From Hydrogenophaga intermedia (lineage in GTDB: Bacteria; Pseudomonadota; Gammaproteobacteria; Burkholderiales; Burkholderiaceae_C), in the NCBI RefSeq assembly GCF_000723405.1, contig NZ_CCAE010000022.1:1-64000 (forward strand): a stretch of 64,000 bases of DNA, read 5' to 3'. The translations under genes and the position numbers were made by a program. Under the pieces are notes generated by a model that did not search any database, was not told the origin of the DNA, and saw only the letters and a program-made list of their open reading frames with translations. Each line of letters begins with the position of its first letter. Within the stretch, counting starts at the first letter, position 1. Below, in pieces: positions 1 to 64,000 of this stretch.

Positions 1-173
1 GGGCGGTCATGGGGGCGGATTCTGGCACCGCCGCCGCGCCGGATTCCTGCGTGATCCGCCCCTGGGGCCGTGGGCGGGCGCCCTGGCGTGCTCCAGGGGC
101 GGTCCCTTGATGGGACAATCGCTGCTCCGCCCGCGCCGGCCCTGTGCCGCCGCGGGCTTTGGAGTTCTTCAAG

Positions 174-2120
174 ATGCTGTACCCCCAGGAATTCGACGTC
201 ATCGTCGTCGGCGGCGGCCACGCCGGGACGGAGGCCGCGCTGGCCGCCGCCCGCATGGGCTGCGCCACGCTGCTGCTCACCCACAACATCGAGACGCTGG
301 GCCAGATGAGCTGCAACCCCAGCATCGGCGGCATTGGCAAAGGCCACCTGGTGAAAGAGGTGGACGCGCTCGGCGGGGCCATGGCCATCGCCACGGACGA
401 GGGCGGTATCCAGTTCCGCACCCTCAACAGCAGCAAGGGCCCGGCCGTGCGCGCCACGCGCGCCCAGGCGGACCGGGTGCTCTACAAGGCCGCCATCCGT
501 CGCCGGTTGGAGAACCAGCCGAACCTCTGGCTGTTCCAGCAGGCCGTGGACGACCTGATGGTGGAGGGCGACCGGGTGGTGGGAGCCGTGACGCAAGTGG
601 GGATTCGCTTCCGCTCGCGCACGGTGGTGCTGACGGCCGGCACCTTTCTCGACGGCAAGATCCACGTGGGCCTGAACAACTACAGCGCCGGTCGCGCGGG
701 CGATCCGCCGGCGGTGTCGCTGTCGGCGCGGCTGAAAGAACTGAAGCTGCCGCAGGGCCGCCTGAAAACCGGCACCCCACCGCGCCTGGACGGCCGCACC
801 ATCGACTGGTCCAAGTGCACCGAGCAGCCGGGCGACCTGGACCCGGTGCCGGTGTTCAGCTTCATGGGCAGCACGGCCATGCACCCGCGCCAGATCTCCT
901 GCTGGATCACGCACACGAACGAGCGCACGCACGAGATCATTCGCAGCGGCTTCGACCGCAGCCCGATGTTCACCGGCAAGATCGAGGGCGTTGGCCCGCG
1001 CTACTGCCCCAGCGTTGAAGACAAGATCAACCGCTTTGCCGACAAGGACAGCCACCAGATCTTCCTGGAGCCCGAAGGCCTGACGACCCACGAGGTGTAC
1101 CCCAACGGCATCTCTACCAGCCTGCCCTTCGACATCCAGTACGCCCTGGTGCGCAGCATGCCCGGGCTGGAGAACGCCCACATCTTGCGACCTGGCTACG
1201 CCATCGAATACGACTACTTCGATCCGCGCTCACTCAAGAACAGCTTCGAAACCCAGCAGATCGGCGGCCTGTTCTTCGCTGGGCAGATCAACGGCACCAC
1301 TGGCTACGAAGAGGCCGCGGCCCAGGGGCTGTTCGCCGGCCTCAACGCCGCCCTGCAGTGCCGGGGCGAGGCGGCCTGGCTGCCGTCGCGCGACCAAGCC
1401 TACCTCGGCGTACTGGTCGACGACCTCGTCACCCAGGGCGTGACCGAGCCCTACCGCATGTTCACCAGCCGCGCCGAGTTCCGCCTGCAACTGCGCGAGG
1501 ACAACGCCGACATGCGCCTCACCGACGATGGCCGCCGGCTTGGCCTCGTCGATGATGCGCGGTGGGACGCCTTCAGCCGCAAACGGGACGCAGTTTCACG
1601 TGAAACCGAGCGCCTCAAATCAACTTGGGTGAACCCCAAACTGTTGTCGGCGGAGGAGGGTGAGCGCGTGCTCGGCAAGGCCATCGAGCACGAGCACAAC
1701 CTCTTTGATCTGCTGCGCCGCCCGGGTGTGGGCTACACATCCCTGGTTGGCATGAACGGCGGTGCCTTCATCAGCGACACGGTTTCACGTGAAACCCTGG
1801 GCGAGTTGGCCGAGCCGGTGATCGAGCAGGTGGAGATCGCGGCCAAGTACAGCGGCTACATCGACCGGCAGAAGGCCGAGGTGGAGCGCGCCGCCCACTA
1901 CGAGCACCTGAAGCTGCCGGCGGACATCGACTACCTCAAGGTGACGTCCCTGTCTTTCGAGGCGCGGCAGAAGCTGGCCAAGCACCGCCCGGAGACGCTG
2001 GGCCAAGCCTCGCGCATCTCGGGCATTACGCCGGCGAGCATTTCGCTGCTGCTGATTTACTTGAAGAAGGGTGGCTACGGCGGCTTGGCCTCGGCCCGCG
2101 CCACGGCTGAGACGCCATGA
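174..2120 (+). CDS. mnmG: tRNA uridine-5-carboxymethylaminomethyl modification enzyme MnmG (GidA)
   Basis: FAD-dependent enzyme that, with MnmE, installs the cmnm5 group on wobble uridine of several tRNAs. The 648-residue product begins [20 protein letters not shown], giving the N-terminal Rossmann GxGxxG FAD site, and continues with the typical [11 protein letters not shown] motif; length is normal for the family. I chose the ATG at 174, with GGAG at 161-164, over an upstream in-frame GTG at 144 because family members start at this residue. The stop overlaps the rsmG start (ATGA), so the two are translationally coupled. Two perfect parS cores lie inside the 3' third of the coding sequence and are read through as VSRETE and VSRETL. 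Confidence 0.97.
1592..1607. promoter_or_regulatory. parS centromere-like site inside mnmG (perfect core)
   Basis: The 14-bp palindrome GTTTCACGTGAAAC at 1593-1606 matches the core of the widely conserved ParB binding site. It is translated in mnmG as V-S-R-E-T. The parB gene lies about 3.6 kb downstream, so this is very likely a ParB loading site. Confidence 0.92.
1781..1796. promoter_or_regulatory. parS centromere-like site inside mnmG (second perfect core)
   Basis: A second perfect GTTTCACGTGAAAC core lies at 1782-1795, 189 bp after the first and in the same reading frame of mnmG (again V-S-R-E-T). The spacing is a multiple of three, as expected if both palindromes are held in one codon phase. 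Confidence 0.92.
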
Positions 2121-2779
2121 CGGAAGCGCTGCGGCAGGAACTGCAGATTGGCCTGCAGGCACTGGAGTTGTCGCTCGACGATGAGCAGGTCGATATGTTG
2201 CTGGCCTATCTGACGCTCATCGAGAAGTGGAACAAGGTCTACAACCTCACGGCCGTGCGCGAGCCGACGGAGATGTTGACCCACCACCTGCTGGACAGCC
2301 TGGCGGTGGTTGGCCCTTTGCTGCGCGAGACGGATGGCCGTCCGGTGCGGCTGCTCGACGTGGGCTCGGGCGCCGGCCTGCCGGGGGTGGTGATCGCCAT
2401 CGCCTGCCCTCAGATCGAAGTGACTTGCGTGGACACGGTGGCCAAGAAGGCGGCGTTTCTGCGGCAGGTGTCGGCGGAGCTGGGGCTGGTCAACCTGCAC
2501 GGGCTGCACGCACGGGTGGAGTCCTTGAGCCGGGGGCGAGGGGAGGAGGGCTACGACGTGGTGACGTCCCGCGCGTTTTCTTCCTTGTCGGACTTTGTCC
2601 AGTGGTCGCGGTCGGCGCTGCAGATCGGGGGCATGTGGATGGCCCTGAAGGGCAAGCACCCCCTGGAAGAGCTGCTGGCCCTGCCGCCCTCGGTGGAGGT
2701 GTTTCACGTGGAACCGGTGGCGGTGCCGGGCTTGAACGCGGACCGATGCATCGTGTGGATGCGGGAGCGGATGGGCTGA
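2117..2779 (+). CDS. rsmG: 16S rRNA (guanine-527-N7)-methyltransferase RsmG (GidB)
   Basis: SAM-dependent methyltransferase that modifies G527 of 16S rRNA. The 220-residue product has the family's N-terminal helical part ([17 protein letters not shown]), the SAM-binding motif [14 protein letters not shown] near residue 80, and the [11 protein letters not shown] motif. ATG at 2117 overlaps the mnmG stop, so the pair is one transcription unit. Near the C-terminus the codons for VFHVEP spell a parS palindrome with one mismatch. Confidence 0.96.
2700..2715. promoter_or_regulatory. parS-like site in rsmG with one mismatch
   Basis: GTTTCACGTGGAAC at 2701-2714 differs from the parS core at one base (G for A). 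It lies in the coding sequence as VFHVEP. Its closeness to three other sites and to parAB makes it a plausible weaker ParB site. Confidence 0.65.
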
Positions 2780-2833
2780 CTTGACGCTCACCTCGTGTTT
2801 GCAGGGGTGGGGTTTCGGGCCACTGCTTCGCGT

Positions 2834-2935
2834 GGATCGGGCGACAAGGCGCTCTGTTCCGCGAATGTCCCCCGGACCGGCTGCGCCGATCCTCCTCCTT
2901 TATTTCGCTACACAGAGCGCCTTGCCACCCGATCC
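2834..2935 (-). repeat. Structured repeat element, copy 1 (inverted orientation)
   Basis: The ends form a 23-bp stem with two mismatches (from GGATCGGG at 2834 to CCCGATCC at 2935), with inner arms GGCGCTCTG and CAGAGCGCC. Read on the minus strand the interior contains AGCGAAATAAAGG, a GC-rich hairpin, then GGGGGACATTCGCGG, the same order as copy 2. A duplicated structured element, not a gene; function unknown. Confidence 0.8.
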
Positions 2936-2998
2936 CCCAACAAGGTGGGTGCACCGCAGGAGGTATTGGTGTGCCTGTCTCTCCGCTGCCCGAGGACG

Positions 2999-3076
2999 CT
3001 GGGTGCCCTGCGCAGCGAAATAAAGGGGGAGGACGGCGCAGCCGTCCGGAGGACATTCGCGGAGCAGGGCACCCAG
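2999..3076 (+). repeat. Structured repeat element, copy 2
   Basis: A perfect 12-bp terminal stem (CTGGGTGCCCTG at 2999-3010 with CAGGGCACCCAG at 3065-3076) encloses AGCGAAATAAAGGGGG, an internal perfect hairpin GGACGGC-GCA-GCCGTCC (3031-3047) and GGAGGACATTCGCGG. The interior matches copy 1 in reverse orientation, while the terminal stem sequence differs but still pairs. Confidence 0.8.
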
Positions 3077-3234
3077 TGGCCTCAGGCCACCAACCGCATT
3101 GGCCGGGAAGCCCGGATCTGGCTCAACAGCAAGCAGCGCCACGACCACAGACCCACCAAATCACCCCCAAATCCAAAAGCCGACAAGACCCCGTCACGTA
3201 CACTCGACCCCTGCTTTTTCGGGGGGCCTCCACC

Positions 3235-3849
3235 ATGTTCGGCATCGCGGACTACGGCGCTTTTGTCGTCGCCATCGTTGTTTTCCTGGCCATTCCCGGC
3301 CCCGGCAACCTGGCCCTGATCACCTCCACAGGCAAGGGCGGCGTGCGCGGCGGCTTGGCCGCCACCATGGGCGTCATTGCCGGGGATCAGGTCCTGATGT
3401 GGGCCGCCGTGGCCGGCGTGGCCGCACTGCTCGCCGCCACGCCCACCTTGTTCAGTGCCGTCCAATGGATCGGCGCCGCCTACCTCGCCTGGCTCGGCTG
3501 GAAGATGCTCACCGCCAAGCCCGGTGACGCCCCCGTCCTCAACATCCGCCCCCGCCAGTACTTCCAGCAGGCCGCGGCCATCACCCTGCTCAATCCCAAG
3601 GCCATCGTGTTCTACATGGCCTTCTTCCCGCTCTTCGTCGACCCCGCCCGCCACCAGGGCCTGGCCACCTTCGGCGCCATGGCCGCCACCATTGCCGCGC
3701 TCACCTTCGCCTACGGCCTGGGCATGACGCTTATCGTGCACTTCCTGGCCGAACGCCTGCGCGCCAACCCCCGCATCGGCCGCACCCTGGAGAAGGTGGC
3801 GGGCGTGTTCCTTATCGGCTTCGGCGTGAAGCTGGCGCTGTCCAAATAA
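3235..3849 (+). CDS. LysE/RhtB-family amino acid exporter
   Basis: Inner-membrane exporter of the LysE/RhtB superfamily, probably exporting an amino acid or similar metabolite. The 204-residue protein has the family's N-terminal signature AIPGPGNLALITSTGKGG and about six hydrophobic segments, with NPKAIVFYMAFFPLF in the middle. The ATG at 3235 gives the standard N-terminus; in-frame extensions upstream run into the repeat region and are not credible. Nine bases separate it from parA, so it may feed transcription into the parAB genes. Substrate cannot be told from sequence. Confidence 0.9.
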   Translation: MFGIADYGAFVVAIVVFLAIPGPGNLALITSTGKGGVRGGLAATMGVIAGDQVLMWAAVAGVAALLAATPTLFSAVQWIGAAYLAWLGWKMLTAKPGDAPVLNIRPRQYFQQAAAITLLNPKAIVFYMAFFPLFVDPARHQGLATFGAMAATIAALTFAYGLGMTLIVHFLAERLRANPRIGRTLEKVAGVFLIGFGVKLALSK

Positions 3850-3858
3850 GAAGACCCC

Positions 3859-4629
3859 ATGGCGAAGATCTTTTGTGTGGCCAACCAGAAGGGCGGCGTT
3901 GGGAAAACCACCACCACCGTGAACCTGGCGGCGGGCCTGGCCAAGGTCGGCCAGCGCGTATTGATGGTCGACCTGGACCCCCAGGGCAACGCCACCATGG
4001 GCTCGGGCGTGGACAAGCGGGCCATGCAGCTCTCCGTCTACGACGTGCTGCTGGAGTCCGCCTCCGTGAATGAGGCCGCCATCTTTTCGGAGAAGTGCGG
4101 CTACCACGTGCTCGGCGCCAACCGCGAACTCGCGGGCGCCGAGGTGGAGCTGGTGGAGGTGGAACGCCGCGAGCGTCGGCTCAAGCAGGCATTGGCCGCG
4201 GTGGCCGATCAGTATGACTTCGTGCTGATCGACTGCCCACCGTCCCTGAGCATGCTCACCCTCAACGGCCTGTGCTCGGCGCACGGCGTCATCGTGCCCA
4301 TGCAGTGCGAGTACTTCGCACTCGAAGGACTGACCGACCTGGTTAACACCATCAAGCAGGTGCACGCCAACCTCAACAAGGACTTGCAGATCATCGGCCT
4401 GCTGCGCGTCATGTTCGACCCGCGCATCACCCTGCAGCAACAGGTGAGCGACCAGCTCAAGGCCCACTTCGGCGACAAGGTGTTCGACACGGTGATTCCG
4501 CGCAACGTGCGCCTGGCCGAGGCGCCCAGCTATGGCCTGCCCGGCGTGGTGTTCGATCCGGCTGCGCGTGGCAGCCAGGCCTTCATTGCCTTCGCCGAGG
4601 AAATGGTCCAGCGCATCAAGGCGATGTGA
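3859..4629 (+). CDS. parA: Chromosome partitioning ATPase ParA (Soj)
   Basis: Walker-type ATPase that drives segregation of the origin region with ParB and parS. The 256-residue protein has the deviant Walker A motif KGGVGKTTT at residues 11-19, the A' motif VDLDPQGN near residue 37, and Walker B-like LIDCPPSL near residue 122. It lacks the N-terminal DNA-binding extension of plasmid ParA, as expected for the chromosomal type. A small hydrolase gene sits between parA and parB. Confidence 0.96.
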   Translation: MAKIFCVANQKGGVGKTTTTVNLAAGLAKVGQRVLMVDLDPQGNATMGSGVDKRAMQLSVYDVLLESASVNEAAIFSEKCGYHVLGANRELAGAEVELVEVERRERRLKQALAAVADQYDFVLIDCPPSLSMLTLNGLCSAHGVIVPMQCEYFALEGLTDLVNTIKQVHANLNKDLQIIGLLRVMFDPRITLQQQVSDQLKAHFGDKVFDTVIPRNVRLAEAPSYGLPGVVFDPAARGSQAFIAFAEEMVQRIKAM

Positions 4630-4642
4630 GGGCGGGCGACCG

Positions 4643-5197
4643 ATGTTCCACGTGAAACCGCAGAACGTCCTGATCCTGCCCGGTTGGCAGAGCAGCGGGC
4701 CCGAGCACTGGCAGAGCCGCTGGGAGGCGCGCTTCGGCTATCGCCGGGTGGAGCAGCACGACTGGATGCATCCGCAGCGCGGCGACTGGATGGCCCGACT
4801 GCAAGACGTGGTGCTGGGCGCCGACGGCCCCGTGGTGCTGGTGGCGCACAGCTTGGGCTGCATCCTGACGGCGGCCTGGGCCTCGCATTCGAAGAACACC
4901 GCTCGCGTGCGCGGTGCGCTGCTGGTTGCGCCGGGCGATTCGGAGCGCGAGGACCTGCGCGAATTGCTGCCAAGCTGGTCACCCATCGCGCGCCAGCGTC
5001 TGCCGTTCCCGGCCCACCTGATCGGCAGCCGCGACGACCCGTATTGCCGCTTCGAGCGCGCCCGGAGCTTCGCCGACGACTGGGGTGCAGCGTTCACCGA
5101 CCTCGGCCAGGCCGGCCACATCAACGCCGACTCGGGCCTGGGCGACTGGCCGCAAGGCCAGGTCTGGCTGGACGAACTCAAGAAAGACAAACACTGA
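4643..5197 (+). CDS. RBBP9/YdeN-family alpha/beta hydrolase between parA and parB
   Basis: Predicted serine hydrolase of the RBBP9/YdeN family, substrate unknown. The 184-residue protein starts MFHVKPQNVLILPGWQSSGPEHWQ, carries the nucleophile elbow VAHSLGC near residue 70, a likely acidic residue in GSRDDPYC and the catalytic His in GQAGHINADSG. I chose ATG 4643 because a longer in-frame reading overlaps parA. Its first codons are a parS palindrome with one mismatch, so this start is also a ParB site. The stop overlaps parB (TGATG), implying coupled translation. Confidence 0.9.
   Translation: MFHVKPQNVLILPGWQSSGPEHWQSRWEARFGYRRVEQHDWMHPQRGDWMARLQDVVLGADGPVVLVAHSLGCILTAAWASHSKNTARVRGALLVAPGDSEREDLRELLPSWSPIARQRLPFPAHLIGSRDDPYCRFERARSFADDWGAAFTDLGQAGHINADSGLGDWPQGQVWLDELKKDKH
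4644..4659. promoter_or_regulatory. parS-like site at the start codon of the hydrolase, one mismatch
   Basis: GTTCCACGTGAAAC at 4645-4658 differs from the parS core at one base. It begins within the ATG of the gene between parA and parB and encodes M-F-H-V-K-P. ParB bound here could affect expression of the hydrolase-parB pair; that part is inference. Confidence 0.7.
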
Positions 5198-6117
5198 TGG
5201 TCACGAAGAAACCCAAGGGCCTCGGCCGCGGCCTCGAAGCATTGCTCGGTCCCAAGGTCGAGGACAGGCCCGCCGTCGAGGCTGCGCCCGCCGGCGCACC
5301 CTCCACGCTGCCACTGGACCAGCTCGTTCCCGGCCAGTACCAGCCGCGCACCCGCATGGACGAGGGCGCGCTCTACGAGCTGGCCGAGAGCATCAAGGTC
5401 CAGGGCATCATGCAGCCGATCCTCGTGCGGCTGCTCACCAGCGGACCGGACGCCGGCAAGCACGAGATCATCGCGGGCGAGCGGCGCTTTCGTGCCTCGA
5501 AGCTGGCGGGCCTGAACGAGGTGCCCGTGCTGGTGCGCGAGGTGCCCGACGAGTCGGCCGCTGCCATGGCGCTGATCGAGAACATTCAGCGCGAAGACCT
5601 GAACCCGCTGGAAGAGGCCCACGGCCTGCAACGCCTGGTGAAAGAGTTTGGACTCACTCACGAGCAAGCAGCGCAGGCAGTGGGGCGTTCGCGCAGCGCC
5701 GCCAGCAACCTGCTGCGCCTGCTGCAACTGGCCGAGCCGGTGCAGACCATGCTCATGGCCGGCGACATCGACATGGGTCACGCCCGCGCGCTGTTGCCGC
5801 TGGACAGGGCCACGCAGATCACCGCTGCCAACCAGGTCGCGACGAAAAAACTGTCGGTGCGCGAGGCCGAGAACCTGGTGAAGAAGCTCGCCGCCGAGTT
5901 CACCCTGGCGCCGCAAAAGCCACGCAAGGAAAAATCGCGCGACATCCGCCGCGTGGAGGAAGAACTGGCCGATCTGCTGACCGCCGAGGTCGAGGTGCGC
6001 GTGAAGAAGCGCGTCAAGCGCCACGGCCGGCTGGAGGAGATGGGCGAGCTGGCGATCCAGTTCGGCTCGCTGGACGCCCTCAACGGTTTGATCGATCGAC
6101 TACGCGCTGGCCACTGA
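5197..6117 (+). CDS. parB: Chromosome partitioning protein ParB (Spo0J)
   Basis: CTPase and DNA-clamp protein that loads at parS. The 306-residue protein begins MVTKKPKGLGRGLEALLG, the N-terminal motif that contacts ParA. The ParB/Srx domain follows, with GQYQPR and the CTP-binding GERRFRA and ENIQREDLNPLEEA motifs (about residues 90-140). A helix-turn-helix (LTHEQAAQAVGRSRSAASNLLRLL) contacts parS, and the C-terminus forms the dimer region. Start overlaps the upstream stop. The next gene is convergent. Confidence 0.96.
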   Translation: MVTKKPKGLGRGLEALLGPKVEDRPAVEAAPAGAPSTLPLDQLVPGQYQPRTRMDEGALYELAESIKVQGIMQPILVRLLTSGPDAGKHEIIAGERRFRASKLAGLNEVPVLVREVPDESAAAMALIENIQREDLNPLEEAHGLQRLVKEFGLTHEQAAQAVGRSRSAASNLLRLLQLAEPVQTMLMAGDIDMGHARALLPLDRATQITAANQVATKKLSVREAENLVKKLAAEFTLAPQKPRKEKSRDIRRVEEELADLLTAEVEVRVKKRVKRHGRLEEMGELAIQFGSLDALNGLIDRLRAGH

Positions 6118-6142
6118 AGAGCATTGCGCCAGAGGACGCCCC

Positions 6143-6223
6143 ACCCAGGGCGCCGCGGAACCGGCTTCGCCGGGCCGCAGGCGCCGCCCCGTTTCAGGGG
6201 GTCGCGCGCAGCGCGGCGGGGGT
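6143..6223 (-). repeat. 81-bp GC-rich hairpin repeat, copy A
   Basis: Contains the hairpins CCGGCTTCGCCGG and CCCCGTTTCAGGGG and ends in GCGCGCAGCGCGGCGGGGGT. It aligns without gaps to the 81-bp copy at 32789-32869. Its right end runs into the last codons of the leftward FAD-linked oxidase gene, so part of the repeat is translated. Looks like a family-specific extragenic repeat that may act as a transcription-ending element. Confidence 0.75.
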
Positions 6224-7645
6224 GTCGAATATCTTGCCGGGGTTGAGGATGTTGTCCGGGTCCAGCGCGCGCTTGAGCGTGCGCATCATGTCCACCGCGC
6301 CAGCGCCCGCCTCGTCGAGCAGGAAGCCCATCTTGTGCAGGCCCACGCCGTGTTCGCCGGTGCAGGTCCCTTCCAGCTTGAGCGCGCGCGTCACGAGCTT
6401 GACGTTGAGCTCCTCGGCCACGCGGCGCTCCTCGGCGTTGTCGGGGTCGATCAGGTAGCCGAAGTGGAAGTTGCCGTCGCCCACGTGGCCGACGAGGAAG
6501 TAGGGCAGGCCACTGGCATCGGCCTCGGCCACGGAGTCGAGCAGGCAGTCGGCGAGGCGGCTGATGGGCACGCAGGTGTCGGTGCTCACGGCGCGGCAGC
6601 CGGGCTTGGTCTGGATGGCCGCGAAGTAGGCGTTGTGCCGCGCGGTCCACAGGCGGGTGCGCTCCTCGGGCGTCACGGCCCACTCGAACGCATTGCCGCC
6701 GAACTCGCTGGCGATCTCCTGCACCGTTTCGGCCTGCTCCTTCACGCTCGCGGGCGAGCCGTGGAACTCCATCAGCAGCATGTGCTCCTCGCGCAGGCCC
6801 AGCTTGCTGTGCGCGTTGACCATGCGCACGGTGTTGGCGTCGATGAGTTCGCAGCGCGCGATCGGCACGCCGAGCTGGATGACCTGGATGACGGTGCGCA
6901 CCGCCGCTTCGATGGTGGGGAAGGAGCACACGGCGGCCGAGATCGCCTCGGGCAGCGGGTAGAGCTTGAGCGTGACCTCGGTGATCACGCCCAGCGTGCC
7001 TTCGCTGCCCACCATCAGGCGCGTGAGGTCGTAGCCCGCCGACGATTTCTTGGCGCGCGTGCCGGTGCGGATCACCTCGCCCCTGGCGTTGACGACCTCG
7101 AGCGCCAGCACGTTCTCGCGCATGGTGCCGTAGCGCACGGCGTTGGTGCCGCTGGCGCGCGTGGCCGTCATGCCGCCGATGGAGGCGTCGGCACCGGGGT
7201 CGATGGGGAAGAACAGGCCCTCGCTTTTCACCGCCTCGTTCACGGCCTTGCGCGTCACGCCGGGCTGCACGGTCACGGTCAGGTCTTCGGCGTTGATGGA
7301 CAGCACCTGGCTCATGCGGCTCACGTCGATGCTGATGCCGCCCTGTACCGCGAGCAGGTGGCCTTCGAGCGAGGAACCCACGCCGAAGGGGATGACCGGC
7401 ACCTTGTGCTGCGCGCACAGGGCCACGGCGTCGGCCACGTCGCGCGTGCTCTGGGCGAACACCACGGCGGCCGGGGGCGGCACAGAGACAAAGGCGGATT
7501 CGTCGCGCCCGTGCTGTTCGCGCACCGCCAGCGCGGTGGAGCACTGCTGGCCGAAGCGTGCTTGCAGCGCGGCCAGAAAGGCCTCGGGCACCTCACGCTG
7601 CTCCACGTTGGGCAGCAGGTGGGCGAGGTCGGTGGGGGCGTTCAT
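6194..7645 (-). CDS. FAD-linked oxidase, D-lactate dehydrogenase (cytochrome)/GlcD type
   Basis: Flavoprotein of the GlcD/Dld family oxidising a 2-hydroxy acid such as D-lactate or glycolate and passing electrons to the respiratory chain. The 483-residue protein has the PCMH-type FAD domain (VIPFGVGSSLEGHLL, DPGADASIGGMTATRASGTNAVRYG, MVGSEGTLGVITE) and the C-terminal domain with HVGDGNFHFG and GTCTGEHGVGLHKMGFL, which carries the metal and substrate histidines. Single-subunit type: no glcE or glcF nearby. The last codons lie in repeat copy A. Exact substrate is not resolvable here. Confidence 0.92.
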   Translation of the reverse strand: MNAPTDLAHLLPNVEQREVPEAFLAALQARFGQQCSTALAVREQHGRDESAFVSVPPPAAVVFAQSTRDVADAVALCAQHKVPVIPFGVGSSLEGHLLAVQGGISIDVSRMSQVLSINAEDLTVTVQPGVTRKAVNEAVKSEGLFFPIDPGADASIGGMTATRASGTNAVRYGTMRENVLALEVVNARGEVIRTGTRAKKSSAGYDLTRLMVGSEGTLGVITEVTLKLYPLPEAISAAVCSFPTIEAAVRTVIQVIQLGVPIARCELIDANTVRMVNAHSKLGLREEHMLLMEFHGSPASVKEQAETVQEIASEFGGNAFEWAVTPEERTRLWTARHNAYFAAIQTKPGCRAVSTDTCVPISRLADCLLDSVAEADASGLPYFLVGHVGDGNFHFGYLIDPDNAEERRVAEELNVKLVTRALKLEGTCTGEHGVGLHKMGFLLDEAGAGAVDMMRTLKRALDPDNILNPGKIFDTPAALRATP

Positions 7646-7697
7646 GGGCGGTCTCCGGCGCGGTGTTTTGAACCGCGCAGTTTACGCCCGGGGGTGT

Positions 7698-7910
7698 TCA
7701 GCGGCGAGGGCCGCGGGCCGCGGGGCCCGGCAGGGCGCCCTGGCTGGAAGGCATGGACAGGCTGCTGGGCGTGGCACCCTGGCGGGGCTTCTGCAAGAAG
7801 GGGCCGGTGGCGGCGGCGCCGGCAATGACGAGGGTCCAGGCGGCAAACAATTGCACGCTGCGCGCTTCGAAGCGCTGGGACAAGGCGAGGGTCTTTCGCG
7901 GTAGTTTCAT
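7698..7910 (-). CDS. Small hypothetical protein with one hydrophobic segment
   Basis: A 70-residue reading frame starting MKLPRKTLALSQRFEARS, preceded by GGAGA at a good distance (minus strand). One hydrophobic stretch (LFAAWTLVIAGAAATGPFL, about residues 21-39) suggests a membrane anchor, followed by a Pro/Ser-rich tail. No family recognised. The ribosome-binding site and the basic start followed by a membrane span favour a real gene, but the tail composition is what random GC-rich DNA would give. Confidence 0.45.
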   Translation of the reverse strand: MKLPRKTLALSQRFEARSVQLFAAWTLVIAGAAATGPFLQKPRQGATPSSLSMPSSQGALPGPAARGPRR

Positions 7911-8094
7911 TCGGTCTCCGTTGTTCGCCCCTAGATGTGGGCGACGAGGGCGATTGCAACGCCTGCATATGACAGGACAAAGTGTTTTTGCGCGCCGTTG
8001 CGCGCTTGACGGGCGCTTGACGCCGTTGACAAATGCTTACGTGGGGACCGCTGGCGCACAATGCGCCGATCGAACAAGAGGAAGCAGACCGCCC

Positions 8095-8661
8095 ATGGGC
8101 AACCGACTCACCCAGATCGCCACCCGCACCGGCGACGCCGGCACCACCGGCCTTGGCGACAACACCCGCGTGTCCAAGAGTCACCTGCGCGTGCACGCCA
8201 TGGGCGACGTGGACGAACTCAACTCCCACATCGGCGTGCTGCTGTGCGAGGAGCTACCCGCCGAGGTGCGCGATCTGCTCGTGGAGGTGCAGCACCAGCT
8301 TTTCAACCTGGGCGGCGAGCTGTCCATTCCCGGCTACGAGCTGCTCAAGCCCGAGGCCGTGGCCGCCCTCGATGAGGCCCTGGCCCACCACAACGCAGCC
8401 CTGCCGCGCCTGCAGGAATTCATCCTGCCCGCCGGCAACCGCGCGGCCAGCCAGGCGCACGTGTGCCGCACCGTGGCGCGCCGCGCCGAGCGCGCGGTGG
8501 TGGCACTTGGCGAAGCGGACAGCGTACGCGAGGCGCCGCGCCAGTACCTCAACCGCCTGAGCGACCTGATGTTCGTGCTGGCGCGCGTGCTCAACCGCAT
8601 GCACGGCGGCGACGACGTGTACTGGAAGAGCGAGCGGCTGCAGCGCGGAGCCGCCGAGTGA
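8095..8661 (+). CDS. Cob(I)yrinic acid a,c-diamide/cob(I)alamin adenosyltransferase, PduO type
   Basis: Transfers the 5'-deoxyadenosyl group of ATP to cob(I)alamin. The 188-residue protein begins MGNRLTQIATRTGDAGTTGLGD, the PduO/MMAB signature that forms the ATP site, and has the C-terminal helix with CRTVARRAERAVVAL and YLNRLSDLMFVLARVLN; these mark the PduO rather than the CobA class. ATG at 8095 fits family length. The stop overlaps the GTG of the next small secreted protein gene. A B12-related partner in this window is the MetH half-gene at 35.8 kb. Confidence 0.95.
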   Translation: MGNRLTQIATRTGDAGTTGLGDNTRVSKSHLRVHAMGDVDELNSHIGVLLCEELPAEVRDLLVEVQHQLFNLGGELSIPGYELLKPEAVAALDEALAHHNAALPRLQEFILPAGNRAASQAHVCRTVARRAERAVVALGEADSVREAPRQYLNRLSDLMFVLARVLNRMHGGDDVYWKSERLQRGAAE

Positions 8662-8993
8662 AGGCCCTGACGGCCGCGGCGCTGCTCGCCTTCAGCGCAG
8701 TGTTCGCGCAGGCCGACGAGCCGGTGAAAGGCGAGCAGGTCGTGCTGAGCTGCGAGGCCGTTTACCTGCCCGCGCGCAGCACCTGGGTGCGCGAGGTGCG
8801 CTTCACGCTCGACGAGCGCCGCATCCGCGGCGTGGAGGTCGACGGCGTGCCGGTCTACAGCTTCTCGGTGTTCGACACCGTACTGCTCACCGCGCTGGAC
8901 AACGAGCGCATCCAGCTGGACACCGCAACACTGACCTGGCGCAGCGACTTCAGAGGCCAAGCCACCTCCGAGGGCCGCTGCACCCGGCAATAG
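8658..8993 (+). CDS. Small exported protein of unknown function
   Basis: A 111-residue product from a GTG start that overlaps the adenosyltransferase stop (GTGA), so translation is probably coupled. It has a clear signal peptide (MKALTAAALLAFSAVFAQA-DE) and a short mature domain rich in beta-type segments with two Cys (VLSCEAVY and the C-terminal EGRCTRQ) that could form a disulfide. I do not recognise the family. Confidence 0.75.
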   Translation: MKALTAAALLAFSAVFAQADEPVKGEQVVLSCEAVYLPARSTWVREVRFTLDERRIRGVEVDGVPVYSFSVFDTVLLTALDNERIQLDTATLTWRSDFRGQATSEGRCTRQ

Positions 8994-8994
8994 G

Positions 8995-9420
8995 TCAGCG
9001 CGGGGCCAATACCGACATCGTGATGCGCGACACGCAGGTGAGCTCGCCCGCCTCGTTGCGCAGGTCGATGTGCCACACCTGCGTGCTGCGGCCGATGTGC
9101 ACCGGCCGCGTGACGCCCGTGACCCAGCCCTGCGTGGCGCCTTTGAGGTGGTTGGCGTTGATGTCCAGGCCCACCGCGCGGTGGCCGTCGGGGCAGGTGA
9201 AGGCCGCGCCGCAGGAGCCCAGCGTTTCCGCCAACACCACACTCACGCCGCCGTGCAGCAGGCCATAGGGCTGCTTCGTGCGCGCGTCCACCGGCACGCG
9301 CGCGGCGATGAAGTCGTCCCCCACCTCGGTGAATTCGATGCCCAGTTGCCGCACAGCGGTGCCCTCGTGCAGCTGGTGCAGGATCTCGCAGGAGATGGGG
9401 CGGGTCCAGATGGCGGCCAT
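8995..9420 (-). CDS. Hotdog-fold thioesterase (PaaI/EntH-like)
   Basis: Predicted acyl-CoA thioesterase of 141 residues. The hotdog signature is clear: QPYGLLHGGVSVVLAETLGS contains the HGG loop and the catalytic acidic residue on the following helix (near residue 67), then VGLDINANHLKGA. ATG at 9420 chosen; a TTG two codons upstream overlaps the end of the permease gene. Directly downstream of the permease on the same strand with 2 bases between, so probably co-transcribed. Substrate unknown. Confidence 0.88.
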   Translation of the reverse strand: MAAIWTRPISCEILHQLHEGTAVRQLGIEFTEVGDDFIAARVPVDARTKQPYGLLHGGVSVVLAETLGSCGAAFTCPDGHRAVGLDINANHLKGATQGWVTGVTRPVHIGRSTQVWHIDLRNEAGELTCVSRITMSVLAPR

Positions 9421-9422
9421 GC

Positions 9423-10781
9423 TCAAGCCCTCTTGCCGCGGCTCAGCAGCCAGTACAGCACGATCGCCCCGAAGGTGGCGGTGCCGATGCCGCCCAGCGC
9501 GAACTGGCCGAACTTGAGCGTGTAGTCGCCCGTGCCCAGGATGAGGGGAATGGCCGCCACCAGCAGGTTGCGGTTGTCGGAGAAGTCCACCTTGTTGTCG
9601 ACCCAGATCTTGGCGCCGGCGATGGCGATCAGGCCGAACACCACGATGGACACGCCACCCATCACGGCCAGCGGGATGGTCTGGATCAGCGCGCCGAACT
9701 TGGGGCTGAAGCCCAGCACGATGGCAATGACCGCGGCCACCACGAACATGGCGGTGGAGTAGATCTTGGTCGCGGCCATCACGCCGATGTTTTCGGCGTA
9801 GGTGGTGACCCCCGTGCCACCCGAGGCGCCGCTCACGATGGTGGCCACGCCGTCGCCGATGAAGGCCTTGCCCAGGTAGGGGTTGAGGTCGCGCCCGGTC
9901 ATGGCGCTCACGGCCTTCACGTGGCCGAGGTTCTCGGCCACCAGGATCAACGCCACCGGCGCGATCAACAGCATGGCCTGCGCACTGAACACCGGCGCGG
10001 CGAAGGTCGGCAGGCCGAACCAGGCGGCGTTGGCCACGCCGCTGAAGTCGATCGGTTTGCCCAGGCCCAGGCCGTTGGTGAGCACGGCGTACACCACGCT
10101 CGCCAGGATCAGGCCCACCAGGATCAGCAGGCGCTGCACCATGCCGCGCGAGTACACGGCCACCAGGCCCACGCTCACGAAGGTGATGGCCTGCATCCAG
10201 GCGTCAAAGCCCGTGGGCGCCATGTTCTTGATCGGTATGGCCGCCAGGTTCAGGCCGATCACGGCCACCACGGTGCCGGTCACCACGGGCGGCATCAGCC
10301 GCTCGATCCAGTGCACGGCCACGCCTTCCTCGACCTCTTCCACCTCCATGCCCTTCATGGGCGCGCTCTTGATGTGGCGCACGTTGGTCGCGTGCACGAT
10401 GAAGCCGATGAGGGTGTAGACCACGCCGCAGGCGATGATGCCGCCGAGTGCCACACCCAGGTTGGCGTTGGGCCCGCTGCCGGCGTAGCCGCTGGCTGCG
10501 ATCACCACGCCGATGAAGGCGAAGCTGGAGCCGAGGTAGCTGGGCACCTTGCCGCCGGTGATGAAGAAGAAGATGAGCGTGCCGATGCCGCTCATGAGGA
10601 TGGCCACGTTCGGGTCGAAGCCCATGAGCAGCGGCGCCAGCACGGTGGCGCCGAACATGGCGATGACGTGTTGCACGCCCATGACCGTGGTCTGTGGCCA
10701 GGGCAGGCGTTCGTCGGGGGCGATGACACCGCCCTGGGTGAGGGTGCCCGCCGGTTTTTCTGTCCAGTTGAAGAGGCCCAT
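9423..10781 (-). CDS. Nucleobase:cation symporter-2 family permease (uracil/xanthine)
   Basis: Inner-membrane permease of the NCS2 family (UraA/RutG branch), importing uracil or another nucleobase with protons. The 452-residue protein has about 12-14 hydrophobic segments, the VQHVIAMFGATVLAPLL start of TM1, the conserved VAENLGHVKAVSAMTGRDLNPYLG stretch and SGGTGVTTYAENIGVMAATKIYS. The ATG at 10781 follows AAGGAG and gives a standard start. Not part of an obvious rut pyrimidine operon; a thioesterase gene follows. Confidence 0.92.
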   Translation of the reverse strand: MGLFNWTEKPAGTLTQGGVIAPDERLPWPQTTVMGVQHVIAMFGATVLAPLLMGFDPNVAILMSGIGTLIFFFITGGKVPSYLGSSFAFIGVVIAASGYAGSGPNANLGVALGGIIACGVVYTLIGFIVHATNVRHIKSAPMKGMEVEEVEEGVAVHWIERLMPPVVTGTVVAVIGLNLAAIPIKNMAPTGFDAWMQAITFVSVGLVAVYSRGMVQRLLILVGLILASVVYAVLTNGLGLGKPIDFSGVANAAWFGLPTFAAPVFSAQAMLLIAPVALILVAENLGHVKAVSAMTGRDLNPYLGKAFIGDGVATIVSGASGGTGVTTYAENIGVMAATKIYSTAMFVVAAVIAIVLGFSPKFGALIQTIPLAVMGGVSIVVFGLIAIAGAKIWVDNKVDFSDNRNLLVAAIPLILGTGDYTLKFGQFALGGIGTATFGAIVLYWLLSRGKRA

Positions 10782-10873
10782 CTCGCTCGCTCCTTGTTCT
10801 GCCGAAGTGGCAGGCGATTGTGCAAGCAAGTGCCACGCGGGACGCGTCGCGTCGGCGCGTCGGCGGCGCGGGC

Positions 10874-11578
10874 TCAGGTCCTCTCGTGCAGCCGCGCGCG
10901 GGGCGGCGTCAGGGCAGGGGCCAGGGCCGATGACACGGTGGGCGCCAGCACCGCGCGGATGCCGCCGGCGATGAAGCCGCTCAGGCGCTGCGCAGTGACC
11001 GGTTCGACGCATTGGCCCGGCAGCACCCTGTCGAGCCGGTGCTCGCCCAGGTGCGCCTGCACCGCGCCCAGCGCGAAGCGCAGCGCGTCGGCCAGCTCGG
11101 CGCGCGAGGCCTTGGGCAGCGCCGCCTGCAGGGCATCGAGGAAGCGCTGCAGCAGGGGGTCGACGTGTTGCTGCAGCGCGGGTTCGGCTTCGGGCGTGGC
11201 TTGGGCGAGCTCACGGGCCAGCAACCGGGCGTAGTGCGCGCTGGCGTTGTCGCTGCGCCAGCGCAGCAGTGGCTGCACGAAGGCCTCGACCACGCGGTGC
11301 AGGCCATCGGGTTCGCCGGCATGGCGACGGGCCTCTTCCAGCGCGCGCATGGCCTCGTGGTGACGGTGGCCGTGGTGCGCGAAGATGGCGCGGAACAGGC
11401 CTTCCTTGTTGTGGAAGTAGTAGCCCACCAGGGCCAGCGGCACATCGGCCGCTTCGGCGATCTGGCGGATCGTCACCACGCTGAAGCCGCGTTGGGCGAA
11501 GAGTTGCTCGGCGGCCCGCAGGATGGCCTGCTGGCGGTCGCTGCGCGGGGGCAGCTGGGGAGGGCGGGGCGATGGCAT
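10874..11578 (-). CDS. TetR/AcrR-family regulator
   Basis: A 234-residue repressor-type protein with the N-terminal TetR helix-turn-helix (ILRAAEQLFAQRGFSVVTIRQIAEAADVPLALVGYYFHNKEGLF, residues about 19-62) and a variable effector domain. ATG at 11578 is preferred over an upstream in-frame extension. It diverges from the acetoacetyl-CoA synthetase gene with about 106 bp between, so it probably controls that promoter or its own; the permease on the same strand is a second candidate target. Confidence 0.88.
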   Translation of the reverse strand: MPSPRPPQLPPRSDRQQAILRAAEQLFAQRGFSVVTIRQIAEAADVPLALVGYYFHNKEGLFRAIFAHHGHRHHEAMRALEEARRHAGEPDGLHRVVEAFVQPLLRWRSDNASAHYARLLARELAQATPEAEPALQQHVDPLLQRFLDALQAALPKASRAELADALRFALGAVQAHLGEHRLDRVLPGQCVEPVTAQRLSGFIAGGIRAVLAPTVSSALAPALTPPRARLHERT

Positions 11579-11684
11579 GGGGACCGGAGATCGAAGGGGG
11601 AGTGCGTCGCGCACGTGCGCCGCGGGGACTGACATTCCCGCAGGACGACGCTACGCTGCGGCCCGCAACCCAAGCAGGAACCCC

Positions 11685-13772
11685 ATGCCAACGCCTCCCT
11701 ACGTGCCCCAGATCCGCCGCTACACCGATTGGCTCGCGCAGCACCATGGCCTGCGCTTCGACGGATACCACGACCTGTGGCAGTGGTCCGTCACCGATCT
11801 CTCGGGGTTCTGGAAGTCCGTTGAAGAATACTTTGGATTGCATTTTGAGAGCAAGAACGAGAACGTTCTGTTGCACAACACCATGCCCGGTACCCAGTGG
11901 TTCGTGGGCGGTCACGCCAACTACGTGAGCCAGGTGTTCCGTCATGTGGCGCCCGCGCACGCGGCCGGCATGCCCGCGCTGATCGCGCGCAACGAGAAGG
12001 GCCGCCACACCGAGCTGAGCTGGCCCGAGCTGCGCAGCCGGGTGGCCGCGCTGGCCTTGCACCTGAAGGCCCAGGGCGTGCGTCCGGGTGACCGCGTGGC
12101 GGCCTACCTGCCCAACATCCCGGAGACGGCGATCGCCTTCCTCGCGGTGGTGAGCATCGGCGGGGTGTGGAGCGTGTGCGCGCCCGACATGGGCACCAAC
12201 GCCGTGCTGGACCGTTTCCGCCAGATCGAGCCCGTGGCCCTCATCGCCTGCGATGGCGTGACCTATGGCCGGCGCGACATCGACCGCCTGGGCGTGGTGG
12301 CCGAGCTGCGCGCCGCCCTGCCCACGGTGCGCCACGTGGTGATGCACACCAATCTGGCCGAGACCGCCGACGCCAAGGCCGGCGTGTTGTCGCGCGCGGC
12401 GCCGTGCGTGCACTTCGAGGCGGTGGCGGCGCGCGACGACGCCGAGACTGCCGCCTTCGAACCTGTGGAGCTGCCCTTCGACCACCCGCTGTGGATCGTC
12501 TATTCCAGCGGCACCACCGGCCTGCCCAAGCCCATCGTGCATGGCCACGGCGGCACGGTGCTGGTCGGCTTGGCGCTCAAGAGCCTGCACAACGATATCG
12601 GCTGCAGCTATGAGCCCAACAGTTGGGGCGAGCGCTATCACTGGTACAGCTCCACCGGCTGGGTGATGTGGAACGCGCAGATCAGCGGCTTGCTCAACGG
12701 CACCACTTGCGTCATCTACGACGGCAACCCCGGCGGCTCGAAGGACGCGCCCGACTGGACCACGCTGTGGCGCTTCGCGGCCGAGACCGGCGTCACCTTC
12801 TTTGGGGCGGGCGCGGCGTTCTTCGCCAACTGCTTGAAAGCGGGGGTGAACCTGTCGCAGTGCGGCGATCTGTCGCGTGTGCGGGCCTTGGGTACCACGG
12901 GCTCGCCGCTGTCGGAAGACGCGCAGCGCTGGGGCACGGCGCAGTTCGCCGCCATCGCGGCGAGCGAAGCGCAGCAGGACATCTGGTGGTGCAACATCAG
13001 CGGCGGCACGGACTTCGCGGGCGCCTTCATCGGCGGCAATCGCGAGTTGCCGCAGGCGCCGGGGCGCATGCAGTGCCGTTTGTTGGGCTGCGCTGTGGAG
13101 TCCTGGAACGAGCGTGGCGAGCCTGTGATCGACGAGGTGGGTGAGCTGGTGTGCACGCAGCCCATCCCGTCCATGCCGCTGCACTTCGTGGGCGACAAGG
13201 ACAACCAGCGCCTGATCGGCAGCTACTTTGACGCCTACCCGCCCGGCCACGGGCGCCGACCCGGTGGCGGCGACCTCGGCCCCGAGGCCGGCGCCGTCTG
13301 GCGCCATGGTGACTGGCTGCGCGTGCTGCCCGACGGCTCCTGCATCATCTACGGCCGCTCGGACGCCACCATCAACCGCCACGGCCTGCGCATGGGCACC
13401 AGCGAGATCTACAGCGCCGTGGAGGCCTTGCCCGAGGTGCTCGATTCCATGGTGGTCGACCTGGAGTACCTGGGCCGCGAGAGCTGGATGCCGCTGTTCG
13501 TGGTGCTGCGCGAGGGTCACACGCTGGACGAAGCCTTGAGCGAGCGCCTGCGCGGCGCCATCCGCCAGACGCTGTCGCCGCGCTTCGTGCCCGACACGAT
13601 CTACCAGGTGAGCGAGATCCCTCGCACGCTGTCCGGCAAGAAGCAGGAGCTGCCGATCAAGAAGCTGCTCCTGGGCCAGCCGATCGAGAAGGTCATCAAC
13701 CGCGAGGCGATGGCCAACCCGGGCTGCCTGGACTGGTATGTGAAGCTGGCGCGCGAGCGCGCGGGGGCTTAG
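11685..13772 (+). CDS. Acetoacetyl-CoA synthetase (acetoacetate-CoA ligase)
   Basis: ATP-dependent ligase of the ANL superfamily activating acetoacetate. The 695-residue protein matches the long AACS type: the N-terminal ACS-like region (FWKSVEEYFGLHF), P-loop-like IVYSSGTTGLPKPIVHGHGG, the A5 region ISGGTDFAGAF, the hinge YGRSDATINRHGLRMGTSEIY and the C-terminal catalytic Lys in SGKKQELPIKK. The start at 11685 follows AGCAGGAA. It would support use of acetoacetate or ketone bodies. The stop overlaps by 4 bp the 3' end of the convergent NmrA-like gene. Confidence 0.94.
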   Translation: MPTPPYVPQIRRYTDWLAQHHGLRFDGYHDLWQWSVTDLSGFWKSVEEYFGLHFESKNENVLLHNTMPGTQWFVGGHANYVSQVFRHVAPAHAAGMPALIARNEKGRHTELSWPELRSRVAALALHLKAQGVRPGDRVAAYLPNIPETAIAFLAVVSIGGVWSVCAPDMGTNAVLDRFRQIEPVALIACDGVTYGRRDIDRLGVVAELRAALPTVRHVVMHTNLAETADAKAGVLSRAAPCVHFEAVAARDDAETAAFEPVELPFDHPLWIVYSSGTTGLPKPIVHGHGGTVLVGLALKSLHNDIGCSYEPNSWGERYHWYSSTGWVMWNAQISGLLNGTTCVIYDGNPGGSKDAPDWTTLWRFAAETGVTFFGAGAAFFANCLKAGVNLSQCGDLSRVRALGTTGSPLSEDAQRWGTAQFAAIAASEAQQDIWWCNISGGTDFAGAFIGGNRELPQAPGRMQCRLLGCAVESWNERGEPVIDEVGELVCTQPIPSMPLHFVGDKDNQRLIGSYFDAYPPGHGRRPGGGDLGPEAGAVWRHGDWLRVLPDGSCIIYGRSDATINRHGLRMGTSEIYSAVEALPEVLDSMVVDLEYLGRESWMPLFVVLREGHTLDEALSERLRGAIRQTLSPRFVPDTIYQVSEIPRTLSGKKQELPIKKLLLGQPIEKVINREAMANPGCLDWYVKLARERAGA

Positions 13773-14413
13773 CTCGCGACGGTGAAGCGCTGCCGCACGT
13801 GTTGCGGCTTCTCGATCTCGTCGACGATCGCCACCGCCAGGTCGGCGACCGAAATGCCTGAGGGCTGATCGCCCTGGCCAGGCAACAACTGGTCACCGCC
13901 CACGCGGTAGCGGCCCGTGCGTTCGCCCGGCGCCAGCGCGATCGGGGGCGAGACGAGGCTCCAGTCCAGCGCGCTCTCGCCACGCAGGCGCGTCAGCAGG
14001 TCGCGTGCCGCGAGCGCGCCCTGTTTCCACTCGGCCGGGAACTCGGGCGTGTCCACCAGTTGCAGGCCGGGCGCCACCTCCAGGCTGCCCGCGCCGCCCA
14101 CGGCCAGCACGCGTTTCACGCCGGCCTGCTTCGCGCCGGCCAGGATGGCGTCGTAGCCCTGCCCGAACACCTCGTAAATGCGCGGCTCGCTCCAGCCCGG
14201 GTTGTAGGCGCTGACGAGGGCGTCCTGGCCTTTCAGGGCGGTGGCCACCTGGGCCGGGTCCAGCACGTCGGCGCGCACCACTTGCAAGCCGGCGCGCGCG
14301 GCGATCTTCTCGGGGTGGCGGGCCAGCGCGGTCACGGCGTGGCCGCGCGAGAGCAGTTCATTCAACACGGCGTTGCCGACGAATCCGGTGGCGCCGATGA
14401 GGGCGATCTTCAT
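13769..14413 (-). CDS. NAD(P)-binding NmrA/atypical SDR-family protein
   Basis: A 214-residue Rossmann protein beginning MKIALIGATGFVGNAVLNELLSRGHAVTALAR, the GxxGxxG dinucleotide site of atypical short-chain dehydrogenases (YwnB/NmrA-like). The family includes reductases and NADP-sensing proteins; no catalytic Tyr-x-x-x-Lys motif is evident. It diverges from a LysR-type gene with a 97-bp region holding a palindrome, which suggests control by that regulator. Confidence 0.88.
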   Translation of the reverse strand: MKIALIGATGFVGNAVLNELLSRGHAVTALARHPEKIAARAGLQVVRADVLDPAQVATALKGQDALVSAYNPGWSEPRIYEVFGQGYDAILAGAKQAGVKRVLAVGGAGSLEVAPGLQLVDTPEFPAEWKQGALAARDLLTRLRGESALDWSLVSPPIALAPGERTGRYRVGGDQLLPGQGDQPSGISVADLAVAIVDEIEKPQHVRQRFTVAS

Positions 14414-14483
14414 GGGGTGCTCCTGAAGGGTTGGGAATGAGATTGAGTGTCCCCGCTACACGATCAAGCCACCAGACGGCAGA

Positions 14484-14507
14484 ATTGGCATTCATCTTGT
14501 AGCCAAT
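14484..14507. promoter_or_regulatory. Candidate LysR operator between divergent genes
   Basis: Inverted repeat ATTGGC-N12-GCCAAT immediately upstream of the LysR-type gene start at 14511 and facing the NmrA-like gene. Arm length and spacing fit an LTTR site. Assignment to the adjacent regulator is inference. Confidence 0.6.
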
Positions 14508-14510
14508 CTA

Positions 14511-15425
14511 ATGAGTGAAGCCCAAACCCTGGCCGACAAGCTGCGCCGCATGGCCCTGTTCGCCGAGATCGTGGACAGCGGATCCATCAGCGCCGCCGCG
14601 CGCCGCCTGGGCAGCACGCCCTCGGCCGTGAGCCAGCAGCTGCGCCTGCTGGAACGTTCCCTTGGCCTGGTGCTGCTGCACCGCTCCACGCGCCGGCTCA
14701 CCCTGACCGAGGCCGGCGAGCGCTACTACCCCGCCTGCGCGGCCATGGTGGCCCAGGCCCGCAGCGCCGACCTGGCCCTGGAGCGCCTGCGCGACGAGCC
14801 CGAGGGCGAGCTGCGCCTGGCCGCGCCCATCGGCTTTGGTGACCTGCTGGCCAGCGCGCTGGAGCCCCTGCGCCGCCACCCGCGGCTGCACCTGCACCTG
14901 CTGCTCGACGACACACCCATCGACCTGATCGCCGAGCGCGTGGACCTGGCCCTGCGCGTGGGACGTTTCACCGACTCGGCCCTGGTGGCGCGCCGCCTGG
15001 GCGAGCTGCAACGCGTGCTCTGCGCCGCGCCGCGCTACCTGGCCGAGCGCGGCTGGCCGCGCCATCCCGGTGAACTGGAGGGCCACGATTGGCTGGGCCT
15101 GCCGCCGCGCAGCGGCGCGGTGACGACGCTGGTGTTCCAGGGGGCGGACGGGGTGCGTGCCGAGGTGCGTGTGGAGCCTCGCGTGCTGGCCTCGCAGGTG
15201 ACCGTGCTGGAGGCCTTGGCGCTGGAGGGCTGGGGGCTTTACGTGGGCATGCGCGACGACGTGCGCGCCGCGCTCGACGATGGACGCCTGGTGCCCGTGC
15301 TGCCCGAGTGGCGGTTGGAGCCCGCCGCGGTGTTCGCCGTCACGCCGCGGCGCGACGAGCAGCCCGCCAAGGTGCGCCACGCCCTGCGGGCGCTGCAGGC
15401 GCACTTCGGCCTGCGTGAGGGCTGA
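14511..15425 (+). CDS. LysR-family transcriptional regulator (CrgA/AaeR-like)
   Basis: A 304-residue regulator with an N-terminal winged helix-turn-helix (MALFAEIVDSGSISAAARRLGSTPSAVSQQLRLLERSLGLVLLHRSTRRLTLTEAG in pieces, residues about 14-70) and a periplasmic-binding-like effector domain with the GDLLASAL and DLALRVGRFTDSALVARRLG motifs typical of the CrgA-like subgroup. Divergent from the NmrA-like oxidoreductase, the usual arrangement for an LTTR and its target. Confidence 0.92.
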   Translation: MSEAQTLADKLRRMALFAEIVDSGSISAAARRLGSTPSAVSQQLRLLERSLGLVLLHRSTRRLTLTEAGERYYPACAAMVAQARSADLALERLRDEPEGELRLAAPIGFGDLLASALEPLRRHPRLHLHLLLDDTPIDLIAERVDLALRVGRFTDSALVARRLGELQRVLCAAPRYLAERGWPRHPGELEGHDWLGLPPRSGAVTTLVFQGADGVRAEVRVEPRVLASQVTVLEALALEGWGLYVGMRDDVRAALDDGRLVPVLPEWRLEPAAVFAVTPRRDEQPAKVRHALRALQAHFGLREG

Positions 15426-15450
15426 AGCGTGCGGACACTGGCCGCCGCGC

Positions 15451-16359
15451 TCAGCGCCGGCTGACCAGCACGATGCCCAGCGCCACGCCCACCAGAGCCA
15501 GCACCAGCTTGAGCGTGAGCGGCTCGCTCAGCAGCAGCACGCCGAACACCAATGCGAACACCGGCGTGAGGAAGGTGAAGGTGCTGATCTGCGTGGCAGG
15601 GTAGTGGCGCAGCATCCACATCCAGGCCAGGTAGCTCGCGAAGGCGCCCACCGCCGTTTGCAGCGCGATGGAGCCCCAGGCCAGGCCCGAGTACGACCAG
15701 CCCCAGGGTTCGCCCAGTGCAAGCGAGAGCAGTGGCGCCACCAGGGCGGTGACGGCCACTTGGTAGAACAGGGTTTTTTCCGCACTGGCCGTGGCGAGGC
15801 GGCTGGCGCGGATGGTCAGCGTCGTCAGCCCCCACAGGATGCCGGCGCCCAGGGCCATGGCGTCGCCGCGCCATTGGCCGGCCACGGGCGAAGCGCTGGT
15901 GAAGCCTTCGCTGAAGGCGGTGGCCACGGCCGCGAAGGCGATCGTCAGACCGACCCACTGCACGCGGCGCAGGGTTTCGCTCGGCACCACGCGCGGCAGC
16001 AGCAGGGCGACCACGAAGGGGCTGGTATAGAGGAAGACCGTAAGACGCGAGGCCGAGGTGAGCTGCAGGCCCAGGTAAATGAAGGCGAACTCGCCCGCGA
16101 ACAGCACGCCTGCAAGCAGGCCGGCCTTGAGCGTGCCGTCGCGTTCGAACAGCGGCACGCCACGGGCGCGGCACCACAGCCACAGCAACAGCGTGGCGCC
16201 CCAGAAGCGCAGGCTGGCCTGCCACAGCGGCGGCACTTCGGCCACCGCGAACTTGATCAGGATCTGCTGGAAACCCCAGAAGGCGCAGCACACCACGAGC
16301 AGCGTGACGGCCAGAGAGTCGAGGTGGGTCTTGCGGGCAACGGGCAGGGCAGGGGACAT
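15451..16359 (-). CDS. EamA/DMT-family transporter
   Basis: Inner-membrane drug/metabolite transporter, 302 residues with about ten hydrophobic segments arranged as two EamA repeats (first: SLAVTLLVVCCAFWGFQQILIKF; second begins at ALGAGILWGLTTLTIRAS). The C-terminus ends with the family pattern LTLKLVLALVGVALGIVLVSRR. Substrate unknown; no metabolic partner is adjacent apart from the convergent LysR gene. Confidence 0.92.
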   Translation of the reverse strand: MSPALPVARKTHLDSLAVTLLVVCCAFWGFQQILIKFAVAEVPPLWQASLRFWGATLLLWLWCRARGVPLFERDGTLKAGLLAGVLFAGEFAFIYLGLQLTSASRLTVFLYTSPFVVALLLPRVVPSETLRRVQWVGLTIAFAAVATAFSEGFTSASPVAGQWRGDAMALGAGILWGLTTLTIRASRLATASAEKTLFYQVAVTALVAPLLSLALGEPWGWSYSGLAWGSIALQTAVGAFASYLAWMWMLRHYPATQISTFTFLTPVFALVFGVLLLSEPLTLKLVLALVGVALGIVLVSRR

Positions 16360-16413
16360 GGCCGGCGATTGTGCGCGGCGGCGTGCGCCCCGCGTGTCAC
16401 GGGGGTTCTTCGC

Positions 16414-16926
16414 TCAGCGCCCTTGCGCCAGACGCCGGAGCTGGGATTTCAGGCGCTGGACCTCGGCGGCCGACAGGTCGGCGAGCATGGCTTCCTCGTG
16501 CGCGCGGGCGCGGCGCAGCAGCGGCGCCACCGTCTTCTGCCCGAAGGGCGTGATCGACACCAAGGTGCGCCGCTGGTCCGCGGGGTCGTCGTGCAGGGCC
16601 ACCCAGTCCTGCGCCAGCATGCGCTGCAGCAGCTTGGTGACGGTGGGCTGCTGGCTCAGCACCTCGTGCGCCAGCCGGCCCACGGCCATGGGCGATTCGC
16701 CGCTGAGCACGGCCAGCACGCGCCACTCGAGCGAGCCCACGCCGGCCTCGCGCACCTGGGCGTCGAACTCCTTGAAGAGGGCGTGATTGGCTTGCCCCAA
16801 CAGGTAGCCGAGGTAATCGTTGGTGAAGCGTGTGCCCCCACGCTCCGCCGCTTCGCGGGTCGCTGCCCCCCGAGGGGGCTGATCCGCCTTGGGGCGGCCC
16901 GGCGGCGGATCGCGCCGTTCTTTCAC
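16414..16926 (-). CDS. MarR-family regulator with repeat-derived N-terminus
   Basis: A 170-residue regulator whose winged-helix core (LEWRVLAVLSGESPMAVGRLAHEV, QQPTVTKLLQRMLAQDWVALHDDPADQRRTLVSITPFG) is typical of MarR. The GTG start at 16926 overlaps the flavin reductase stop (GTGA), so it is probably co-translated with it. The first ~30 codons are written by a GC-rich repeat (PPPGRPKADQPPRGAATREA), and no other in-frame start lies between there and FTNDYLGYLLGQ, so the repeat appears to be truly translated. Likely regulates the divergent NicX-like operon; MarR-type control also occurs in known nicotinate clusters (NicR). Confidence 0.88.
   Translation of the reverse strand: MKERRDPPPGRPKADQPPRGAATREAAERGGTRFTNDYLGYLLGQANHALFKEFDAQVREAGVGSLEWRVLAVLSGESPMAVGRLAHEVLSQQPTVTKLLQRMLAQDWVALHDDPADQRRTLVSITPFGQKTVAPLLRRARAHEEAMLADLSAAEVQRLKSQLRRLAQGR
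16834..16906 (-). repeat. GC-rich palindromic repeat inside the MarR gene
   Basis: Contains the hairpins CCGCTTCGCGG and GCCCCCCGAGGGGGC and the inverted arms GGGCCGCCCC/GGGGCGGCCC. From memory this resembles a dispersed repeat of Comamonadaceae genomes, usually extragenic. Here it forms the 5' coding part of the MarR gene. Only one copy is seen in this window. Confidence 0.6.
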
Positions 16927-17444
16927 AACGGATGCTCCGCATAGAAGCGCCCACCGTGGAACAGCAAGGGCGATGCCCCCGGGCGATGCGTGCAGCGCTC
17001 CACTTCGCCCACGAAGATGACGTGGTCACCCTCGGTGTACTGGCTGCGGTTGAAGCACTCGAAGCTGGCGGCCGCGCCGTCGAGCAATGGCGCGCCATTG
17101 CCCCCCTCGGTGAAGGCCACGTCGGCCCAGCGATCGATGCCGCGCGCGGCGAAGCGTTCGGCCAGTGCCTGCTGGTCGGCCGCGAGCACATTGATGGCGT
17201 AGTGCGAACCGTTGCGAAAGAAGGCCATGGAGCCCGCGTGGTGCGCCAGGCTCCACAGCACCAGCGGCGGCGACAGCGACACCGAGTTGAAAGAGTTCGC
17301 GGTGAGTCCGATGAGCGAGCCATCGGGCGTGCGCGCGGTGACGATGGTCACGCCCGTGGCGAACATGCCCAGCGAGGCGCGGAACTCGTGCGCCGAGAAA
17401 TCGGGGGGGCGGGCCGCGTGGCCGGCTGGACGGGCGGGAGACAT
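16923..17444 (-). CDS. Flavin reductase (HpaC-like, short-chain FMN/FAD reductase)
   Basis: NAD(P)H:flavin oxidoreductase supplying reduced flavin to a partner monooxygenase. The 173-residue protein shows the flavin reductase-like domain: FRASLGMFATGVTIVTARTPDG, GLTANSFNSVSLSPPLVLWSL, and the C-terminal GDHVIFVGEVERCTHRPGASPLLFHGGRFY. ATG 17444 gives family length; a longer in-frame reading antisense to nicX is not credible. It diverges from the NicX-like operon, whose third gene encodes an acyl-CoA-dehydrogenase-fold flavoprotein, a possible oxygenase partner. Its stop overlaps the MarR start. Confidence 0.92.
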   Translation of the reverse strand: MSPARPAGHAARPPDFSAHEFRASLGMFATGVTIVTARTPDGSLIGLTANSFNSVSLSPPLVLWSLAHHAGSMAFFRNGSHYAINVLAADQQALAERFAARGIDRWADVAFTEGGNGAPLLDGAAASFECFNRSQYTEGDHVIFVGEVERCTHRPGASPLLFHGGRFYAEHPL

Positions 17445-17457
17445 GGACTGCAATTTA

Positions 17458-17471
17458 CATGAATTTTCATG
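17458..17471. promoter_or_regulatory. Candidate MarR operator in the divergent flavin reductase/nicX promoter
   Basis: A perfect palindrome CATGAATTTTCATG, followed by a further AAT so that CATGAAT occurs twice ten bases apart. It lies in the 70-bp AT-rich region between the two divergent genes, the expected place for the operator of the co-located MarR protein. Confidence 0.6.
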
Positions 17472-17514
17472 AATAATGGGCCTCGACCCATTCACAACCC
17501 CGACAGGAGCACGG

Positions 17515-18567
17515 ATGCTGCAAGAGCGGATCGAACCCGCCTGGATCGAGGCCTTCGAGGCCATGCTGAGGCGCTGCGCGCTGCAACCGGGCGAAGTGGT
17601 CGCCATTCTCGGCGAGACCCAGAGCCGGCCGGTGCTGGTCGAACTGGCCCACTTGGCCGCGGCGCGCCTGGGCGCGCGTTGCTTCCGGCTCACGCTGCCC
17701 TCGGTGTTCAGCGGCGACGCGCCGGTGCAGCGCTCCACCGGCGCGAGCCCGGCGATCCAGCAACTGCAACCCGTGATCGCCGCGCTCGCCGGCAGCCAGC
17801 TCGTGATCGACTGCACCGCCGAAGGCCTGATGCACGCGCCCGAGCTGCCCGCCATCCTCAAGGGCAATGGCCATACGCAGCCGCGCGTCGTCTACGTGAG
17901 CGACGAGCACCCCGAGGCGTTGATGCGCCTGCTGCCCGACGACGCCACCGAGGCCCGCGTGAAGGCGCACGTCAAACGCCTGCGCGGAGCCAGACGCCTG
18001 CGCGTCACCTCGGCTGCCGGCACCGACCTCACGGTCGACCTCACCGGCGCCGTGCTCGGCGGCAACTGGGGCAGCACCACGCGCCCCGGCACGCTCACGC
18101 ACTGGCCCGGCGGCATGGTCTTGGGCTTTCCCGCGGCGGGCGCGGTCAATGGCAGCCTGGTGCTGGCCGAGGGCGACGTGAACCTCACCTTCAAGCGCTA
18201 CATCGAGCGGCCCATCACCTTGCGCATCGAATCCGACACCGTCACGCGCATCGAAGGCAGCGGCGTCGACGCCGAGTTGCTGCGCGGCCACTACGCCGCC
18301 TGGGGCGAACCCGAGGCCTACGCCGTGAGCCACGTGGGCTACGGCCTGAACGAACGCGCGCGCTGGGACAGCATGGCGCTCTACGACAAGCGCGACTTCA
18401 ACGGCACCGAGCTGCGCGCCTTCGCCGGCAACTTCCTCTACAGCACCGGCGCCAACGAAGTGGCGGGCCGCCACACGCGCGGGCACTTCGATTTCCCGCT
18501 GCGCGGCTGCACCGTGATGCTCGACGACACCGTCGTCATCGACGCCGGCAAGGTGGTGCCGGAATGA
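17515..18567 (+). CDS. nicX: 2,5-dihydroxypyridine 5,6-dioxygenase-like protein (NicX, peptidase M29-like fold)
   Basis: NicX opens the pyridine ring of 2,5-dihydroxypyridine to N-formylmaleamate with a non-haem Fe(II). The 350-residue protein has the M29 aminopeptidase-like fold that NicX shares. Candidate iron ligands match the NicX pattern of His plus HxD: His273 in AVSHVGYGL and His324/Asp326 in RGHFDFPL, close to the positions I recall for Pseudomonas NicX (265, 318, 320). ATG 17515 follows AGGAG; its stop overlaps the next hydrolase gene (ATGA). The alternative reading is an M29 leucyl aminopeptidase, but the neighbours favour ring cleavage. Confidence 0.75.
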   Translation: MLQERIEPAWIEAFEAMLRRCALQPGEVVAILGETQSRPVLVELAHLAAARLGARCFRLTLPSVFSGDAPVQRSTGASPAIQQLQPVIAALAGSQLVIDCTAEGLMHAPELPAILKGNGHTQPRVVYVSDEHPEALMRLLPDDATEARVKAHVKRLRGARRLRVTSAAGTDLTVDLTGAVLGGNWGSTTRPGTLTHWPGGMVLGFPAAGAVNGSLVLAEGDVNLTFKRYIERPITLRIESDTVTRIEGSGVDAELLRGHYAAWGEPEAYAVSHVGYGLNERARWDSMALYDKRDFNGTELRAFAGNFLYSTGANEVAGRHTRGHFDFPLRGCTVMLDDTVVIDAGKVVPE

Positions 18568-19379
18568 ATGCGCTGCCCACCTTCACAGCTCTGGGCAGCG
18601 GCGCCACCGTGCTCATGCTGCATGGCATCGGCGGTGGCCACCTGGCCTTCGCGCCGCAGGTCGAGTCGCTCGCGGGCGCAGGCTACCGCGCCATCGCCTG
18701 GGACATGCCCGGCTACGGACACAGCGCGCCCATCGAGCCCTACACCTTCAAGGGCCTGGCACAGAGCTGTGTCGACCTCATCGACGCCCTGCAGTGCGAC
18801 TGCGTGACGCTGGTGGGCCACAGCATGGGCGGGATGGTCGCGCAGGAGGTGATCGCGCGCCGGCCCGACAAGGTCAGCCGGCTCGTGCTCGCGGGTACCT
18901 CGGCCGCCTTCGGCAAGCGCACCGACGGGCGCGACGCCGACGCCTGGGCGCGCCAGTTCGTCGCTCAGCGCACCGCGCCGCTGGACGCCGGCAAAAGCAT
19001 GGCCGAGGTGGCGCAGGTGCTGGTGCCGCAAATGGCCGGCCCCGGCGCGCTGCCCGAGGGGCTGCGCCTGGCCGAGCACTGCATGGGCGGCGTGCCGGCC
19101 GCCACCTACCGCCGCGCGCTCGACTGCCTTGTCACCTTCGACCGCCAGGCCGCGCTGCGCGACATCCGCGTGCCCACGCTGCTCATCGGCGGCGAGTTCG
19201 ACCGCGTGGCCGCGCCCTCGGTGATGAAGCAGATGGCCGAGGCCATACCGAACGCGCGCTACGCCGAACTCAAGGGCATCGGCCATCTGATGAACCTGGA
19301 AGCGCCCGAGGACTTCGATGGCCTGCTGCTCGACTTCCTGGCCGAGCCCGCGCCATCGCCCGCGAGCGACCTGCACTGA
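18564..19379 (+). CDS. Alpha/beta hydrolase, candidate N-formylmaleamate deformylase
   Basis: A 271-residue serine hydrolase with the oxyanion HGIGGG motif, nucleophile elbow GHSMGG (Ser87), a likely Asp213 in GGEFDRVAAP and His241 in GIGHLMN. It is translationally coupled to the NicX-like gene. In nicotinate and related pyridine pathways the step after the dioxygenase is removal of formate from N-formylmaleamate by an alpha/beta hydrolase (NicD), so that role is inferred from position. Generic esterase or dienelactone hydrolase-type activity is the alternative. Confidence 0.8.
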   Translation: MNALPTFTALGSGATVLMLHGIGGGHLAFAPQVESLAGAGYRAIAWDMPGYGHSAPIEPYTFKGLAQSCVDLIDALQCDCVTLVGHSMGGMVAQEVIARRPDKVSRLVLAGTSAAFGKRTDGRDADAWARQFVAQRTAPLDAGKSMAEVAQVLVPQMAGPGALPEGLRLAEHCMGGVPAATYRRALDCLVTFDRQAALRDIRVPTLLIGGEFDRVAAPSVMKQMAEAIPNARYAELKGIGHLMNLEAPEDFDGLLLDFLAEPAPSPASDLH

Positions 19380-19402
19380 ACGAGACGCAAGGAGACGACA
19401 GC

Positions 19403-20668
19403 ATGCAACGCGAGCCCCTCAACACCGGCCTGGACTTCACCCCCGCCGTGGGCGACATGGCCTTCACACCCCTGCAGCGTGAGTTGCTCACCGTGGCGAA
19501 CCGCCTTGGCCGCGAGAAGTTCGCGCCGCGCGCCGCCCAGTGGGACCGCGAGGCGAGCTTTCCCTTCGCCAACTACGAGGACCTGCGCGAGGCCGGCTTC
19601 CTGCGCCTGTGCGTGCCCAAGGACCACGGTGGCCTGGGCGCCGACTACCCCACCTACATGATGGTCGCCGCCGAGATCGGGCGCTTCTGCGGCGCCACCG
19701 CGCTCACCTGGAACATGCACATCTGCAGCACCATGTGGACCGGCGTGCTGGCCGACGGCATTGCCATGACCGAGACCCAGCGCGCCGAACACGCGGCGCG
19801 GCGCGAGCTGCACTTCCAGCGCATCGTCAACGATGGCGCGCTCTACGCCCAGCCATTCAGCGAAGGCTCGGCCGCCGCTGCCGGGCGTGCGCCCTTCGGC
19901 ACGACAGCGAAGAAGGTCGACGGTGGCTGGCTCATCAATGGCCGCAAAATCTTCGCCAGCCTCTCGGGCGCGGCCGACTACTACGGCATCCTCTGCACCG
20001 AAGACGTGGAGGGCAAGGATCCGGACCCGCGCGACACGATGTACATCAGCGTGCCCGCCACCAGCGAAGGCCTCACCATCAGCGGTGAGTGGGACCCGCT
20101 GGGCATGCGCGGCACCGTGAGCCGCAACCTCACCTTCAAGGACGTGTTCGTCACCGACGCCGAGCAGCTCATGCCGCGTGGCATCTACTTCGTGGGTGCG
20201 CAGACCTGGCCGGCCATGTTCTTCACGCTGGCGCCCACCTACCTGGGCCTGGCCAATGCGGCCTACGACTTCACCGTGCAATACCTGCGCGGCGAGGTGC
20301 CGGGCGAGCCACCCGTGAAGCGCCGCCAGTACCCCACCAAGCAGATCGCGGTGGCGCAGATGCGCTTGCAGCTCGAGGGCATGAAGGCGCTGTTCACGCG
20401 CGCCATCGCCGAGGCGCGGCCCAACCCGGGCAAGGACGAGAAGCTGCGCCTGTACGCGGCGCACCACGCGGTGATGGAGGGCGCCAATGACATCGCGAGG
20501 CTGGCCATCCGCACCTGCGGCGGCCAGAGCATGATGAAGCACCTGCCGCTGGAGCGCCTGTACCGCGACAGCCGCTGCGGCTCGCTCATGCTGCCCTGGA
20601 CGGCCGAGCTCATCGTCGACCGCATGGGGCGCGAGACGCTTTACGAACCTGGAGAGAAGGACGCCTGA
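19403..20668 (+). CDS. Acyl-CoA-dehydrogenase-fold flavoprotein, candidate monooxygenase
   Basis: A 421-residue protein with the three-part acyl-CoA dehydrogenase fold: N-terminal helices (LLTVANRLGREKFAPRAAQWDREASFP), middle beta domain (GTTAKKVDGGWLINGRKIFASLSGAADYYG) and C-terminal helices (EGANDIARLAIRTCGGQSMMKHLPLERLYRDSRCGSLMLPWT). Where dehydrogenases have YEGT with the catalytic Glu, this protein has LPWT (about residues 397-400). Group D flavin monooxygenases share this fold and use a separate flavin reductase, which lies divergently upstream. I infer a ring hydroxylase feeding the NicX-like step; a true dehydrogenase is not excluded. Start 19403 follows GGAGA. Confidence 0.8.
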   Translation: MQREPLNTGLDFTPAVGDMAFTPLQRELLTVANRLGREKFAPRAAQWDREASFPFANYEDLREAGFLRLCVPKDHGGLGADYPTYMMVAAEIGRFCGATALTWNMHICSTMWTGVLADGIAMTETQRAEHAARRELHFQRIVNDGALYAQPFSEGSAAAAGRAPFGTTAKKVDGGWLINGRKIFASLSGAADYYGILCTEDVEGKDPDPRDTMYISVPATSEGLTISGEWDPLGMRGTVSRNLTFKDVFVTDAEQLMPRGIYFVGAQTWPAMFFTLAPTYLGLANAAYDFTVQYLRGEVPGEPPVKRRQYPTKQIAVAQMRLQLEGMKALFTRAIAEARPNPGKDEKLRLYAAHHAVMEGANDIARLAIRTCGGQSMMKHLPLERLYRDSRCGSLMLPWTAELIVDRMGRETLYEPGEKDA

Positions 20669-21987
20669 GCCCGAGGCTGGCGCAGCGCGCCGGCCGTGTC
20701 GAAGCCTTGGAAGCCAAAGGCCATGGCCGGGCGCTCACCGCTGATGAGTTCCGCCATCGCCTTGCCCGATCCCGCGCCGTGCGTCCAGCCCAGGGTGCCG
20801 TGCCCGGCGTTGATCCACAGGCCCTTCACCGGCAGGCGGCCGATCAGGGGAATGTTGGTGGGCGTCGCGGGGCGCAGGCCGGTCCAGAAGCGCGGGTTGC
20901 CGCCCTCGGCCGGCAGCCGTGTGTCGGCCACGCCGGGGAACACCTGCTCGATGCGGCGCACCAGCATTTCGCAACGCTTGCGCGCGAGTGGCGTGTCCAG
21001 CGACACATCGAAGCCGCCGAGCTCGATGGTGCCTGCCACGCGCAGCTCATTGCCCAGGCGCGACATGGCGATCTTCAGGCTGTCGTCGATCATGCTCACC
21101 ACCGGCGCGCGCTCGGGCCGCAGCAGCGGCAGCGTGGCGCTGTAACCCTTGCCGGGGTAGATGGGCACACGAACGCCGATGCGCGCCAGCAGTGGCGTGG
21201 TGTACGAGCCGCAGGCCACCACGGTGGCGTCGGCCTTGAGCGCGCTGAGCACGCCGGTCGCGCGGCTGCGCACGCGAACCGTGTTCAGCGTGCCGCCGGC
21301 CACGCCGAGGTGTTCGATGTCGTGGTTGAACAGCATTCGTGCGCCGCGATTGGCGCACAGCGCGGCCAGCGCCTGCGTGAAGACCCGGGCGTCGCCCGAT
21401 TCGTCGGTCTCGGTGAAGGTGCCGCCCACGATGCGATCGGCGAAGGCCGAGAGCGCGGGCTCGATGCGCAACAGCTCTTCGCGCGAGACGACGCGGCGCT
21501 TCACGCCGAAGCGCGCCATCAGCTCGGCCGCGCCGGCCGCGCCCTCGAAGGACTTCTGGTCCACGTAGTAGTGCGCGATGCCACGCTCCAGGCGCTGATA
21601 GTCGATGCCGGTCTCGCGCACCACGTCTTTCAGCGCCGCGTGGCTGTACGAGCCCAGCGCCACCAGTTGGGCCACGTTGCGCTCGAACGCCGCATCGTTG
21701 CACTGCGCCAGGAATTGCAGGCCCCAGCGCCACTGCGCCGGGTCCATCTGCGGGCGGAACAGCAGCGGCGAGGTGGGCGAGAACATCCACTTCAGCGCCT
21801 TCAGCGGCGCCTCGCGGTTGGCCCACGGTTCGCAGTAGCTCACCGAGATCTGCGCCGCGTTGGCGAAGCTGGTCTCCAGCGCGGCGTCGGGCTGACGGTC
21901 CACCAGAGTGACCTCGTGCCCGCGCTGCAGCAGATGCCAGGCGGTGCTCACGCCGATGATGCCGGCGCCCAGGACGGTGACTTTCAT
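20641..21987 (-). CDS. dadA: D-amino acid dehydrogenase small subunit type flavoprotein (DadA)
   Basis: Membrane-associated FAD enzyme of the DAO family that deaminates D-amino acids into the respiratory chain. The 448-residue protein begins MKVTVLGAGIIGVSTAWHLLQRGHEVTLVDRQ (FAD Rossmann motif), has ETSFANAAQISVSYCEPWANREAP, and the C-terminal GLRPATPTNIPLIGRLPVKGLWINAGHGTLGWTHGAGSG segments in the DadA pattern. ATG 21987 fits the family. It diverges from an ArgP-type LysR gene. Its 3' end overlaps the convergent flavoprotein gene by 28 bp. Confidence 0.9.
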   Translation of the reverse strand: MKVTVLGAGIIGVSTAWHLLQRGHEVTLVDRQPDAALETSFANAAQISVSYCEPWANREAPLKALKWMFSPTSPLLFRPQMDPAQWRWGLQFLAQCNDAAFERNVAQLVALGSYSHAALKDVVRETGIDYQRLERGIAHYYVDQKSFEGAAGAAELMARFGVKRRVVSREELLRIEPALSAFADRIVGGTFTETDESGDARVFTQALAALCANRGARMLFNHDIEHLGVAGGTLNTVRVRSRATGVLSALKADATVVACGSYTTPLLARIGVRVPIYPGKGYSATLPLLRPERAPVVSMIDDSLKIAMSRLGNELRVAGTIELGGFDVSLDTPLARKRCEMLVRRIEQVFPGVADTRLPAEGGNPRFWTGLRPATPTNIPLIGRLPVKGLWINAGHGTLGWTHGAGSGKAMAELISGERPAMAFGFQGFDTAGALRQPRAQASFSPGS

Positions 21988-22075
21988 GGCTTTCTCCGAA
22001 CAGCGGATCGCTGATCCCGGCAGTGTCGGGAAAGCGCGCATTCAAGTGAAGCGGGATTCAAGCAAAATCGAGTTC

Positions 22076-22090
22076 ATCAGTTTTGCTGAT
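22076..22090. promoter_or_regulatory. Candidate LysR operator upstream of the ArgP-type gene
   Basis: Inverted repeat ATCAG-TTTTG-CTGAT containing T-N11-A geometry, ending 11 bp before the regulator's ATG and lying in the divergent region with dadA. Its overlap with the ribosome-binding site suggests autoregulation. Confidence 0.6.
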
Positions 22091-22101
22091 GGAGCAAGCC
22101 C

Positions 22102-23019
22102 ATGTCCACCTTCGACCCCGACGCCCTGGAATGCCTGGCCGCCATCGTGGAGGAGGGCGGTTTCGAGCGCGCCGCCCAGCGCCTGTCGATCACGCAGTCG
22201 GCCGTCTCGCAGCGCCTGCGCGCGCTGGAGGCGCAGGTGGGCACGGTGCTCATCGTGCGCAGCCGCCCGCTCAAGGCCACGCCGGCCGGGCAGCTCATGA
22301 TCAAGCACGCCAAGATGATGCGGCTGCTGCGCGCCGACCTGGAGAAGGACCTGAAGGAACTGGCGCCCAGCAGCGCCGCCACCGGCCGTGGCGAGGAGCG
22401 CATCTCGGTGGCGATCAACGCCGACAGCATCGCCACCTGGGCGCTGCCCGCGCTGAACGAATTGGCCCGCGCGGGCCTGCCGGTCGAAATCATCGCGGAC
22501 GACCAGGAGTTCACGCACGAGTGGCTGCGCGAGGGCCAGGTGTTGGGCTGCGTCACCTCGCTCGGCCAGGCGCTGCGCGGCTGCCGCATGGAGCCGCTGG
22601 GCGTGATGGACTACGTGTTGATCGCGCAGCCCGACTTCGCGCGCGAGCACTGTCCGCGCGGCTTGAACACGCAGAACTTCCACCGCCTGCCCTTCATCGC
22701 CTTCAACCGCAAGGACCACCTGCAGCACGCCTTCGTTTCCGAGGCCTTCGGGCTGCAGCGCGTGCTGCTCAAGCAGCGTTTCGTGCCTTCCAGCGAGGGG
22801 CAGGTGCGCGCCGTGCTGGCGGGCTGGGGCGTGAGCGTGGTGCCCTGGTTGCTGGTGCGCGAGCTCATCGAGCGCGGCGAGCTGGTGAACGCGGCGCCGA
22901 AGCACCGCTTGGGTGTGGCGCTGCACTGGCATTGCTGGAACCTCAGCTCGGATGTGCTGGATGGGCTGAGCGCCGCCCTTCGCGCGGCGGCCAAGCTCAG
23001 CCTGCGCTCGCCGGCCTGA
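22102..23019 (+). CDS. LysR-family regulator, ArgP/LysG type
   Basis: A 305-residue regulator: the winged helix (DALECLAAIVEEGGFERAAQRLSITQSAVSQRLRALEAQVGTVLIVRSRPLKATPAGQ in pieces, residues 6-65) and effector domain (ISVAINADSIATWALPAL, CVTSLGQALRGCRMEPLGVMDYVLIA, PSSEGQVRAVLAGWGVSVVPWLLV) follow ArgP/LysG, which respond to basic amino acids and control exporters. Here the divergent partner is a DadA-type dehydrogenase, so it may respond to an amino acid to control its catabolism. A strong terminator follows. Confidence 0.9.
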   Translation: MSTFDPDALECLAAIVEEGGFERAAQRLSITQSAVSQRLRALEAQVGTVLIVRSRPLKATPAGQLMIKHAKMMRLLRADLEKDLKELAPSSAATGRGEERISVAINADSIATWALPALNELARAGLPVEIIADDQEFTHEWLREGQVLGCVTSLGQALRGCRMEPLGVMDYVLIAQPDFAREHCPRGLNTQNFHRLPFIAFNRKDHLQHAFVSEAFGLQRVLLKQRFVPSSEGQVRAVLAGWGVSVVPWLLVRELIERGELVNAAPKHRLGVALHWHCWNLSSDVLDGLSAALRAAAKLSLRSPA

Positions 23020-23029
23020 GCCGGACACG

Positions 23030-23055
23030 AAAAAGCCGCCCGCAGGCGGCTTTTT
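23030..23055. terminator. Bidirectional rho-independent terminator
   Basis: AAAAAGCCGCC-CGCA-GGCGGCTTTTT: an 11-bp stem with a T-run on either strand, located between the rightward ArgP-type gene and the leftward universal stress gene. Confidence 0.92.
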
Positions 23056-23075
23056 CGATTGGCGGGGCGAACGCT

Positions 23076-23498
23076 TCAGCGCACCAGCAGCACGGGGGCC
23101 GTGCACTGTGCCAGCACCTTGGTGGCGACCGAGCCCAGGACCAGGTTGCCCAGCGCGCCGTGGCCGTGCGAGCCCATGATGACCATGTCGAACTTGCCCG
23201 CATTGGCCGCCTTGGCGATGACCTCGCCGGCCGCACCCGTTTTGTGCACCAGCTTGGCGTTGATGCCATGGCGCTTGAGGAATTTGTCGACCGGGCCGGT
23301 GATCTTGCCTGCTTCATCCTCGTAGTACTGGTTGGCCACGTCGGCACCCACAGCGGCGCGAGCCCGCGGCGGCAGCGGCGACTGGACCGTGATTGCGGTG
23401 AAGTCGTTGTTGGCGCCGAACAGCTCGTCATGGGTGGTCAGGTAGGCGAGCATCTTCTTGGTGTACTCGCTGCCATCGACGGCCAGCAGGATCTTCAT
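23076..23498 (-). CDS. Universal stress protein (UspA family)
   Basis: A 140-residue cytosolic protein with one Usp domain: MKILLAVDGSEYTKKMLAYL at the start and the ATP-binding signature GSHGHGALGNLVLGSVATKVLAQCTAPVLLVR at the end (G-2x-G-9x-G(S/T) pattern), which marks the nucleotide-binding subgroup. ATG 23498 follows AAGGAGAA. A longer in-frame reading upstream overlaps the next gene and is not credible. Monocistronic. Confidence 0.94.
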   Translation of the reverse strand: MKILLAVDGSEYTKKMLAYLTTHDELFGANNDFTAITVQSPLPPRARAAVGADVANQYYEDEAGKITGPVDKFLKRHGINAKLVHKTGAAGEVIAKAANAGKFDMVIMGSHGHGALGNLVLGSVATKVLAQCTAPVLLVR

Positions 23499-23577
23499 CG
23501 CGGTTCTCCTTGGTTGTTGATCGAGTGAGGAATGGAGCCAGTGTACGGGCCGAGGCGCGTCACGGGGTTGCGCAGGA

Positions 23578-24396
23578 TCAAACGGGCTGGGCCTTGGCTT
23601 CCACCGGCACCAGGCAGACCGGATCGAAGGCCAGTTGTTCCTTCTTGTCGTGGTAGCCCAGTGGGTTGGCGCGGATGCGGCAGCGCCCCACGCGCACGTC
23701 GGTGGGGCAGTGCAGGTGCCCATGCAGCCAGAGGTCGGCGTGCGGCAGCAGGTCGTCGAGCGCGTTGCAGAAGCCGGCGGTGCCGGGCGTGAGGCCGTAG
23801 CGCGGATCGGCGCTGTGCAGGGTGGGCGCGAAGTGCGTGATCGCCACGGTCGGGCCATCGAAGGGTTCGGCCAGAGCGGCGCGCAGCCAGGCCTGGCATT
23901 CGAGGCCGAGTTCGCGCATGGCGGCCGCGTCGAACAGCGCGCCGTCGCGGGTGGCGGCCATCTGGCGCAGGTAGTGGTTGGCCGCGCGAAAGGCCTTCTC
24001 GCGCTGCAGCAGCGGATCGCTGCCGGGTGGGCGGATGGCGTCGTAGTCGCTCCACAGGGTGGTGCCGACGAAGCGCACGCCGCGCCAGACCCAGGTTTCG
24101 CGCTCCAGCCAGCGCAGACCGAGCCGTTCGCAGGTGGTGCGCAAGGCGGCGTGCGCCTCGTCCACGTCGAGCGCGTCGTACTCGTGGTTGCCCGGGAGGT
24201 AGAGCACCGGCACCGGCCAGTCGGCGAAGCGGCGCAGGCCCCAGTCGGGCTCGGGCATGGCGCTGCCGTCGCGCCGGCGCTGGTAGGAGCCCACGTCGCC
24301 GGCCAGCACCAGCAGGTCGGCGCCGGGCGCGGGTTGCGGCTCGAAGTCGCGGTTGGCCTCGAGGTGCAGGTCGCTCAACAACTGGATCTTCATCAT
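23578..24396 (-). CDS. Calcineurin-like metallophosphoesterase
   Basis: A 272-residue predicted phosphoesterase with the dimetal motifs in order: D-x-H (LLSDLHLEAN), GDxx (LVLAGDVGSY), GNHE (YLPGNHEYD), H (VAITHFAPT) and GHxH (WLHGHLHCPTD). Starts ATG-ATG at 24396/24393; the first overlaps the stop of the upstream LysR gene, so the two are translationally coupled. Substrate unknown; the family includes phosphodiesterases, nucleotidases and protein phosphatases. Confidence 0.92.
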   Translation of the reverse strand: MMKIQLLSDLHLEANRDFEPQPAPGADLLVLAGDVGSYQRRRDGSAMPEPDWGLRRFADWPVPVLYLPGNHEYDALDVDEAHAALRTTCERLGLRWLERETWVWRGVRFVGTTLWSDYDAIRPPGSDPLLQREKAFRAANHYLRQMAATRDGALFDAAAMRELGLECQAWLRAALAEPFDGPTVAITHFAPTLHSADPRYGLTPGTAGFCNALDDLLPHADLWLHGHLHCPTDVRVGRCRIRANPLGYHDKKEQLAFDPVCLVPVEAKAQPV

Positions 24397-25382
24397 GGGG
24401 CGATTGTGGTCGTGCTGGCGTCGGTGCCCTGCAGGCCGCTGCGGGCGGCGGAGCGCGACACCGCCTCGCGCAACCACTGGTGCGCGGCGTCGTGCTGGCG
24501 CTGGCGGTGCCACAGCGTGTCCACGTGCACCTCGGGCACGGCCAGGGGCAGCTCGCTGATGGCCAGCTCGTCTTCCATGCCGGTGGCCGACAGGAAGTGG
24601 CGCGGCAGCACGGTGAGCAGGTCGGTGGTGGCCACCACGCGGCCAGCGGTGAAGAACTGGTTGACGGTGATGACCACCCGGCGCTGGCGCGAGCGAGCCG
24701 CCAGTGCCTCGTCGACGAAGCCGAAGGGCCGACCCGAGAAGCTCACCAGCAGGTGGCGCGCCTCGCAGTAGGTGTCCAGCGACAGTGGCCGCCCGGCCAG
24801 CGGGTGGCCGCGGCGCATGACCACCACGTAGTCACCGTCGTAGAGGCGCTCGAAGGCGAAGCGCGGCAGTTCGTCCTGCTGTTGGCGCGCGCCCAGCTCG
24901 GCGATGACAGCGGGAAAGTGCCCGATGGCGAGGTCCGCGTCGCCTTTTTCCAGCAGCTGGCGCGGGTCGCGCGTGGTCAACGGCAACACGCGCAGGTTCA
25001 CGCCCGGGGCCTCGCGCTCCAGTATGTCGATCAGGCTGGGGATCAGCTTGGCCGAGGTGGCGTCGGCCATGGCCACCTGGAAGGTGCTGGTGGCGGTGGC
25101 CGGATCGAAGGCCCCGGGCGCCAAGGCGCCTCGCAACAGGCCGAGCGCTTCGCGCACCGAGGGCCACAGGGCCAGAGCAACTGGCGTGGGTTCGACCCCG
25201 AAGCCCGAACGCCTCACCAGTTCGTCATTCACCAGCTCGCGCAGGCGGCGCAGGGCGTTGCTCACCGCCGGCTGCGTCATCGACAGGTTGTGGGCCGCCC
25301 GGGTGAGGTTGCGCTCGGCCATCACCTCATCGAACACGCGCAGCAGGTTCAGATCTAGGGTGCGGAAGTTCAAGGAAACCAT
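24393..25382 (-). CDS. LysR-family transcriptional regulator (NahR/NodD-like subgroup)
   Basis: A 329-residue regulator. The N-terminus MVSLNFRTLDLNLLRVFDEVMAERNLTRAAHNLSM and TQPAVSNALRRLRELVNDELVRR is the winged-helix region; the effector domain contains LIPSLIDILEREAPGVNLRVLPL and DADLAIGHFP. It is coupled to the metallophosphoesterase and diverges from a small membrane protein gene, so one of these is the likely target. Two direct TATACGGG repeats in the upstream AT-rich region could be its binding sites. Confidence 0.9.
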   Translation of the reverse strand: MVSLNFRTLDLNLLRVFDEVMAERNLTRAAHNLSMTQPAVSNALRRLRELVNDELVRRSGFGVEPTPVALALWPSVREALGLLRGALAPGAFDPATATSTFQVAMADATSAKLIPSLIDILEREAPGVNLRVLPLTTRDPRQLLEKGDADLAIGHFPAVIAELGARQQQDELPRFAFERLYDGDYVVVMRRGHPLAGRPLSLDTYCEARHLLVSFSGRPFGFVDEALAARSRQRRVVITVNQFFTAGRVVATTDLLTVLPRHFLSATGMEDELAISELPLAVPEVHVDTLWHRQRQHDAAHQWLREAVSRSAARSGLQGTDASTTTIAP

Positions 25383-25383
25383 T

Positions 25384-25433
25384 TATACGGGGAATGGTAC
25401 CCATCATCAGAATAAAGTGGCTACATATACGGG
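25384..25433. promoter_or_regulatory. Direct repeats in a divergent promoter region
   Basis: TATACGGG occurs at 25384-25391 and 25426-25433, 42 bp apart, in an unusually AT-rich stretch between the LysR gene and the membrane protein gene. About four helical turns apart, they could be regulator half-sites. Inference only. Confidence 0.4.
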
Positions 25434-25504
25434 TTATCCCTATAGTCACCCCTGTCCACAAGATCTCACCCAGTCCACAAGACGTGGTTTTTCAGGAGTT
25501 CACC

Positions 25505-26041
25505 ATGAGCACCGCCCTTACCGCCCCCTCGCTGCCCGCCGCCCTGCGCGCTGGTGCCAAAACCGCCACCCCCGCGCCCGAAGGCGCCCGTGGCCTGAGC
25601 GCCCTGCTGCTCGCCGCCGCCATCGCCACCCTGATCGTGGTGGCCGACCAACTCATCGATACCTGGGCCGACGGCAACCTGATGCTGGCCTGGGTGCTGC
25701 TCTGGGCCGTGGTCTTCGCCGGTCTGGCCCTGTTTGCCGACAGTGCCCGCGGCTTGGCCCGCCGCACCGTGGCTGCGCTCGACGACTGGTCCCGTTCGCT
25801 GGCCGAAGCCCGCGCCGAAATGCGCCTGTGGGAAATGGCCCGTCACGACCAGCGCCTGATGGGCGAGCTCATGGCCGCTCGCGACCGCGCCGAGCAGGAG
25901 CCGGCTGCCGCCGACTTCGCCGAAGCGCTGGCTCCGCTGGGTCTGCCCGAGGCCGCCAAGGCCGAAGCTGCGCCCGAAGCCAGCTACTGGGAGCGCCTGG
26001 CCGCCAGCCGCGCCCGCTACGCGAAGCTGCACTTCATCTGA
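25505..26041 (+). CDS. Hypothetical membrane protein with two transmembrane segments
   Basis: A 178-residue product from ATG 25505 with a GGAGTT ribosome site. Two hydrophobic segments (LSALLLAAAIATLIVVADQLI and LMLAWVLLWAVVFAGLALFA) separated by a short acidic loop are followed by an Ala/Glu-rich, probably helical cytosolic tail (RRTVAALDDWSRSLAEARAEMRLWEMARHDQRLMGELMAARDRAEQE). Ends YAKLHFI. No family recognised; possibly an envelope or stress protein. A terminator follows. Confidence 0.8.
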   Translation: MSTALTAPSLPAALRAGAKTATPAPEGARGLSALLLAAAIATLIVVADQLIDTWADGNLMLAWVLLWAVVFAGLALFADSARGLARRTVAALDDWSRSLAEARAEMRLWEMARHDQRLMGELMAARDRAEQEPAAADFAEALAPLGLPEAAKAEAAPEASYWERLAASRARYAKLHFI

Positions 26042-26059
26042 AGTCTGCCGCCCAACGAC

Positions 26060-26085
26060 AAAGGCCACCCGAGGGTGGCCTTTTT
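26060..26085. terminator. Bidirectional rho-independent terminator
   Basis: AAAGGCCACCC-GA-GGGTGGCCTTTTT between the convergent membrane protein and pckG genes. The core AAAGGCCACCCGAGGG recurs exactly in the terminator at 32740-32767. Confidence 0.92.
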
Positions 26086-26117
26086 CATGGCCGGTCGAGC
26101 CGGCCACCGGTGCTGCC

Positions 26118-27974
<1,857 letters not shown>

Positions 27975-28275
27975 CGAGTGACTCCTGAGATTGATAACCG
28001 GCGGTCGCCCAAGACGGGGACAGCCGCGGGCAGCGGCTGTCGGCGTGGGTCTGGGCGAGCAAATTTCGGGTCGTTTGCGCCGCTTGCCATCGGTGGATGG
28101 GGGCAAGCTGCGTACCCGGCAAGGCGGTGGTCTCGCGGGGAGGGGCGCTAATCGACGTCTGGGTCGATTTTAGGATTTACCCCTCGGAGTTACAGGGCGG
28201 GTACATGCAAAACCCGCATGACGTGATGCAGTTGACAGGGGTTTTGGCGAATCCCGGCGCCGAAACCCACAAAAA
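27975..28275. other. Intergenic region upstream of pckG
   Basis: About 300 bp between the pckG start and the terminator of the small membrane protein gene. I find no plausible gene or strong repeat. It should hold the leftward pckG promoter. The stretch around 28150-28200 (GATTTTAGGATTTACCCCT) is locally AT-richer and is the best promoter candidate. Confidence 0.5.
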
Positions 28276-28301
28276 AGCCGGCGCCCGATGGGTGGCCGGC
28301 T
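28276..28301 (-). terminator. Rho-independent terminator of the small membrane protein gene
   Basis: On the minus strand, AGCCGGC, a 12-base loop that can pair further, then GCCGGCT followed by TTTTT. It lies 20 bp past the stop of the 46-residue gene. Confidence 0.85.
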
Positions 28302-28320
28302 GCTTGCCCCGAAGGCGGTT

Positions 28321-28461
28321 TCAGGCCATGAACACGGCGATGAAGGCCAGCAGGAACATGAGCACGCCGCCGGCGATAGGCAGCACGATGGGCATCAGCG
28401 GGGTGATGGCCTCGACCACGTCTTCGGGGTGTTCGGCGGTGGGGTGCTCGTGGTGGGCCAT
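28321..28461 (-). CDS. 46-residue conserved-looking small membrane protein
   Basis: Short gene reading MAHHEHPTAEHPEDVVEAIT, then PLMPIVLPIAGGVLMFLLA and FIAVFMA to the stop. A His- and acid-rich cytosolic start leads into one transmembrane helix that ends the protein. It has its own terminator just downstream. The clean membrane helix, the start context (GAGCACCAC before ATG) and the terminator support a real gene; function unknown. Confidence 0.75.
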   Translation of the reverse strand: MAHHEHPTAEHPEDVVEAITPLMPIVLPIAGGVLMFLLAFIAVFMA

Positions 28462-28533
28462 GTGGTGCTCCGGTGGTCGGGTCTCGAAAAGCAGCGATTT
28501 TAGGTGAAATGCGCTTTACGGCGCCCACAGGCC

Positions 28534-28938
28534 CTACAACAGCGCGTAGGTCGTCGTGGCGCGGCACACGCTTTTGCCGTCGCTGGCGCCGCGGATGTCG
28601 ATCTCGCCGAAGGCCAGGCTCTTGCCGGCGCGGATCACGCGCGCCTCGACCAGGGCGTCCTGGCCCGACAGGGGCTTGAGAAAGCTGGTGTTCATCTGCA
28701 CCGTGGTGCAGGGCCGGAATTCGCCGAACTGGCGGATCAGCGCCAGCACCATGGCGGTGTCGGCCGCGGCCATCATGGCCTGGCCGCAGAGCATGGCGCC
28801 CACGCGGCTGAGCTGGTCGTTCTGCGGCAGGCGCAGGGTGACGGCGCCTTCCGCACTGCCGTCGACCACGAGACCCAGGGCCTGGACCCAGGGGGCGAAA
28901 TACTCGGCCAGGGCGGCCTGCAGGGTGCTGTTGTCCAT
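28534..28938 (-). CDS. PaaI-family hotdog thioesterase
   Basis: A 134-residue hotdog-fold protein: VGAMLCGQAMMAAADTAMVLALI carries the helix with the catalytic-type Asp, followed by TTVQMNTSFLKPLSGQDALVEARVIRAGKSLAFGEIDI. The usual HGG is replaced by CGQ, which is common in this PaaI-like subgroup. Lies between the small membrane protein and ilvA, all on the minus strand. Likely acyl-CoA hydrolysis, substrate unknown. Confidence 0.87.
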   Translation of the reverse strand: MDNSTLQAALAEYFAPWVQALGLVVDGSAEGAVTLRLPQNDQLSRVGAMLCGQAMMAAADTAMVLALIRQFGEFRPCTTVQMNTSFLKPLSGQDALVEARVIRAGKSLAFGEIDIRGASDGKSVCRATTTYALL

Positions 28939-28985
28939 GGCGCGCGATTATGCGGAGGCGCCCGGACGGGCGGACGTCGCGCGCT

Positions 28986-30185
28986 TTACTGCTCGTGCGC
29001 ACCGAACCCGGCGGCGTTCAGCGCGTCGATCACCTGTTTCACGTGCGCACGCCCGCGCGTCTGCAGCACCAGCTCGATCTCCACGTTCTGCGCCGCCAGC
29101 AGGGTGAAGGCGCGCTGGTGGTGCACCTCGTTGATGTTGGCGCCCGCTTCGGCCACCAGGGCCGTGATGCGGGCCAGGTTGCCCGGCACGTCGCGCGCGT
29201 TCACGGCAATGCGCGCCAGCCGCCCGGCGCGCACCATGCCGCGCTCGATGATGGAGGCCAGCAGCATCGGGTCGATGTTGCCGCCACTGAGCACCAGGCC
29301 CACACGTCGCCCCGCGAAGCGCTTGGGGTGCTTGAGCAGGGCCGCCAGCCCGGCGGCGCCCGCGCCCTCCACCAGGGTCTTCTCGATCTCCAGCAGCATC
29401 ACGATGGCCTGCTCGATGTCGCCCTCGTCCACCAGCAGCAGGTCGTCCACGCGCTCGCGCACCAGCGGCAGGTTGATCTCGCCCGGCGTGCCCACGGCGA
29501 TGCCTTCGGCGATGGTGCTGCTGCCCTGCGGGTGCCGCGTGCCCTTGATGGCGTTGACCATGGCGGGGAAGCGCTCGGTCTGGACGCCGATCACCTCGAT
29601 GTCCGGCTTCAGCGCCTTGGCCGCGGTGGCGACGCCGCCGATGAGGCCACCGCCGCCGATCGCCACCACCAGCGTGTCCAGGTCGGGCACGTCCGCCAGC
29701 ATCTCCAGGCCCACCGTGCCCTGGCCGGCCGCGATCGCCTCGTCGTCGTAGGGGTGCACGAACACCAGCCCCTGTTGTTCGGCCAGCGCGCGGGCGTGGG
29801 CGCGCGCTTCGTCCAGCGTGTCGCCGTGCAACACCACCTCGGCGCCGAAGCCGCGCGTGCGCTCGATCTTCACACCGGGCGTGAAGCGCGGCATCACGAT
29901 AACGGCGCGCAGGCCCAGGCGCTGCGCGTGGTACGCCACGCCTTGGGCGTGGTTGCCCGCACTCATGGCAATCACGCCGCGCGCGCGCTCCTCTGGCGTG
30001 AGCTGCGCGAGCTTGTTGCAAGCCCCGCGCTCCTTGAAGGACGCGGTGTATTGCAGGTTCTCGAACTTCAGGAACACCTGGCAGCCCGTGAGCTGGGACA
30101 GCGTGCGCGATTCCACGCAGGGGGTGCGCAGCACCTGGCCGTCCAGGCGGGCCGCGGCGGCGCGGATGTCATCGATTTGCAGCAT
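28986..30185 (-). CDS. ilvA: Threonine ammonia-lyase with C-terminal ACT domain
   Basis: PLP enzyme converting threonine to 2-oxobutyrate. The 399-residue protein carries the PLP lysine in ASFKERGACNK (Lys51), SAGNHAQGVAYHAQRLG, the phosphate-binding loop VAIGGGGLIGGVA, and a single C-terminal ACT domain (ARIAVNARDVPGNLARITALVAEAGANINEVHHQRAF). This is the short type with one ACT domain, unlike the longer biosynthetic IlvA with two, so regulation and role (catabolic or biosynthetic) are uncertain. ATG 30185. Confidence 0.92.
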   Translation of the reverse strand: MLQIDDIRAAAARLDGQVLRTPCVESRTLSQLTGCQVFLKFENLQYTASFKERGACNKLAQLTPEERARGVIAMSAGNHAQGVAYHAQRLGLRAVIVMPRFTPGVKIERTRGFGAEVVLHGDTLDEARAHARALAEQQGLVFVHPYDDEAIAAGQGTVGLEMLADVPDLDTLVVAIGGGGLIGGVATAAKALKPDIEVIGVQTERFPAMVNAIKGTRHPQGSSTIAEGIAVGTPGEINLPLVRERVDDLLLVDEGDIEQAIVMLLEIEKTLVEGAGAAGLAALLKHPKRFAGRRVGLVLSGGNIDPMLLASIIERGMVRAGRLARIAVNARDVPGNLARITALVAEAGANINEVHHQRAFTLLAAQNVEIELVLQTRGRAHVKQVIDALNAAGFGAHEQ

Positions 30186-30338
30186 CCGGCGATTGTGGCG
30201 CGACCGCCGTGGAAAAAGCCCGCGCGCGCCCGTCATCACGCCCTTCCATCGCGCATCAAGCTGCGTTATGGTCCGCCGCACAGGGGCCCTGGTTCTGCGG
30301 CGCCCCGCCACTCAGGAGGTTGTCGCAGGAGTCTGCGC

Positions 30339-32720
30339 ATGAGCAAACGGACCTTGTCCCCCAGTCCCGCGATCCGCACGCCCGAGGCGCGCGCCTTGGG
30401 CGAAGGGCGCCTGCATGTGCCGCACGGCCTCAAGCAGGCGCCGGTGCTCGACCTCATGTGCTCGCACTTTGTGCTCACGCTGGCCGCGCGCCAGGGCCCG
30501 CGCTTCAACGTGCGGCGCGACCTGAACACCCTGCTGTCGCTGGCCGGGCGCCACCTGGTGTGGCCGCACACCGTGCTGCAGCGCCTGCGCGAGTTCCTGC
30601 AGCGCCGTTGCCGCGACAACGACCTGTGGGCCGGCCACGACAAGCTTTCCACCGCCGCCTTCATGGACCGTTACGGCGTCTGGCGCGGCCCGTACGAGGA
30701 AGGCACGCTCTTCTTCTACCTGGACGAATACGCCAAGGAAGCGCCCAAGGACCTGCTCTCGGTGCTGGCCGTCACCGGCGACTGGCTGAGCCAGGCGCTC
30801 AAGAAGCAGAGCACCCTGGTGGAGAAAAACATCGACGCCTTGGCCGGCCTGCTGCAGCTCAACCGCGCCGAGCGCGCGCTGCTGCTCTACGGCACGCTGG
30901 CGCGCTACCAGCGCGACCTGCGCTCCATCCTGGTCGAGTTCAAGGTAAACAACGCGCCCGAGGCCTACGCCGCCATCGCCGACGTGGCGGGTGTGAAAGC
31001 CAGTGAGGTCGGCGAGGCCCTGCGCGCGGGTTCGCGGCTCGAGCGCATCGGCATGGTGGAGAACCTCATCTCCGAGCACAACATCACCGACCTGGCCGAC
31101 CTGATGAAGGTCAGCGAGAAACTGCCGCCCGTGCTGATGCGCGAGTACCGCTCCCAGAGCGAGCTCATGGCCGTGTTCACGCGCCCGGCGGCGCGCTCCA
31201 CCCTCGTGCCCGGAGACTTCGACTACGTGGCCGAGGACGTGCGCCTGCTCAGTGGCTTGCTGCGCGAGGCCGTGGCGCGCAAGGAAGCGGGCGTCAACGT
31301 GCTGCTCTACGGCCCACCCGGCACCGGCAAGACGGAACTCGCGCGCGTGGCGGCGAAGGCCGCCGGCCTGGAGCTGTTCGAAGTGGAATACGCCGACCGC
31401 GACGGCAACGCGCTCTCGGGGCGCGACCGCTACCGCTCGCTGCAGATCGCGCAGGTGTTTCTCAAGGGCACGGCCCAGTCGGCGCTGCTGTTCGACGAGG
31501 TGGAAGACGTCTTCCCGCCGATCTCCAGCGAGGCCGCGCAGTTCATGGCGCGCGCCGAGCACGTGGCCGCGCCGCACAGCCACTCGGTCAGCGGCAAGGC
31601 CTGGGTCAACCAGGTGCTCGAATCGAACGCCGTGCCCACCGTGTGGATCACCAACCGCATCGAGCAGATCGACCCGGCCTTCCGCCGCCGCTTCGCCTAC
31701 CACCTGGAACTCAAGAGCCCGCCGCCCGGCGCGCGCGAGCAGCTCGTGCGCAAGACCCTGGAAGGTGCGGCGGTCAGCGAGGCTCTGGTGGGCCGCCTGA
31801 CCGAGCGCAAGGGCCTCACGCCGGCGCAGATCCGCACGGCGGTGCGCTTCGCCGAACTGGCCGCCGCGCCGGGGCGCGCCACCGGCCGCAAGGCCGCGCG
31901 CGTGGGGCCGCCCCCGCTGCTGGACGAGCTCATCGAGCGCCAGCTGCGCCACGCCGACCAGGCCCTGGGTCGCGCGCCCGACGTGCTGCAGCGCCCCAGC
32001 GTCACGCAGTACAGCCTGGACATGCTTAATGTCGAGTCGCGCCACCCTGTGCCGCGCATCATCGAGGCGCTCAAGGCGCGTGGTCACGGCTGCCTGTGCT
32101 TCCACGGCGCGCCCGGCACTGGCAAGACGGCGCTGGCCGAGCACATCGCCCAGCAGCTGGGCCGTCCGCTCATGATCCGCCGCGCCAGCGACCTGGTGAG
32201 CAAGTTCGTGGGCGAGACCGAGCAACACATGGCCGCCATGTTCCGCGAGGCCGAGGCCGAGCGCGCCGTGCTGCTGCTCGACGAAGCCGACAGCTTCCTG
32301 CAGGACCGCCGCGGCGCCCAGCGCACCTACGAGGTGACCGAGGTCAACGAGATGCTGCAGGGCATGGAGCGCTTCGCGGGCGTCTTCGTGTGCACCACCA
32401 ACCTGATGGACAGCATCGACCAGGCCGCGCTGCGCCGCTTCACCTTCAAGATTCGCTTCAAGCCGCTCACGCGCGAGCAGCGCGAGACCATGTTCGTGGT
32501 CGAGGCTCTCGAGGGAAAGGCCGAGCGCCTGGATGACGCCCTGCGCCAGCGGCTGGCGCGCCTGGAGCAGCTCTGCCCCGGCGACTTCGCCGCCGTGAAG
32601 CGCCAGGCCGAGATCCTCGGCGAAGCCATGGAGCCGGCCGCATTCCTCGACCAGCTCGAGGCCGAGCACCGCATCAAGCCCGAGGTGCGCGAGGCGCGGG
32701 GCATGGGCTTCGTGCACTGA
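30339..32720 (+). CDS. Tandem AAA-domain ATPase with a long unassigned N-terminal region
   Basis: A 793-residue protein with two AAA modules. Module 1 has Walker A GPPGTGKT at 325-332, Walker B LLFDE at 383-387 and a sensor/arginine stretch FRRRFAYHLE near 448. Module 2 has Walker A GAPGTGKT at 590-597, Walker B LLLDE at 645-649 and CTTNLMDSIDQAALRRF near 685-701. Both Walker B motifs keep the Glu, so both could be active. Residues 1-300 are mostly helical with no domain I recognise. ATG 30339 with AGGAG-like bases upstream; a much longer in-frame reading overlaps ilvA antisense. No clear partner gene; probably a remodelling ATPase. Confidence 0.9.
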   Translation: MSKRTLSPSPAIRTPEARALGEGRLHVPHGLKQAPVLDLMCSHFVLTLAARQGPRFNVRRDLNTLLSLAGRHLVWPHTVLQRLREFLQRRCRDNDLWAGHDKLSTAAFMDRYGVWRGPYEEGTLFFYLDEYAKEAPKDLLSVLAVTGDWLSQALKKQSTLVEKNIDALAGLLQLNRAERALLLYGTLARYQRDLRSILVEFKVNNAPEAYAAIADVAGVKASEVGEALRAGSRLERIGMVENLISEHNITDLADLMKVSEKLPPVLMREYRSQSELMAVFTRPAARSTLVPGDFDYVAEDVRLLSGLLREAVARKEAGVNVLLYGPPGTGKTELARVAAKAAGLELFEVEYADRDGNALSGRDRYRSLQIAQVFLKGTAQSALLFDEVEDVFPPISSEAAQFMARAEHVAAPHSHSVSGKAWVNQVLESNAVPTVWITNRIEQIDPAFRRRFAYHLELKSPPPGAREQLVRKTLEGAAVSEALVGRLTERKGLTPAQIRTAVRFAELAAAPGRATGRKAARVGPPPLLDELIERQLRHADQALGRAPDVLQRPSVTQYSLDMLNVESRHPVPRIIEALKARGHGCLCFHGAPGTGKTALAEHIAQQLGRPLMIRRASDLVSKFVGETEQHMAAMFREAEAERAVLLLDEADSFLQDRRGAQRTYEVTEVNEMLQGMERFAGVFVCTTNLMDSIDQAALRRFTFKIRFKPLTREQRETMFVVEALEGKAERLDDALRQRLARLEQLCPGDFAAVKRQAEILGEAMEPAAFLDQLEAEHRIKPEVREARGMGFVH

Positions 32721-32739
32721 TCGCTTGCGCCCACCAAAA

Positions 32740-32767
32740 CAAAAGGCCACCCGAGGGTGGCCTTTTG
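32740..32767. terminator. Rho-independent terminator after the tandem AAA gene
   Basis: CAAAAGGCCACCC-GA-GGGTGGCCTTTTG, a 13-bp perfect stem, 19 bp beyond the stop. It shares a 24-bp core with the terminator at 26060-26085. Confidence 0.92.
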
Positions 32768-32788
32768 TTCGTTCGCGTGCCCGGGTCA

Positions 32789-32869
32789 ACCCAGAGGTGC
32801 CACGGATCCGGCTTCGCCGGTCCGTCGGCATCGCCCCCTTGAGGGGGGCGCGCGCAGCGCGGCGGGGGT
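32789..32869 (-). repeat. 81-bp GC-rich hairpin repeat, copy B
   Basis: Same length and layout as copy A: hairpins CCGGCTTCGCCGG and CCCCCTTGAGGGGG, then GCGCGCAGCGCGGCGGGGGT. It ends two bases before the stop codon of the leftward gene at 32872, the same position relative to the 3' end of a minus-strand gene as copy A. Confidence 0.78.
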
Positions 32870-32871
32870 GG

Positions 32872-33216
32872 TCAATGAAGCAACGCCATCGGGCGGCTGG
32901 GGACCTCGTCCGCCGAGTAATCGGGGTGGTTGTCCACGAAGTAGCGCAGCTTGGCGTCCAGGCGGCCCACGCGCTTGTTGGCTTCACCCTCGTGGTGGTG
33001 CTTGCAGATCAGGTTGAACAGCTTGCCGCGCAGGAACCACAGTTCGCGGGGCGTGCGGCAGTTCATCAGGGCGGCGTGCAGGCGCACGCGCAGGGGGTCC
33101 TGGATGTCAGCCATGGCCGAATGGAATTCATCGACCACGTAGTCCAGGTCAAGGGCCTGGGTGTGCTGGTAGCTGGGGACCCTTCGCTTGGACAGCCAGG
33201 GCAGGCGGAAAAACAT
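32872..33216 (-). CDS. Hypothetical protein, 114 residues
   Basis: Starts MFFRLPWLSKRRVPSYQHTQ and is rich in charged and aromatic residues (LNCRTPRELWFLRGKLFNLICKHHHEG-like middle with a CKHHHEGEA cluster). It has no signal peptide or membrane segment. Predicted mostly helical. I do not recognise the family. The gene is followed directly by repeat copy B. Confidence 0.75.
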   Translation of the reverse strand: MFFRLPWLSKRRVPSYQHTQALDLDYVVDEFHSAMADIQDPLRVRLHAALMNCRTPRELWFLRGKLFNLICKHHHEGEANKRVGRLDAKLRYFVDNHPDYSADEVPSRPMALLH

Positions 33217-33395
33217 GACGCGCTCCGTGCAATCGATTCATTGAGACCGTGGAGCGGAGGCCGCCCCTTGCATGGAACATCGGCATGAGGGCCGCCGGCT
33301 TGAGCGGCAGGCCTTGTGCGACAGGCGGCTGGCCGACAGGCGGTCGACGGTGTCACCCGATGGTTTATCGGCCCGGTCGCTGGCGACTTGAGGCT

Positions 33396-35284
<1,889 letters not shown>

Positions 35285-35300
<16 letters not shown>

Positions 35301-35704
35301 GGCAGGCCCTCGTAGCGCCAGCCGTTCACGGTGGAACGTTTGAAGTGCTCGTTGAGTTCGCCCTCGAAGCCGTGCAGCACGTGGGCCACGTCGCTGAAGC
35401 CGGCGGCCTCCAGCGCCTTGCCGGCGTCCAGCGTGCGCTTGCCACTGCGGCAGATCAACAGGATGGGGCGGCCCTTGTCACCCGCCTCGTTGGCCACGGC
35501 CTGGGCGAAGTGCGCCGGGTCGGGCGTGAGGTCGGGGTATTCGTACCAGGGAATGTTCTCCACGCCGGGCGGTCGGCCCACATAGAGTGACTCGATCTCC
35601 ATGCGCACGTCCACGAACAGCGGGGGTTCCTGGCCCAGCGCGGCGCGGCGCGCGGTTTCGGCCTGAAGCCAGGTCCAGGCTTCCTTGGGGGACAGGTGCT
35701 TCAT
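35285..35704 (-). CDS. Rhodanese-like sulfurtransferase
   Basis: A 139-residue single-domain rhodanese. The active-site Cys is in [17 protein letters not shown], and [10 protein letters not shown] is the N-terminal signature. Active-site loop CRSGKR is of the six-residue sulfurtransferase type. Translationally coupled to recQ downstream, an arrangement that does not explain its sulfur chemistry. No signal peptide, so cytosolic. Confidence 0.93.
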
Positions 35705-35774
35705 GGGCGCGTATTGTCGGCCATGCCACGCCCTTGCCCCGGTGGGGGTGGGCCCCGTTCATACAATCCACAGG

Positions 35775-36818
35775 ATGGACCAGTCCCCCGCCTTCACCCG
35801 TGCCCAGGCCCTGCCGGGCATCCTCGAGCAGCGCATCGCCATCCTCGATGGCGCCATGGGCACCATGATCCAGCGCTTCAGGCTCGACGAGGCAGCCTAC
35901 AGAGGCGAACGCTTCAAGGACTTCCACAAGGACGTCAAGGGCAACAACGAGCTGCTCAGCCTCACGCGGCCCGATGTCATCCGCGACATCCACGAGGGCT
36001 ACCTCGCGGCTGGCGCGGACCTCATCGAGACCAACACCTTCGGCGCCACCACCATCGCGCAGGAAGACTACGACATGGCGCCGCTCGCGCGCGAGATGAA
36101 CGTCGCGTCGGCCCGCCTGGCGCGTGCGGCCTGCGACAAGTTCAGCACGCCGGACAAGCCGCGTTTCGTCGCTGGCGCCCTGGGCCCCACGCCCAAGACG
36201 GCCAGCATCAGCCCCGACGTGAACGACGCGGGCGCGCGCAACGTCAACTTCGAGCAGCTGCGCGCGGCCTACCGCGAGCAGGTCGAGGCCCTGATGGAGG
36301 GCGGCGCCGACGTGCTGCTGGTCGAGACCATCTTCGACACGCTCAACGCCAAGGCCGCGCTGTTCGCCATCGACGAGGTCTTCGCCGCCACCCGCGAGCG
36401 CCTGCCGCTCATCATCAGCGGCACCGTCACCGACGCCTCCGGCCGCATCCTCAGCGGCCAGACCGTGAGCGCCTTCTGGGCCAGCGTGCGCCACCTGCAG
36501 CCGCTGGCCGTGGGCCTGAACTGCGCGCTGGGCGCGGCCCTCATGCGGCCCTACATCCAGGAGCTCGCCAAGGTCGCGGGCGACACCTACATCAGCTGCT
36601 ACCCCAACGCCGGCCTGCCCAACCCCATGAGCGAGACCGGCTTCGACGAGACGCCCGAGGTCACCAGCCGCCTGCTGCACGAGTTCGCGGCCGAGGGCCT
36701 GGTCAATATCGTCGGCGGCTGTTGCGGCACCACGCCCGACCACATCGCCGCCATCGGCCGCGCGGTCACGCCGCTGGCCCCGCGTCACCGCGCCGCCTTC
36801 TACCGCGAAGCGGCGTAA
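35775..36818 (+). CDS. metH: Methionine synthase, homocysteine-binding part of a split MetH
   Basis: A 347-residue protein equal to the N-terminal homocysteine S-methyltransferase module of cobalamin-dependent Met[29 protein letters not shown], and zinc ligands Cys in GLNCALGA and the CC pair in [11 protein letters not shown]. The folate, cobalamin and activation modules are missing. Split MetH with two polypeptides is known in Burkholderiales, but here the next gene encodes a TerC protein, so the partner must be elsewhere. ATG 35775 follows CAGG. Confidence 0.93.
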
Positions 36819-36865
36819 TACCCGACGCCTTGCCGGGAATTGCCCGATCCCGCGACAATCGCGCT

Positions 36866-37033
36866 TCCCTTCAAGGGGAGTAATCGGCCCGCCACCCCGC
36901 GCACAGCGGGGCATCGGCGGCGCGGCGTTCTCGTCAATTCGCGGCTGATAAGGCCGCCGGGAACGTCCAGCCATCCAGCGGATGGCCGCGACCAGACCTT
37001 GGGGTGTTCGTCAACACCAAACCGAGGTCTTTC
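36866..37033 (+). ncRNA. Probable yybP-ykoY manganese riboswitch
   Basis: The leader of the TerC/Alx gene contains elements of the yybP-ykoY class in order: CCCTTCAAGGGGAGTAA at the 5' end, a stem with CGTTCTCGTCAA in one arm and CGGGAACG in the other, CCAGACCTTGGGG, then CAACACCAAACCGAGGTC ending 4-5 bp before the ATG. Alx/MntP/TerC genes are the classic targets; Mn(II) binding turns expression on. The 3' part overlaps the ribosome-binding region, fitting translational control. I could not fold it or run a covariance search. Confidence 0.72.
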
Positions 37034-37984
37034 ATGGAAAGCATTGCTCCGCTGTGGCTGTGGGGGGTTTTCGTCGCGTTCGTCGTGGCGGCCCTGTTCG
37101 TCGATTTCGTTCTGCTGAAGAAGCAGGGCGCCCAGGCCGTGGGCGTCAAGGAAGCGCTCAACTGGTCGCTCGCCTGGGTCGCGTTGAGCCTGGTCTTCAA
37201 CGCCCTGTTCTGGTGGGCCATTCGCGACACCACCGGCTCCGCCGACATCGCCAACGAGAAGGCGCTGGAGTTCCTCACCGGCTACCTCATCGAGAAGAGC
37301 CTGGCCGTCGACAACATCTTCGTCTTCCTGCTCATCTTCAGCTACTTCGCCGTGCCGCCCGAGTACCAGAAGCGCGTGCTCATGATCGGCATCCTGGGCG
37401 CCATCGTGCTGCGCACGGTGATGATCCTGCTGGGCGGCTGGCTGCTGTCGGAGTTCCACTGGGTGCTGTACGTTTTCGGCGCCTTCCTCATCCTCACCGG
37501 CGTGAAGATGTGGTGGGCCGCGGGCAAGGAGCCCGCGCTTGACGACAACCCGGCGCTCAAGCTGCTGCGCCGCCTCATGCCCGTGAGCCGCGACTACGAC
37601 GGCGAGAAGTTCTTCACCATCGAAAACGGCAAGCGCATCGCCACGCCGCTGCTGATGGTCATCGCCCTGGTGGGCATCACCGACGTGATCTTCGCGGTGG
37701 ACTCCATCCCCGCCATCTTCGCCATCACGCTCGATCCCTTCATCGTGCTCACCAGCAACGTGTTCGCCATCCTGGGCCTGCGCGCCATGTTCTTCCTGCT
37801 GCAGGCCGTGGCCGGCAAGTTCCACCTGCTCAACTACGGCCTGGCCGTCATCCTGGTCTTCATCGGCACCAAGATGATGCTCATCGACATCTTCAAGATC
37901 CCGGTGGCGGTGTCGCTGGGCGTGGTGGTCGGGATTCTGGCAATCACCATGATCTGGAGTGCAAAAACGGCGCCGAACACCTGA
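37034..37984 (+). CDS. TerC/Alx-family membrane protein, probable manganese exporter
   Basis: Inner-membrane protein of 316 residues with about nine hydrophobic segments and the family's acidic motifs in membranes: ALEFLTGYLIEKSLAVDNIFVFLLIF and ITDVIFAVDSIPAIFAIT. Alx/TerC proteins are tied to Mn(II) export and metalation of secreted proteins. ATG 37034 lies just after the riboswitch ACCGAGGTC end; an upstream ATG at 37004 is inside the riboswitch and would add an unlikely N-terminus. Confidence 0.92.
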   Translation: MESIAPLWLWGVFVAFVVAALFVDFVLLKKQGAQAVGVKEALNWSLAWVALSLVFNALFWWAIRDTTGSADIANEKALEFLTGYLIEKSLAVDNIFVFLLIFSYFAVPPEYQKRVLMIGILGAIVLRTVMILLGGWLLSEFHWVLYVFGAFLILTGVKMWWAAGKEPALDDNPALKLLRRLMPVSRDYDGEKFFTIENGKRIATPLLMVIALVGITDVIFAVDSIPAIFAITLDPFIVLTSNVFAILGLRAMFFLLQAVAGKFHLLNYGLAVILVFIGTKMMLIDIFKIPVAVSLGVVVGILAITMIWSAKTAPNT

Positions 37985-38033
37985 AAAGGGCGCCGCGCAC
38001 CAACATGGCACAGGCGTTGCTAGCGCCTGCGCC

Positions 38034-39245
38034 ATGCACCGCCAGAGCTTCCCCGATCTGATCAGCGCCGCCGTGGCACCGTCCACGGCGGCCTGGCGCG
38101 ACCCATTGGGTCTCCTGCTGGCCAGCACCGGTGAAGGCGTGTTCGGCGTGGACCTGGACGGCCTGTGCGTGTTCATCAACCACGCCGGCGCGCGCATGAT
38201 CGGCTACGAGCCCGACGAGCTGCTGGGCAGCAACATGCACGAGTTGACCCACCACTCGCACGCGGATGGCGCGCCCTACCCGGTGGAAGACTGCCCCATC
38301 TTCAACGCCTTTCGCGCGGCCGAGCCCTGCCGCATCGACACCGAGGTGTTCTGGCGGCGCGACGGCAGCGCTTTTCCCGTCGAGTACAGCAGCCACCCCA
38401 TCGTGGACGGTGGTCAGGTGCGCGGCGCGGTGGTCACCTTCATCGACATCACCGAGCGCCGCCGCGCCGCCGATGCGCTGCAGGCGGCCAAAGACGAACT
38501 CGAGGGCCGCGTGCGCGAGCGCACGCACGCGCTGGAAACCGCGCTCCGCCAGGTGCGCGAGCTCGCTGCGCGCAGCGAGGCCGTGCGAGAGGAAGAACGC
38601 ACGCGCATCGCGCGCGAGGTGCACGACGAGTTGGGCAGCCTGCTGGTGGCCTTGAAGATGGACGTGAACTGGATGGACAAGCGTTTGTCCGAACAGGCGC
38701 GGCGCCAGCCCGAAGAGGCCGAGGGCATGCGCGAGCGCATGCGTTGCAAGTGCCAGAACATGAGCCGCCTCATCGAGAGCGCGGTCGACAACGTCGGGCG
38801 CATCATCACCGACCTGCGGCCCAGCATCCTCGACCACCAGGGCCTGTGGGCCGCGCTGGAATGGCAAGCGCAGGAGTTCGTGGCCAGCGCCGAGCTCGCG
38901 CTCGACTGGGACATGGCGGTGGACGGTGCACCCGAGCCGCCCGAACCGCTGGCCATCGCGGTCTTTCGCATCTTCCAGGAAATGCTCTCCAACGTGGGCC
39001 GCCACGCGCGGGCCCGTCGGATCGCCGTGCGCATCCGTCACCACGCCGGCCTGCTGCGCCTGTCCGTGCAGGACGATGGCGCCGGCGCTTCCCCCCAGGC
39101 CTTCGAGGCGGCCGACGCCTACGGCATCATGGGCATGCGCGAACGCGCGGGGCACTTCGGGGGCAAGATCCGTATCGAAAGCAGCCTGGGCCGCGGCACA
39201 CACATGGAACTGTCCGTGGTGCTGACGCCCGGGGAGGTGACATGA
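38034..39245 (+). CDS. Cytosolic PAS-domain sensor histidine kinase (NarX/DegS-type)
   Basis: A 403-residue kinase with no transmembrane segment. A PAS domain (about residues 27-140; GEGVFGVDLDGLCVFINHAGARMIGYEPDELLG) is followed by a coiled coil, a HisKA_3 dimerisation domain with phosphoacceptor His197 in RIAREVHDELGS, and a HATPase ending MGMRERAGHFGGKIRIESSLGRGTHMELSV. The PAS domain has Cys and His residues (HELTHHSHADG, EDCPIF) that could bind a cofactor. Its stop overlaps the response regulator start (ATGA). A palindrome CAGGCG-N7-CGCCTG precedes it at 38011-38029. Its signal is unknown; it precedes the cyanate genes. Confidence 0.92.
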   Translation: MHRQSFPDLISAAVAPSTAAWRDPLGLLLASTGEGVFGVDLDGLCVFINHAGARMIGYEPDELLGSNMHELTHHSHADGAPYPVEDCPIFNAFRAAEPCRIDTEVFWRRDGSAFPVEYSSHPIVDGGQVRGAVVTFIDITERRRAADALQAAKDELEGRVRERTHALETALRQVRELAARSEAVREEERTRIAREVHDELGSLLVALKMDVNWMDKRLSEQARRQPEEAEGMRERMRCKCQNMSRLIESAVDNVGRIITDLRPSILDHQGLWAALEWQAQEFVASAELALDWDMAVDGAPEPPEPLAIAVFRIFQEMLSNVGRHARARRIAVRIRHHAGLLRLSVQDDGAGASPQAFEAADAYGIMGMRERAGHFGGKIRIESSLGRGTHMELSVVLTPGEVT

Positions 39246-39934
39246 ACAGCCAATACAGCGAGGCCAGCCGCTTTGATCTGCTGGCCGACACCATCCGCGT
39301 GCTGATCGGGGACGACCACCGCATCGTGCGCGAAGGCCTCAAGCAGATCCTGGCCGACGCGCCCGACGTGAACGTGGTGGCCGAGGCGCAGAGCGGGGAA
39401 GAGGTGCTCCACCAGGTGCGCGCCCTCGGTGGCAACGAGGGCCTCGACCTCGTGCTGCTCGACGTGGCCATGCCCGGCATCGACGGCCTGGACGTGCTGC
39501 AGCGCCTGCGCAAGGAGCACCCGCACCTGCCCGTGCTCATGCTGAGCACCTACCCCGAGAAGCAGTACGCGGTGCGCTGCATCCGCCTGGGCGCCTGCGG
39601 CTACCTCAACAAGGGCGCCGACCCCGACGACATGCTGCTGGCCGTGCGCAAGTGCGCGGGTGGCGGGCGTTACCTCACGCCCGCCACCGCCGAGGCCCTG
39701 GCCGCCGCCGTGGGCAGTGGCGCCGCACAGGCCGGTCCCGAGGCGCTGTCGCACCGCGAGCATCAGGTGTACCGCCTGCTCACCCAGGGGCTCACCGTGA
39801 GCGAAATTGGTGCACGCCTCGGCCTGGCGTCCAACACGGTGAGCACCTACCGCGCGCGCGTCCTGGAAAAAACCGGCGCCAAGAACGACGTCGAGCTCGC
39901 GCTGTACGCCGAAAGGCACCGTTCGGGCGCTTGA
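39242..39934 (+). CDS. NarL/FixJ-family response regulator
   Basis: A 230-residue regulator: receiver domain with phosphoacceptor Asp74 (LDLVLLDVAMPGIDG) and a LuxR-type helix-turn-helix at the C-terminus (LSHREHQVYRLLTQGLTVSEIGARLGLASNTVSTYRARVLEKTGA). Translationally coupled to the PAS kinase. It directly precedes the cyanate transporter operon, whose promoter region holds an 18-bp palindrome 22 bp after this gene's stop, a natural candidate binding site. Confidence 0.94.
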   Translation: MNSQYSEASRFDLLADTIRVLIGDDHRIVREGLKQILADAPDVNVVAEAQSGEEVLHQVRALGGNEGLDLVLLDVAMPGIDGLDVLQRLRKEHPHLPVLMLSTYPEKQYAVRCIRLGACGYLNKGADPDDMLLAVRKCAGGGRYLTPATAEALAAAVGSGAAQAGPEALSHREHQVYRLLTQGLTVSEIGARLGLASNTVSTYRARVLEKTGAKNDVELALYAERHRSGA

Positions 39935-39955
39935 GGCCTGTCCCCAGCGCTGGCT

Positions 39956-39973
39956 TGTAGGGGCAGCCCTACA
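39956..39973. promoter_or_regulatory. 18-bp palindrome, candidate response-regulator site
   Basis: TGTAGGG-GCAG-CCCTACA, a perfect 7-bp inverted repeat, upstream of the cyanate transporter operon and 55 bp before the sigma-54-like promoter. The form fits a dimeric NarL-type protein or a sigma-54 activator; it does not match the NtrC consensus TGCAC-N7-GTGCA. Confidence 0.6.
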
Positions 39974-40028
39974 CGCCGTGGCGACAGCGCCCACGAATTC
40001 GCGCGCAGCCCTGCTGCGTCGCAGCAAC

Positions 40029-40044
40029 TGGCCCGGCGCTTGCA
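40029..40044 (+). promoter_or_regulatory. Sigma-54 (-24/-12) promoter of the cyanate transporter operon
   Basis: TGGCCCGGCGCTTGCA matches the sigma-54 consensus TGGCACG-N4-TTGCA with one mismatch and exact spacing. It sits 35 bp before the ATG of the substrate-binding protein. A sigma-54 promoter implies nitrogen control through an activator such as NtrC, which is not encoded in this window. Confidence 0.75.
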
Positions 40045-40078
40045 ATTCAACGCGCATCTCCAACTCACGAGGTGCGCC

Positions 40079-41500
40079 ATGTCCGACTTCTTCGACCCGT
40101 ACAACGCCGACAAGCCCCTGATGCTCAAGTGCAGCTGCGGGCGCGACCACACGGTGGCCGAACACCAGGCCGAGCAAGCGGCGAAGGACAGCGCCGCCGA
40201 ACAGGCCGTGGCCACCTTGCGCGCGCGCAGCGAAACGCCCGAGTTCGAGGCCTACAGCCGCGAGTTCATCGAAGCCACCCTGGTGAAGGCCCTGTTCCCG
40301 CAGGACGCGGTGCGCCGCCGCTTCCTGCGCGCGGTCGGCAAGGGCACGGCCATGGCGGCGATTGCCAGCGTGCTGCCCATCGCCAGCCTGCAGGCCATGG
40401 CGCAGGAAAAGGGCAAGCTCGAGAAGACCAATCTGAAGATCGGTTTCATCCCGATCACCTGCGCCACGCCGCTGATCATGGCCCACCCACTGGGCTTCTA
40501 CAGCAAGCAGGGCCTCAACGTCGAGGTGACCAAGACCGCGGGCTGGGCCCTGGTGCGCGACAAGATGATCAACAAGGAGTACGACGCCTCGCACTTCCTG
40601 TCGCCCATGCCCCTGGCCATCTCGCTCGGCCTGGGCAGCAACGCGGTGCCCATGAACGTGGCCACGGTGCAGAACATCAACGGCCAGGCCATCACCATGG
40701 CCCTCAAGCACAAGGACAACCGCGACCCGAAGAACTGGAAGGGCTTCAAGTTCGGCATCCCTTTCGAGTACTCGATGCACAACTTCCTGTTGCGCTACTA
40801 CCTGGCCGAAAACGGGCTCAACCCCGACACCGACGTGCAATTGCGCGTGATCCCGCCGGCCGAGATGGTGGCCAACCTGCGCGCCGGCAACATCGATGGC
40901 TTCCTGGGCCCCGACCCCTTCAACCAGCGCGCCGTGTTCGAGGAGGTGGGCTTCATCCACGTGCTCACCAAGGACCTGTGGAACGGTCACCCCTGCTGCG
41001 CCTTCGGCACCAGCACCGAGTTCATCAAGCAGAACCCCAACACCTTCGCGGCCCTGTACCGCGCGGTGCTCAACGCCGCGGCCATGGCGCGCCAGCCCAA
41101 GAACCGCGAACTCATCGCCAAGGTGATCGCGCCCAGTCAGTACCTCAACCAGCCCGAGGCCGTGGTCACGCAGGTGCTCACCGGCCGTTTCGCCGACGGT
41201 CTGGGCAAGGTGCAGAACGTGCCTGAGCGCGCCGACTTCGATCCCATGCCCTGGCAGAGCATGGCCGTGTGGATGCTCACGCAGATGCAGCGCTGGGGCT
41301 ACATCAAGGGCGAGGTGAACTACAACCAGATCGCCGAGCGCGTCTTCCTCATCACCGACGCGCGTAAGCACATGAAGGAGTTGGGCCAGGACTTCAAGGC
41401 CGGTCCGGGCTACGAGAAGCACACCATCATGGGCAAGGTGTTCGATCCGGCGAAGCCGGCCGAGTACCTGAAGAGCTTCAGCATCAGCAAGGCCGCCTGA
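40079..41500 (+). CDS. Cyanate/nitrate-type ABC transporter substrate-binding protein with long N-terminal extension
   Basis: Binding protein of the NrtA/CmpA/SsuA-like family, 473 residues. The mature domain has LKIGFIPITCATPLIMAHPLGFYSKQGL and AGNIDGFLGPDPFNQRAV. The Tat motif RRRFLRAVGKG lies unusually far in, at residues 79-89, with cleavage predicted after the AMA near 108. The preceding 78 residues are not a normal signal n-region and contain LKCSCGRDHTVAEH, a possible metal-binding Cys/His motif. Followed by permease, ATPase and cyanase genes, which points to cyanate as substrate; nitrate or bicarbonate are family alternatives. Confidence 0.85.
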   Translation: MSDFFDPYNADKPLMLKCSCGRDHTVAEHQAEQAAKDSAAEQAVATLRARSETPEFEAYSREFIEATLVKALFPQDAVRRRFLRAVGKGTAMAAIASVLPIASLQAMAQEKGKLEKTNLKIGFIPITCATPLIMAHPLGFYSKQGLNVEVTKTAGWALVRDKMINKEYDASHFLSPMPLAISLGLGSNAVPMNVATVQNINGQAITMALKHKDNRDPKNWKGFKFGIPFEYSMHNFLLRYYLAENGLNPDTDVQLRVIPPAEMVANLRAGNIDGFLGPDPFNQRAVFEEVGFIHVLTKDLWNGHPCCAFGTSTEFIKQNPNTFAALYRAVLNAAAMARQPKNRELIAKVIAPSQYLNQPEAVVTQVLTGRFADGLGKVQNVPERADFDPMPWQSMAVWMLTQMQRWGYIKGEVNYNQIAERVFLITDARKHMKELGQDFKAGPGYEKHTIMGKVFDPAKPAEYLKSFSISKAA

Positions 41501-41501
41501 C

Positions 41502-42371
41502 ATGAAAAGCGTGAGCCTCAACCTGCGCGCCGCGCTGGTCTCGCTGCTGCTGTTCGTTGTTTTCATCGGTGCCTGGCAGCTCGCCACGGGTGGAGGAGGC
41601 GCGGGTGCTGCCGCATCCAACCTCACACCCGAGGAGATCGAGTACGCCAAGATGATGGGCAAGGATCCCGAGGGCGGCGCTGCCAAGACCGGCGGCTTTC
41701 CGCCGCCGGTCGATGTGGCCAAGGCCAGTTGGGGCCACCTGTCCAACCCCTTCTACGACAACGGCCCCAACGACAAGGGCATCGGCATCCAGATCGCCCA
41801 TTCGCTCGCGCGCGTGGGCCTGGGCTTCGTGCTCGCCATGCTGGTGGCCATCCCGCTGGGCTTTCTCATCGGCATGTCGCCGCTCATGCAGAAGGCGTTC
41901 GATCCCTTCGTGCAGGTCTTGAAGCCCATCAGCCCGCTGGCCTGGATGCCGCTGGCGCTCTACACGCTGAAAGACAGCAACGTCAGCGGCATCTTCGTCA
42001 TCTTCATCTGCTCCATCTGGCCGATGCTGATCAACACCGCCTTCGGCGTGGCCTCGGTCAAACGCGACTGGCTCAACGTGGCCGCCACGCTGGAGGTGAA
42101 CCCCCTGCGCAAGGCCTTCCTGGTGGTGCTGCCCGCGGCCGCGCCCACCATCCTCACCGGCATGCGCATCAGCATGGGCATCGCCTGGCTGGTCATCGTC
42201 GCGGCCGAGATGCTCGTGGGTGGCACCGGCATCGGCTACTTCGTCTGGAACGAGTGGAACAACCTCTCGCTCACCAACGTGATCTTCGCGGTGCTGGTCA
42301 TCGGTGTCGTCGGCATGTTGCTGGACCTGATGTTCGCGCAGCTGCAAAAGGTGGTGACCTATGTGGAGTGA
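41502..42371 (+). CDS. Cyanate/nitrate-type ABC transporter permease
   Basis: Inner-membrane permease of the NrtB/CynB class, 289 residues, one base after the binding-protein stop. After the first transmembrane segment there is a hydrophilic stretch of about 70 residues (LTPEEIEYAKMMGKDPEGG...), then the core membrane domain with the EAA loop (AATLEVNPLRKAFLVVLPAAAPTILTGMRISMG) that contacts the ATPase. Confidence 0.88.
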   Translation: MKSVSLNLRAALVSLLLFVVFIGAWQLATGGGGAGAAASNLTPEEIEYAKMMGKDPEGGAAKTGGFPPPVDVAKASWGHLSNPFYDNGPNDKGIGIQIAHSLARVGLGFVLAMLVAIPLGFLIGMSPLMQKAFDPFVQVLKPISPLAWMPLALYTLKDSNVSGIFVIFICSIWPMLINTAFGVASVKRDWLNVAATLEVNPLRKAFLVVLPAAAPTILTGMRISMGIAWLVIVAAEMLVGGTGIGYFVWNEWNNLSLTNVIFAVLVIGVVGMLLDLMFAQLQKVVTYVE

Positions 42372-42423
42372 CAGCCGGCAACAGGGCGCGGGCTTCGCCG
42401 CACCCGCAACGAAAGACAGTTCC

Positions 42424-43230
42424 ATGAGTGCCCAGCCCCGCGCCTTCCTGCAGGTGGAGAACCTCGCCAAGGCCTACCAGGCCGACAAGCCCGTCTTCGC
42501 CGGCGTCGACTTCGGCATTCACAAGGGCGAGTTCGTCTGCATCATCGGCCACAGCGGCTGCGGCAAGACGACCATCCTCAACGTGCTCGCGGGCCTGGAC
42601 ACGGCCAGCGACGGCCACGCCTTCATGGACGGCCGCGAGATCGCCGGCCCCAGCCTGGAACGCGGCGTGGTCTTCCAGGGCCACGCGCTCATGCCCTGGC
42701 TCAGCGTGCGCCAGAACATCGCCTTCGCGGTGAAATCGCGCTGGCCCGAGTGGAAGAAAGCCGAGGTCGACGCGCAGGTCGAGAAGTACGTGGCCATGGT
42801 GGGCCTGAGCCAGGCCATCGACAAGAAGCCTTCGCAACTGTCGGGCGGCATGAAGCAGCGCGTGGGCATCGCGCGTGCCTTCGCCATCCAGCCCAAGATG
42901 CTGCTGCTCGACGAGCCCTTTGGCGCGCTGGACGCGCTCACGCGCGGCACCATCCAGGACGAGCTCATGAGCATCGTGCGCGAGACGCACCAGACGGTGT
43001 TCATGATCACCCATGACGTGGACGAGGCCATCCTGCTGGCCGACCGCATCCTCCTGATGAGCAACGGTGCCGACGTCAACGGCGCCTACAAGCCCGGCGG
43101 CCTGGCCGAGGTGGTGAGCAACACCCTGCCGCGCGAACGCACACGCGCCCAGTTGCACCACCTGGACGGCTACTACGAGCTGCGCAACCACATCGTCGAC
43201 TTCCTCGTCTCTCGAGCGAAGGCGCATTGA
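42424..43230 (+). CDS. Cyanate/nitrate-type ABC transporter ATP-binding protein
   Basis: Cytosolic ATPase with Walker A GHSGCGKTT, signature LSGGMKQRVGIARA, Walker B MLLLDEPFGALD and switch His in FMITHDVDEA. Counted from ATG 42424 it has 268 residues. An in-frame ATG at 42361, overlapping the permease stop region, would give 289 residues and has a GGTGG upstream, so the true start is open; the conserved domain begins only after the later ATG. Confidence 0.9.
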   Translation: MSAQPRAFLQVENLAKAYQADKPVFAGVDFGIHKGEFVCIIGHSGCGKTTILNVLAGLDTASDGHAFMDGREIAGPSLERGVVFQGHALMPWLSVRQNIAFAVKSRWPEWKKAEVDAQVEKYVAMVGLSQAIDKKPSQLSGGMKQRVGIARAFAIQPKMLLLDEPFGALDALTRGTIQDELMSIVRETHQTVFMITHDVDEAILLADRILLMSNGADVNGAYKPGGLAEVVSNTLPRERTRAQLHHLDGYYELRNHIVDFLVSRAKAH

Positions 43231-43272
43231 TCTCCCTTCCCCAACCCCTCACACACAACAGCAGAGGCAAAC

Positions 43273-43716
43273 ATGAGCCGCATCGAAGTCACCGAGAAGA
43301 TCGTCTCCACCAAGGTCAGCAAGGGCCTGAAGTGGGAGGACGTCGCCAAGAAAGTCGGCAAGTCCAAGGAATGGACCACGGCCCTGTGCATGGGCCAAAT
43401 GACCGCCACGCCCGAACAGGCCAAGGCGCTCGGCAAGATCTTCGGCCTGACGGCCGAAGAGCAGAAGTGGCTGCAGGTCGTGCCCTACAAGGGCTCATTG
43501 CCCACCAGCGTACCCACCGATCCGCTGATCTACCGCTTCTACGAACTGGTCAGCGTGTACGGCACCACCTTCAAGGAACTCATCCACGAAGAATTTGGCG
43601 ACGGCATCATGAGCGCCATCGACTTCAAGATGGACATGAAGCGCGAGAAAGACCCCAACGGCGATCGCGTGAACATCGTGATGTCGGGCAAGTTCCTGCC
43701 TTACAAGCAGTACTGA
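43273..43716 (+). CDS. cynS: Cyanase (cyanate hydratase)
   Basis: Converts cyanate and bicarbonate to ammonia and CO2 as a decamer. The 147-residue protein keeps the three catalytic residues with correct spacing: Arg88 and Glu91 in LIYRFYELV and Ser114 in GDGIMSAIDF (E. coli Arg96, Glu99, Ser122). The N-terminal helical domain (KGLKWEDVAKKVGKSKEWTTALCMGQMTATPEQAKAL) is intact. Last enzyme gene of the sigma-54-preceded operon, which supports cyanate as the transporter's substrate. Confidence 0.97.
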   Translation: MSRIEVTEKIVSTKVSKGLKWEDVAKKVGKSKEWTTALCMGQMTATPEQAKALGKIFGLTAEEQKWLQVVPYKGSLPTSVPTDPLIYRFYELVSVYGTTFKELIHEEFGDGIMSAIDFKMDMKREKDPNGDRVNIVMSGKFLPYKQY

Positions 43717-43749
43717 CCCCTGAACTTTCCTGCTTCGGCGGTTACTCAC

Positions 43750-43770
43750 CGGCTCGTTTCCAACGAGCCG
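43750..43770 (+). promoter_or_regulatory. Perfect hairpin just upstream of the small gene
   Basis: CGGCTCGTT-TCC-AACGAGCCG, a 9-bp perfect stem with a 3-base loop, ends two bases before the ATG at 43773. It has no T-run, so it is not a classic terminator. It would occlude the ribosome-binding region of the small gene if transcribed from cynS. Confidence 0.7.
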
Positions 43771-43772
43771 AC

Positions 43773-44012
43773 ATGTACTGCCGCACCCTCAAATACCGCG
43801 ATCCCTACGGCCGCTTCTCCATCCTGGTGGAGGAGCAGCCCGATGGCTCGCTCAAGCTCTGGGAGTTCGACGTGCCGGGTGAACCGGCCCGTCGCCGCTA
43901 CGTCATCGACAAGGTGACCGACAGCCTGGCCCGCGAGGGCCGGCAACTGCGCGTGGTGTGGGGCTCGGCGCGCGTGCAGCGCCGCAAGGCGGACGATCCG
44001 CTCTGGTCCTGA
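43773..44012 (+). CDS. Small protein of unknown function downstream of cyanase
   Basis: A 79-residue product starting MYCRTLKYRDPYGRFSILVE, rich in charged residues, with no signal or membrane segment; ends RKADDPLWS. It may be a small beta-rich domain (FSILVEEQPDGSLKLWEFDV). ATG 43773 has no clear ribosome site and abuts a hairpin, so translation may depend on readthrough from cynS. Function not recognised; position suggests a link to cyanate use, but that is weak. Confidence 0.6.
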   Translation: MYCRTLKYRDPYGRFSILVEEQPDGSLKLWEFDVPGEPARRRYVIDKVTDSLAREGRQLRVVWGSARVQRRKADDPLWS

Positions 44013-44025
44013 CCCGCTCGAACCA

Positions 44026-44895
44026 CTAAGCCGGCAGCGGAATCCACTCCTTGTCATCCCCCGGCGGCAAGGGGATCCGCCCCGCCGTCCAGTCCGCCTT
44101 GGCCTGTTCAATGCGCTCCTTGCGCGAGGACACGAAGTTCCACCACACGTGCCGCTCGCCCAGCGGCTCGCCGCCGAAGACCATCAGCGTGCTCGGCACC
44201 TGCGCGGTGATGAGCGCGTCGCGGTCGTCGCCGAACACCAGCAGTTGCCCCGGGCGGTAGACCTCGCCCGCGTGCTCGATCTCGCCGTGTGCCACGTACA
44301 CCGCCTGCTCGCGGTGGCCGCCGGGCAGGGCCAGGCTGGCGCCGGCCTGCCATTCGGTGTGCAGGTAGAACAGCGGCGAGTGCGTGCGCACGGGGCTCGT
44401 CATGCCATAGGCCTCGCCCGCGATCAGGCGCATCCACACGCCGTCCTGCTCGCGCACGGGCAGGTCTTTCGCCGGGTAGTGGGTGAAGGCGGGCTCGGTC
44501 TCCTCGTCCTCGGTCGGCAGCGCCACCCAGAGCTGCATCAGCTCCAGCCCGCCGCCGGCGAAGGAGTCCGGGTGTGTGAAGCGCTCGCTGTGCGAGATGC
44601 CGCGCCCGGCGGTCATCCAGTTCACGTCACCAGGCACGATGGACTGCACCACGCCCAGGCTGTCGCGGTGCATCACCTGCCCGCTGAGCAGGTAGCTCAC
44701 CGTGGACAGGCCGATGTGCGGGTGCGGGCGCACGTCGGCCGCGCTCGTGTCCTCGGGCGCCATCGTCACGGGGCCGGCGTGGTCCACGAAGATGAAGGGG
44801 CCGACCATGCGGCGTTTTGCGTAGGGCAGTACGCGCCGCACCGTCAGGCCGTGGCCCAGGTCGGCGGCGCGCGCGTCGATCACCATTTCCAGCAT
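44026..44895 (-). CDS. Pirin-family protein
   Basis: A 289-residue bicupin of the pirin family. The N-terminal cupin metal site is visible in VRPHPHIGLSTVSYLLSG and HRDSLGVVQSIVPGDVNWMTAGRGISHSE, with three His and a Glu; the second cupin lacks full metal ligands as usual. Some pirins have quercetinase activity; others are regulators. ATG 44895 follows AGGAGA; a second in-frame ATG is nine bases later. Convergent with the small gene after cynS; no functional link evident. Confidence 0.92.
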   Translation of the reverse strand: MLEMVIDARAADLGHGLTVRRVLPYAKRRMVGPFIFVDHAGPVTMAPEDTSAADVRPHPHIGLSTVSYLLSGQVMHRDSLGVVQSIVPGDVNWMTAGRGISHSERFTHPDSFAGGGLELMQLWVALPTEDEETEPAFTHYPAKDLPVREQDGVWMRLIAGEAYGMTSPVRTHSPLFYLHTEWQAGASLALPGGHREQAVYVAHGEIEHAGEVYRPGQLLVFGDDRDALITAQVPSTLMVFGGEPLGERHVWWNFVSSRKERIEQAKADWTAGRIPLPPGDDKEWIPLPA

Positions 44896-45002
44896 CGCGG
44901 GGTCTCCTGTCGTGTGTCCTTGTCGGACTTGGGTGCGGCCATTGTGTCCGCTGCCGGTGACACCGGCGCACAAGCCCCCGCGCCGCACTCATGGGCCGCT
45001 GG

Positions 45003-45917
45003 TCACTCCTGCGGCAGCAAGCGCCCCGCGATGGCCGCGGCCGCCGCGCGCGTCTCCACGCCCAGCTTCTCGAACACGTGCTCCAGGTGCTTGTTCACCG
45101 TGCGGTGGCTCATGCCCAGGATGTCGGCGATGTCGCGGTTGGTCTTGCCCTTGGCCAGCCACGACAGCACCTCGGTCTCGCGCGGCGTCAGCGCCACCTC
45201 GCGCAGGCGCTGCGCCGCGGCGGTGTTCAGCGGCGTCAGGCTAAGCAGCAGCATGGACTCGCCCAGGCTGCCCTGGCCCAGGTGGCGCGCGAGCAGGCGG
45301 CCCTGCGCGCCGTCGGCCTGGGCCGTGCCCTCGCGCCGCGCCGCAGCCAGCCAGTGCGTGGCCTGGGCCTGACCCGCGGCGTCGGCACCGAAGGCCTGGC
45401 CCAACCACACCATGGCCTGCGGCGAGCGCCAGGCCAGGCGGCCCAGCGAGTCCAGCACCACCGTGCCCAGGCCTGCCACGTCCACCGCCTCCTGCGCCAG
45501 GCGCGCCACGCGGGCGTTGCGCACGTGCGTGGCCAGGCGCGCCATCACCTCGGGAATGCGCAGCGGCTTCACCACGTAGTCCACCCCACCGCTGGCGAAG
45601 CCGCGCAGCAGCGGCTCGCTGTCGGACAGACCGGTCATGAAGAGCACCGGCACGTGCGACCAGGCCGGCGTTGATTTGATGCGCTGACACAGGTCAAAGC
45701 CGTCCATGCCGGGCATCACGGCATCGAGCAGCACGCCGTCGGGGATGGCCACTTCGAAGCGATCCAGCGCCTCCTGCGCGTCGCGCGCGGCCAGCACCAC
45801 GTAGCCCTCGGCCACCAGCGCGTCGCCCAGCATGCGCAGGGTCTCCAGCGAATCGTCCACCACCAGCACCACAGGCTGGGTGGCCGCGGGCGGCGGCGTG
45901 TCAGACCAGGCTGTCAT
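45003..45917 (-). CDS. Response regulator with LuxR-type output, partner of the NCS1-kinase fusion
   Basis: A 304-residue regulator: receiver domain with Asp65 (PDGVLLDAVMPGMDG), a middle PAS-like region of about 100 residues (ARVARLAQEAVDVAGLGTVVLDSLGRLAWRSPQAM), and a LuxR helix-turn-helix (LTPRETEVLSWLAKGKTNRDIADILGMSHRTVNKHLEHVFEKLGV). Its start overlaps the end of the large kinase gene by 17 bp, so the two are a coupled pair. Likely targets are the divergent urt-fmd operon and amiE, which share a palindromic motif. Confidence 0.93.
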   Translation of the reverse strand: MTAWSDTPPPAATQPVVLVVDDSLETLRMLGDALVAEGYVVLAARDAQEALDRFEVAIPDGVLLDAVMPGMDGFDLCQRIKSTPAWSHVPVLFMTGLSDSEPLLRGFASGGVDYVVKPLRIPEVMARLATHVRNARVARLAQEAVDVAGLGTVVLDSLGRLAWRSPQAMVWLGQAFGADAAGQAQATHWLAAARREGTAQADGAQGRLLARHLGQGSLGESMLLLSLTPLNTAAAQRLREVALTPRETEVLSWLAKGKTNRDIADILGMSHRTVNKHLEHVFEKLGVETRAAAAAIAGRLLPQE

Positions 45918-48900
45918 CGTCGGAATGCTCCTCGGTGTCTCTCAGGTATTCGATCAGGGTCTGGAAATCGAATCGGTCGGCGCAGGCCAGCAACAGCGCC
46001 AGCGTGGCCGCGTGCGCGGGCTCGGTGCCCTGGGCCTGCCACAGGCGCTGGCGCAGCGCCGCCGCCTGGCCTTGCCGCGCCAGGCGCTGCAGCTCCTCGC
46101 GCAGCGCGTCGGGCAGCGGCAGGCCGGGGCGCGGGCGCACCGCCTGCACGCTCGCGCCACTGGCGGGCACCTGTTCGGTCAGCCATTCCAGCGACAAGGC
46201 GTGGCTGAGCGCGTCCAGCAACTCGGCTTCGCTCATGGGTTTGGCGACGAAGCCCTGGTAGTCCAGGTCCTTGAAGGCCTCGGGCCGGTTGTCGATCAGG
46301 TTGGCCGACACGAACACGATGGGCAAGCGCGCAGACGGCAAGCGTTCGCGCACGGCGTGCGCGGTCTCCCAGCCGTCCAGGCCGTCCATGGTCAGGTCCA
46401 GCAGCAGCAGGTCGGGGGGGCTGTGCTCGATGATCTCCAGGCACTCCTGCCCGCTGGCGGCCTCGCGCACCAGAAAACCCAGCGGCACCAGAATGCTGGC
46501 GAGCAGTTGCCGGTGCAGCGGCTGGTCGTCCACCACCAGCACCGTGCGGCGCGGGCCCAGGTAGCCGGTCACCGCGCGCAGGGTGGAGGGGATCGGCAGC
46601 GGGTGCTGCGGGTCGGACGCGATGGGCGGCAGGTACAGGCGCAGGCTGAAGGTGCTGCCCTGGCCCGGCGCGCTCCTGAGCGTGAGGTCGCCGCCCATCA
46701 TGTCGGTCAGCAGGTGGGTGATGGTCAGGCCCAGGCCGGTGCCCGAATCGCGCGCGCGCCGCCCGGCCGCGCCGCGCTCGTAGGGCAGAAAGATGCGCTT
46801 CTGGTCCTGCTCGGCAATGCCGATGCCGGTGTCCACCACGTCGATGCGCGCCACCTGCTGGCGAAAGTCCAGCCGCAACGTCACCTCGCCCTCGTCGGTG
46901 AAGCGCACCGCATTGCTCAGCAGGTTGATGAGGATCTGGCGCAGGCGCTTGGCGTCGGCGCGCACCCAGGCGGGCAGCTCGCCCTGGCGCTGCACCGTGA
47001 AGCGCAGGCCCTTGGCCTCGGCCTGCGGGCGCACCATGCGCTCCACGTCTTCCAGCAACTGCGGCAGGGGCAGGGGCACGGAGTCGAGCTTGAGGCGCCC
47101 GGCCTCGATGCGCGCGAGGTCCAGCGAACCGTCGATCAGCGCGTGCATGTGCTGGCCGCTGCGCTGCATGGTGGCGATGGTCTCGCGCACCCACACCGAG
47201 ATGTCGCTGTTCTTCTGCAGGATCTGCGCGTAGCCCAGGATGCTGGTGAGTGGCGTGCGCAGCTCGTGCGTCATGCCCGCCACGTAGCGCGTCTTGGCCT
47301 GGCTGGCGGCCTCGGCGCGGTCGCGCGCGGACTGCAGCTCGGCGTCCGTTCGCTGGTGCGCCTCGATCTCGCGCATCAGCAACTGCGTCTGGCGCTCCGA
47401 CTCGTCTTGCGCCATGCGGCGGCTGTCGGTGGTCAGCACCACCCACCACGAACACACCGCCGCGAACAGCACCAGGAAGGCGTAGATCTTGAGGAAGGGC
47501 AACTCCAGCGCGGCGCTCAGGCCATGCAGGCTTTCCTGCGCGTACACCATGCCGATCAGCAGGCCCATGATCGCGCTGATGGACAGCCACACCACCAGGA
47601 ACTGGCCGGCGCGAAAGTTCACCCGCGCCATCACGCCCTGCGGCAGCACCTGCGACAGCCAGCCGCGCACCTGGTCGATGGCGCGCGAGTTGGTCTTGCA
47701 GCGGTCGTGGCAGCGCGATTCGAGCGAGCAGCACAGCGAGCAGATCGGCGCGCGGTAGGCCGGGCAACTGGCCATGTCTTCCGATTCGAACGGGTTCTCG
47801 CACACCGCGCAGCGCACGATCTGCCCCGGCCACCACTCGGTGGACGGCTCGCGCGCGAGGTAGTAGCGCCCGCCCGTGGCCCAGGCCAGCAGCGGCGACA
47901 GCAGCAGCGACAGGCCCAGCGCGATGAAGGGCGAGAAGGCCGCGGCGACTTCGCCCATGAGGCCACCGTAGGCCAGACTGGCCACCAGCGCCGCGATGCT
48001 CATCGAGCCCATGCCGACCGGGTTGAAGTCGTACAGGTAGGCGCGGCGGAACTCGATGCCCTTGGGGCTCAGGCCCAGGGGCTTGTTGATGATCAGATCG
48101 GCCACCAGCGCGCCCACCCAGGCGATGGCCACATTGCTGTACACGCCCAGCACCTTCTCGATGCCGGCGAACACGCCCAGCAGCATCAGCAGCGTGGCGA
48201 TGGATACGTTGAACACCAGCCACACCACGCGCCCGGGGTGGCTGTGCGTGACCCGCGCGAAGAAGTTGCTCCAGGCCAGCGAGCCCGCGTAGGCGTTGGT
48301 CACGTTGATCTTGATCTGCGCCAGGATCACGAACACCACCGTCATGATCACCGCCAGCCCCGGGTGGCCCACCGCTTCGGTGAAGCCGGCCAGGAACATC
48401 TGCGTGGGCTCGGCCGTGCGCTCGGGGTCCACCTCGAACTGCATGGCGGCGAAGGCCAGAAACGCGCCGCCCACCATCTTGAGCATGCCCATCACGATCC
48501 AGCCCGGCCCGGGAATCAGCACCGCCAGCCACCAGCGCAAACGGTTCTTCGCCGTGCGCTCGGGCATGAAGCGCAGGAAGTCCACCTGCTCGCCGATCTG
48601 CACCACCAGCGAGAAGATCACCGCGGCCGCCGCGCCGAACATCAGCGGCTCGAAGCCGCTGCTGCCCGAGCGCAGGCCGCTGAGGCTGCCGAAGTCGCGG
48701 TACATCTGTGGCTGCGACAGCGCGATCCAGACGAAGGGCAGCAGCAGCAGGAACAGGTAGAGCGGCTGCGTCCAGGCCTGCAGGCGCGAGATCAGCGTGA
48801 TGCCCTTCATGGCCAGCGGGATCGCCACCACCGCCGAGATCAGGTAGCACACCGGCAGCGGCCAGTCGGTGGCCAGTTGCAGCGCCAGCGCCATGATCAC

Positions 48901-49329
48901 CGCCTCGATGGCGAAGAAGATGAAGGTGAACACCGCGTAGATCAGCGAGGTGATCGTCGAGCCCAGGTAGCCGAAGCCCGCGCCGCGCGTCAGCAGGTCC
49001 ATGTCCAGCCCGTGGCGCGCCGCGTAGTAGGCGATGGGCAGGCCGGTGAAGAAGATGATCAGGCCCACCACCAGGATCGCCCACATGGCGTTGGCGAAGC
49101 CGTAGTTCACCGCGATGGCGCCGCCGATCGCCTCCAGCGCCAGGAACGACAGCGAGCCGAAGGCGGTGTGGCCCACGCGCCACTCGCTCCACTTGCGAAA
49201 GCTGCGCGGCGCATAGCGCAGCGCGTAGTCCTCCATGGTCTCGTCGGCCACCCACGAGTTGTATTCGCGACGGAAGCGAAAGATCTTCTGCGCGGTGATG
49301 GGGGGCGCGGCGGGCTCGGGCGGCTGCAT
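45901..49329 (-). CDS. NCS1 permease fused to a Cys-rich domain and hybrid histidine kinase
   Basis: A 1142-residue one-gene transporter-sensor. Residues 20-490 are an NCS1 (cytosine/allantoin/hydantoin-type) permease with about 12 membrane segments. Residues 507-544 hold CX2C-X11-C-X7-CX2CC-X5-CHX2C, a probable zinc domain. Two further membrane segments (about 578-595 and 613-632) and a coiled coil lead to HisKA with His688 (GMTHELRTP), HATPase with Asn806, and a receiver with Asp978, plus an 80-residue tail. It starts at ATG 49329, divergent from urtA, and overlaps its regulator gene. By architecture it should sense an imported or bound N-compound such as a urea, hydantoin or amide. Whether it also transports is open. 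Confidence 0.95.
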   Translation of the reverse strand: MQPPEPAAPPITAQKIFRFRREYNSWVADETMEDYALRYAPRSFRKWSEWRVGHTAFGSLSFLALEAIGGAIAVNYGFANAMWAILVVGLIIFFTGLPIAYYAARHGLDMDLLTRGAGFGYLGSTITSLIYAVFTFIFFAIEAVIMALALQLATDWPLPVCYLISAVVAIPLAMKGITLISRLQAWTQPLYLFLLLLPFVWIALSQPQMYRDFGSLSGLRSGSSGFEPLMFGAAAAVIFSLVVQIGEQVDFLRFMPERTAKNRLRWWLAVLIPGPGWIVMGMLKMVGGAFLAFAAMQFEVDPERTAEPTQMFLAGFTEAVGHPGLAVIMTVVFVILAQIKINVTNAYAGSLAWSNFFARVTHSHPGRVVWLVFNVSIATLLMLLGVFAGIEKVLGVYSNVAIAWVGALVADLIINKPLGLSPKGIEFRRAYLYDFNPVGMGSMSIAALVASLAYGGLMGEVAAAFSPFIALGLSLLLSPLLAWATGGRYYLAREPSTEWWPGQIVRCAVCENPFESEDMASCPAYRAPICSLCCSLESRCHDRCKTNSRAIDQVRGWLSQVLPQGVMARVNFRAGQFLVVWLSISAIMGLLIGMVYAQESLHGLSAALELPFLKIYAFLVLFAAVCSWWVVLTTDSRRMAQDESERQTQLLMREIEAHQRTDAELQSARDRAEAASQAKTRYVAGMTHELRTPLTSILGYAQILQKNSDISVWVRETIATMQRSGQHMHALIDGSLDLARIEAGRLKLDSVPLPLPQLLEDVERMVRPQAEAKGLRFTVQRQGELPAWVRADAKRLRQILINLLSNAVRFTDEGEVTLRLDFRQQVARIDVVDTGIGIAEQDQKRIFLPYERGAAGRRARDSGTGLGLTITHLLTDMMGGDLTLRSAPGQGSTFSLRLYLPPIASDPQHPLPIPSTLRAVTGYLGPRRTVLVVDDQPLHRQLLASILVPLGFLVREAASGQECLEIIEHSPPDLLLLDLTMDGLDGWETAHAVRERLPSARLPIVFVSANLIDNRPEAFKDLDYQGFVAKPMSEAELLDALSHALSLEWLTEQVPASGASVQAVRPRPGLPLPDALREELQRLARQGQAAALRQRLWQAQGTEPAHAATLALLLACADRFDFQTLIEYLRDTEEHSDDDSLV

Positions 49330-49384
49330 GTCCAGGCCCTAACAAGATCCGTACCCACCCCCTCGGCGCGTGTGCGTACCCCAC

Positions 49385-49402
49385 CTACGTTATTTGACTT
49401 AT
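49385..49402. promoter_or_regulatory. Candidate operator in the divergent kinase/urtA promoter
   Basis: CTACGT-TATTTG-ACTTAT, an imperfect 18-bp inverted repeat, matches 12 of 18 positions of the perfect palindrome upstream of amiE (56520-56537). It ends 84 bp before the urtA ATG. Also nearby are direct repeats GTACCCACC (49351) and GTACCCCACC (49376). Confidence 0.5.
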
Positions 49403-49486
49403 GGGCCCGATGGGGGGTTCTCCCTAGGCTTCGCTCCAGTCGGCACATCGCCGGTTTTCACCGCCCCAAACCGCCAGGAGCCCTTG

Positions 49487-50755
49487 ATGAAGCACCAACC
49501 CGATCCGAACGACGTTTCCCCGGAAACCCCCGAAGCCAGCCGCCGCCGCGTGCTGCAGATGCTGGGCGCCGCCGGCCTGGCCGGCCTGCCCACGTGGAGC
49601 TTCGGCCAGCCCACCGCGCAGGTGAACACCACCAAGCTGGCCGTCACCGACACCGAGGTCACCGTCGGTCAGTTGCACTCGTCCACCGGCACCATGGCCA
49701 TCTCGGAGACGGGCTCCATCCAGGCCGAGCAGCTCGCCATCGACCAGATCAACGCCATGGGCGGCATCCTGGGCCGCAAGATCAAGGTCATCAAGGAAGA
49801 CGGCGCCTCCGACTGGCCCACCTTCGCCGAGAAGTCCAAGAAGCTGCTCATCAACGACCGCTGCGCCGCCGTCTTCGGCTGCTGGACCAGCGCCTCGCGC
49901 AAGGCCGTGCTGCCGGTGTTCGAGAAAGAGAACGGCCTGCTGTACTACCCCACCTTCTACGAAGGCCTGGAGCAGTCGAAGAACGTGATCTACACCGGCC
50001 AGGAAGCCACGCAGCAGATCCTCTACAGCCTGGACTGGGCGCAGAAGGAGAAGAAGGCCAAGACCTTCTTCCTCATCGGCTCCGACTACATCTGGCCGCG
50101 CACCTCCATGAAGATCGCGCGCAAGCACATCGAGGCCTTCCAGAAGGGCAAGGTCGTCGGCGAGGAGTACTACCCGCTGGGCAGCACGAACTTCGGTTCG
50201 CTGATGAACAAGATCAAGCTGCAGAAGCCCGACGTGATCTTTGCCGCCGTGGTGGGTGGCTCCAACGTGGCCTTCTACAAGGCGCTCAAGGCGGCCGGCA
50301 TCACCGGTGACAAGCAGACCCTGGTGACCCTGTCGGTGACCGAGGACGAGATGACCGGCGTGGGCGGCGAAAACTTCAAGGGCTTCTACTCGTCCATGAA
50401 GTATTTCCAGTCGCTGGAGAACGAGAACAACAAGAAGTTCGTGGCCGCCTTCAAGGCCAAGTACGGCAAGGACGCCGTCATCGGCGACGTGACGCAGGCC
50501 GGCTACCTGGGCCCCTGGCTGTGGAAGGCCGCGGTCGAGAAGGCCAAGAGCTTCGACGTCGACAAGGTGGTCGCCGCCTCGGAGACCGGCATCGAGCTCA
50601 AGGACGCGCCCGAGGGCTACGTGAAGCTCGACCCCAACCACCACCTCTGGAGCAAGTCGCGCATCGCGATGGGCATGCCGGACGGCACGTTCAAGGTGGT
50701 GTCGGAGTCGCCCGAGCTGATCAAGCCTGACCCCTTCCCCAAAGGCTACCAGTAA
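49487..50755 (+). CDS. urtA: Urea/short-chain amide ABC transporter substrate-binding protein
   Basis: Periplasmic binding protein of the UrtA/FmdD family, 422 residues. A Tat-type signal (ASRRRVLQMLGAAGLAGLP) precedes the type I periplasmic fold: VTVGQLHSSTGTMAISETGSIQAEQLAIDQINAMGGILGRKIKVI, VFGCWTSASRKAVLPVFE, and KNVIYTGQEATQQI. ATG 49487 has AGGAG at 49476-49480. First gene of a seven-gene operon ending in formamidase; homologous FmdD of Methylophilus binds short amides as well as urea, so substrate range may include formamide. Confidence 0.94.
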   Translation: MKHQPDPNDVSPETPEASRRRVLQMLGAAGLAGLPTWSFGQPTAQVNTTKLAVTDTEVTVGQLHSSTGTMAISETGSIQAEQLAIDQINAMGGILGRKIKVIKEDGASDWPTFAEKSKKLLINDRCAAVFGCWTSASRKAVLPVFEKENGLLYYPTFYEGLEQSKNVIYTGQEATQQILYSLDWAQKEKKAKTFFLIGSDYIWPRTSMKIARKHIEAFQKGKVVGEEYYPLGSTNFGSLMNKIKLQKPDVIFAAVVGGSNVAFYKALKAAGITGDKQTLVTLSVTEDEMTGVGGENFKGFYSSMKYFQSLENENNKKFVAAFKAKYGKDAVIGDVTQAGYLGPWLWKAAVEKAKSFDVDKVVAASETGIELKDAPEGYVKLDPNHHLWSKSRIAMGMPDGTFKVVSESPELIKPDPFPKGYQ

Positions 50756-50788
50756 GTCCTGCGGCACCCATCTGTCTGGAGATCCCTC

Positions 50789-51703
50789 ATGAGTTTCAAC
50801 GACCTGCTCAACATCGGCGTCATGCAGGGCTTCGCGGGCCTGAGCCTGTTCGCGGTGCTGCTGCTCATGGGGCTGGGCCTGGCCATCATCTTCGGGCAGA
50901 TGGGCGTGATCAACATGGCGCATGGCGAGTTCATGACCATCGGCGCCTACACCATCTTCCTCGGCTCCACCCTGGCCGAGGCGATCAGCCCCGGCGCGGT
51001 GGCGGCCTACTTCCCCTTCGCCATCGTCGCCGCCTTCGTCTTCGCCTTCATCGCCGGCTGGATCGTCGAGTGGGCGCTGATCCGCCACCTCTACAAGCGC
51101 CCGCTGGACACGCTGCTGGCCACCTGGGGCATCAGCCTGGCGCTGCAGCAATGCTTTCGCACCTTCATCGGCCCCAAGGAAGTGAGCCCCACGCTGCCCG
51201 AGTGGCTGATGGGTTCCTGGGCGCCCACCGAAGGCCTGGACATTCCCATCAACGGCCTGTTCGTGCTCGCGCTCACGGCGGTGGTCACGGGCGGCGTGCT
51301 GCTGGCCCTGCACCGAAGCCGCTGGGGCCTGCGGGTGCGCGCCACCGTCAGCAACCGCGTCATGGCCAACGCCATCGGCATTGACACGAAGAAGACCGAC
51401 CGCCTCACCTTCGCCATCGGCTGCGGCATCGCGGGCGTGGCTGGCGCGGCCTTCACCACCATCGGCTCCACCGGCCCCACCTCGGGCTCGCTCTACATCG
51501 TCGACGCCTTCCTGGTCGTCACCTTCGGTGGCGCGGCCAGTCTGCTGGGCACCGTGGTCTCGGCCTTCGGCATCGCGCAGACCCAGTCCATCACCGAGTT
51601 CTTCCTGGCCGGCTCCATGGCCAAGGTGCTCACGCTCTCGCTCATCGTCGTGATCCTGATGCTGCGTCCGCAAGGCCTCTTCGCCTCCAAGGTCCGCCGC
51701 TGA
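50789..51703 (+). CDS. urtB: Urea/amide ABC transporter permease
   Basis: Inner-membrane permease of the LivH class, 304 residues. The signature GLGLAIIFGQMGVINMAHGEFMTIGAY near residue 25-50 and a C-terminal FGGAASLLGTVVSAFGIAQTQSITEFFLAGS identify UrtB. 33 bp after urtA with a GGAG ribosome site. The long N-terminal signal extension of some UrtB proteins is absent, as in the FmdE-like form. Confidence 0.93.
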   Translation: MSFNDLLNIGVMQGFAGLSLFAVLLLMGLGLAIIFGQMGVINMAHGEFMTIGAYTIFLGSTLAEAISPGAVAAYFPFAIVAAFVFAFIAGWIVEWALIRHLYKRPLDTLLATWGISLALQQCFRTFIGPKEVSPTLPEWLMGSWAPTEGLDIPINGLFVLALTAVVTGGVLLALHRSRWGLRVRATVSNRVMANAIGIDTKKTDRLTFAIGCGIAGVAGAAFTTIGSTGPTSGSLYIVDAFLVVTFGGAASLLGTVVSAFGIAQTQSITEFFLAGSMAKVLTLSLIVVILMLRPQGLFASKVRR

Positions 51704-51728
51704 TTTCTTCGCCTTCCGGAGCCCGCTC

Positions 51729-52934
51729 ATGAACACCTTGAAAGCCTGGATCACCCGCTACCAGCTCGCCAGCCTGGTGCTGCTCACCGTGCTGCTGGCG
51801 GTGGTGCTGCCGCTGTCGCTGGACATCTTCCGCCTCAATCTGGTGGGCAAATACCTCACCTACGCCTTCGTGGCCATCGGTCTGGTAATGCTGTGGGGCT
51901 ACGGCGGCGTGCTCAGCCTGGGGCAGGGCGTGTTCTTCGGCCTGGGCGGCTACGCCATGGCCATGTTCCTCAAGCTCGAGGCGTCCGACCCCGAGAGCAC
52001 CAAGATCCAGTCCACGCCGGGCATCCCCGACTTCATGGACTGGAACCAGATCACCGAGCTGCCCTCGTTCTGGTTGCCGTTCAAGAGCTTTCCCTTCGCG
52101 CTGGCGGCCGTCATCGTGGTGCCCACGCTGCTGGCCTGGCTGATCGGCTTCGCCATGTTCAAGCGGCGCGTGGGCGGCGTGTACTTCGCCATCATCACGC
52201 AGGCCGTGGCGCTCATCCTCACCGTGCTCATCATCGGCCAGCAGGGCTACACGGGCGGCGTCAACGGCATGACCGACCTGAAGACCCTGATGGGCTGGGA
52301 CACGCGCACCGACAGCGCCAAGTACATCCTGTACTTCGTGTGCGTGGGCCTGCTGGTGCTGGCCATCGTGGCCTGCCGCTGGGTGCAGACCAGCAAGCTC
52401 GGCACCCTGCTGCTGGCCATGCGCGACAAGGAAGACCGGGTGCGTTTCTCGGGCTACGACGTGGCCGACTTCCGCATCTTCGTGTACTGCCTGGCGGCCG
52501 CGCTCTCGGGCATCGGCGGCGCGCTGTTCACGCTGCAGGTGGGCTTCATGTCGCCCAGCTTCGTGGGCATCGTGCCCTCCATCGAAATGGTCATCTACGC
52601 CGCGGTGGGCGGGCGCATGAGCCTGGTGGGCGCGGTCTACGGCGCGCTGCTGGTCAATGCGGGCAAGACCTTCTTCTCCGAGAGCTTCCCCGACCTGTGG
52701 CTGTTCCTCATGGCCGCGCTGTTCATCGGCGTGACCATGGCCTTCCCCATGGGCCTGGCGGGTCTGTGGGAGAGCCGCATCCTGCCCTGGTGGAAGGGCC
52801 GCCGCACGGCGCTGCGCGAGGCCGCGGCCTCGCGCCCGCAACCGCCGTCACCACCGCCGCAGGCGCCGCACAAGCCCGTGGCCTCCACGGCCGAGGTGAC
52901 GCTGCCCGAGGGCACCAGCGGCCAGAGCGTCTGA
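51729..52934 (+). CDS. urtC: Urea/amide ABC transporter permease
   Basis: Inner-membrane permease of the LivM class, 401 residues, with the signature AIGLVMLWGYGGVLSLGQGVFFGLGGYAMAMFL and RDKEDRVRFSGYDVADFRIFVYCLAAALSGIGGALF. The C-terminus carries a Pro/Ala-rich tail (SRPQPPSPPPQAPHKP) after the last membrane segment. 25 bp after urtB. Confidence 0.93.
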   Translation: MNTLKAWITRYQLASLVLLTVLLAVVLPLSLDIFRLNLVGKYLTYAFVAIGLVMLWGYGGVLSLGQGVFFGLGGYAMAMFLKLEASDPESTKIQSTPGIPDFMDWNQITELPSFWLPFKSFPFALAAVIVVPTLLAWLIGFAMFKRRVGGVYFAIITQAVALILTVLIIGQQGYTGGVNGMTDLKTLMGWDTRTDSAKYILYFVCVGLLVLAIVACRWVQTSKLGTLLLAMRDKEDRVRFSGYDVADFRIFVYCLAAALSGIGGALFTLQVGFMSPSFVGIVPSIEMVIYAAVGGRMSLVGAVYGALLVNAGKTFFSESFPDLWLFLMAALFIGVTMAFPMGLAGLWESRILPWWKGRRTALREAAASRPQPPSPPPQAPHKPVASTAEVTLPEGTSGQSV

Positions 52935-52947
52935 TCAGGAGCACACC

Positions 52948-53691
<744 letters not shown>

Positions 53692-53704
53692 AGGAGCGAC
53701 GCAC

Positions 53705-54394
53705 ATGCTGCAAGTCAAGGACCTCGTCGTCGCCTATGGCCAGAGCCAGGCGCTGCACGGCATCAGCTTCGAGGCGCGCGAGAACGAGGCGGTGGCCATC
53801 ATGGGCCGCAACGGCATGGGCAAGACCACGCTGTTCAAGAGCCTCATGGGTGTGCTGCCCACCAAGAGCGGCCACGTCAGCGTCGCGGGCCAGGACGTGA
53901 CGCGCGACGAGAGTTTTCGCCGCGTGGCCAAGGGCCTGGCCTACGTGCCGCAAGGGCGCATGGTCTTTCCCACGCTGACGGTGGAAGAGAACATCCAGAC
54001 CGGCCTGGAGAACGCGAAGGACAAGACGATCCCGCAGGAGATCTACGCGCTGTTTCCCGTGCTGTGGGACATGCGCCGCCGCAAGGGCGGCAACCTCTCC
54101 GGCGGTCAGCAGCAACAGCTGGCGATCGCGCGCGCGCTCGTCACCAACCCCAAGGTGCTGCTGCTCGACGAGCCCACCGAAGGCATCCAGCCGTCCATCA
54201 TCAAGGACATCGCCAAGGCGCTCAACGAGATCCGCAAGATGCGAAAGATCACCATCGTGGTCTCCGAGCAGGTGCTCTCGTTCGCCATGGACGTTGCCGA
54301 CCGCCTGTTCGTCATCGAAGGCGGGCGCCTGGTGCACGAGACCGAGCGCGCCAACACCGACCAGCAGCGCATCAAGGCCTACCTGTCGGTCTGA
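53705..54394 (+). CDS. urtE: Urea/amide ABC transporter ATP-binding protein UrtE
   Basis: LivF-class ATPase, 229 residues: Walker A GRNGMGKTTLFKSL, LAYVPQGRMVFPTLTVEENIQTGL, signature LSGGQQQQLAIARAL and Walker B LLLDEPTEGIQPSII. The phrase EPTEGIQPSII is typical of UrtE. Followed after 45 bp by formamidase, so the operon delivers substrate straight to an amide hydrolase. No urease genes are in the window. Confidence 0.94.
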   Translation: MLQVKDLVVAYGQSQALHGISFEARENEAVAIMGRNGMGKTTLFKSLMGVLPTKSGHVSVAGQDVTRDESFRRVAKGLAYVPQGRMVFPTLTVEENIQTGLENAKDKTIPQEIYALFPVLWDMRRRKGGNLSGGQQQQLAIARALVTNPKVLLLDEPTEGIQPSIIKDIAKALNEIRKMRKITIVVSEQVLSFAMDVADRLFVIEGGRLVHETERANTDQQRIKAYLSV

Positions 54395-54439
54395 GCGCCT
54401 TCCCCCCAACCGATTCCCTTCCACCCAGGAGCACAAGCC

Positions 54440-55666
54440 ATGCCCGACACCCTCATCAAGGTCGACCTCTCGCAACCCGCGCCGTCCAACGAACTGGTGC
54501 ACAACCGCTGGCACCCCGACATCCCCATGGCCTGCTGGGTCAACCCGGGCGACGACTTCGTGCTCGAGACCTACGACTGGACGGGCGGCTTCATCCAGAA
54601 CAACGACAGCGCCGACGACGTGCGCGACATCGACCTCACCACCGTGCACTACCTCAGCGGCCCGGTGGGCGTGAAGGGTGCCGAGCCCGGCGACCTGCTG
54701 GTGGTGGACCTGCTCGACATCGGCGCCAAGGACGACAGCCTCTGGGGCTTCAACGGCTTCTTCAGCAAGAAGAACGGCGGCGGCTTCCTCACCGAGCATT
54801 TCCCCCAGGCGCAGAAGTCCATCTGGGACTTCCACGGCATGTTCACCACCTCGCGCCACGTGCCCGGCGTCAAGTACGCGGGCCTCATCCACCCCGGCCT
54901 CATCGGCTGCCTGCCCGATCCGAAGATGCTGGAGACCTGGAACACGCGCGAGCAGGCGCTGATCGATTCCGACCCCGCCACCAGCGGCCTGGCCAACCCG
55001 CCCTTTGCCGGCACCGCGCACATGGGCAAGCTCAGCGGCGATGCACTGAAGAAGGCGGCGGCCACCGGCGCGCGCACCGTGCCGCCGCGCGAACACGGCG
55101 GCAACTGCGACATCAAGGATCTCTCGCGCGGCTCGAAGATCTTCTTCCCCGTCTACGTGGACGGCGCGGGCCTGTCCGTGGGCGACCTGCACTTCAGCCA
55201 GGGCGACGGCGAGATCACCTTCTGCGGCGCCATCGAGATGGCCGGCTGGGTGCACATGAAGGTGCAGATCATCAAGGGCGGCATGGCCAAGTACGGCATC
55301 AAGAACCCGATCTTCAAACCCAGCCCCATCAAACCCACCTACGACGACTACGTCATCTTCGAAGGCATCAGCGTCGACGAGAGCGGCAAGCAGTACTACC
55401 TGGACGTGAACGTGGCCTACCGCCAGGCCTGCCTCAACGCCATCGAGTACCTCAAGAAGTTCGGCTACTCGGGCGCGCAGGCCTACTCCATCCTCGGCAC
55501 GGCGCCGGTGCAGGGCCACATCAGCGGCGTGGTCGACGTGCCCAATGCGTGCGCCACGCTGTGGCTGCCCACGCAGATCTTCGACTTCGACATCAACCCG
55601 AACGCGAGCGGGCCGATCAAGCACATCGACGGCTCGATCCAGATGCCGCTCTCACCGGACCTCTGA
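54440..55666 (+). CDS. fmdA: Formamidase
   Basis: Cytosolic hydrolase converting formamide to formate and ammonia, of the acetamidase/formamidase (FmdA_AmdA) family. The 408-residue protein keeps NRWHPDIPMACWVNPGDDFVLETYDWTGG, GPVGVKGAEPGDLLVVDLLDIG, the metal-site region PREHGGNCDIKDLSRGSKIFFPVYVDGAGLSVGDLHFSQGDGE and a C-terminal NACATLWLPTQIFDFDI. Sixth gene of the urt operon; an AGGAG precedes the ATG. Confidence 0.96.
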   Translation: MPDTLIKVDLSQPAPSNELVHNRWHPDIPMACWVNPGDDFVLETYDWTGGFIQNNDSADDVRDIDLTTVHYLSGPVGVKGAEPGDLLVVDLLDIGAKDDSLWGFNGFFSKKNGGGFLTEHFPQAQKSIWDFHGMFTTSRHVPGVKYAGLIHPGLIGCLPDPKMLETWNTREQALIDSDPATSGLANPPFAGTAHMGKLSGDALKKAAATGARTVPPREHGGNCDIKDLSRGSKIFFPVYVDGAGLSVGDLHFSQGDGEITFCGAIEMAGWVHMKVQIIKGGMAKYGIKNPIFKPSPIKPTYDDYVIFEGISVDESGKQYYLDVNVAYRQACLNAIEYLKKFGYSGAQAYSILGTAPVQGHISGVVDVPNACATLWLPTQIFDFDINPNASGPIKHIDGSIQMPLSPDL

Positions 55667-55682
55667 CAGCGCGGAGCCGCCC

Positions 55683-56024
55683 ATGCCGACCTACGACTAC
55701 GCCTGCCCGGCCTGCGGCGGCTTCGATGCCTACCGCTCGCTGAGCGAGCGCAACGAGCCGGCGCATTGCCCCGACTGCGGCACCGCCTCGCCGCGCGTGT
55801 TCGCCACCGCGCCGCGCCTGGCGCTCATGGACGGCGCCACGCGCACGGCGATGGGCATCAACGAGCGCGCGCGGCACGAGCCGAAACGCTCGGGCGACTA
55901 CGCGCGCCTGAAGCACCCCGCGGGCTGCGGCTGCTGCAGCCCCGGGCGCAGCAAGGCCACCGTCACCGCGCCGAACGGCGCCAAGGCGTTTCCCTCGAAG
56001 CGCCCCTGGATGATCAGTCACTGA
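55683..56024 (+). CDS. fmdB: FmdB-family zinc-ribbon protein
   Basis: A 113-residue protein with a zinc ribbon (YACPACGGF...AHCPDCGTASPR, residues 6-37) that defines the FmdB regulatory family, followed by a longer C-terminal part with a second Cys group (GCGCC). In Methylophilus the fmdB gene adjoins formamidase and amide transporter genes and was proposed to regulate them. Its role here is inferred from that. Its stop overlaps by 11 bp the convergent small exported protein. Confidence 0.88.
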   Translation: MPTYDYACPACGGFDAYRSLSERNEPAHCPDCGTASPRVFATAPRLALMDGATRTAMGINERARHEPKRSGDYARLKHPAGCGCCSPGRSKATVTAPNGAKAFPSKRPWMISH

Positions 56025-56472
56025 GCGGCAGGGTCACCACCACCGTGCTGTGCTCGGCCAGCCGGCGCGGGTCGCCGTGGGCTTCGATGCGCAGGCCCAG
56101 TTCACCGCGCGGGCCGTCCAGTTCGTTGAGCAGGTGGCCAACGGGGATGGTGCAGTCCCATGAGCCCGCGTCGCGCGGCCCGCAGCTCACGGGCCGGTTC
56201 AGCGGCGCCGGTGCGCCCGGGCCGGTGCGCACGAAGGGGAACACCTGGACCTGCGACAGGCGCTCCGTGGCGATGAAGCTCAGCCGCAGGTGCTGCGCCT
56301 GGCGCACCAGTTGCGTGGGCGTGACGCCGAACACCACGAAGGGCGCGTCGTTGGAGAGGTAGTCGGTCTTCGATGGCCAGCCATCGAGCGTCGACTCCGC
56401 GCCGCTCGGGCCGCTGGCCAGGCCGGCCGCGAGCAACACCGTGCCCGCCAGGCCGCTTGCCGTTTTGCCCAT
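56014..56472 (-). CDS. Small exported protein of unknown function
   Basis: A 152-residue product from ATG 56472 with a signal peptide (MGKTASGLAGTVLLAAGLASGPSGAES). The mature part has two Cys (VSCGPRDAGSWDCTIP) that could form a disulfide, and a beta-rich pattern (LRLSFIATERLSQVQVFPFVRT). It runs opposite to the operons on both sides, and its promoter would lie in the amiE upstream region. No family recognised. Confidence 0.7.
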   Translation of the reverse strand: MGKTASGLAGTVLLAAGLASGPSGAESTLDGWPSKTDYLSNDAPFVVFGVTPTQLVRQAQHLRLSFIATERLSQVQVFPFVRTGPGAPAPLNRPVSCGPRDAGSWDCTIPVGHLLNELDGPRGELGLRIEAHGDPRRLAEHSTVVVTLPLSD

Positions 56473-56519
56473 GCCTGTCTCCTGCTGTCGTTCTGAGCGC
56501 ATTCTGGTCGCGCCACCCC

Positions 56520-56537
56520 ATACGTCAATCAACGTAT
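56520..56537. promoter_or_regulatory. Perfect 18-bp palindrome upstream of amiE
   Basis: ATACGT-CAATCA-ACGTAT, a perfect 6-bp inverted repeat with a 6-base centre, 69 bp before the amiE ATG. It shares 12 of 18 positions with the site upstream of urtA, so both may bind the LuxR-type regulator paired with the NCS1-kinase protein. Confidence 0.6.
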
Positions 56538-56606
56538 CCCCGAGGGCGGGGCGGCTGCCCACAATGAACCCGCTTCCGCCCAACCGCTTTCACGAGGATT
56601 GCAGCC

Positions 56607-57647
56607 ATGATGCACGGCGACATTTCGAGCAGCCAGGACACCGTCGGCGTGGCCGTCGTCAATTACAAGATGCCGCGCCTGCACACCAAGGCCGAGGTGC
56701 TGGACAACGCGCGCAAGATCGCCGACATGGTGGTCGGCATGAAGCAGGGCCTGCCCGGCATGGACCTGGTGATCTTCCCGGAGTACAGCACGCACGGGAT
56801 CATGTACGACGCGAAGGAGATGTACGAGACCGCGTCCACCGTGCCCGGCGCCGAGACCGAGATCTTTGCCCAGGCCTGCCGCCAGGCCAAGGTGTGGGGC
56901 GTGTTCTCGCTCACCGGCGAACAGCACGAGGAGCACCCGTACAAGGCGCCCTACAACACGCTCATTCTGATGAACGACCAGGGCGAGATCGTGCAGAAGT
57001 ACCGCAAGATCATGCCCTGGGTGCCCATCGAAGGCTGGTACCCCGGCAACTGCACCTACGTGAGCGAAGGCCCCAAGGGCCTGAAGGTCAGCCTGATCAT
57101 CTGCGACGACGGCAACTACCCCGAGATCTGGCGCGACTGCGCCATGAAGGGGGCCGAGCTCATCGTGCGCTGCCAGGGCTACATGTACCCCGCCAAGGAC
57201 CAGCAGGTGCTGATGGCCAAGGCCATGGCCTGGGCCAACAACAGCTACGTGGCCGTGGCCAACGCCTCGGGCTGGGACGGCGTCTACAGCTACTTCGGGC
57301 ACAGCGCGATCATCGGCTTCGACGGCCGCACCTTGGGCGAGTGCGGCGAAGAGGACTACGGCGTGCAATACGCGGCGCTGTCGAAAAGCCTGATCCGCGA
57401 CTTTCGCAAGAACGCGCAGAGCGAGAACCACCTGTTCAAGCTGCTGCACCGCGGCTACACGGGGATGATCAACTCACAAGAGGGCGACAAGGGCGTGGCC
57501 GCCTGCCCCTACGAGTTCTACGGCAAGTGGGTGAACGACCCCGAAGGCACGCAGAAGGCGGTGGAAGCCATCACGCGGCCCATGGTGGGCACCGAGGAAT
57601 GCCCGATCGAGGGCATTCCGAACCCGGCCACCGCGGGCCACCGCTGA
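56607..57647 (+). CDS. amiE: Aliphatic amidase
   Basis: Nitrilase-superfamily amidase that hydrolyses acetamide, propionamide and similar short amides. The 346-residue protein begins [20 protein letters not shown] as in Pseudomonas AmiE and keeps Glu59, Lys134, Glu142 and the nucleophile Cys166 at identical numbering. ATG 56607 is preceded by GAGGA. Unlike Pseudomonas, amiCRS regulators are not adjacent; instead a MoxR ATPase and VWA protein follow after two bases, recalling the AAA-type amiB of the Pseudomonas operon. Confidence 0.97.
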
Positions 57648-57649
57648 GC

Positions 57650-58459
57650 GTGTCGTCCACCGACCCGCTGGCCGACTGGCGCCTCGCCGAGGAGCCCTTC
57701 TACCAGCCGGTGGGCGAGGAGATCGCGGGCTTCGAGGCCGCGCGCGCCGCGCGCCTGCCGGTGCTGCTCAAGGGCCCCACGGGCTGCGGCAAGACGCGCT
57801 TCGTCGAGCACATGGCCTGGCGGCTGAAGCTGCCGCTGGTGACCGTGGCCTGCCACGAGGACCTGAGCGCCGGCGACCTGGCGGGCCGCTGGCTGCTCGA
57901 TGGCGAGGGCACGCGCTGGATGGACGGCCCGCTGGCCCTGGCCGCGCGGCACGGCGCGCTGTGCTACCTGGACGAGCTGATGGAGGCGCGCGCCGACACC
58001 ACCGTGCTGCTTCACCCGCTGGCCGACACGCGCCGCGCGCTGCCACTGGAGCGCCACGGCGAGCTGTTGCACGCGCACCCCGATTTCCAGCTCGTGGTCA
58101 GCTACAACCCCGGCTACCAGGGCCTGCACCGTGAGCTCAAGCCCTCCACGCGGCAGCGCTTCGTGGCGCTGGGCTTCGACTACCCCGAGCCCGAGGTGGA
58201 GGCCGCCATCGTGGCGCGCGAGGGCGGTGTCGATGCCGAACTTGCCATGCGCCTGGTGCGGCTCGCTGTCCGCACGCGCCGCCTGCGAGAGGAGGGCCTG
58301 GACGAGGGCGCGTCCACCCGCATGCTGGTGCACGCGGCGCTGTTGCACCGTGCGGGACTGCCGGTTCGCGCGGCGGCGCGGCAGTCCATCGCCGACCCCC
58401 TGAGCGACGACCCGCAGCTCGCGCCCAGCCTGCGTGCGCTGGTGGACGCGAGTTTCTGA
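57650..58459 (+). CDS. MoxR-family AAA+ ATPase (CbbQ/NorQ-like)
   Basis: A 269-residue ATPase from a GTG start two bases after amiE. It shows Walker A LLKGPTGCGKTRFVEHMAWRL, Walker B GALCYLDELMEAR, and LVVSYNPGYQGLHRELKPSTRQRF, the arrangement of CbbQ/NirQ/NorQ proteins that, with a VWA partner, activate or remodel a client enzyme. The VWA partner is the next gene. Being in an amiE operon suggests a role in amidase assembly or activity, but its client could be another enzyme. Confidence 0.92.
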   Translation: MSSTDPLADWRLAEEPFYQPVGEEIAGFEAARAARLPVLLKGPTGCGKTRFVEHMAWRLKLPLVTVACHEDLSAGDLAGRWLLDGEGTRWMDGPLALAARHGALCYLDELMEARADTTVLLHPLADTRRALPLERHGELLHAHPDFQLVVSYNPGYQGLHRELKPSTRQRFVALGFDYPEPEVEAAIVAREGGVDAELAMRLVRLAVRTRRLREEGLDEGASTRMLVHAALLHRAGLPVRAAARQSIADPLSDDPQLAPSLRALVDASF

Positions 58460-58462
58460 ACC

Positions 58463-60061
58463 ATGGCCGCGTCGGCCGACCTGCCGGGCCAGGTGCGCGC
58501 CCTGGCCCATGCGCTGTGGGGCGAACCCTGGCGTGTGGAGGTGCGCGCGGGGCCGGCCGAGGCGACGCAGCGCGCGGTGCTCGAGTTCGGCGCGGGGGCG
58601 GATGCGGTGCTGCACCTGCCCACGTGGGCCACGCCGGGGCTGGCCCTGGCCATGGCAGCCCACGCTGCCGCGCACCGTCGCTTCGGCGGTGAGCCGCAAG
58701 CGCGCGCGGGGCTCAAGCCCGTGCAACAGGCCCTGCTGGGCGTGCTGGAAGACGCCCGCGTGGAATGGCTTGCCCTGCGGGAGTTGGCCGGCCTGCGCGC
58801 CGTGTGGTGGCCCTTCCACGCCGAGGCCGCCGCGCGCCGGGGCAGTGGATTCGAGGAGCTGCTCGCGCGCCTCGCGGCCAGCCTGTTGCAACCCGATCAC
58901 GAGGACCCGCACGCCTGGGTCGCCAAGGTGCGGCGGGTGTTCTTCGCGTCGGACGGCAGTCTCGCGCTCGACACGCCGGCCCGCGTGCGCGAGGCCGCCT
59001 CGGTGCTGGGCCACGACATCGGCCAGATGCGCCTGCCCTTCAATTCGCGCACCTACACCGTCTCGGCGCGCTACCGGGACGACAACAGCCACCTCTGGCA
59101 AGCCGACGACGAGCCGCCGCGCGACGAGGCGCCGCTGCACGCCGACGCCGCACCGCCCACCGACGACGCGCCGGCGGCCTCACCCACGCCGATCGCGCCC
59201 GAGCCCGACGCCGTCTACCCCGAGTGGGACCACCGCATCGGGCGCTACCGGCCCGACTGGTGCCGCGTGTTCGGCGGTGAACCGCGCGTGGGCGAGGGCG
59301 CGCCCATGGCGCCGGCCGCGCCACGCCACCTGCAACGCCGGCTCGCCCACCTGAGCCGGCAGCGTCGCGCGGGCGGCGGGCGCAGCGCCGATGGTGACGA
59401 CCTGCACCCCGCCGCAGCGGTGGAGGCGCGGCTCGACCGCCTTGCGGGCCTCACGCCCGAGGCGCGCGTGTACCGCACGCCGCAGCGACCCGCGCCGCCG
59501 CTGGCCGTGCTGCTCCTGCTCGACGCCTCGGCCTCCACGCATGGCGAGCCGCTGGCGCAACTGGAGCGGGGCGCCCTGGCCAGCGCCCAGGCCTTGCGCG
59601 CGCTGGGCCACCGCAGCGCCGTGTGGGCCTTCTCCAGCCGGGGCCGTCAGCGCATCGACATGCCCTGCCTGCGCCACTGGGACGACGTGTCGGTCTCCGC
59701 CCCGAGGCCAGCCTTGCGCGCGGGCGGCTCCACGCGCATGGGCGCCGCGCTGCGACACGCCCTGCACCTGAGCGCGCTCGACCAGCGCCGCCACCCGGGG
59801 CGCCGGCGCCTGATCGTGCTGCTGAGCGACGGCGAGCCACACGATGTGGATGTGCACGACCCCGCGTACCTGCCGGCCGACCTGCAACGCGCCGCGCGCG
59901 AGGCCGCCGCGCACGGCGTGGGCGTGCGCGCGCTGGTGCTGGCGCCCGGCGAGCCGGCCACGCTGGCGGCCGCCCTGGGGCGCGCCCACGTGCGGGCCTG
60001 CCGCTCATCGGCGCACTGGCCCGCCGCCGTGGCCGCCTTGCTGGCCCAAGCCCCTCACTGA
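58463..60061 (+). CDS. VWA-domain protein, NorD/CbbO-like partner of the MoxR ATPase
   Basis: A 532-residue protein with a C-terminal von Willebrand A domain carrying the metal-binding MIDAS: DASAS in LLLLDASASTHGE, Thr in GGSTRMGAALRH and Asp in VLLSDGEPHDVD. The N-terminal 330 residues are mostly helical with a Pro/Ala-rich acidic linker. In CbbQO/NorQD systems the VWA protein links the AAA ring to its substrate. Start 58463, three bases after the ATPase stop. Operon amiE-moxR-vwa. Confidence 0.9.
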   Translation: MAASADLPGQVRALAHALWGEPWRVEVRAGPAEATQRAVLEFGAGADAVLHLPTWATPGLALAMAAHAAAHRRFGGEPQARAGLKPVQQALLGVLEDARVEWLALRELAGLRAVWWPFHAEAAARRGSGFEELLARLAASLLQPDHEDPHAWVAKVRRVFFASDGSLALDTPARVREAASVLGHDIGQMRLPFNSRTYTVSARYRDDNSHLWQADDEPPRDEAPLHADAAPPTDDAPAASPTPIAPEPDAVYPEWDHRIGRYRPDWCRVFGGEPRVGEGAPMAPAAPRHLQRRLAHLSRQRRAGGGRSADGDDLHPAAAVEARLDRLAGLTPEARVYRTPQRPAPPLAVLLLLDASASTHGEPLAQLERGALASAQALRALGHRSAVWAFSSRGRQRIDMPCLRHWDDVSVSAPRPALRAGGSTRMGAALRHALHLSALDQRRHPGRRRLIVLLSDGEPHDVDVHDPAYLPADLQRAAREAAAHGVGVRALVLAPGEPATLAAALGRAHVRACRSSAHWPAAVAALLAQAPH

Positions 60062-60098
60062 GGCGCGCGCGCCGTCGCTGGGCGACAATCCCCGCCCC

Positions 60099-61151
60099 AT
60101 GCAACTGAGCGAACTGCGCCAACGCCTCACCGCCCTCGGGGCCGGGCCGCTGCATGCGCAGCGCGTGCTGCGCCATTGGGTGTACGCCCTGCCGGCCGAC
60201 GCCGGCCGGCGCAAGCCCGAACACCACTTTCCCAAGGCCCTGTTCGAAGCCCTGCCCGCGCTGCGCGACGAACTCGCGGGCCTGGCGCGCCTGCAGGCCG
60301 AGCACCCGGGCGAAGACGGCTCGGCCCGCCTGCTCGTCGCCCTGCGCGACGGCCAGACCGTGGAGAGCGTGCGCCTGCCGCGCGGCGGCCTGTGCGTGTC
60401 CACGCAGGTCGGTTGTGCCGTGGGCTGCGCCTTCTGCATGACCGGCACCGGCGGTCTGATCCGCCAGATCGGCAGCGCCGAAATCGTGGCCCAGGTGGCG
60501 CTGGCGCGCGCGGGCCGGCCGGTGGACAAGGTGGTGTTCATGGGCATGGGCGAGCCCGCGCACAACCTCGACGCCGTGCTCGATGCCATCGAACTGCTCG
60601 GCACCGTGGGCGGCATCGGCCACAAGAACCTGGTGTTCTCCACGGTGGGCGACGAGCGCGCCTTCGACGCGCTGCCGCGCGGCGCGGTGAAGCCCGCGCT
60701 GGCCTTGTCGCTGCACACCACCAAGCCCGAGTTGCGTGAACACCTGCTGCCGCGCGCGCCGCGCCTCACGCCGCAGGCGTTGGTGGAGCGCGCCGACGCC
60801 TACGCCCGCGCCACCGGCTACCCGGTGCAATACCAGTGGACCCTGCTCGACGGCGTGAACGACGGCGACGACGAAGTCGAGGGCATCGTGCGCCTGCTGG
60901 GCGGGCGCTACGGCGTGCTCAACCTCATCCCCTACAACGCCGTCGACGGCCTGCCGTTCCAGCGCCCCGCGTGGGAAAAAGCAGCCGACATCGCCCGCCG
61001 CCTGCACCGCCAGGGCATCCTCACCAAGCTGCGCCACTCGGCGGGGCAGGACGTTGACGCCGGTTGCGGGCAGTTGCGGGCGCGGTCGCTGGAGACGGGG
61101 GAGCGGGTGGTGGCGGTGCGGCGCGCGCGCTCGCCGCTCAGTGCAGCGTGA
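60099..61151 (+). CDS. RlmN/Cfr-family radical SAM RNA methyltransferase
   Basis: Radical SAM enzyme of the RlmN/Cfr family, 350 residues. The 4Fe-4S cysteines are Cys106, Cys110 and Cys113 ([13 protein letters not shown]), with [14 protein letters not shown], and the C-terminal catalytic Cys in [13 protein letters not shown]. The N-terminal RNA-binding part is shorter than in housekeeping RlmN, and I recall the main burkholderial rlmN as longer and elsewhere, so this may be a paralog methylating a different site. ATG 60099. Its end overlaps the convergent reductase by 14 bp. Confidence 0.88.
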
Positions 61152-62439
61152 GCGGCATCGACGTCGTCTTCACCCGCACCACCGCCGCACGCGGCACATA
61201 AGGCGCGGGCGCCGCGCCACAGATGTCGGCCGCGATGGCGCGTGCCTGGCGCGCGATGGGCTCGATGTAGCGGCTGGGCTGGCCATCGATGGCGATGCAG
61301 TCACCGAGCGCATGGATGCGGTCCACGCTGGTGCGCAGGTTGTGCGGGGTCACGCGGATGCCGTTGTCCCAGGCCAGGCCCGCGCTGAGCGCCAGGCGGT
61401 TGGGTGTGTGCAGGCCGGCGGCCACCACCACCTCGTCGGCCGCGAAGCGCTGGCCGTTGGCGGTGGTGAGGCGGTAGCGCTCGCCCACGCGCTCCAGGGA
61501 TTGCACCTGTACGCCGCCCACGAAGCGGATGCTGAGGTCGCGCCAGGCGTCCAGCAATTGCTCGCCCACGCCCAGGTCCTGCCAACGGGCTAGGGGTTGC
61601 TCGCAGGTGTCGATCAGCGTGACGCGGTGGCCGCCGATGGCGAGGTCGTTGGCGAGTTCGCTGCCGATGAGGCCGGCGCCGACGATGAGCACTTCGCGCG
61701 GCGCATCGCCCAGGCGCGCGCGCAGGCGCTGGTAAGCGGCCAGGTGGTTCACGCGCCAGCACAGCTCGGGCGCCAGGCCCTCGGGCAGGCGTGGGCTGGC
61801 GCCGTGCGCCAGCACCAGGTGCGCGTAGCGCAGGTTGCCGCGCGTGGTGCGCAGGGTGCGGGTGTCGGGGCAGATGCGGATCGCGTCGGTGTGCGCGAGC
61901 AGGCGCACGCCCAGGCGCGCGGCCGCGTCGGCGCCGCGCTCGCGCACCAGCGCGTCGTTGGCCAGGCCGCGGGCCATGGCCACGGACAGCAGGGGCTTGT
62001 CGTAGACGTCACCCGCGCACTGGCTCACCAGGGTGATGGGCAGCGTGGGACTGAGTGCGCGCAGGGCCTCGGCGGTCTGCCAGCCCGCGCGGCCCGCGCC
62101 GACGATCACCACACCCGGCTCACCCCCGCGCGCGGCGACGGACACGGCATCGGCGCGCTCGCGCAGGGCCGACAGATCGGGCGCTTCGTACAGGCGGAAG
62201 TCGGCCTTCGTCACGCCGCACAGCGGGCAGGCCCAGTCGTCCGGGATGTCCTCGTAGCGCGTGCCGGGCGGCAGGCCACCGTCGGGGTCGCCCTGGGCTT
62301 CGTCGTAGACGTAGCCGCAGGCCTCGCACAGGTACTGGCGGTACGGCGCCAGCGCGCGCGCGGCCTGCGCCAGGGGTGTGGGGGTTGGCATGGTTGCGTT
62401 CACCGGATGACCCTCCGTGGGGCGCACTGCGGCGCTCAT
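61138..62439 (-). CDS. Rubredoxin-rubredoxin reductase fusion protein
   Basis: A 433-residue flavoprotein. Residues about 33-87 form a rubredoxin with both iron-binding pairs: [40 protein letters not shown]. Then comes an NAD(P)H:rubredoxin reductase with FAD motif [20 protein letters not shown] motif [19 protein letters not shown] and [12 protein letters not shown]. Start ATG 62439 overlaps the upstream flavoprotein stop (ATGA); a later in-frame ATG at 62391 is possible. Fusion would move electrons from NAD(P)H to its own rubredoxin and on to an acceptor, perhaps the adjacent acyl-CoA-dehydrogenase-like protein. Confidence 0.92.
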
Positions 62440-63581
62440 GCCGGCAGGGCCTCGGCACTCAGGCGCGCGATTTCCTTGCGCAGGTGCTTGATGGCCGGCG
62501 TGACGATGGCCACGAAGTGCGATTCGCGCACGCGGCGCTGCACCTCGCTGCTCATGAGGTAGCCGCGCGCGCCCTGGTGCAGCAGGGCCGATTGCGCGGC
62601 GCGCAGCGACAGCTCGGCGCCGTGCGCGCGCGCGTCGAGCACGTCGATGAAGAAGTCCGCCGAGGGGTCGAACGGCGTCTCGGCCAGCTTCATCACGCGC
62701 TCGGTGAGCGCGTCCAGCTCGGCCTGCAGCTCGGCGGGCCGGTCTTCCAGAAACTGGTTGACGTGGCCGAGCTGATCTTCCACCGCCCACATGCTGTCGA
62801 TGGCGCCCTGCGTGACGCCCACGGCCATGCCGCACTGGAGCAGCACGAAGGCGCCGCGGATGCGCGCGATGAAGGGCTTGGCCGGGTCGGCCATGATCTC
62901 GTCCGTGCCGATGAAAAGGTCCTTCAGGCGCAGCCCGTAGGTGCCCGTGCCTTCCATGCCACTGAAGCTGGGGCACTCGCGCATCTCCACGCCCTCGGCG
63001 TCGCAGCGCAGCAGGAACATCACTTCGCGCACCACTTCGCCGTGTTCGTCCACCACGCCGGCCAACGCGCCACAGGCGTGGCCCGGGCCCAGGTTGCTGA
63101 CCCAGGGCAGGGTGCCGCTGACGCGGTAGCCGCCGGTCACCGGCACGGCCTTGAGCAACAGGCCCTCGATCTGCGCGTAGTTCTTCATGGGGTTGGACAT
63201 GGCCGTGCCGCCGAGCGTGGCGCCACTGGCGTGCGCCATCAGCGCCTCGCCCATGAGGGCCGGGTTGCCCGAGGCCTGCATGTACAGGCCGCACACGGCC
63301 TGGCACCACATCATGAAGCCGGTGGCGCCGCAAACCTGCGAGACCTCGGCCATGGCGCGCAGTGCCAAGGCGAAATCGCCGCGGCCGGCGGGCGCGTTGA
63401 GGTGGGCGCTCATGGCGCCCAGCGCGCCGAGGCGCTGCAACTCGGCGCGCGGGTAGTAGCCCTCGCGGTCGATCGCTTCCACCACCTGGGCCAGTGGGCC
63501 GCGCGCCACTTCGCGCACGGCGGCCAGCACCGCGTCGGGGGAGTCGAGCCGCAGGTCGCGGGGGATGTCGGCAAGGTCCAT
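62436..63581 (-). CDS. Acyl-CoA dehydrogenase-like flavoprotein
   Basis: A 381-residue member of the acyl-CoA dehydrogenase superfamily: [63 protein letters not shown] and helical C-terminus [46 protein letters not shown]. The position of the catalytic Glu in the YEGT motif is occupied by VTPA, so dehydrogenation by the usual mechanism is doubtful. Translationally coupled to the rubredoxin-reductase fusion and 22 bp after the OsmC-type gene. Confidence 0.88.
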
Positions 63582-63603
63582 GTGGGGCTCCTGTCGCGGC
63601 GTG

Positions 63604-64000
63604 TCAGCCCATCGAGATCTCGAAAGGGATCGGGTTGCGCATGCTGTTGGCCACTGGCGAGTAGTGGTTGGCGTGCTTGACGATCTCGTCCAGCACTTCG
63701 CGCGGCGCGTCGCCCTCGACCAGCACCTTCACGCGAATGGCCTGGAAGCCCATCTCGGGCGGCGTCTTCTCCAGCGCGCCGCCCGCGCCCCAGGCCGCGG
63801 GGTTGCCGATGTCGCCTTCGAGGAAGACCTCCAGCTTGCTGAGCTTCACGCCCTTCCAGGTGGCCACGGCCGTCACGCCCACGGCGATGCAGCCGCCCAG
63901 GCCCGAGAGCACGATTTCGCCCGGCGCGGGCGCGGTGTCCTGGCCGAACAGGTGCAGGGGTTCGTCCACCAGCACCGGGGCGTGGTTGCCCACGGTGCTC
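63604..64000 (-). CDS. OsmC-family protein, 5' end beyond the window
   Basis: OsmC/Ohr superfamily protein with VLSGLGGCIAVGVTAVATWKGVKLSKLEVFLEGDIGN, where the Cys of GLGGCIAVG is the family's first peroxidatic Cys position. The second Cys of the usual pair (normally in a V-x-x-x-C helix near the end) is not seen; the C-terminus HYSPVANSMRNPIPFEI has Ser/Asn there. So it may not be a peroxidase. The open frame continues past base 64000; a GTG at 63993 is inside and probably not the start. Confidence 0.85.
   Translation of the reverse strand, partial: STVGNHAPVLVDEPLHLFGQDTAPAPGEIVLSGLGGCIAVGVTAVATWKGVKLSKLEVFLEGDIGNPAAWGAGGALEKTPPEMGFQAIRVKVLVEGDAPREVLDEIVKHANHYSPVANSMRNPIPFEISMG

Follow-up and report, generated by a model that had tools for sequence, protein, structure and literature searches.

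A widespread fusion of a divergent NCS1-like permease domain to a hybrid histidine kinase, associated with urea and amide genes

Why would a bacterium place a whole permease-like domain in front of a histidine kinase, and what would such a protein report? The question is raised by a gene of Hydrogenophaga intermedia lying in the 64,000-nucleotide stretch of DNA that we analysed, hereafter the window (Table 1). The first-pass annotation had described a single gene of 1142 residues that overlaps a LuxR-type regulator gene by 17 bp and diverges from urtABCDE-fmdAB, and all of this has held: the reading frame is open over its full length, the ORF coordinates place the overlap at 45901-45917, and on the divergent side urtABCDE and fmdA are recognized by NCBIfam models, fmdB being confirmed separately. 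The five Urt proteins all score above their cut-offs, UrtA narrowly so (509.7 versus 492.75 bits; the genome's other UrtA reaches 600.8 bits). The HisKA, HATPase_c and Response_reg matches of the kinase all exceed Pfam cut-offs, making it a hybrid histidine kinase, and the residues proposed beforehand as phosphorylation sites, His688 and Asp978, are invariant in 24/24 aligned full-length homologues (alignment A1 omits L023 and L049, which lack a usable start, and most near-identical rows of the genus). An Hpt domain in the C-terminal tail behind the receiver was ruled out, as the tail holds no invariant His among the 24 aligned homologues. The overlapping gene encodes a receiver and a GerE domain, as expected of a LuxR/NarL-type regulator.

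Table 1. Features of the kinase locus in the window (positions on the forward strand; residue numbers are those of the respective protein)
Feature	Position	Strand	Basis or remark
LuxR/NarL-type response regulator, 304 aa	45003..45917	-	Pfam: Response_reg 17-128, GerE 242-297
Permease-hybrid histidine kinase, 1142 aa, ATG start	45901..49329	-	ORF, Pfam, alignment
C-terminal receiver (Response_reg), 930-1041, Asp978	46207..46542	-	Pfam
HATPase_c, 792-900	46630..46956	-	Pfam
HisKA, 678-744, phospho-acceptor His688	47098..47298	-	Pfam
Two further membrane helices, 572-640 (572-601; 606 onward)	47410..47616	-	
Eight-Cys linker, 505-546 (C507 C510 C522 C530 C533 C534 C540 C544)	47692..47817	-	
NCS1-like permease domain, 1-495	47845..49329	-	predicted pocket E142, Q244, K340, N342; E66 in TM1
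Palindrome TACGT-N6-ACTTA (one mismatch), between kinase and urtA	49386..49401		proposed regulator site
urtA	49487..50755	+	NCBIfam; ATG 49487, ORF open from 49370
urtB	50789..51703	+	NCBIfam
urtC	51729..52934	+	NCBIfam
urtD	52948..53691	+	NCBIfam
urtE	53705..54394	+	NCBIfam
fmdA, formamidase	54440..55666	+	NF045496, 748.6 bits, cut-off 500
fmdB, zinc-ribbon protein	55677..56024	+	
Strict palindrome TACGTCAATCAACGTA, 70 nt before amiE	56521..56536		
amiE, aliphatic amidase	56607..57647	+	NF009802, 717.9 bits, cut-off 427

The N-terminal domain is a divergent NCS1-like permease. The NCS1 assignment made from the window alone thus stands as far as fold and homology go, and fails in Pfam. A bridging stand-alone protein (L068), 30% identical to the permease domain, matches PF02133 with 36.4 bits (cut-off 23.5); hhalign aligns the domain to relatives of CodB over 369 columns with a probability of 98.9; and Foldseek ranks Mhp1 and CodB at the top of the PDB (E 3.6e-8 and 3.2e-7). 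PF02133 itself gave no match up to E 10 in residues 1-647 of the kinase or of its paralogue, a second copy in the same genome beside the urease operon, nor did a profile search find one anywhere in the genome. Direct searches of the domain against Pfam and PDB sequences returned nothing usable, the single weak matches being to unrelated soluble enzymes. As for the SLC5 (SSF) family, residues 1-647 show no Pfam match to it, and the first SLC5 structure comes sixth in the Foldseek ranking, beneath five NCS1 chains.

Is this domain still a transporter? It retains the TM6 D/R motif and the TM8 Asn of NCS1 transporters. However, the substrate-stacking Trp of TM3 (W108 in CodB), present in 31/32 aligned NCS1 proteins, is Phe in 22/23 members of this family and Leu in the remaining one, and the position of Mhp1 Gln121 is occupied by Glu142. 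The positions of the CodB Na2 hydroxyls, T278 and T279, are Lys340 and Ile or Val341 in 23/23 sequences (Lys340/Ile341 in the window kinase). Because neither hydroxyl position is kept, Na+-coupled import of the CodB/Mhp1 type appears unlikely from the sequence, bearing in mind that the T278 position also varies among the 32 aligned NCS1 proteins (12 Gly, nine Thr, five Ala, two Ser and two Asp). Six residues, E142, Q244, E247, Q248, K340 and N342, are identical in 67/67 hybrid kinases, 5/5 fusions to other outputs and 11/11 stand-alone homologues. By contrast, E66 in TM1 is found in all 72 signalling forms and in none of the 11 stand-alones, which have Phe (nine) or Gln (two), and this sets the signalling forms apart in the vicinity of the TM1 break. 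These residues bear on whether the protein is a transceptor proper, one that carries its ligand across the membrane by its own permease domain, with the kinase responding to flux or to the state of transport. The core pocket shared with stand-alone permeases speaks for this, and CbrA, which combines transporter and kinase, has been termed a 'transceptor' in the available part of PMC13022988. Nevertheless, the strict division at E66, the fact that most loci are already provided with an importer (an ABC system or a permease standing alone), and the lack of the Na2 hydroxyls, although these are missing from the stand-alones too, make us regard transport by the kinase as possible but rather doubtful. 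We prefer to see the domain as a sensor derived from a transporter.

The stand-alone homologues indicate what that transporter may have carried. Within the sample considered (10 of 18 stand-alone-like plasmid records plus two genomes), they adjoin urease (L276, L294, L289 and L296), fmdA (L288 and L292) or amiE-acs (L291), and one (L297) occupies the place of urtABCDE ahead of fmdA-fmdB-amiE; those of Streptomyces (L290) and Arthrobacter (L295) have no urea or amide neighbour. This clade, which shares ancestry with the kinase domain, probably carries urea and short-chain amides. The permease-linker module is also fused to PAS-GGDEF-EAL and to other kinases, which argues for a sensory role of the module as such. 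A broader proposal, which we hold to be about evenly balanced, is that an unnamed NCS1-like clade missed by Pfam supplies both importers that take up urea and short-chain amides independently of Na+ in Proteobacteria and Actinobacteria, replacing urtABCDE or serving urease, formamidase and amidase operons, and a portable sensor module (permease, Cys linker and two helices) in hybrid kinases, plain kinases and a PAS-GGDEF-EAL protein, with Glu66 versus Phe or Gln in TM1 separating sensors from transporters.

Between permease and kinase lies a linker that had been described as an eight-Cys zinc domain with a CHxxC motif. The cysteines are real, and so is the motif (C540-H-D-R-C544), while its His is not conserved. 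The zinc domain was not borne out: searches of the linker against Pfam, PDB sequences and PDB folds matched no known family significantly, Pfam giving scattered weak hits, the best with an E-value of 0.00065. The AlphaFold model shows two beta-hairpins with a helix or short helices, a fold in which a treble-clef or RING-like arrangement is only suggested, followed by the two further membrane helices that had been predicted. The last of these is continuous with a long helix leading into HisKA (pLDDT 88). Could the linker itself be the sensor, responding to metal (nickel for urease, say) or to redox conditions such as oxidation, with the permease domain as a membrane anchor? The eight Cys are invariant in the 24/24 full-length homologues, and a set of 61 diverse linkers shows no exception at C507, C510 or C522 and at least 90% conservation at C540 and C544 (alignment A3, whose rows were selected by the motif ICSLCC, a choice that in itself fixes C530, C533 and C534). 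Yet the pocket residues are just as strictly conserved and are common to kinase-free permeases; the stand-alone homologue examined has no kinase and still retains four Cys in a shortened stub, which implies that the linker cysteines do not serve signalling alone; and the neighbours are genes for uptake and hydrolysis of urea and amides, metal genes having been outside the search. We therefore find a linker sensor quite improbable. In 143 genomes of the class, the linker was matched 13 times at E<1e-12, always within fusions of this family, the one exception being a contig (G497) that stops before the permease.

The fusion is no accident of one genome. The gene is intact and not split by a sequencing error: residues 1-647 have a homologue in 60/67 genomes of the genus, and unbroken fusions appear repeatedly elsewhere in the phylum. 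The survey for fusions of this kind and their neighbours revealed a large conserved family recurring across Pseudomonadota, and the link to urea and amide genes seen in the window, and at the urease-side paralogue, recurs with it. Indeed, urt and/or urease genes lie within about 9 kb in 52/56 loci of the phylum sample (60 loci less four taken from the genus or the genome itself); two of the other four have fmdA/fmdB and two are on truncated contigs. Of the 80 nearest loci on genome contigs, 75 contain at least one urt, ure, fmd or ami gene; three with ample flanks (L111, L135 and L144) have neither a urea or amide gene nor the palindrome discussed below, and in L111 no regulator of this family lies closer than 2.6 kb. 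A homologue of the LuxR-type regulator lies downstream of the kinase in 77/81 loci and urtA diverges from it in 63/81, related loci not being independent counts. PhoR reads the state of the Pst transporter, and the kinase could by analogy have no ligand binding of its own and read the loaded or working state of UrtABCDE. The frequent divergence of urtA would fit such an arrangement, which we nonetheless consider very improbable, given that the kinase is kept without a full urt set nearby in L297, L277 (a urtA fragment only), L192 and L200.

What would a transporter-derived sensor control? The promoters of urtA and amiE share a palindromic element, TACGT-N6-ACGTA. The looser TACG[CT]-N6-[AG]CGTA occurs in 83/115 distinct upstream regions of the main group, against 26/3633 control windows, and in 0/13 regions of a hand-labelled urease-context group that includes four loci from the genus or the genome itself (128 loci in all; 10/140 were omitted for lack of a recognisable kinase start, and two more for too little or duplicate upstream DNA). 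The remaining 32/115 main-group regions lack it, as do the fmdA-linked L192 and L200, and L119, whose sole urea or amide neighbour is urease, carries it, so that the split between palindrome and urease is not clean. Genome-wide the loose pattern is no commoner than its reversed control, and only its position is striking. The strict form was found as 15 distinct sites in 12 genomes, 13 of them in the urt/amiE locus by position (the second G036 site is assigned to amiE by spacing only, and G021:C89 falls outside the placement), and one precedes an amiE relocated to another contig. A third conserved match, C64:12625, was set aside as a target, being flanked by genes for a TetR-type protein and an MFS protein (both named by eye from translations). 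A sigma-70 scan of the kinase-urtA intergenic region found no promoter.

The palindrome could instead belong to another regulator, a general nitrogen regulator or a TetR/LuxR protein, and merely mark amide genes. The pairing of regulator and site rests on conservation, and the intergenic region of a TetR/MFS gene pair holds one similar site, both of which leave room for such a protein. However, the palindrome is absent from all 13 urease-context regions, whose kinases mostly group in a clade of their own (L119 lies outside this group), and it follows the relocated amiE. In addition, CrbR, the LuxR-type partner of an SLC5-STAC kinase, also needs an imperfect inverted repeat, according to the part of PMC5715377 available. 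A foreign owner of the site is thus unlikely in our view.

Taken as the sensor that we favour, the kinase likely derives from a transporter, recognizes short-chain amides (its paralogue, urea) and switches on genes for their uptake and hydrolysis through the LuxR-type regulator. The NCS1-like domain would bind the same class of ligand as the stand-alone permeases; binding, or an alternating-access movement, would be passed through the Cys-rich cytoplasmic linker and the last helix to the HisKA coiled coil, a path suggested by the structural model, and may alter autophosphorylation of His688. The phosphate could then reach the overlapping regulator, either directly or with involvement of the C-terminal receiver, which may act as a brake or a relay, and the phosphorylated regulator would bind TACGT-N6-ACGTA, a conserved site, and activate urtABCDE-fmdAB and amiE. 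On gene content alone, the window kinase is likely induced by a short-chain amide, with formamide and acetamide as examples. For the paralogue beside the urease operon, urea is the likely signal.

Fusion and neighbours suggest a widespread and apparently unstudied form of bacterial sensing of urea-like nitrogen sources. They predict a function for proteins now annotated as 'ATP-binding protein', 'allantoin permease' or 'cytosine permease', some of them on Klebsiella and Acinetobacter plasmid records, and the palindrome offers a promoter element usable for calling targets. The view that such a kinase was little described agrees with the literature, where no title or abstract on an NCS1-kinase fusion was found among the matches listed.

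Several known systems invite comparison. Mhp1 and CodB, the best fold matches, have the TM6 D/R and TM8 Asn in common with the window kinase and differ in the TM3 Trp, Gln121 (Glu142 here), Thr278 (Lys340 here) and the PF02133 match. In the UhpC-UhpB-UhpA system the sensor is homologous to the transporter that it regulates and signals to a LuxR-type regulator; UhpC is a separate, unfused MFS protein of another fold, whereas the sensor of the window is NCS1-like and fused. Methylophilus methylotrophus has an fmd system of binding-protein-dependent uptake of short-chain amides and urea together with formamidase. That system is cited in the review PMC10781810, in which neither 'two-component' nor 'histidine kinase' occurs, whereas the window locus has such a regulatory pair.

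A close parallel is CbrA, to which the kinase had been compared from the outset and which likewise carries a permease N-terminal to a histidine kinase. The SLC5-STAC kinases (CbrA/CbrB, CrbS/CrbR and RpuS/RpuR) place a LeuT-fold permease before the kinase to control the use of small nutrients, namely histidine, acetate and pyruvate, and CrbR is of LuxR type like the regulator of the window; in the available parts of PMC9100948, PMC13022988 and PMC5715377, all bacterial transporter-kinase fusions have SLC5 permeases. Those proteins join an SLC5 permease to a four-helix STAC linker (PMC13022988, available part), while here the permease is NCS1-like and the modelled linker contains eight Cys and combines two beta-hairpins with short helices, followed by the two additional membrane helices. 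The design thus resembles that of the SLC5-STAC kinases, with another permease and another linker. If true, a second, widespread design tied to urea and amide nitrogen, in which sensor and transporter share a predicted pocket and differ at few positions, would let one test, independently of the SLC5 kinases, how receptors are made out of transporters.

The anatomy of the gene is established directly: as the first-pass annotation had proposed, permease and kinase are joined in one unbroken ORF, and its overlap with the regulator ORF is confirmed (see the table). Pfam recognizes HisKA, HATPase_c and a receiver in the former, and REC and GerE in the latter. Upstream of the kinase and divergent from it lie urtABCDE, fmdA, fmdB and amiE, the last encoding an aliphatic amidase. 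Directly behind amiE, window 57650-60061(+) encodes a CbbQ/NorQ-type AAA ATPase together with a VWA protein, and the two may serve to activate the amidase; an AAA ATPase likewise lies behind an aliphatic amidase in Arthrobacter U41 (L291). The closest named relative of the kinase protein comes from a Hydrogenophaga MAG (98% identity), and the source genome (5.29 Mb, 124 contigs) holds a second copy (G000:C1:134753-138148) that is 50% identical and adjoins urease and the genome's other UrtA.

Coordinates of the putative sensor system, the palindromes and a kinase-linked stand-alone permease
Feature	Sequence	Position	Strand	Remark
Permease-hybrid kinase ORF	window	45901-49329	-	1142 aa, uninterrupted
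Regulator ORF	window	45003-45917	-	304 aa, 17 bp overlap with kinase ORF
Palindrome before urtA	window	49386-49401		one mismatch
Palindrome before amiE	window	56521-56536		strict
Stand-alone permease	L297 (genome G712)	10767-12377	+	

The claim that the N-terminal domain is an NCS1 permease found no support in the Pfam search, where residues 1-647 had no match even at E 10 and the PF02133 profile matched nothing in the whole source genome. The placement nevertheless holds, despite this silence, because three other comparisons converge on it. A stand-alone homologue, L068 (497 aa), is 30% identical to the window protein (E 3e-38) and scores 36.4 bits against PF02133 (cut-off 23.5). In a single hhalign comparison, the fusion profile aligned over 369 columns with E. 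coli CodB and 31 homologues collected by jackhmmer (probability 98.9, E 2.8e-17). Finally, when residues 1-660 were modelled with AlphaFold (mean pLDDT 77.6, pTM 0.77), the five best PDB matches were Mhp1 and CodB chains (E 3.6e-8 to 6.3e-7), with SLC5 and other LeuT-fold proteins ranking below.

The predicted pocket differs from those of these transporters. In a joint alignment, using CodB site positions from PMC9379551, the TM3 Trp of CodB becomes Phe138, its TM6 aromatic Leu241, its Ala207 Gln244 and its Na2 threonines Lys340 and Ile341, whereas Asn280 is unchanged (Asn342); Mhp1 Gln121 corresponds to Glu142. With lysine in place of the sodium-site threonine, the kinase's permease domain may have lost Na+ coupling; ordinary NCS1 proteins also vary at that site. 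The predicted pocket residues are seen to be shared: E142, Q244, E247, Q248, D250, K340 and N342 do not vary among 67 hybrid kinases, five fusions to other outputs and 11 stand-alone permeases. T135 is Cys in two of the five other-output fusions, F138 is Leu in eight of the 67 hybrid kinases and L241 is Phe in one. Glu66 is present in 72/72 signalling proteins and 0/11 stand-alones.

The linker, previously taken for a zinc domain, matched no known family or fold convincingly. Its eight cysteines are invariant in 24/24 full-length homologues; among 61 diverse linkers, chosen by the motif ICSLCC, C507, C510 and C522 are invariant and C540 and C544 are kept in at least 90%. In the model of residues 483-664 (pLDDT 88.3), two beta-hairpins plus a helix precede a membrane helix, which is followed by a second that continues as a 58-residue helix towards HisKA. 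That the same N-terminal module joins unrelated outputs speaks for a role in signal input: in genome G592 it is fused to PAS-GGDEF-EAL (L219:3852-7526(-)), possibly a urea/amide-responsive c-di-GMP enzyme, and another gene of that genome joins it to PAS-PAS-HisKA-HATPase-REC; G491 and G156 carry it on kinases lacking a receiver.

Conservation and linkage were observed directly. Homologues of residues 1-647 occur in 60/67 genomes of the genus, 61/398 of the phylum (E 1e-3; some are plain permeases) and 536/72,556 plasmid records (E 1e-5). Among the window and its 80 nearest genome_contigs loci, a same-family regulator lies downstream on the same strand at 77/81 (at L111 only after 2.6 kb), the contig ending at the kinase in the other four, and divergent urtA lies upstream at 63/81. 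Direct tblastn found urt, ure, fmd or ami genes at 75 of the 80. Two of the remaining five loci have little flanking DNA (L077, a 3.8-kb contig; L117, 0.7 kb upstream); the other three, L111, L135 and L144, are genuine exceptions, with none of these genes by tblastn and neighbours that gave no clue. The fusion also recurs across the phylum sample, with urt and/or urease at 52 of 56 loci and fmdA at two (L192, L200), the last two (L172, L206) being cut by contig ends. In the plasmid collection, 342 Klebsiella records match the permease-linker region; in the one inspected (L274, plasmid NZ_ON002624.1) the match lies alongside urtABCDE and formamidase.

The kinase-free homologues, of about 535-575 aa, keep similar company. 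The one whose complete sequence was inspected has a four-Cys stub at its C-terminus, and the three clade members compared with Pfam had no PF02133 match. Urease adjoins those of Acinetobacter johnsonii and A. ursingii (an identical protein), Klebsiella CP125156 and genome G726; fmdA adjoins those of Moraxella and Tsukamurella; amidase, AAA ATPase and acs genes neighbour that of Arthrobacter U41; and the kinase itself adjoins those of Methylovirgula, a record labelled A. baumannii, and G712. At this last locus the order divergent from the kinase is permease-fmdA-fmdB-amiE, with the palindrome described below in between and no urt match within 19.5 kb, so that the permease occupies the slot held by urtABCDE in the window. 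Thus 10 of the 12 places inspected, which cover 10/18 stand-alone-like plasmid records and two genomes, adjoin urea/amide genes or the kinase; those of Streptomyces (L290) and Arthrobacter (L295) have neither as neighbour. A clade member annotated 'cytosine permease' right behind the urease genes of a Klebsiella pneumoniae record (L289:7956-9563(+)) is likelier a urea permease. Aminoglycoside resistance genes and transposases are likewise annotated in the Moraxella plasmid region that holds the stand-alone permease and fmdA (L288:10732-16347). A tree built from 86 rows gathers the stand-alones into one weakly supported group (90/62). A single 14-member clade takes in 11 of the 13 urease-context kinases, L199 and L205 standing apart; the very distant outgroup fixes neither the root nor the direction between permease and sensor.

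We consider it likely that the kinase is a transporter-derived amide/urea sensor that activates urt-fmd and amiE through its LuxR-type partner. The permease domain would bind the amide or urea, the signal would pass via the linker and last helix, and phosphotransfer to the regulator would allow it to activate both sets of genes. The copy in the window probably responds best to formamide/acetamide, since it has formamidase and aliphatic amidase next to it and the UrtA encoded here barely passes the urea model, on which the second UrtA of the genome, next to urease, obtains the higher score.

A promoter element is directly apparent. The kinase-urtA intergenic block TACGTTATTTGACKTATGGG is nearly invariant across Hydrogenophaga loci, and TACG[CT]-N6-[AG]CGTA occurs in 83/115 distinct upstream regions, many of them from related species and hence not independent, against 26/3633 control windows. 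The strict form TACGT-N6-ACGTA has 15 distinct occurrences in 12 genomes, 13 of them at the urt/amiE locus by position and one 66 nt before an amiE that lies on another contig in G272; the looser TACGTN6ACNTA is genome-wide no commoner than its reversed control. None of the 13 upstream regions labelled by hand as urease-context has the element. Outside those 13, it is present at urease-linked L119 and absent at L130, likewise urease-linked. The case of L119 makes the separation of palindrome from urease context less clean; it therefore slightly weakens our main reading and slightly strengthens the alternative that the palindrome belongs to another regulator, which we still judge unlikely. A related near-palindrome, TACGTGAATTGACATA, lies between TetR-like and MFS-like genes (named by eye) at G000:C64:12625-12640 (L268:3626-3641) and is kept in G032 and G036.

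The suggestion that an NCS1 version of such a sensor is little described agrees with the literature consulted, mostly non-subscription: no NCS1-kinase fusion was among the matches listed, which is not proof of absence, nor was a urea/amide two-component system of this type or an NCS1 urea transporter. A transporter-derived amide/urea sensor kinase would join transporter-kinase fusions already known, the SLC5-STAC proteins, as described in PMC13022988 and PMC5715377.
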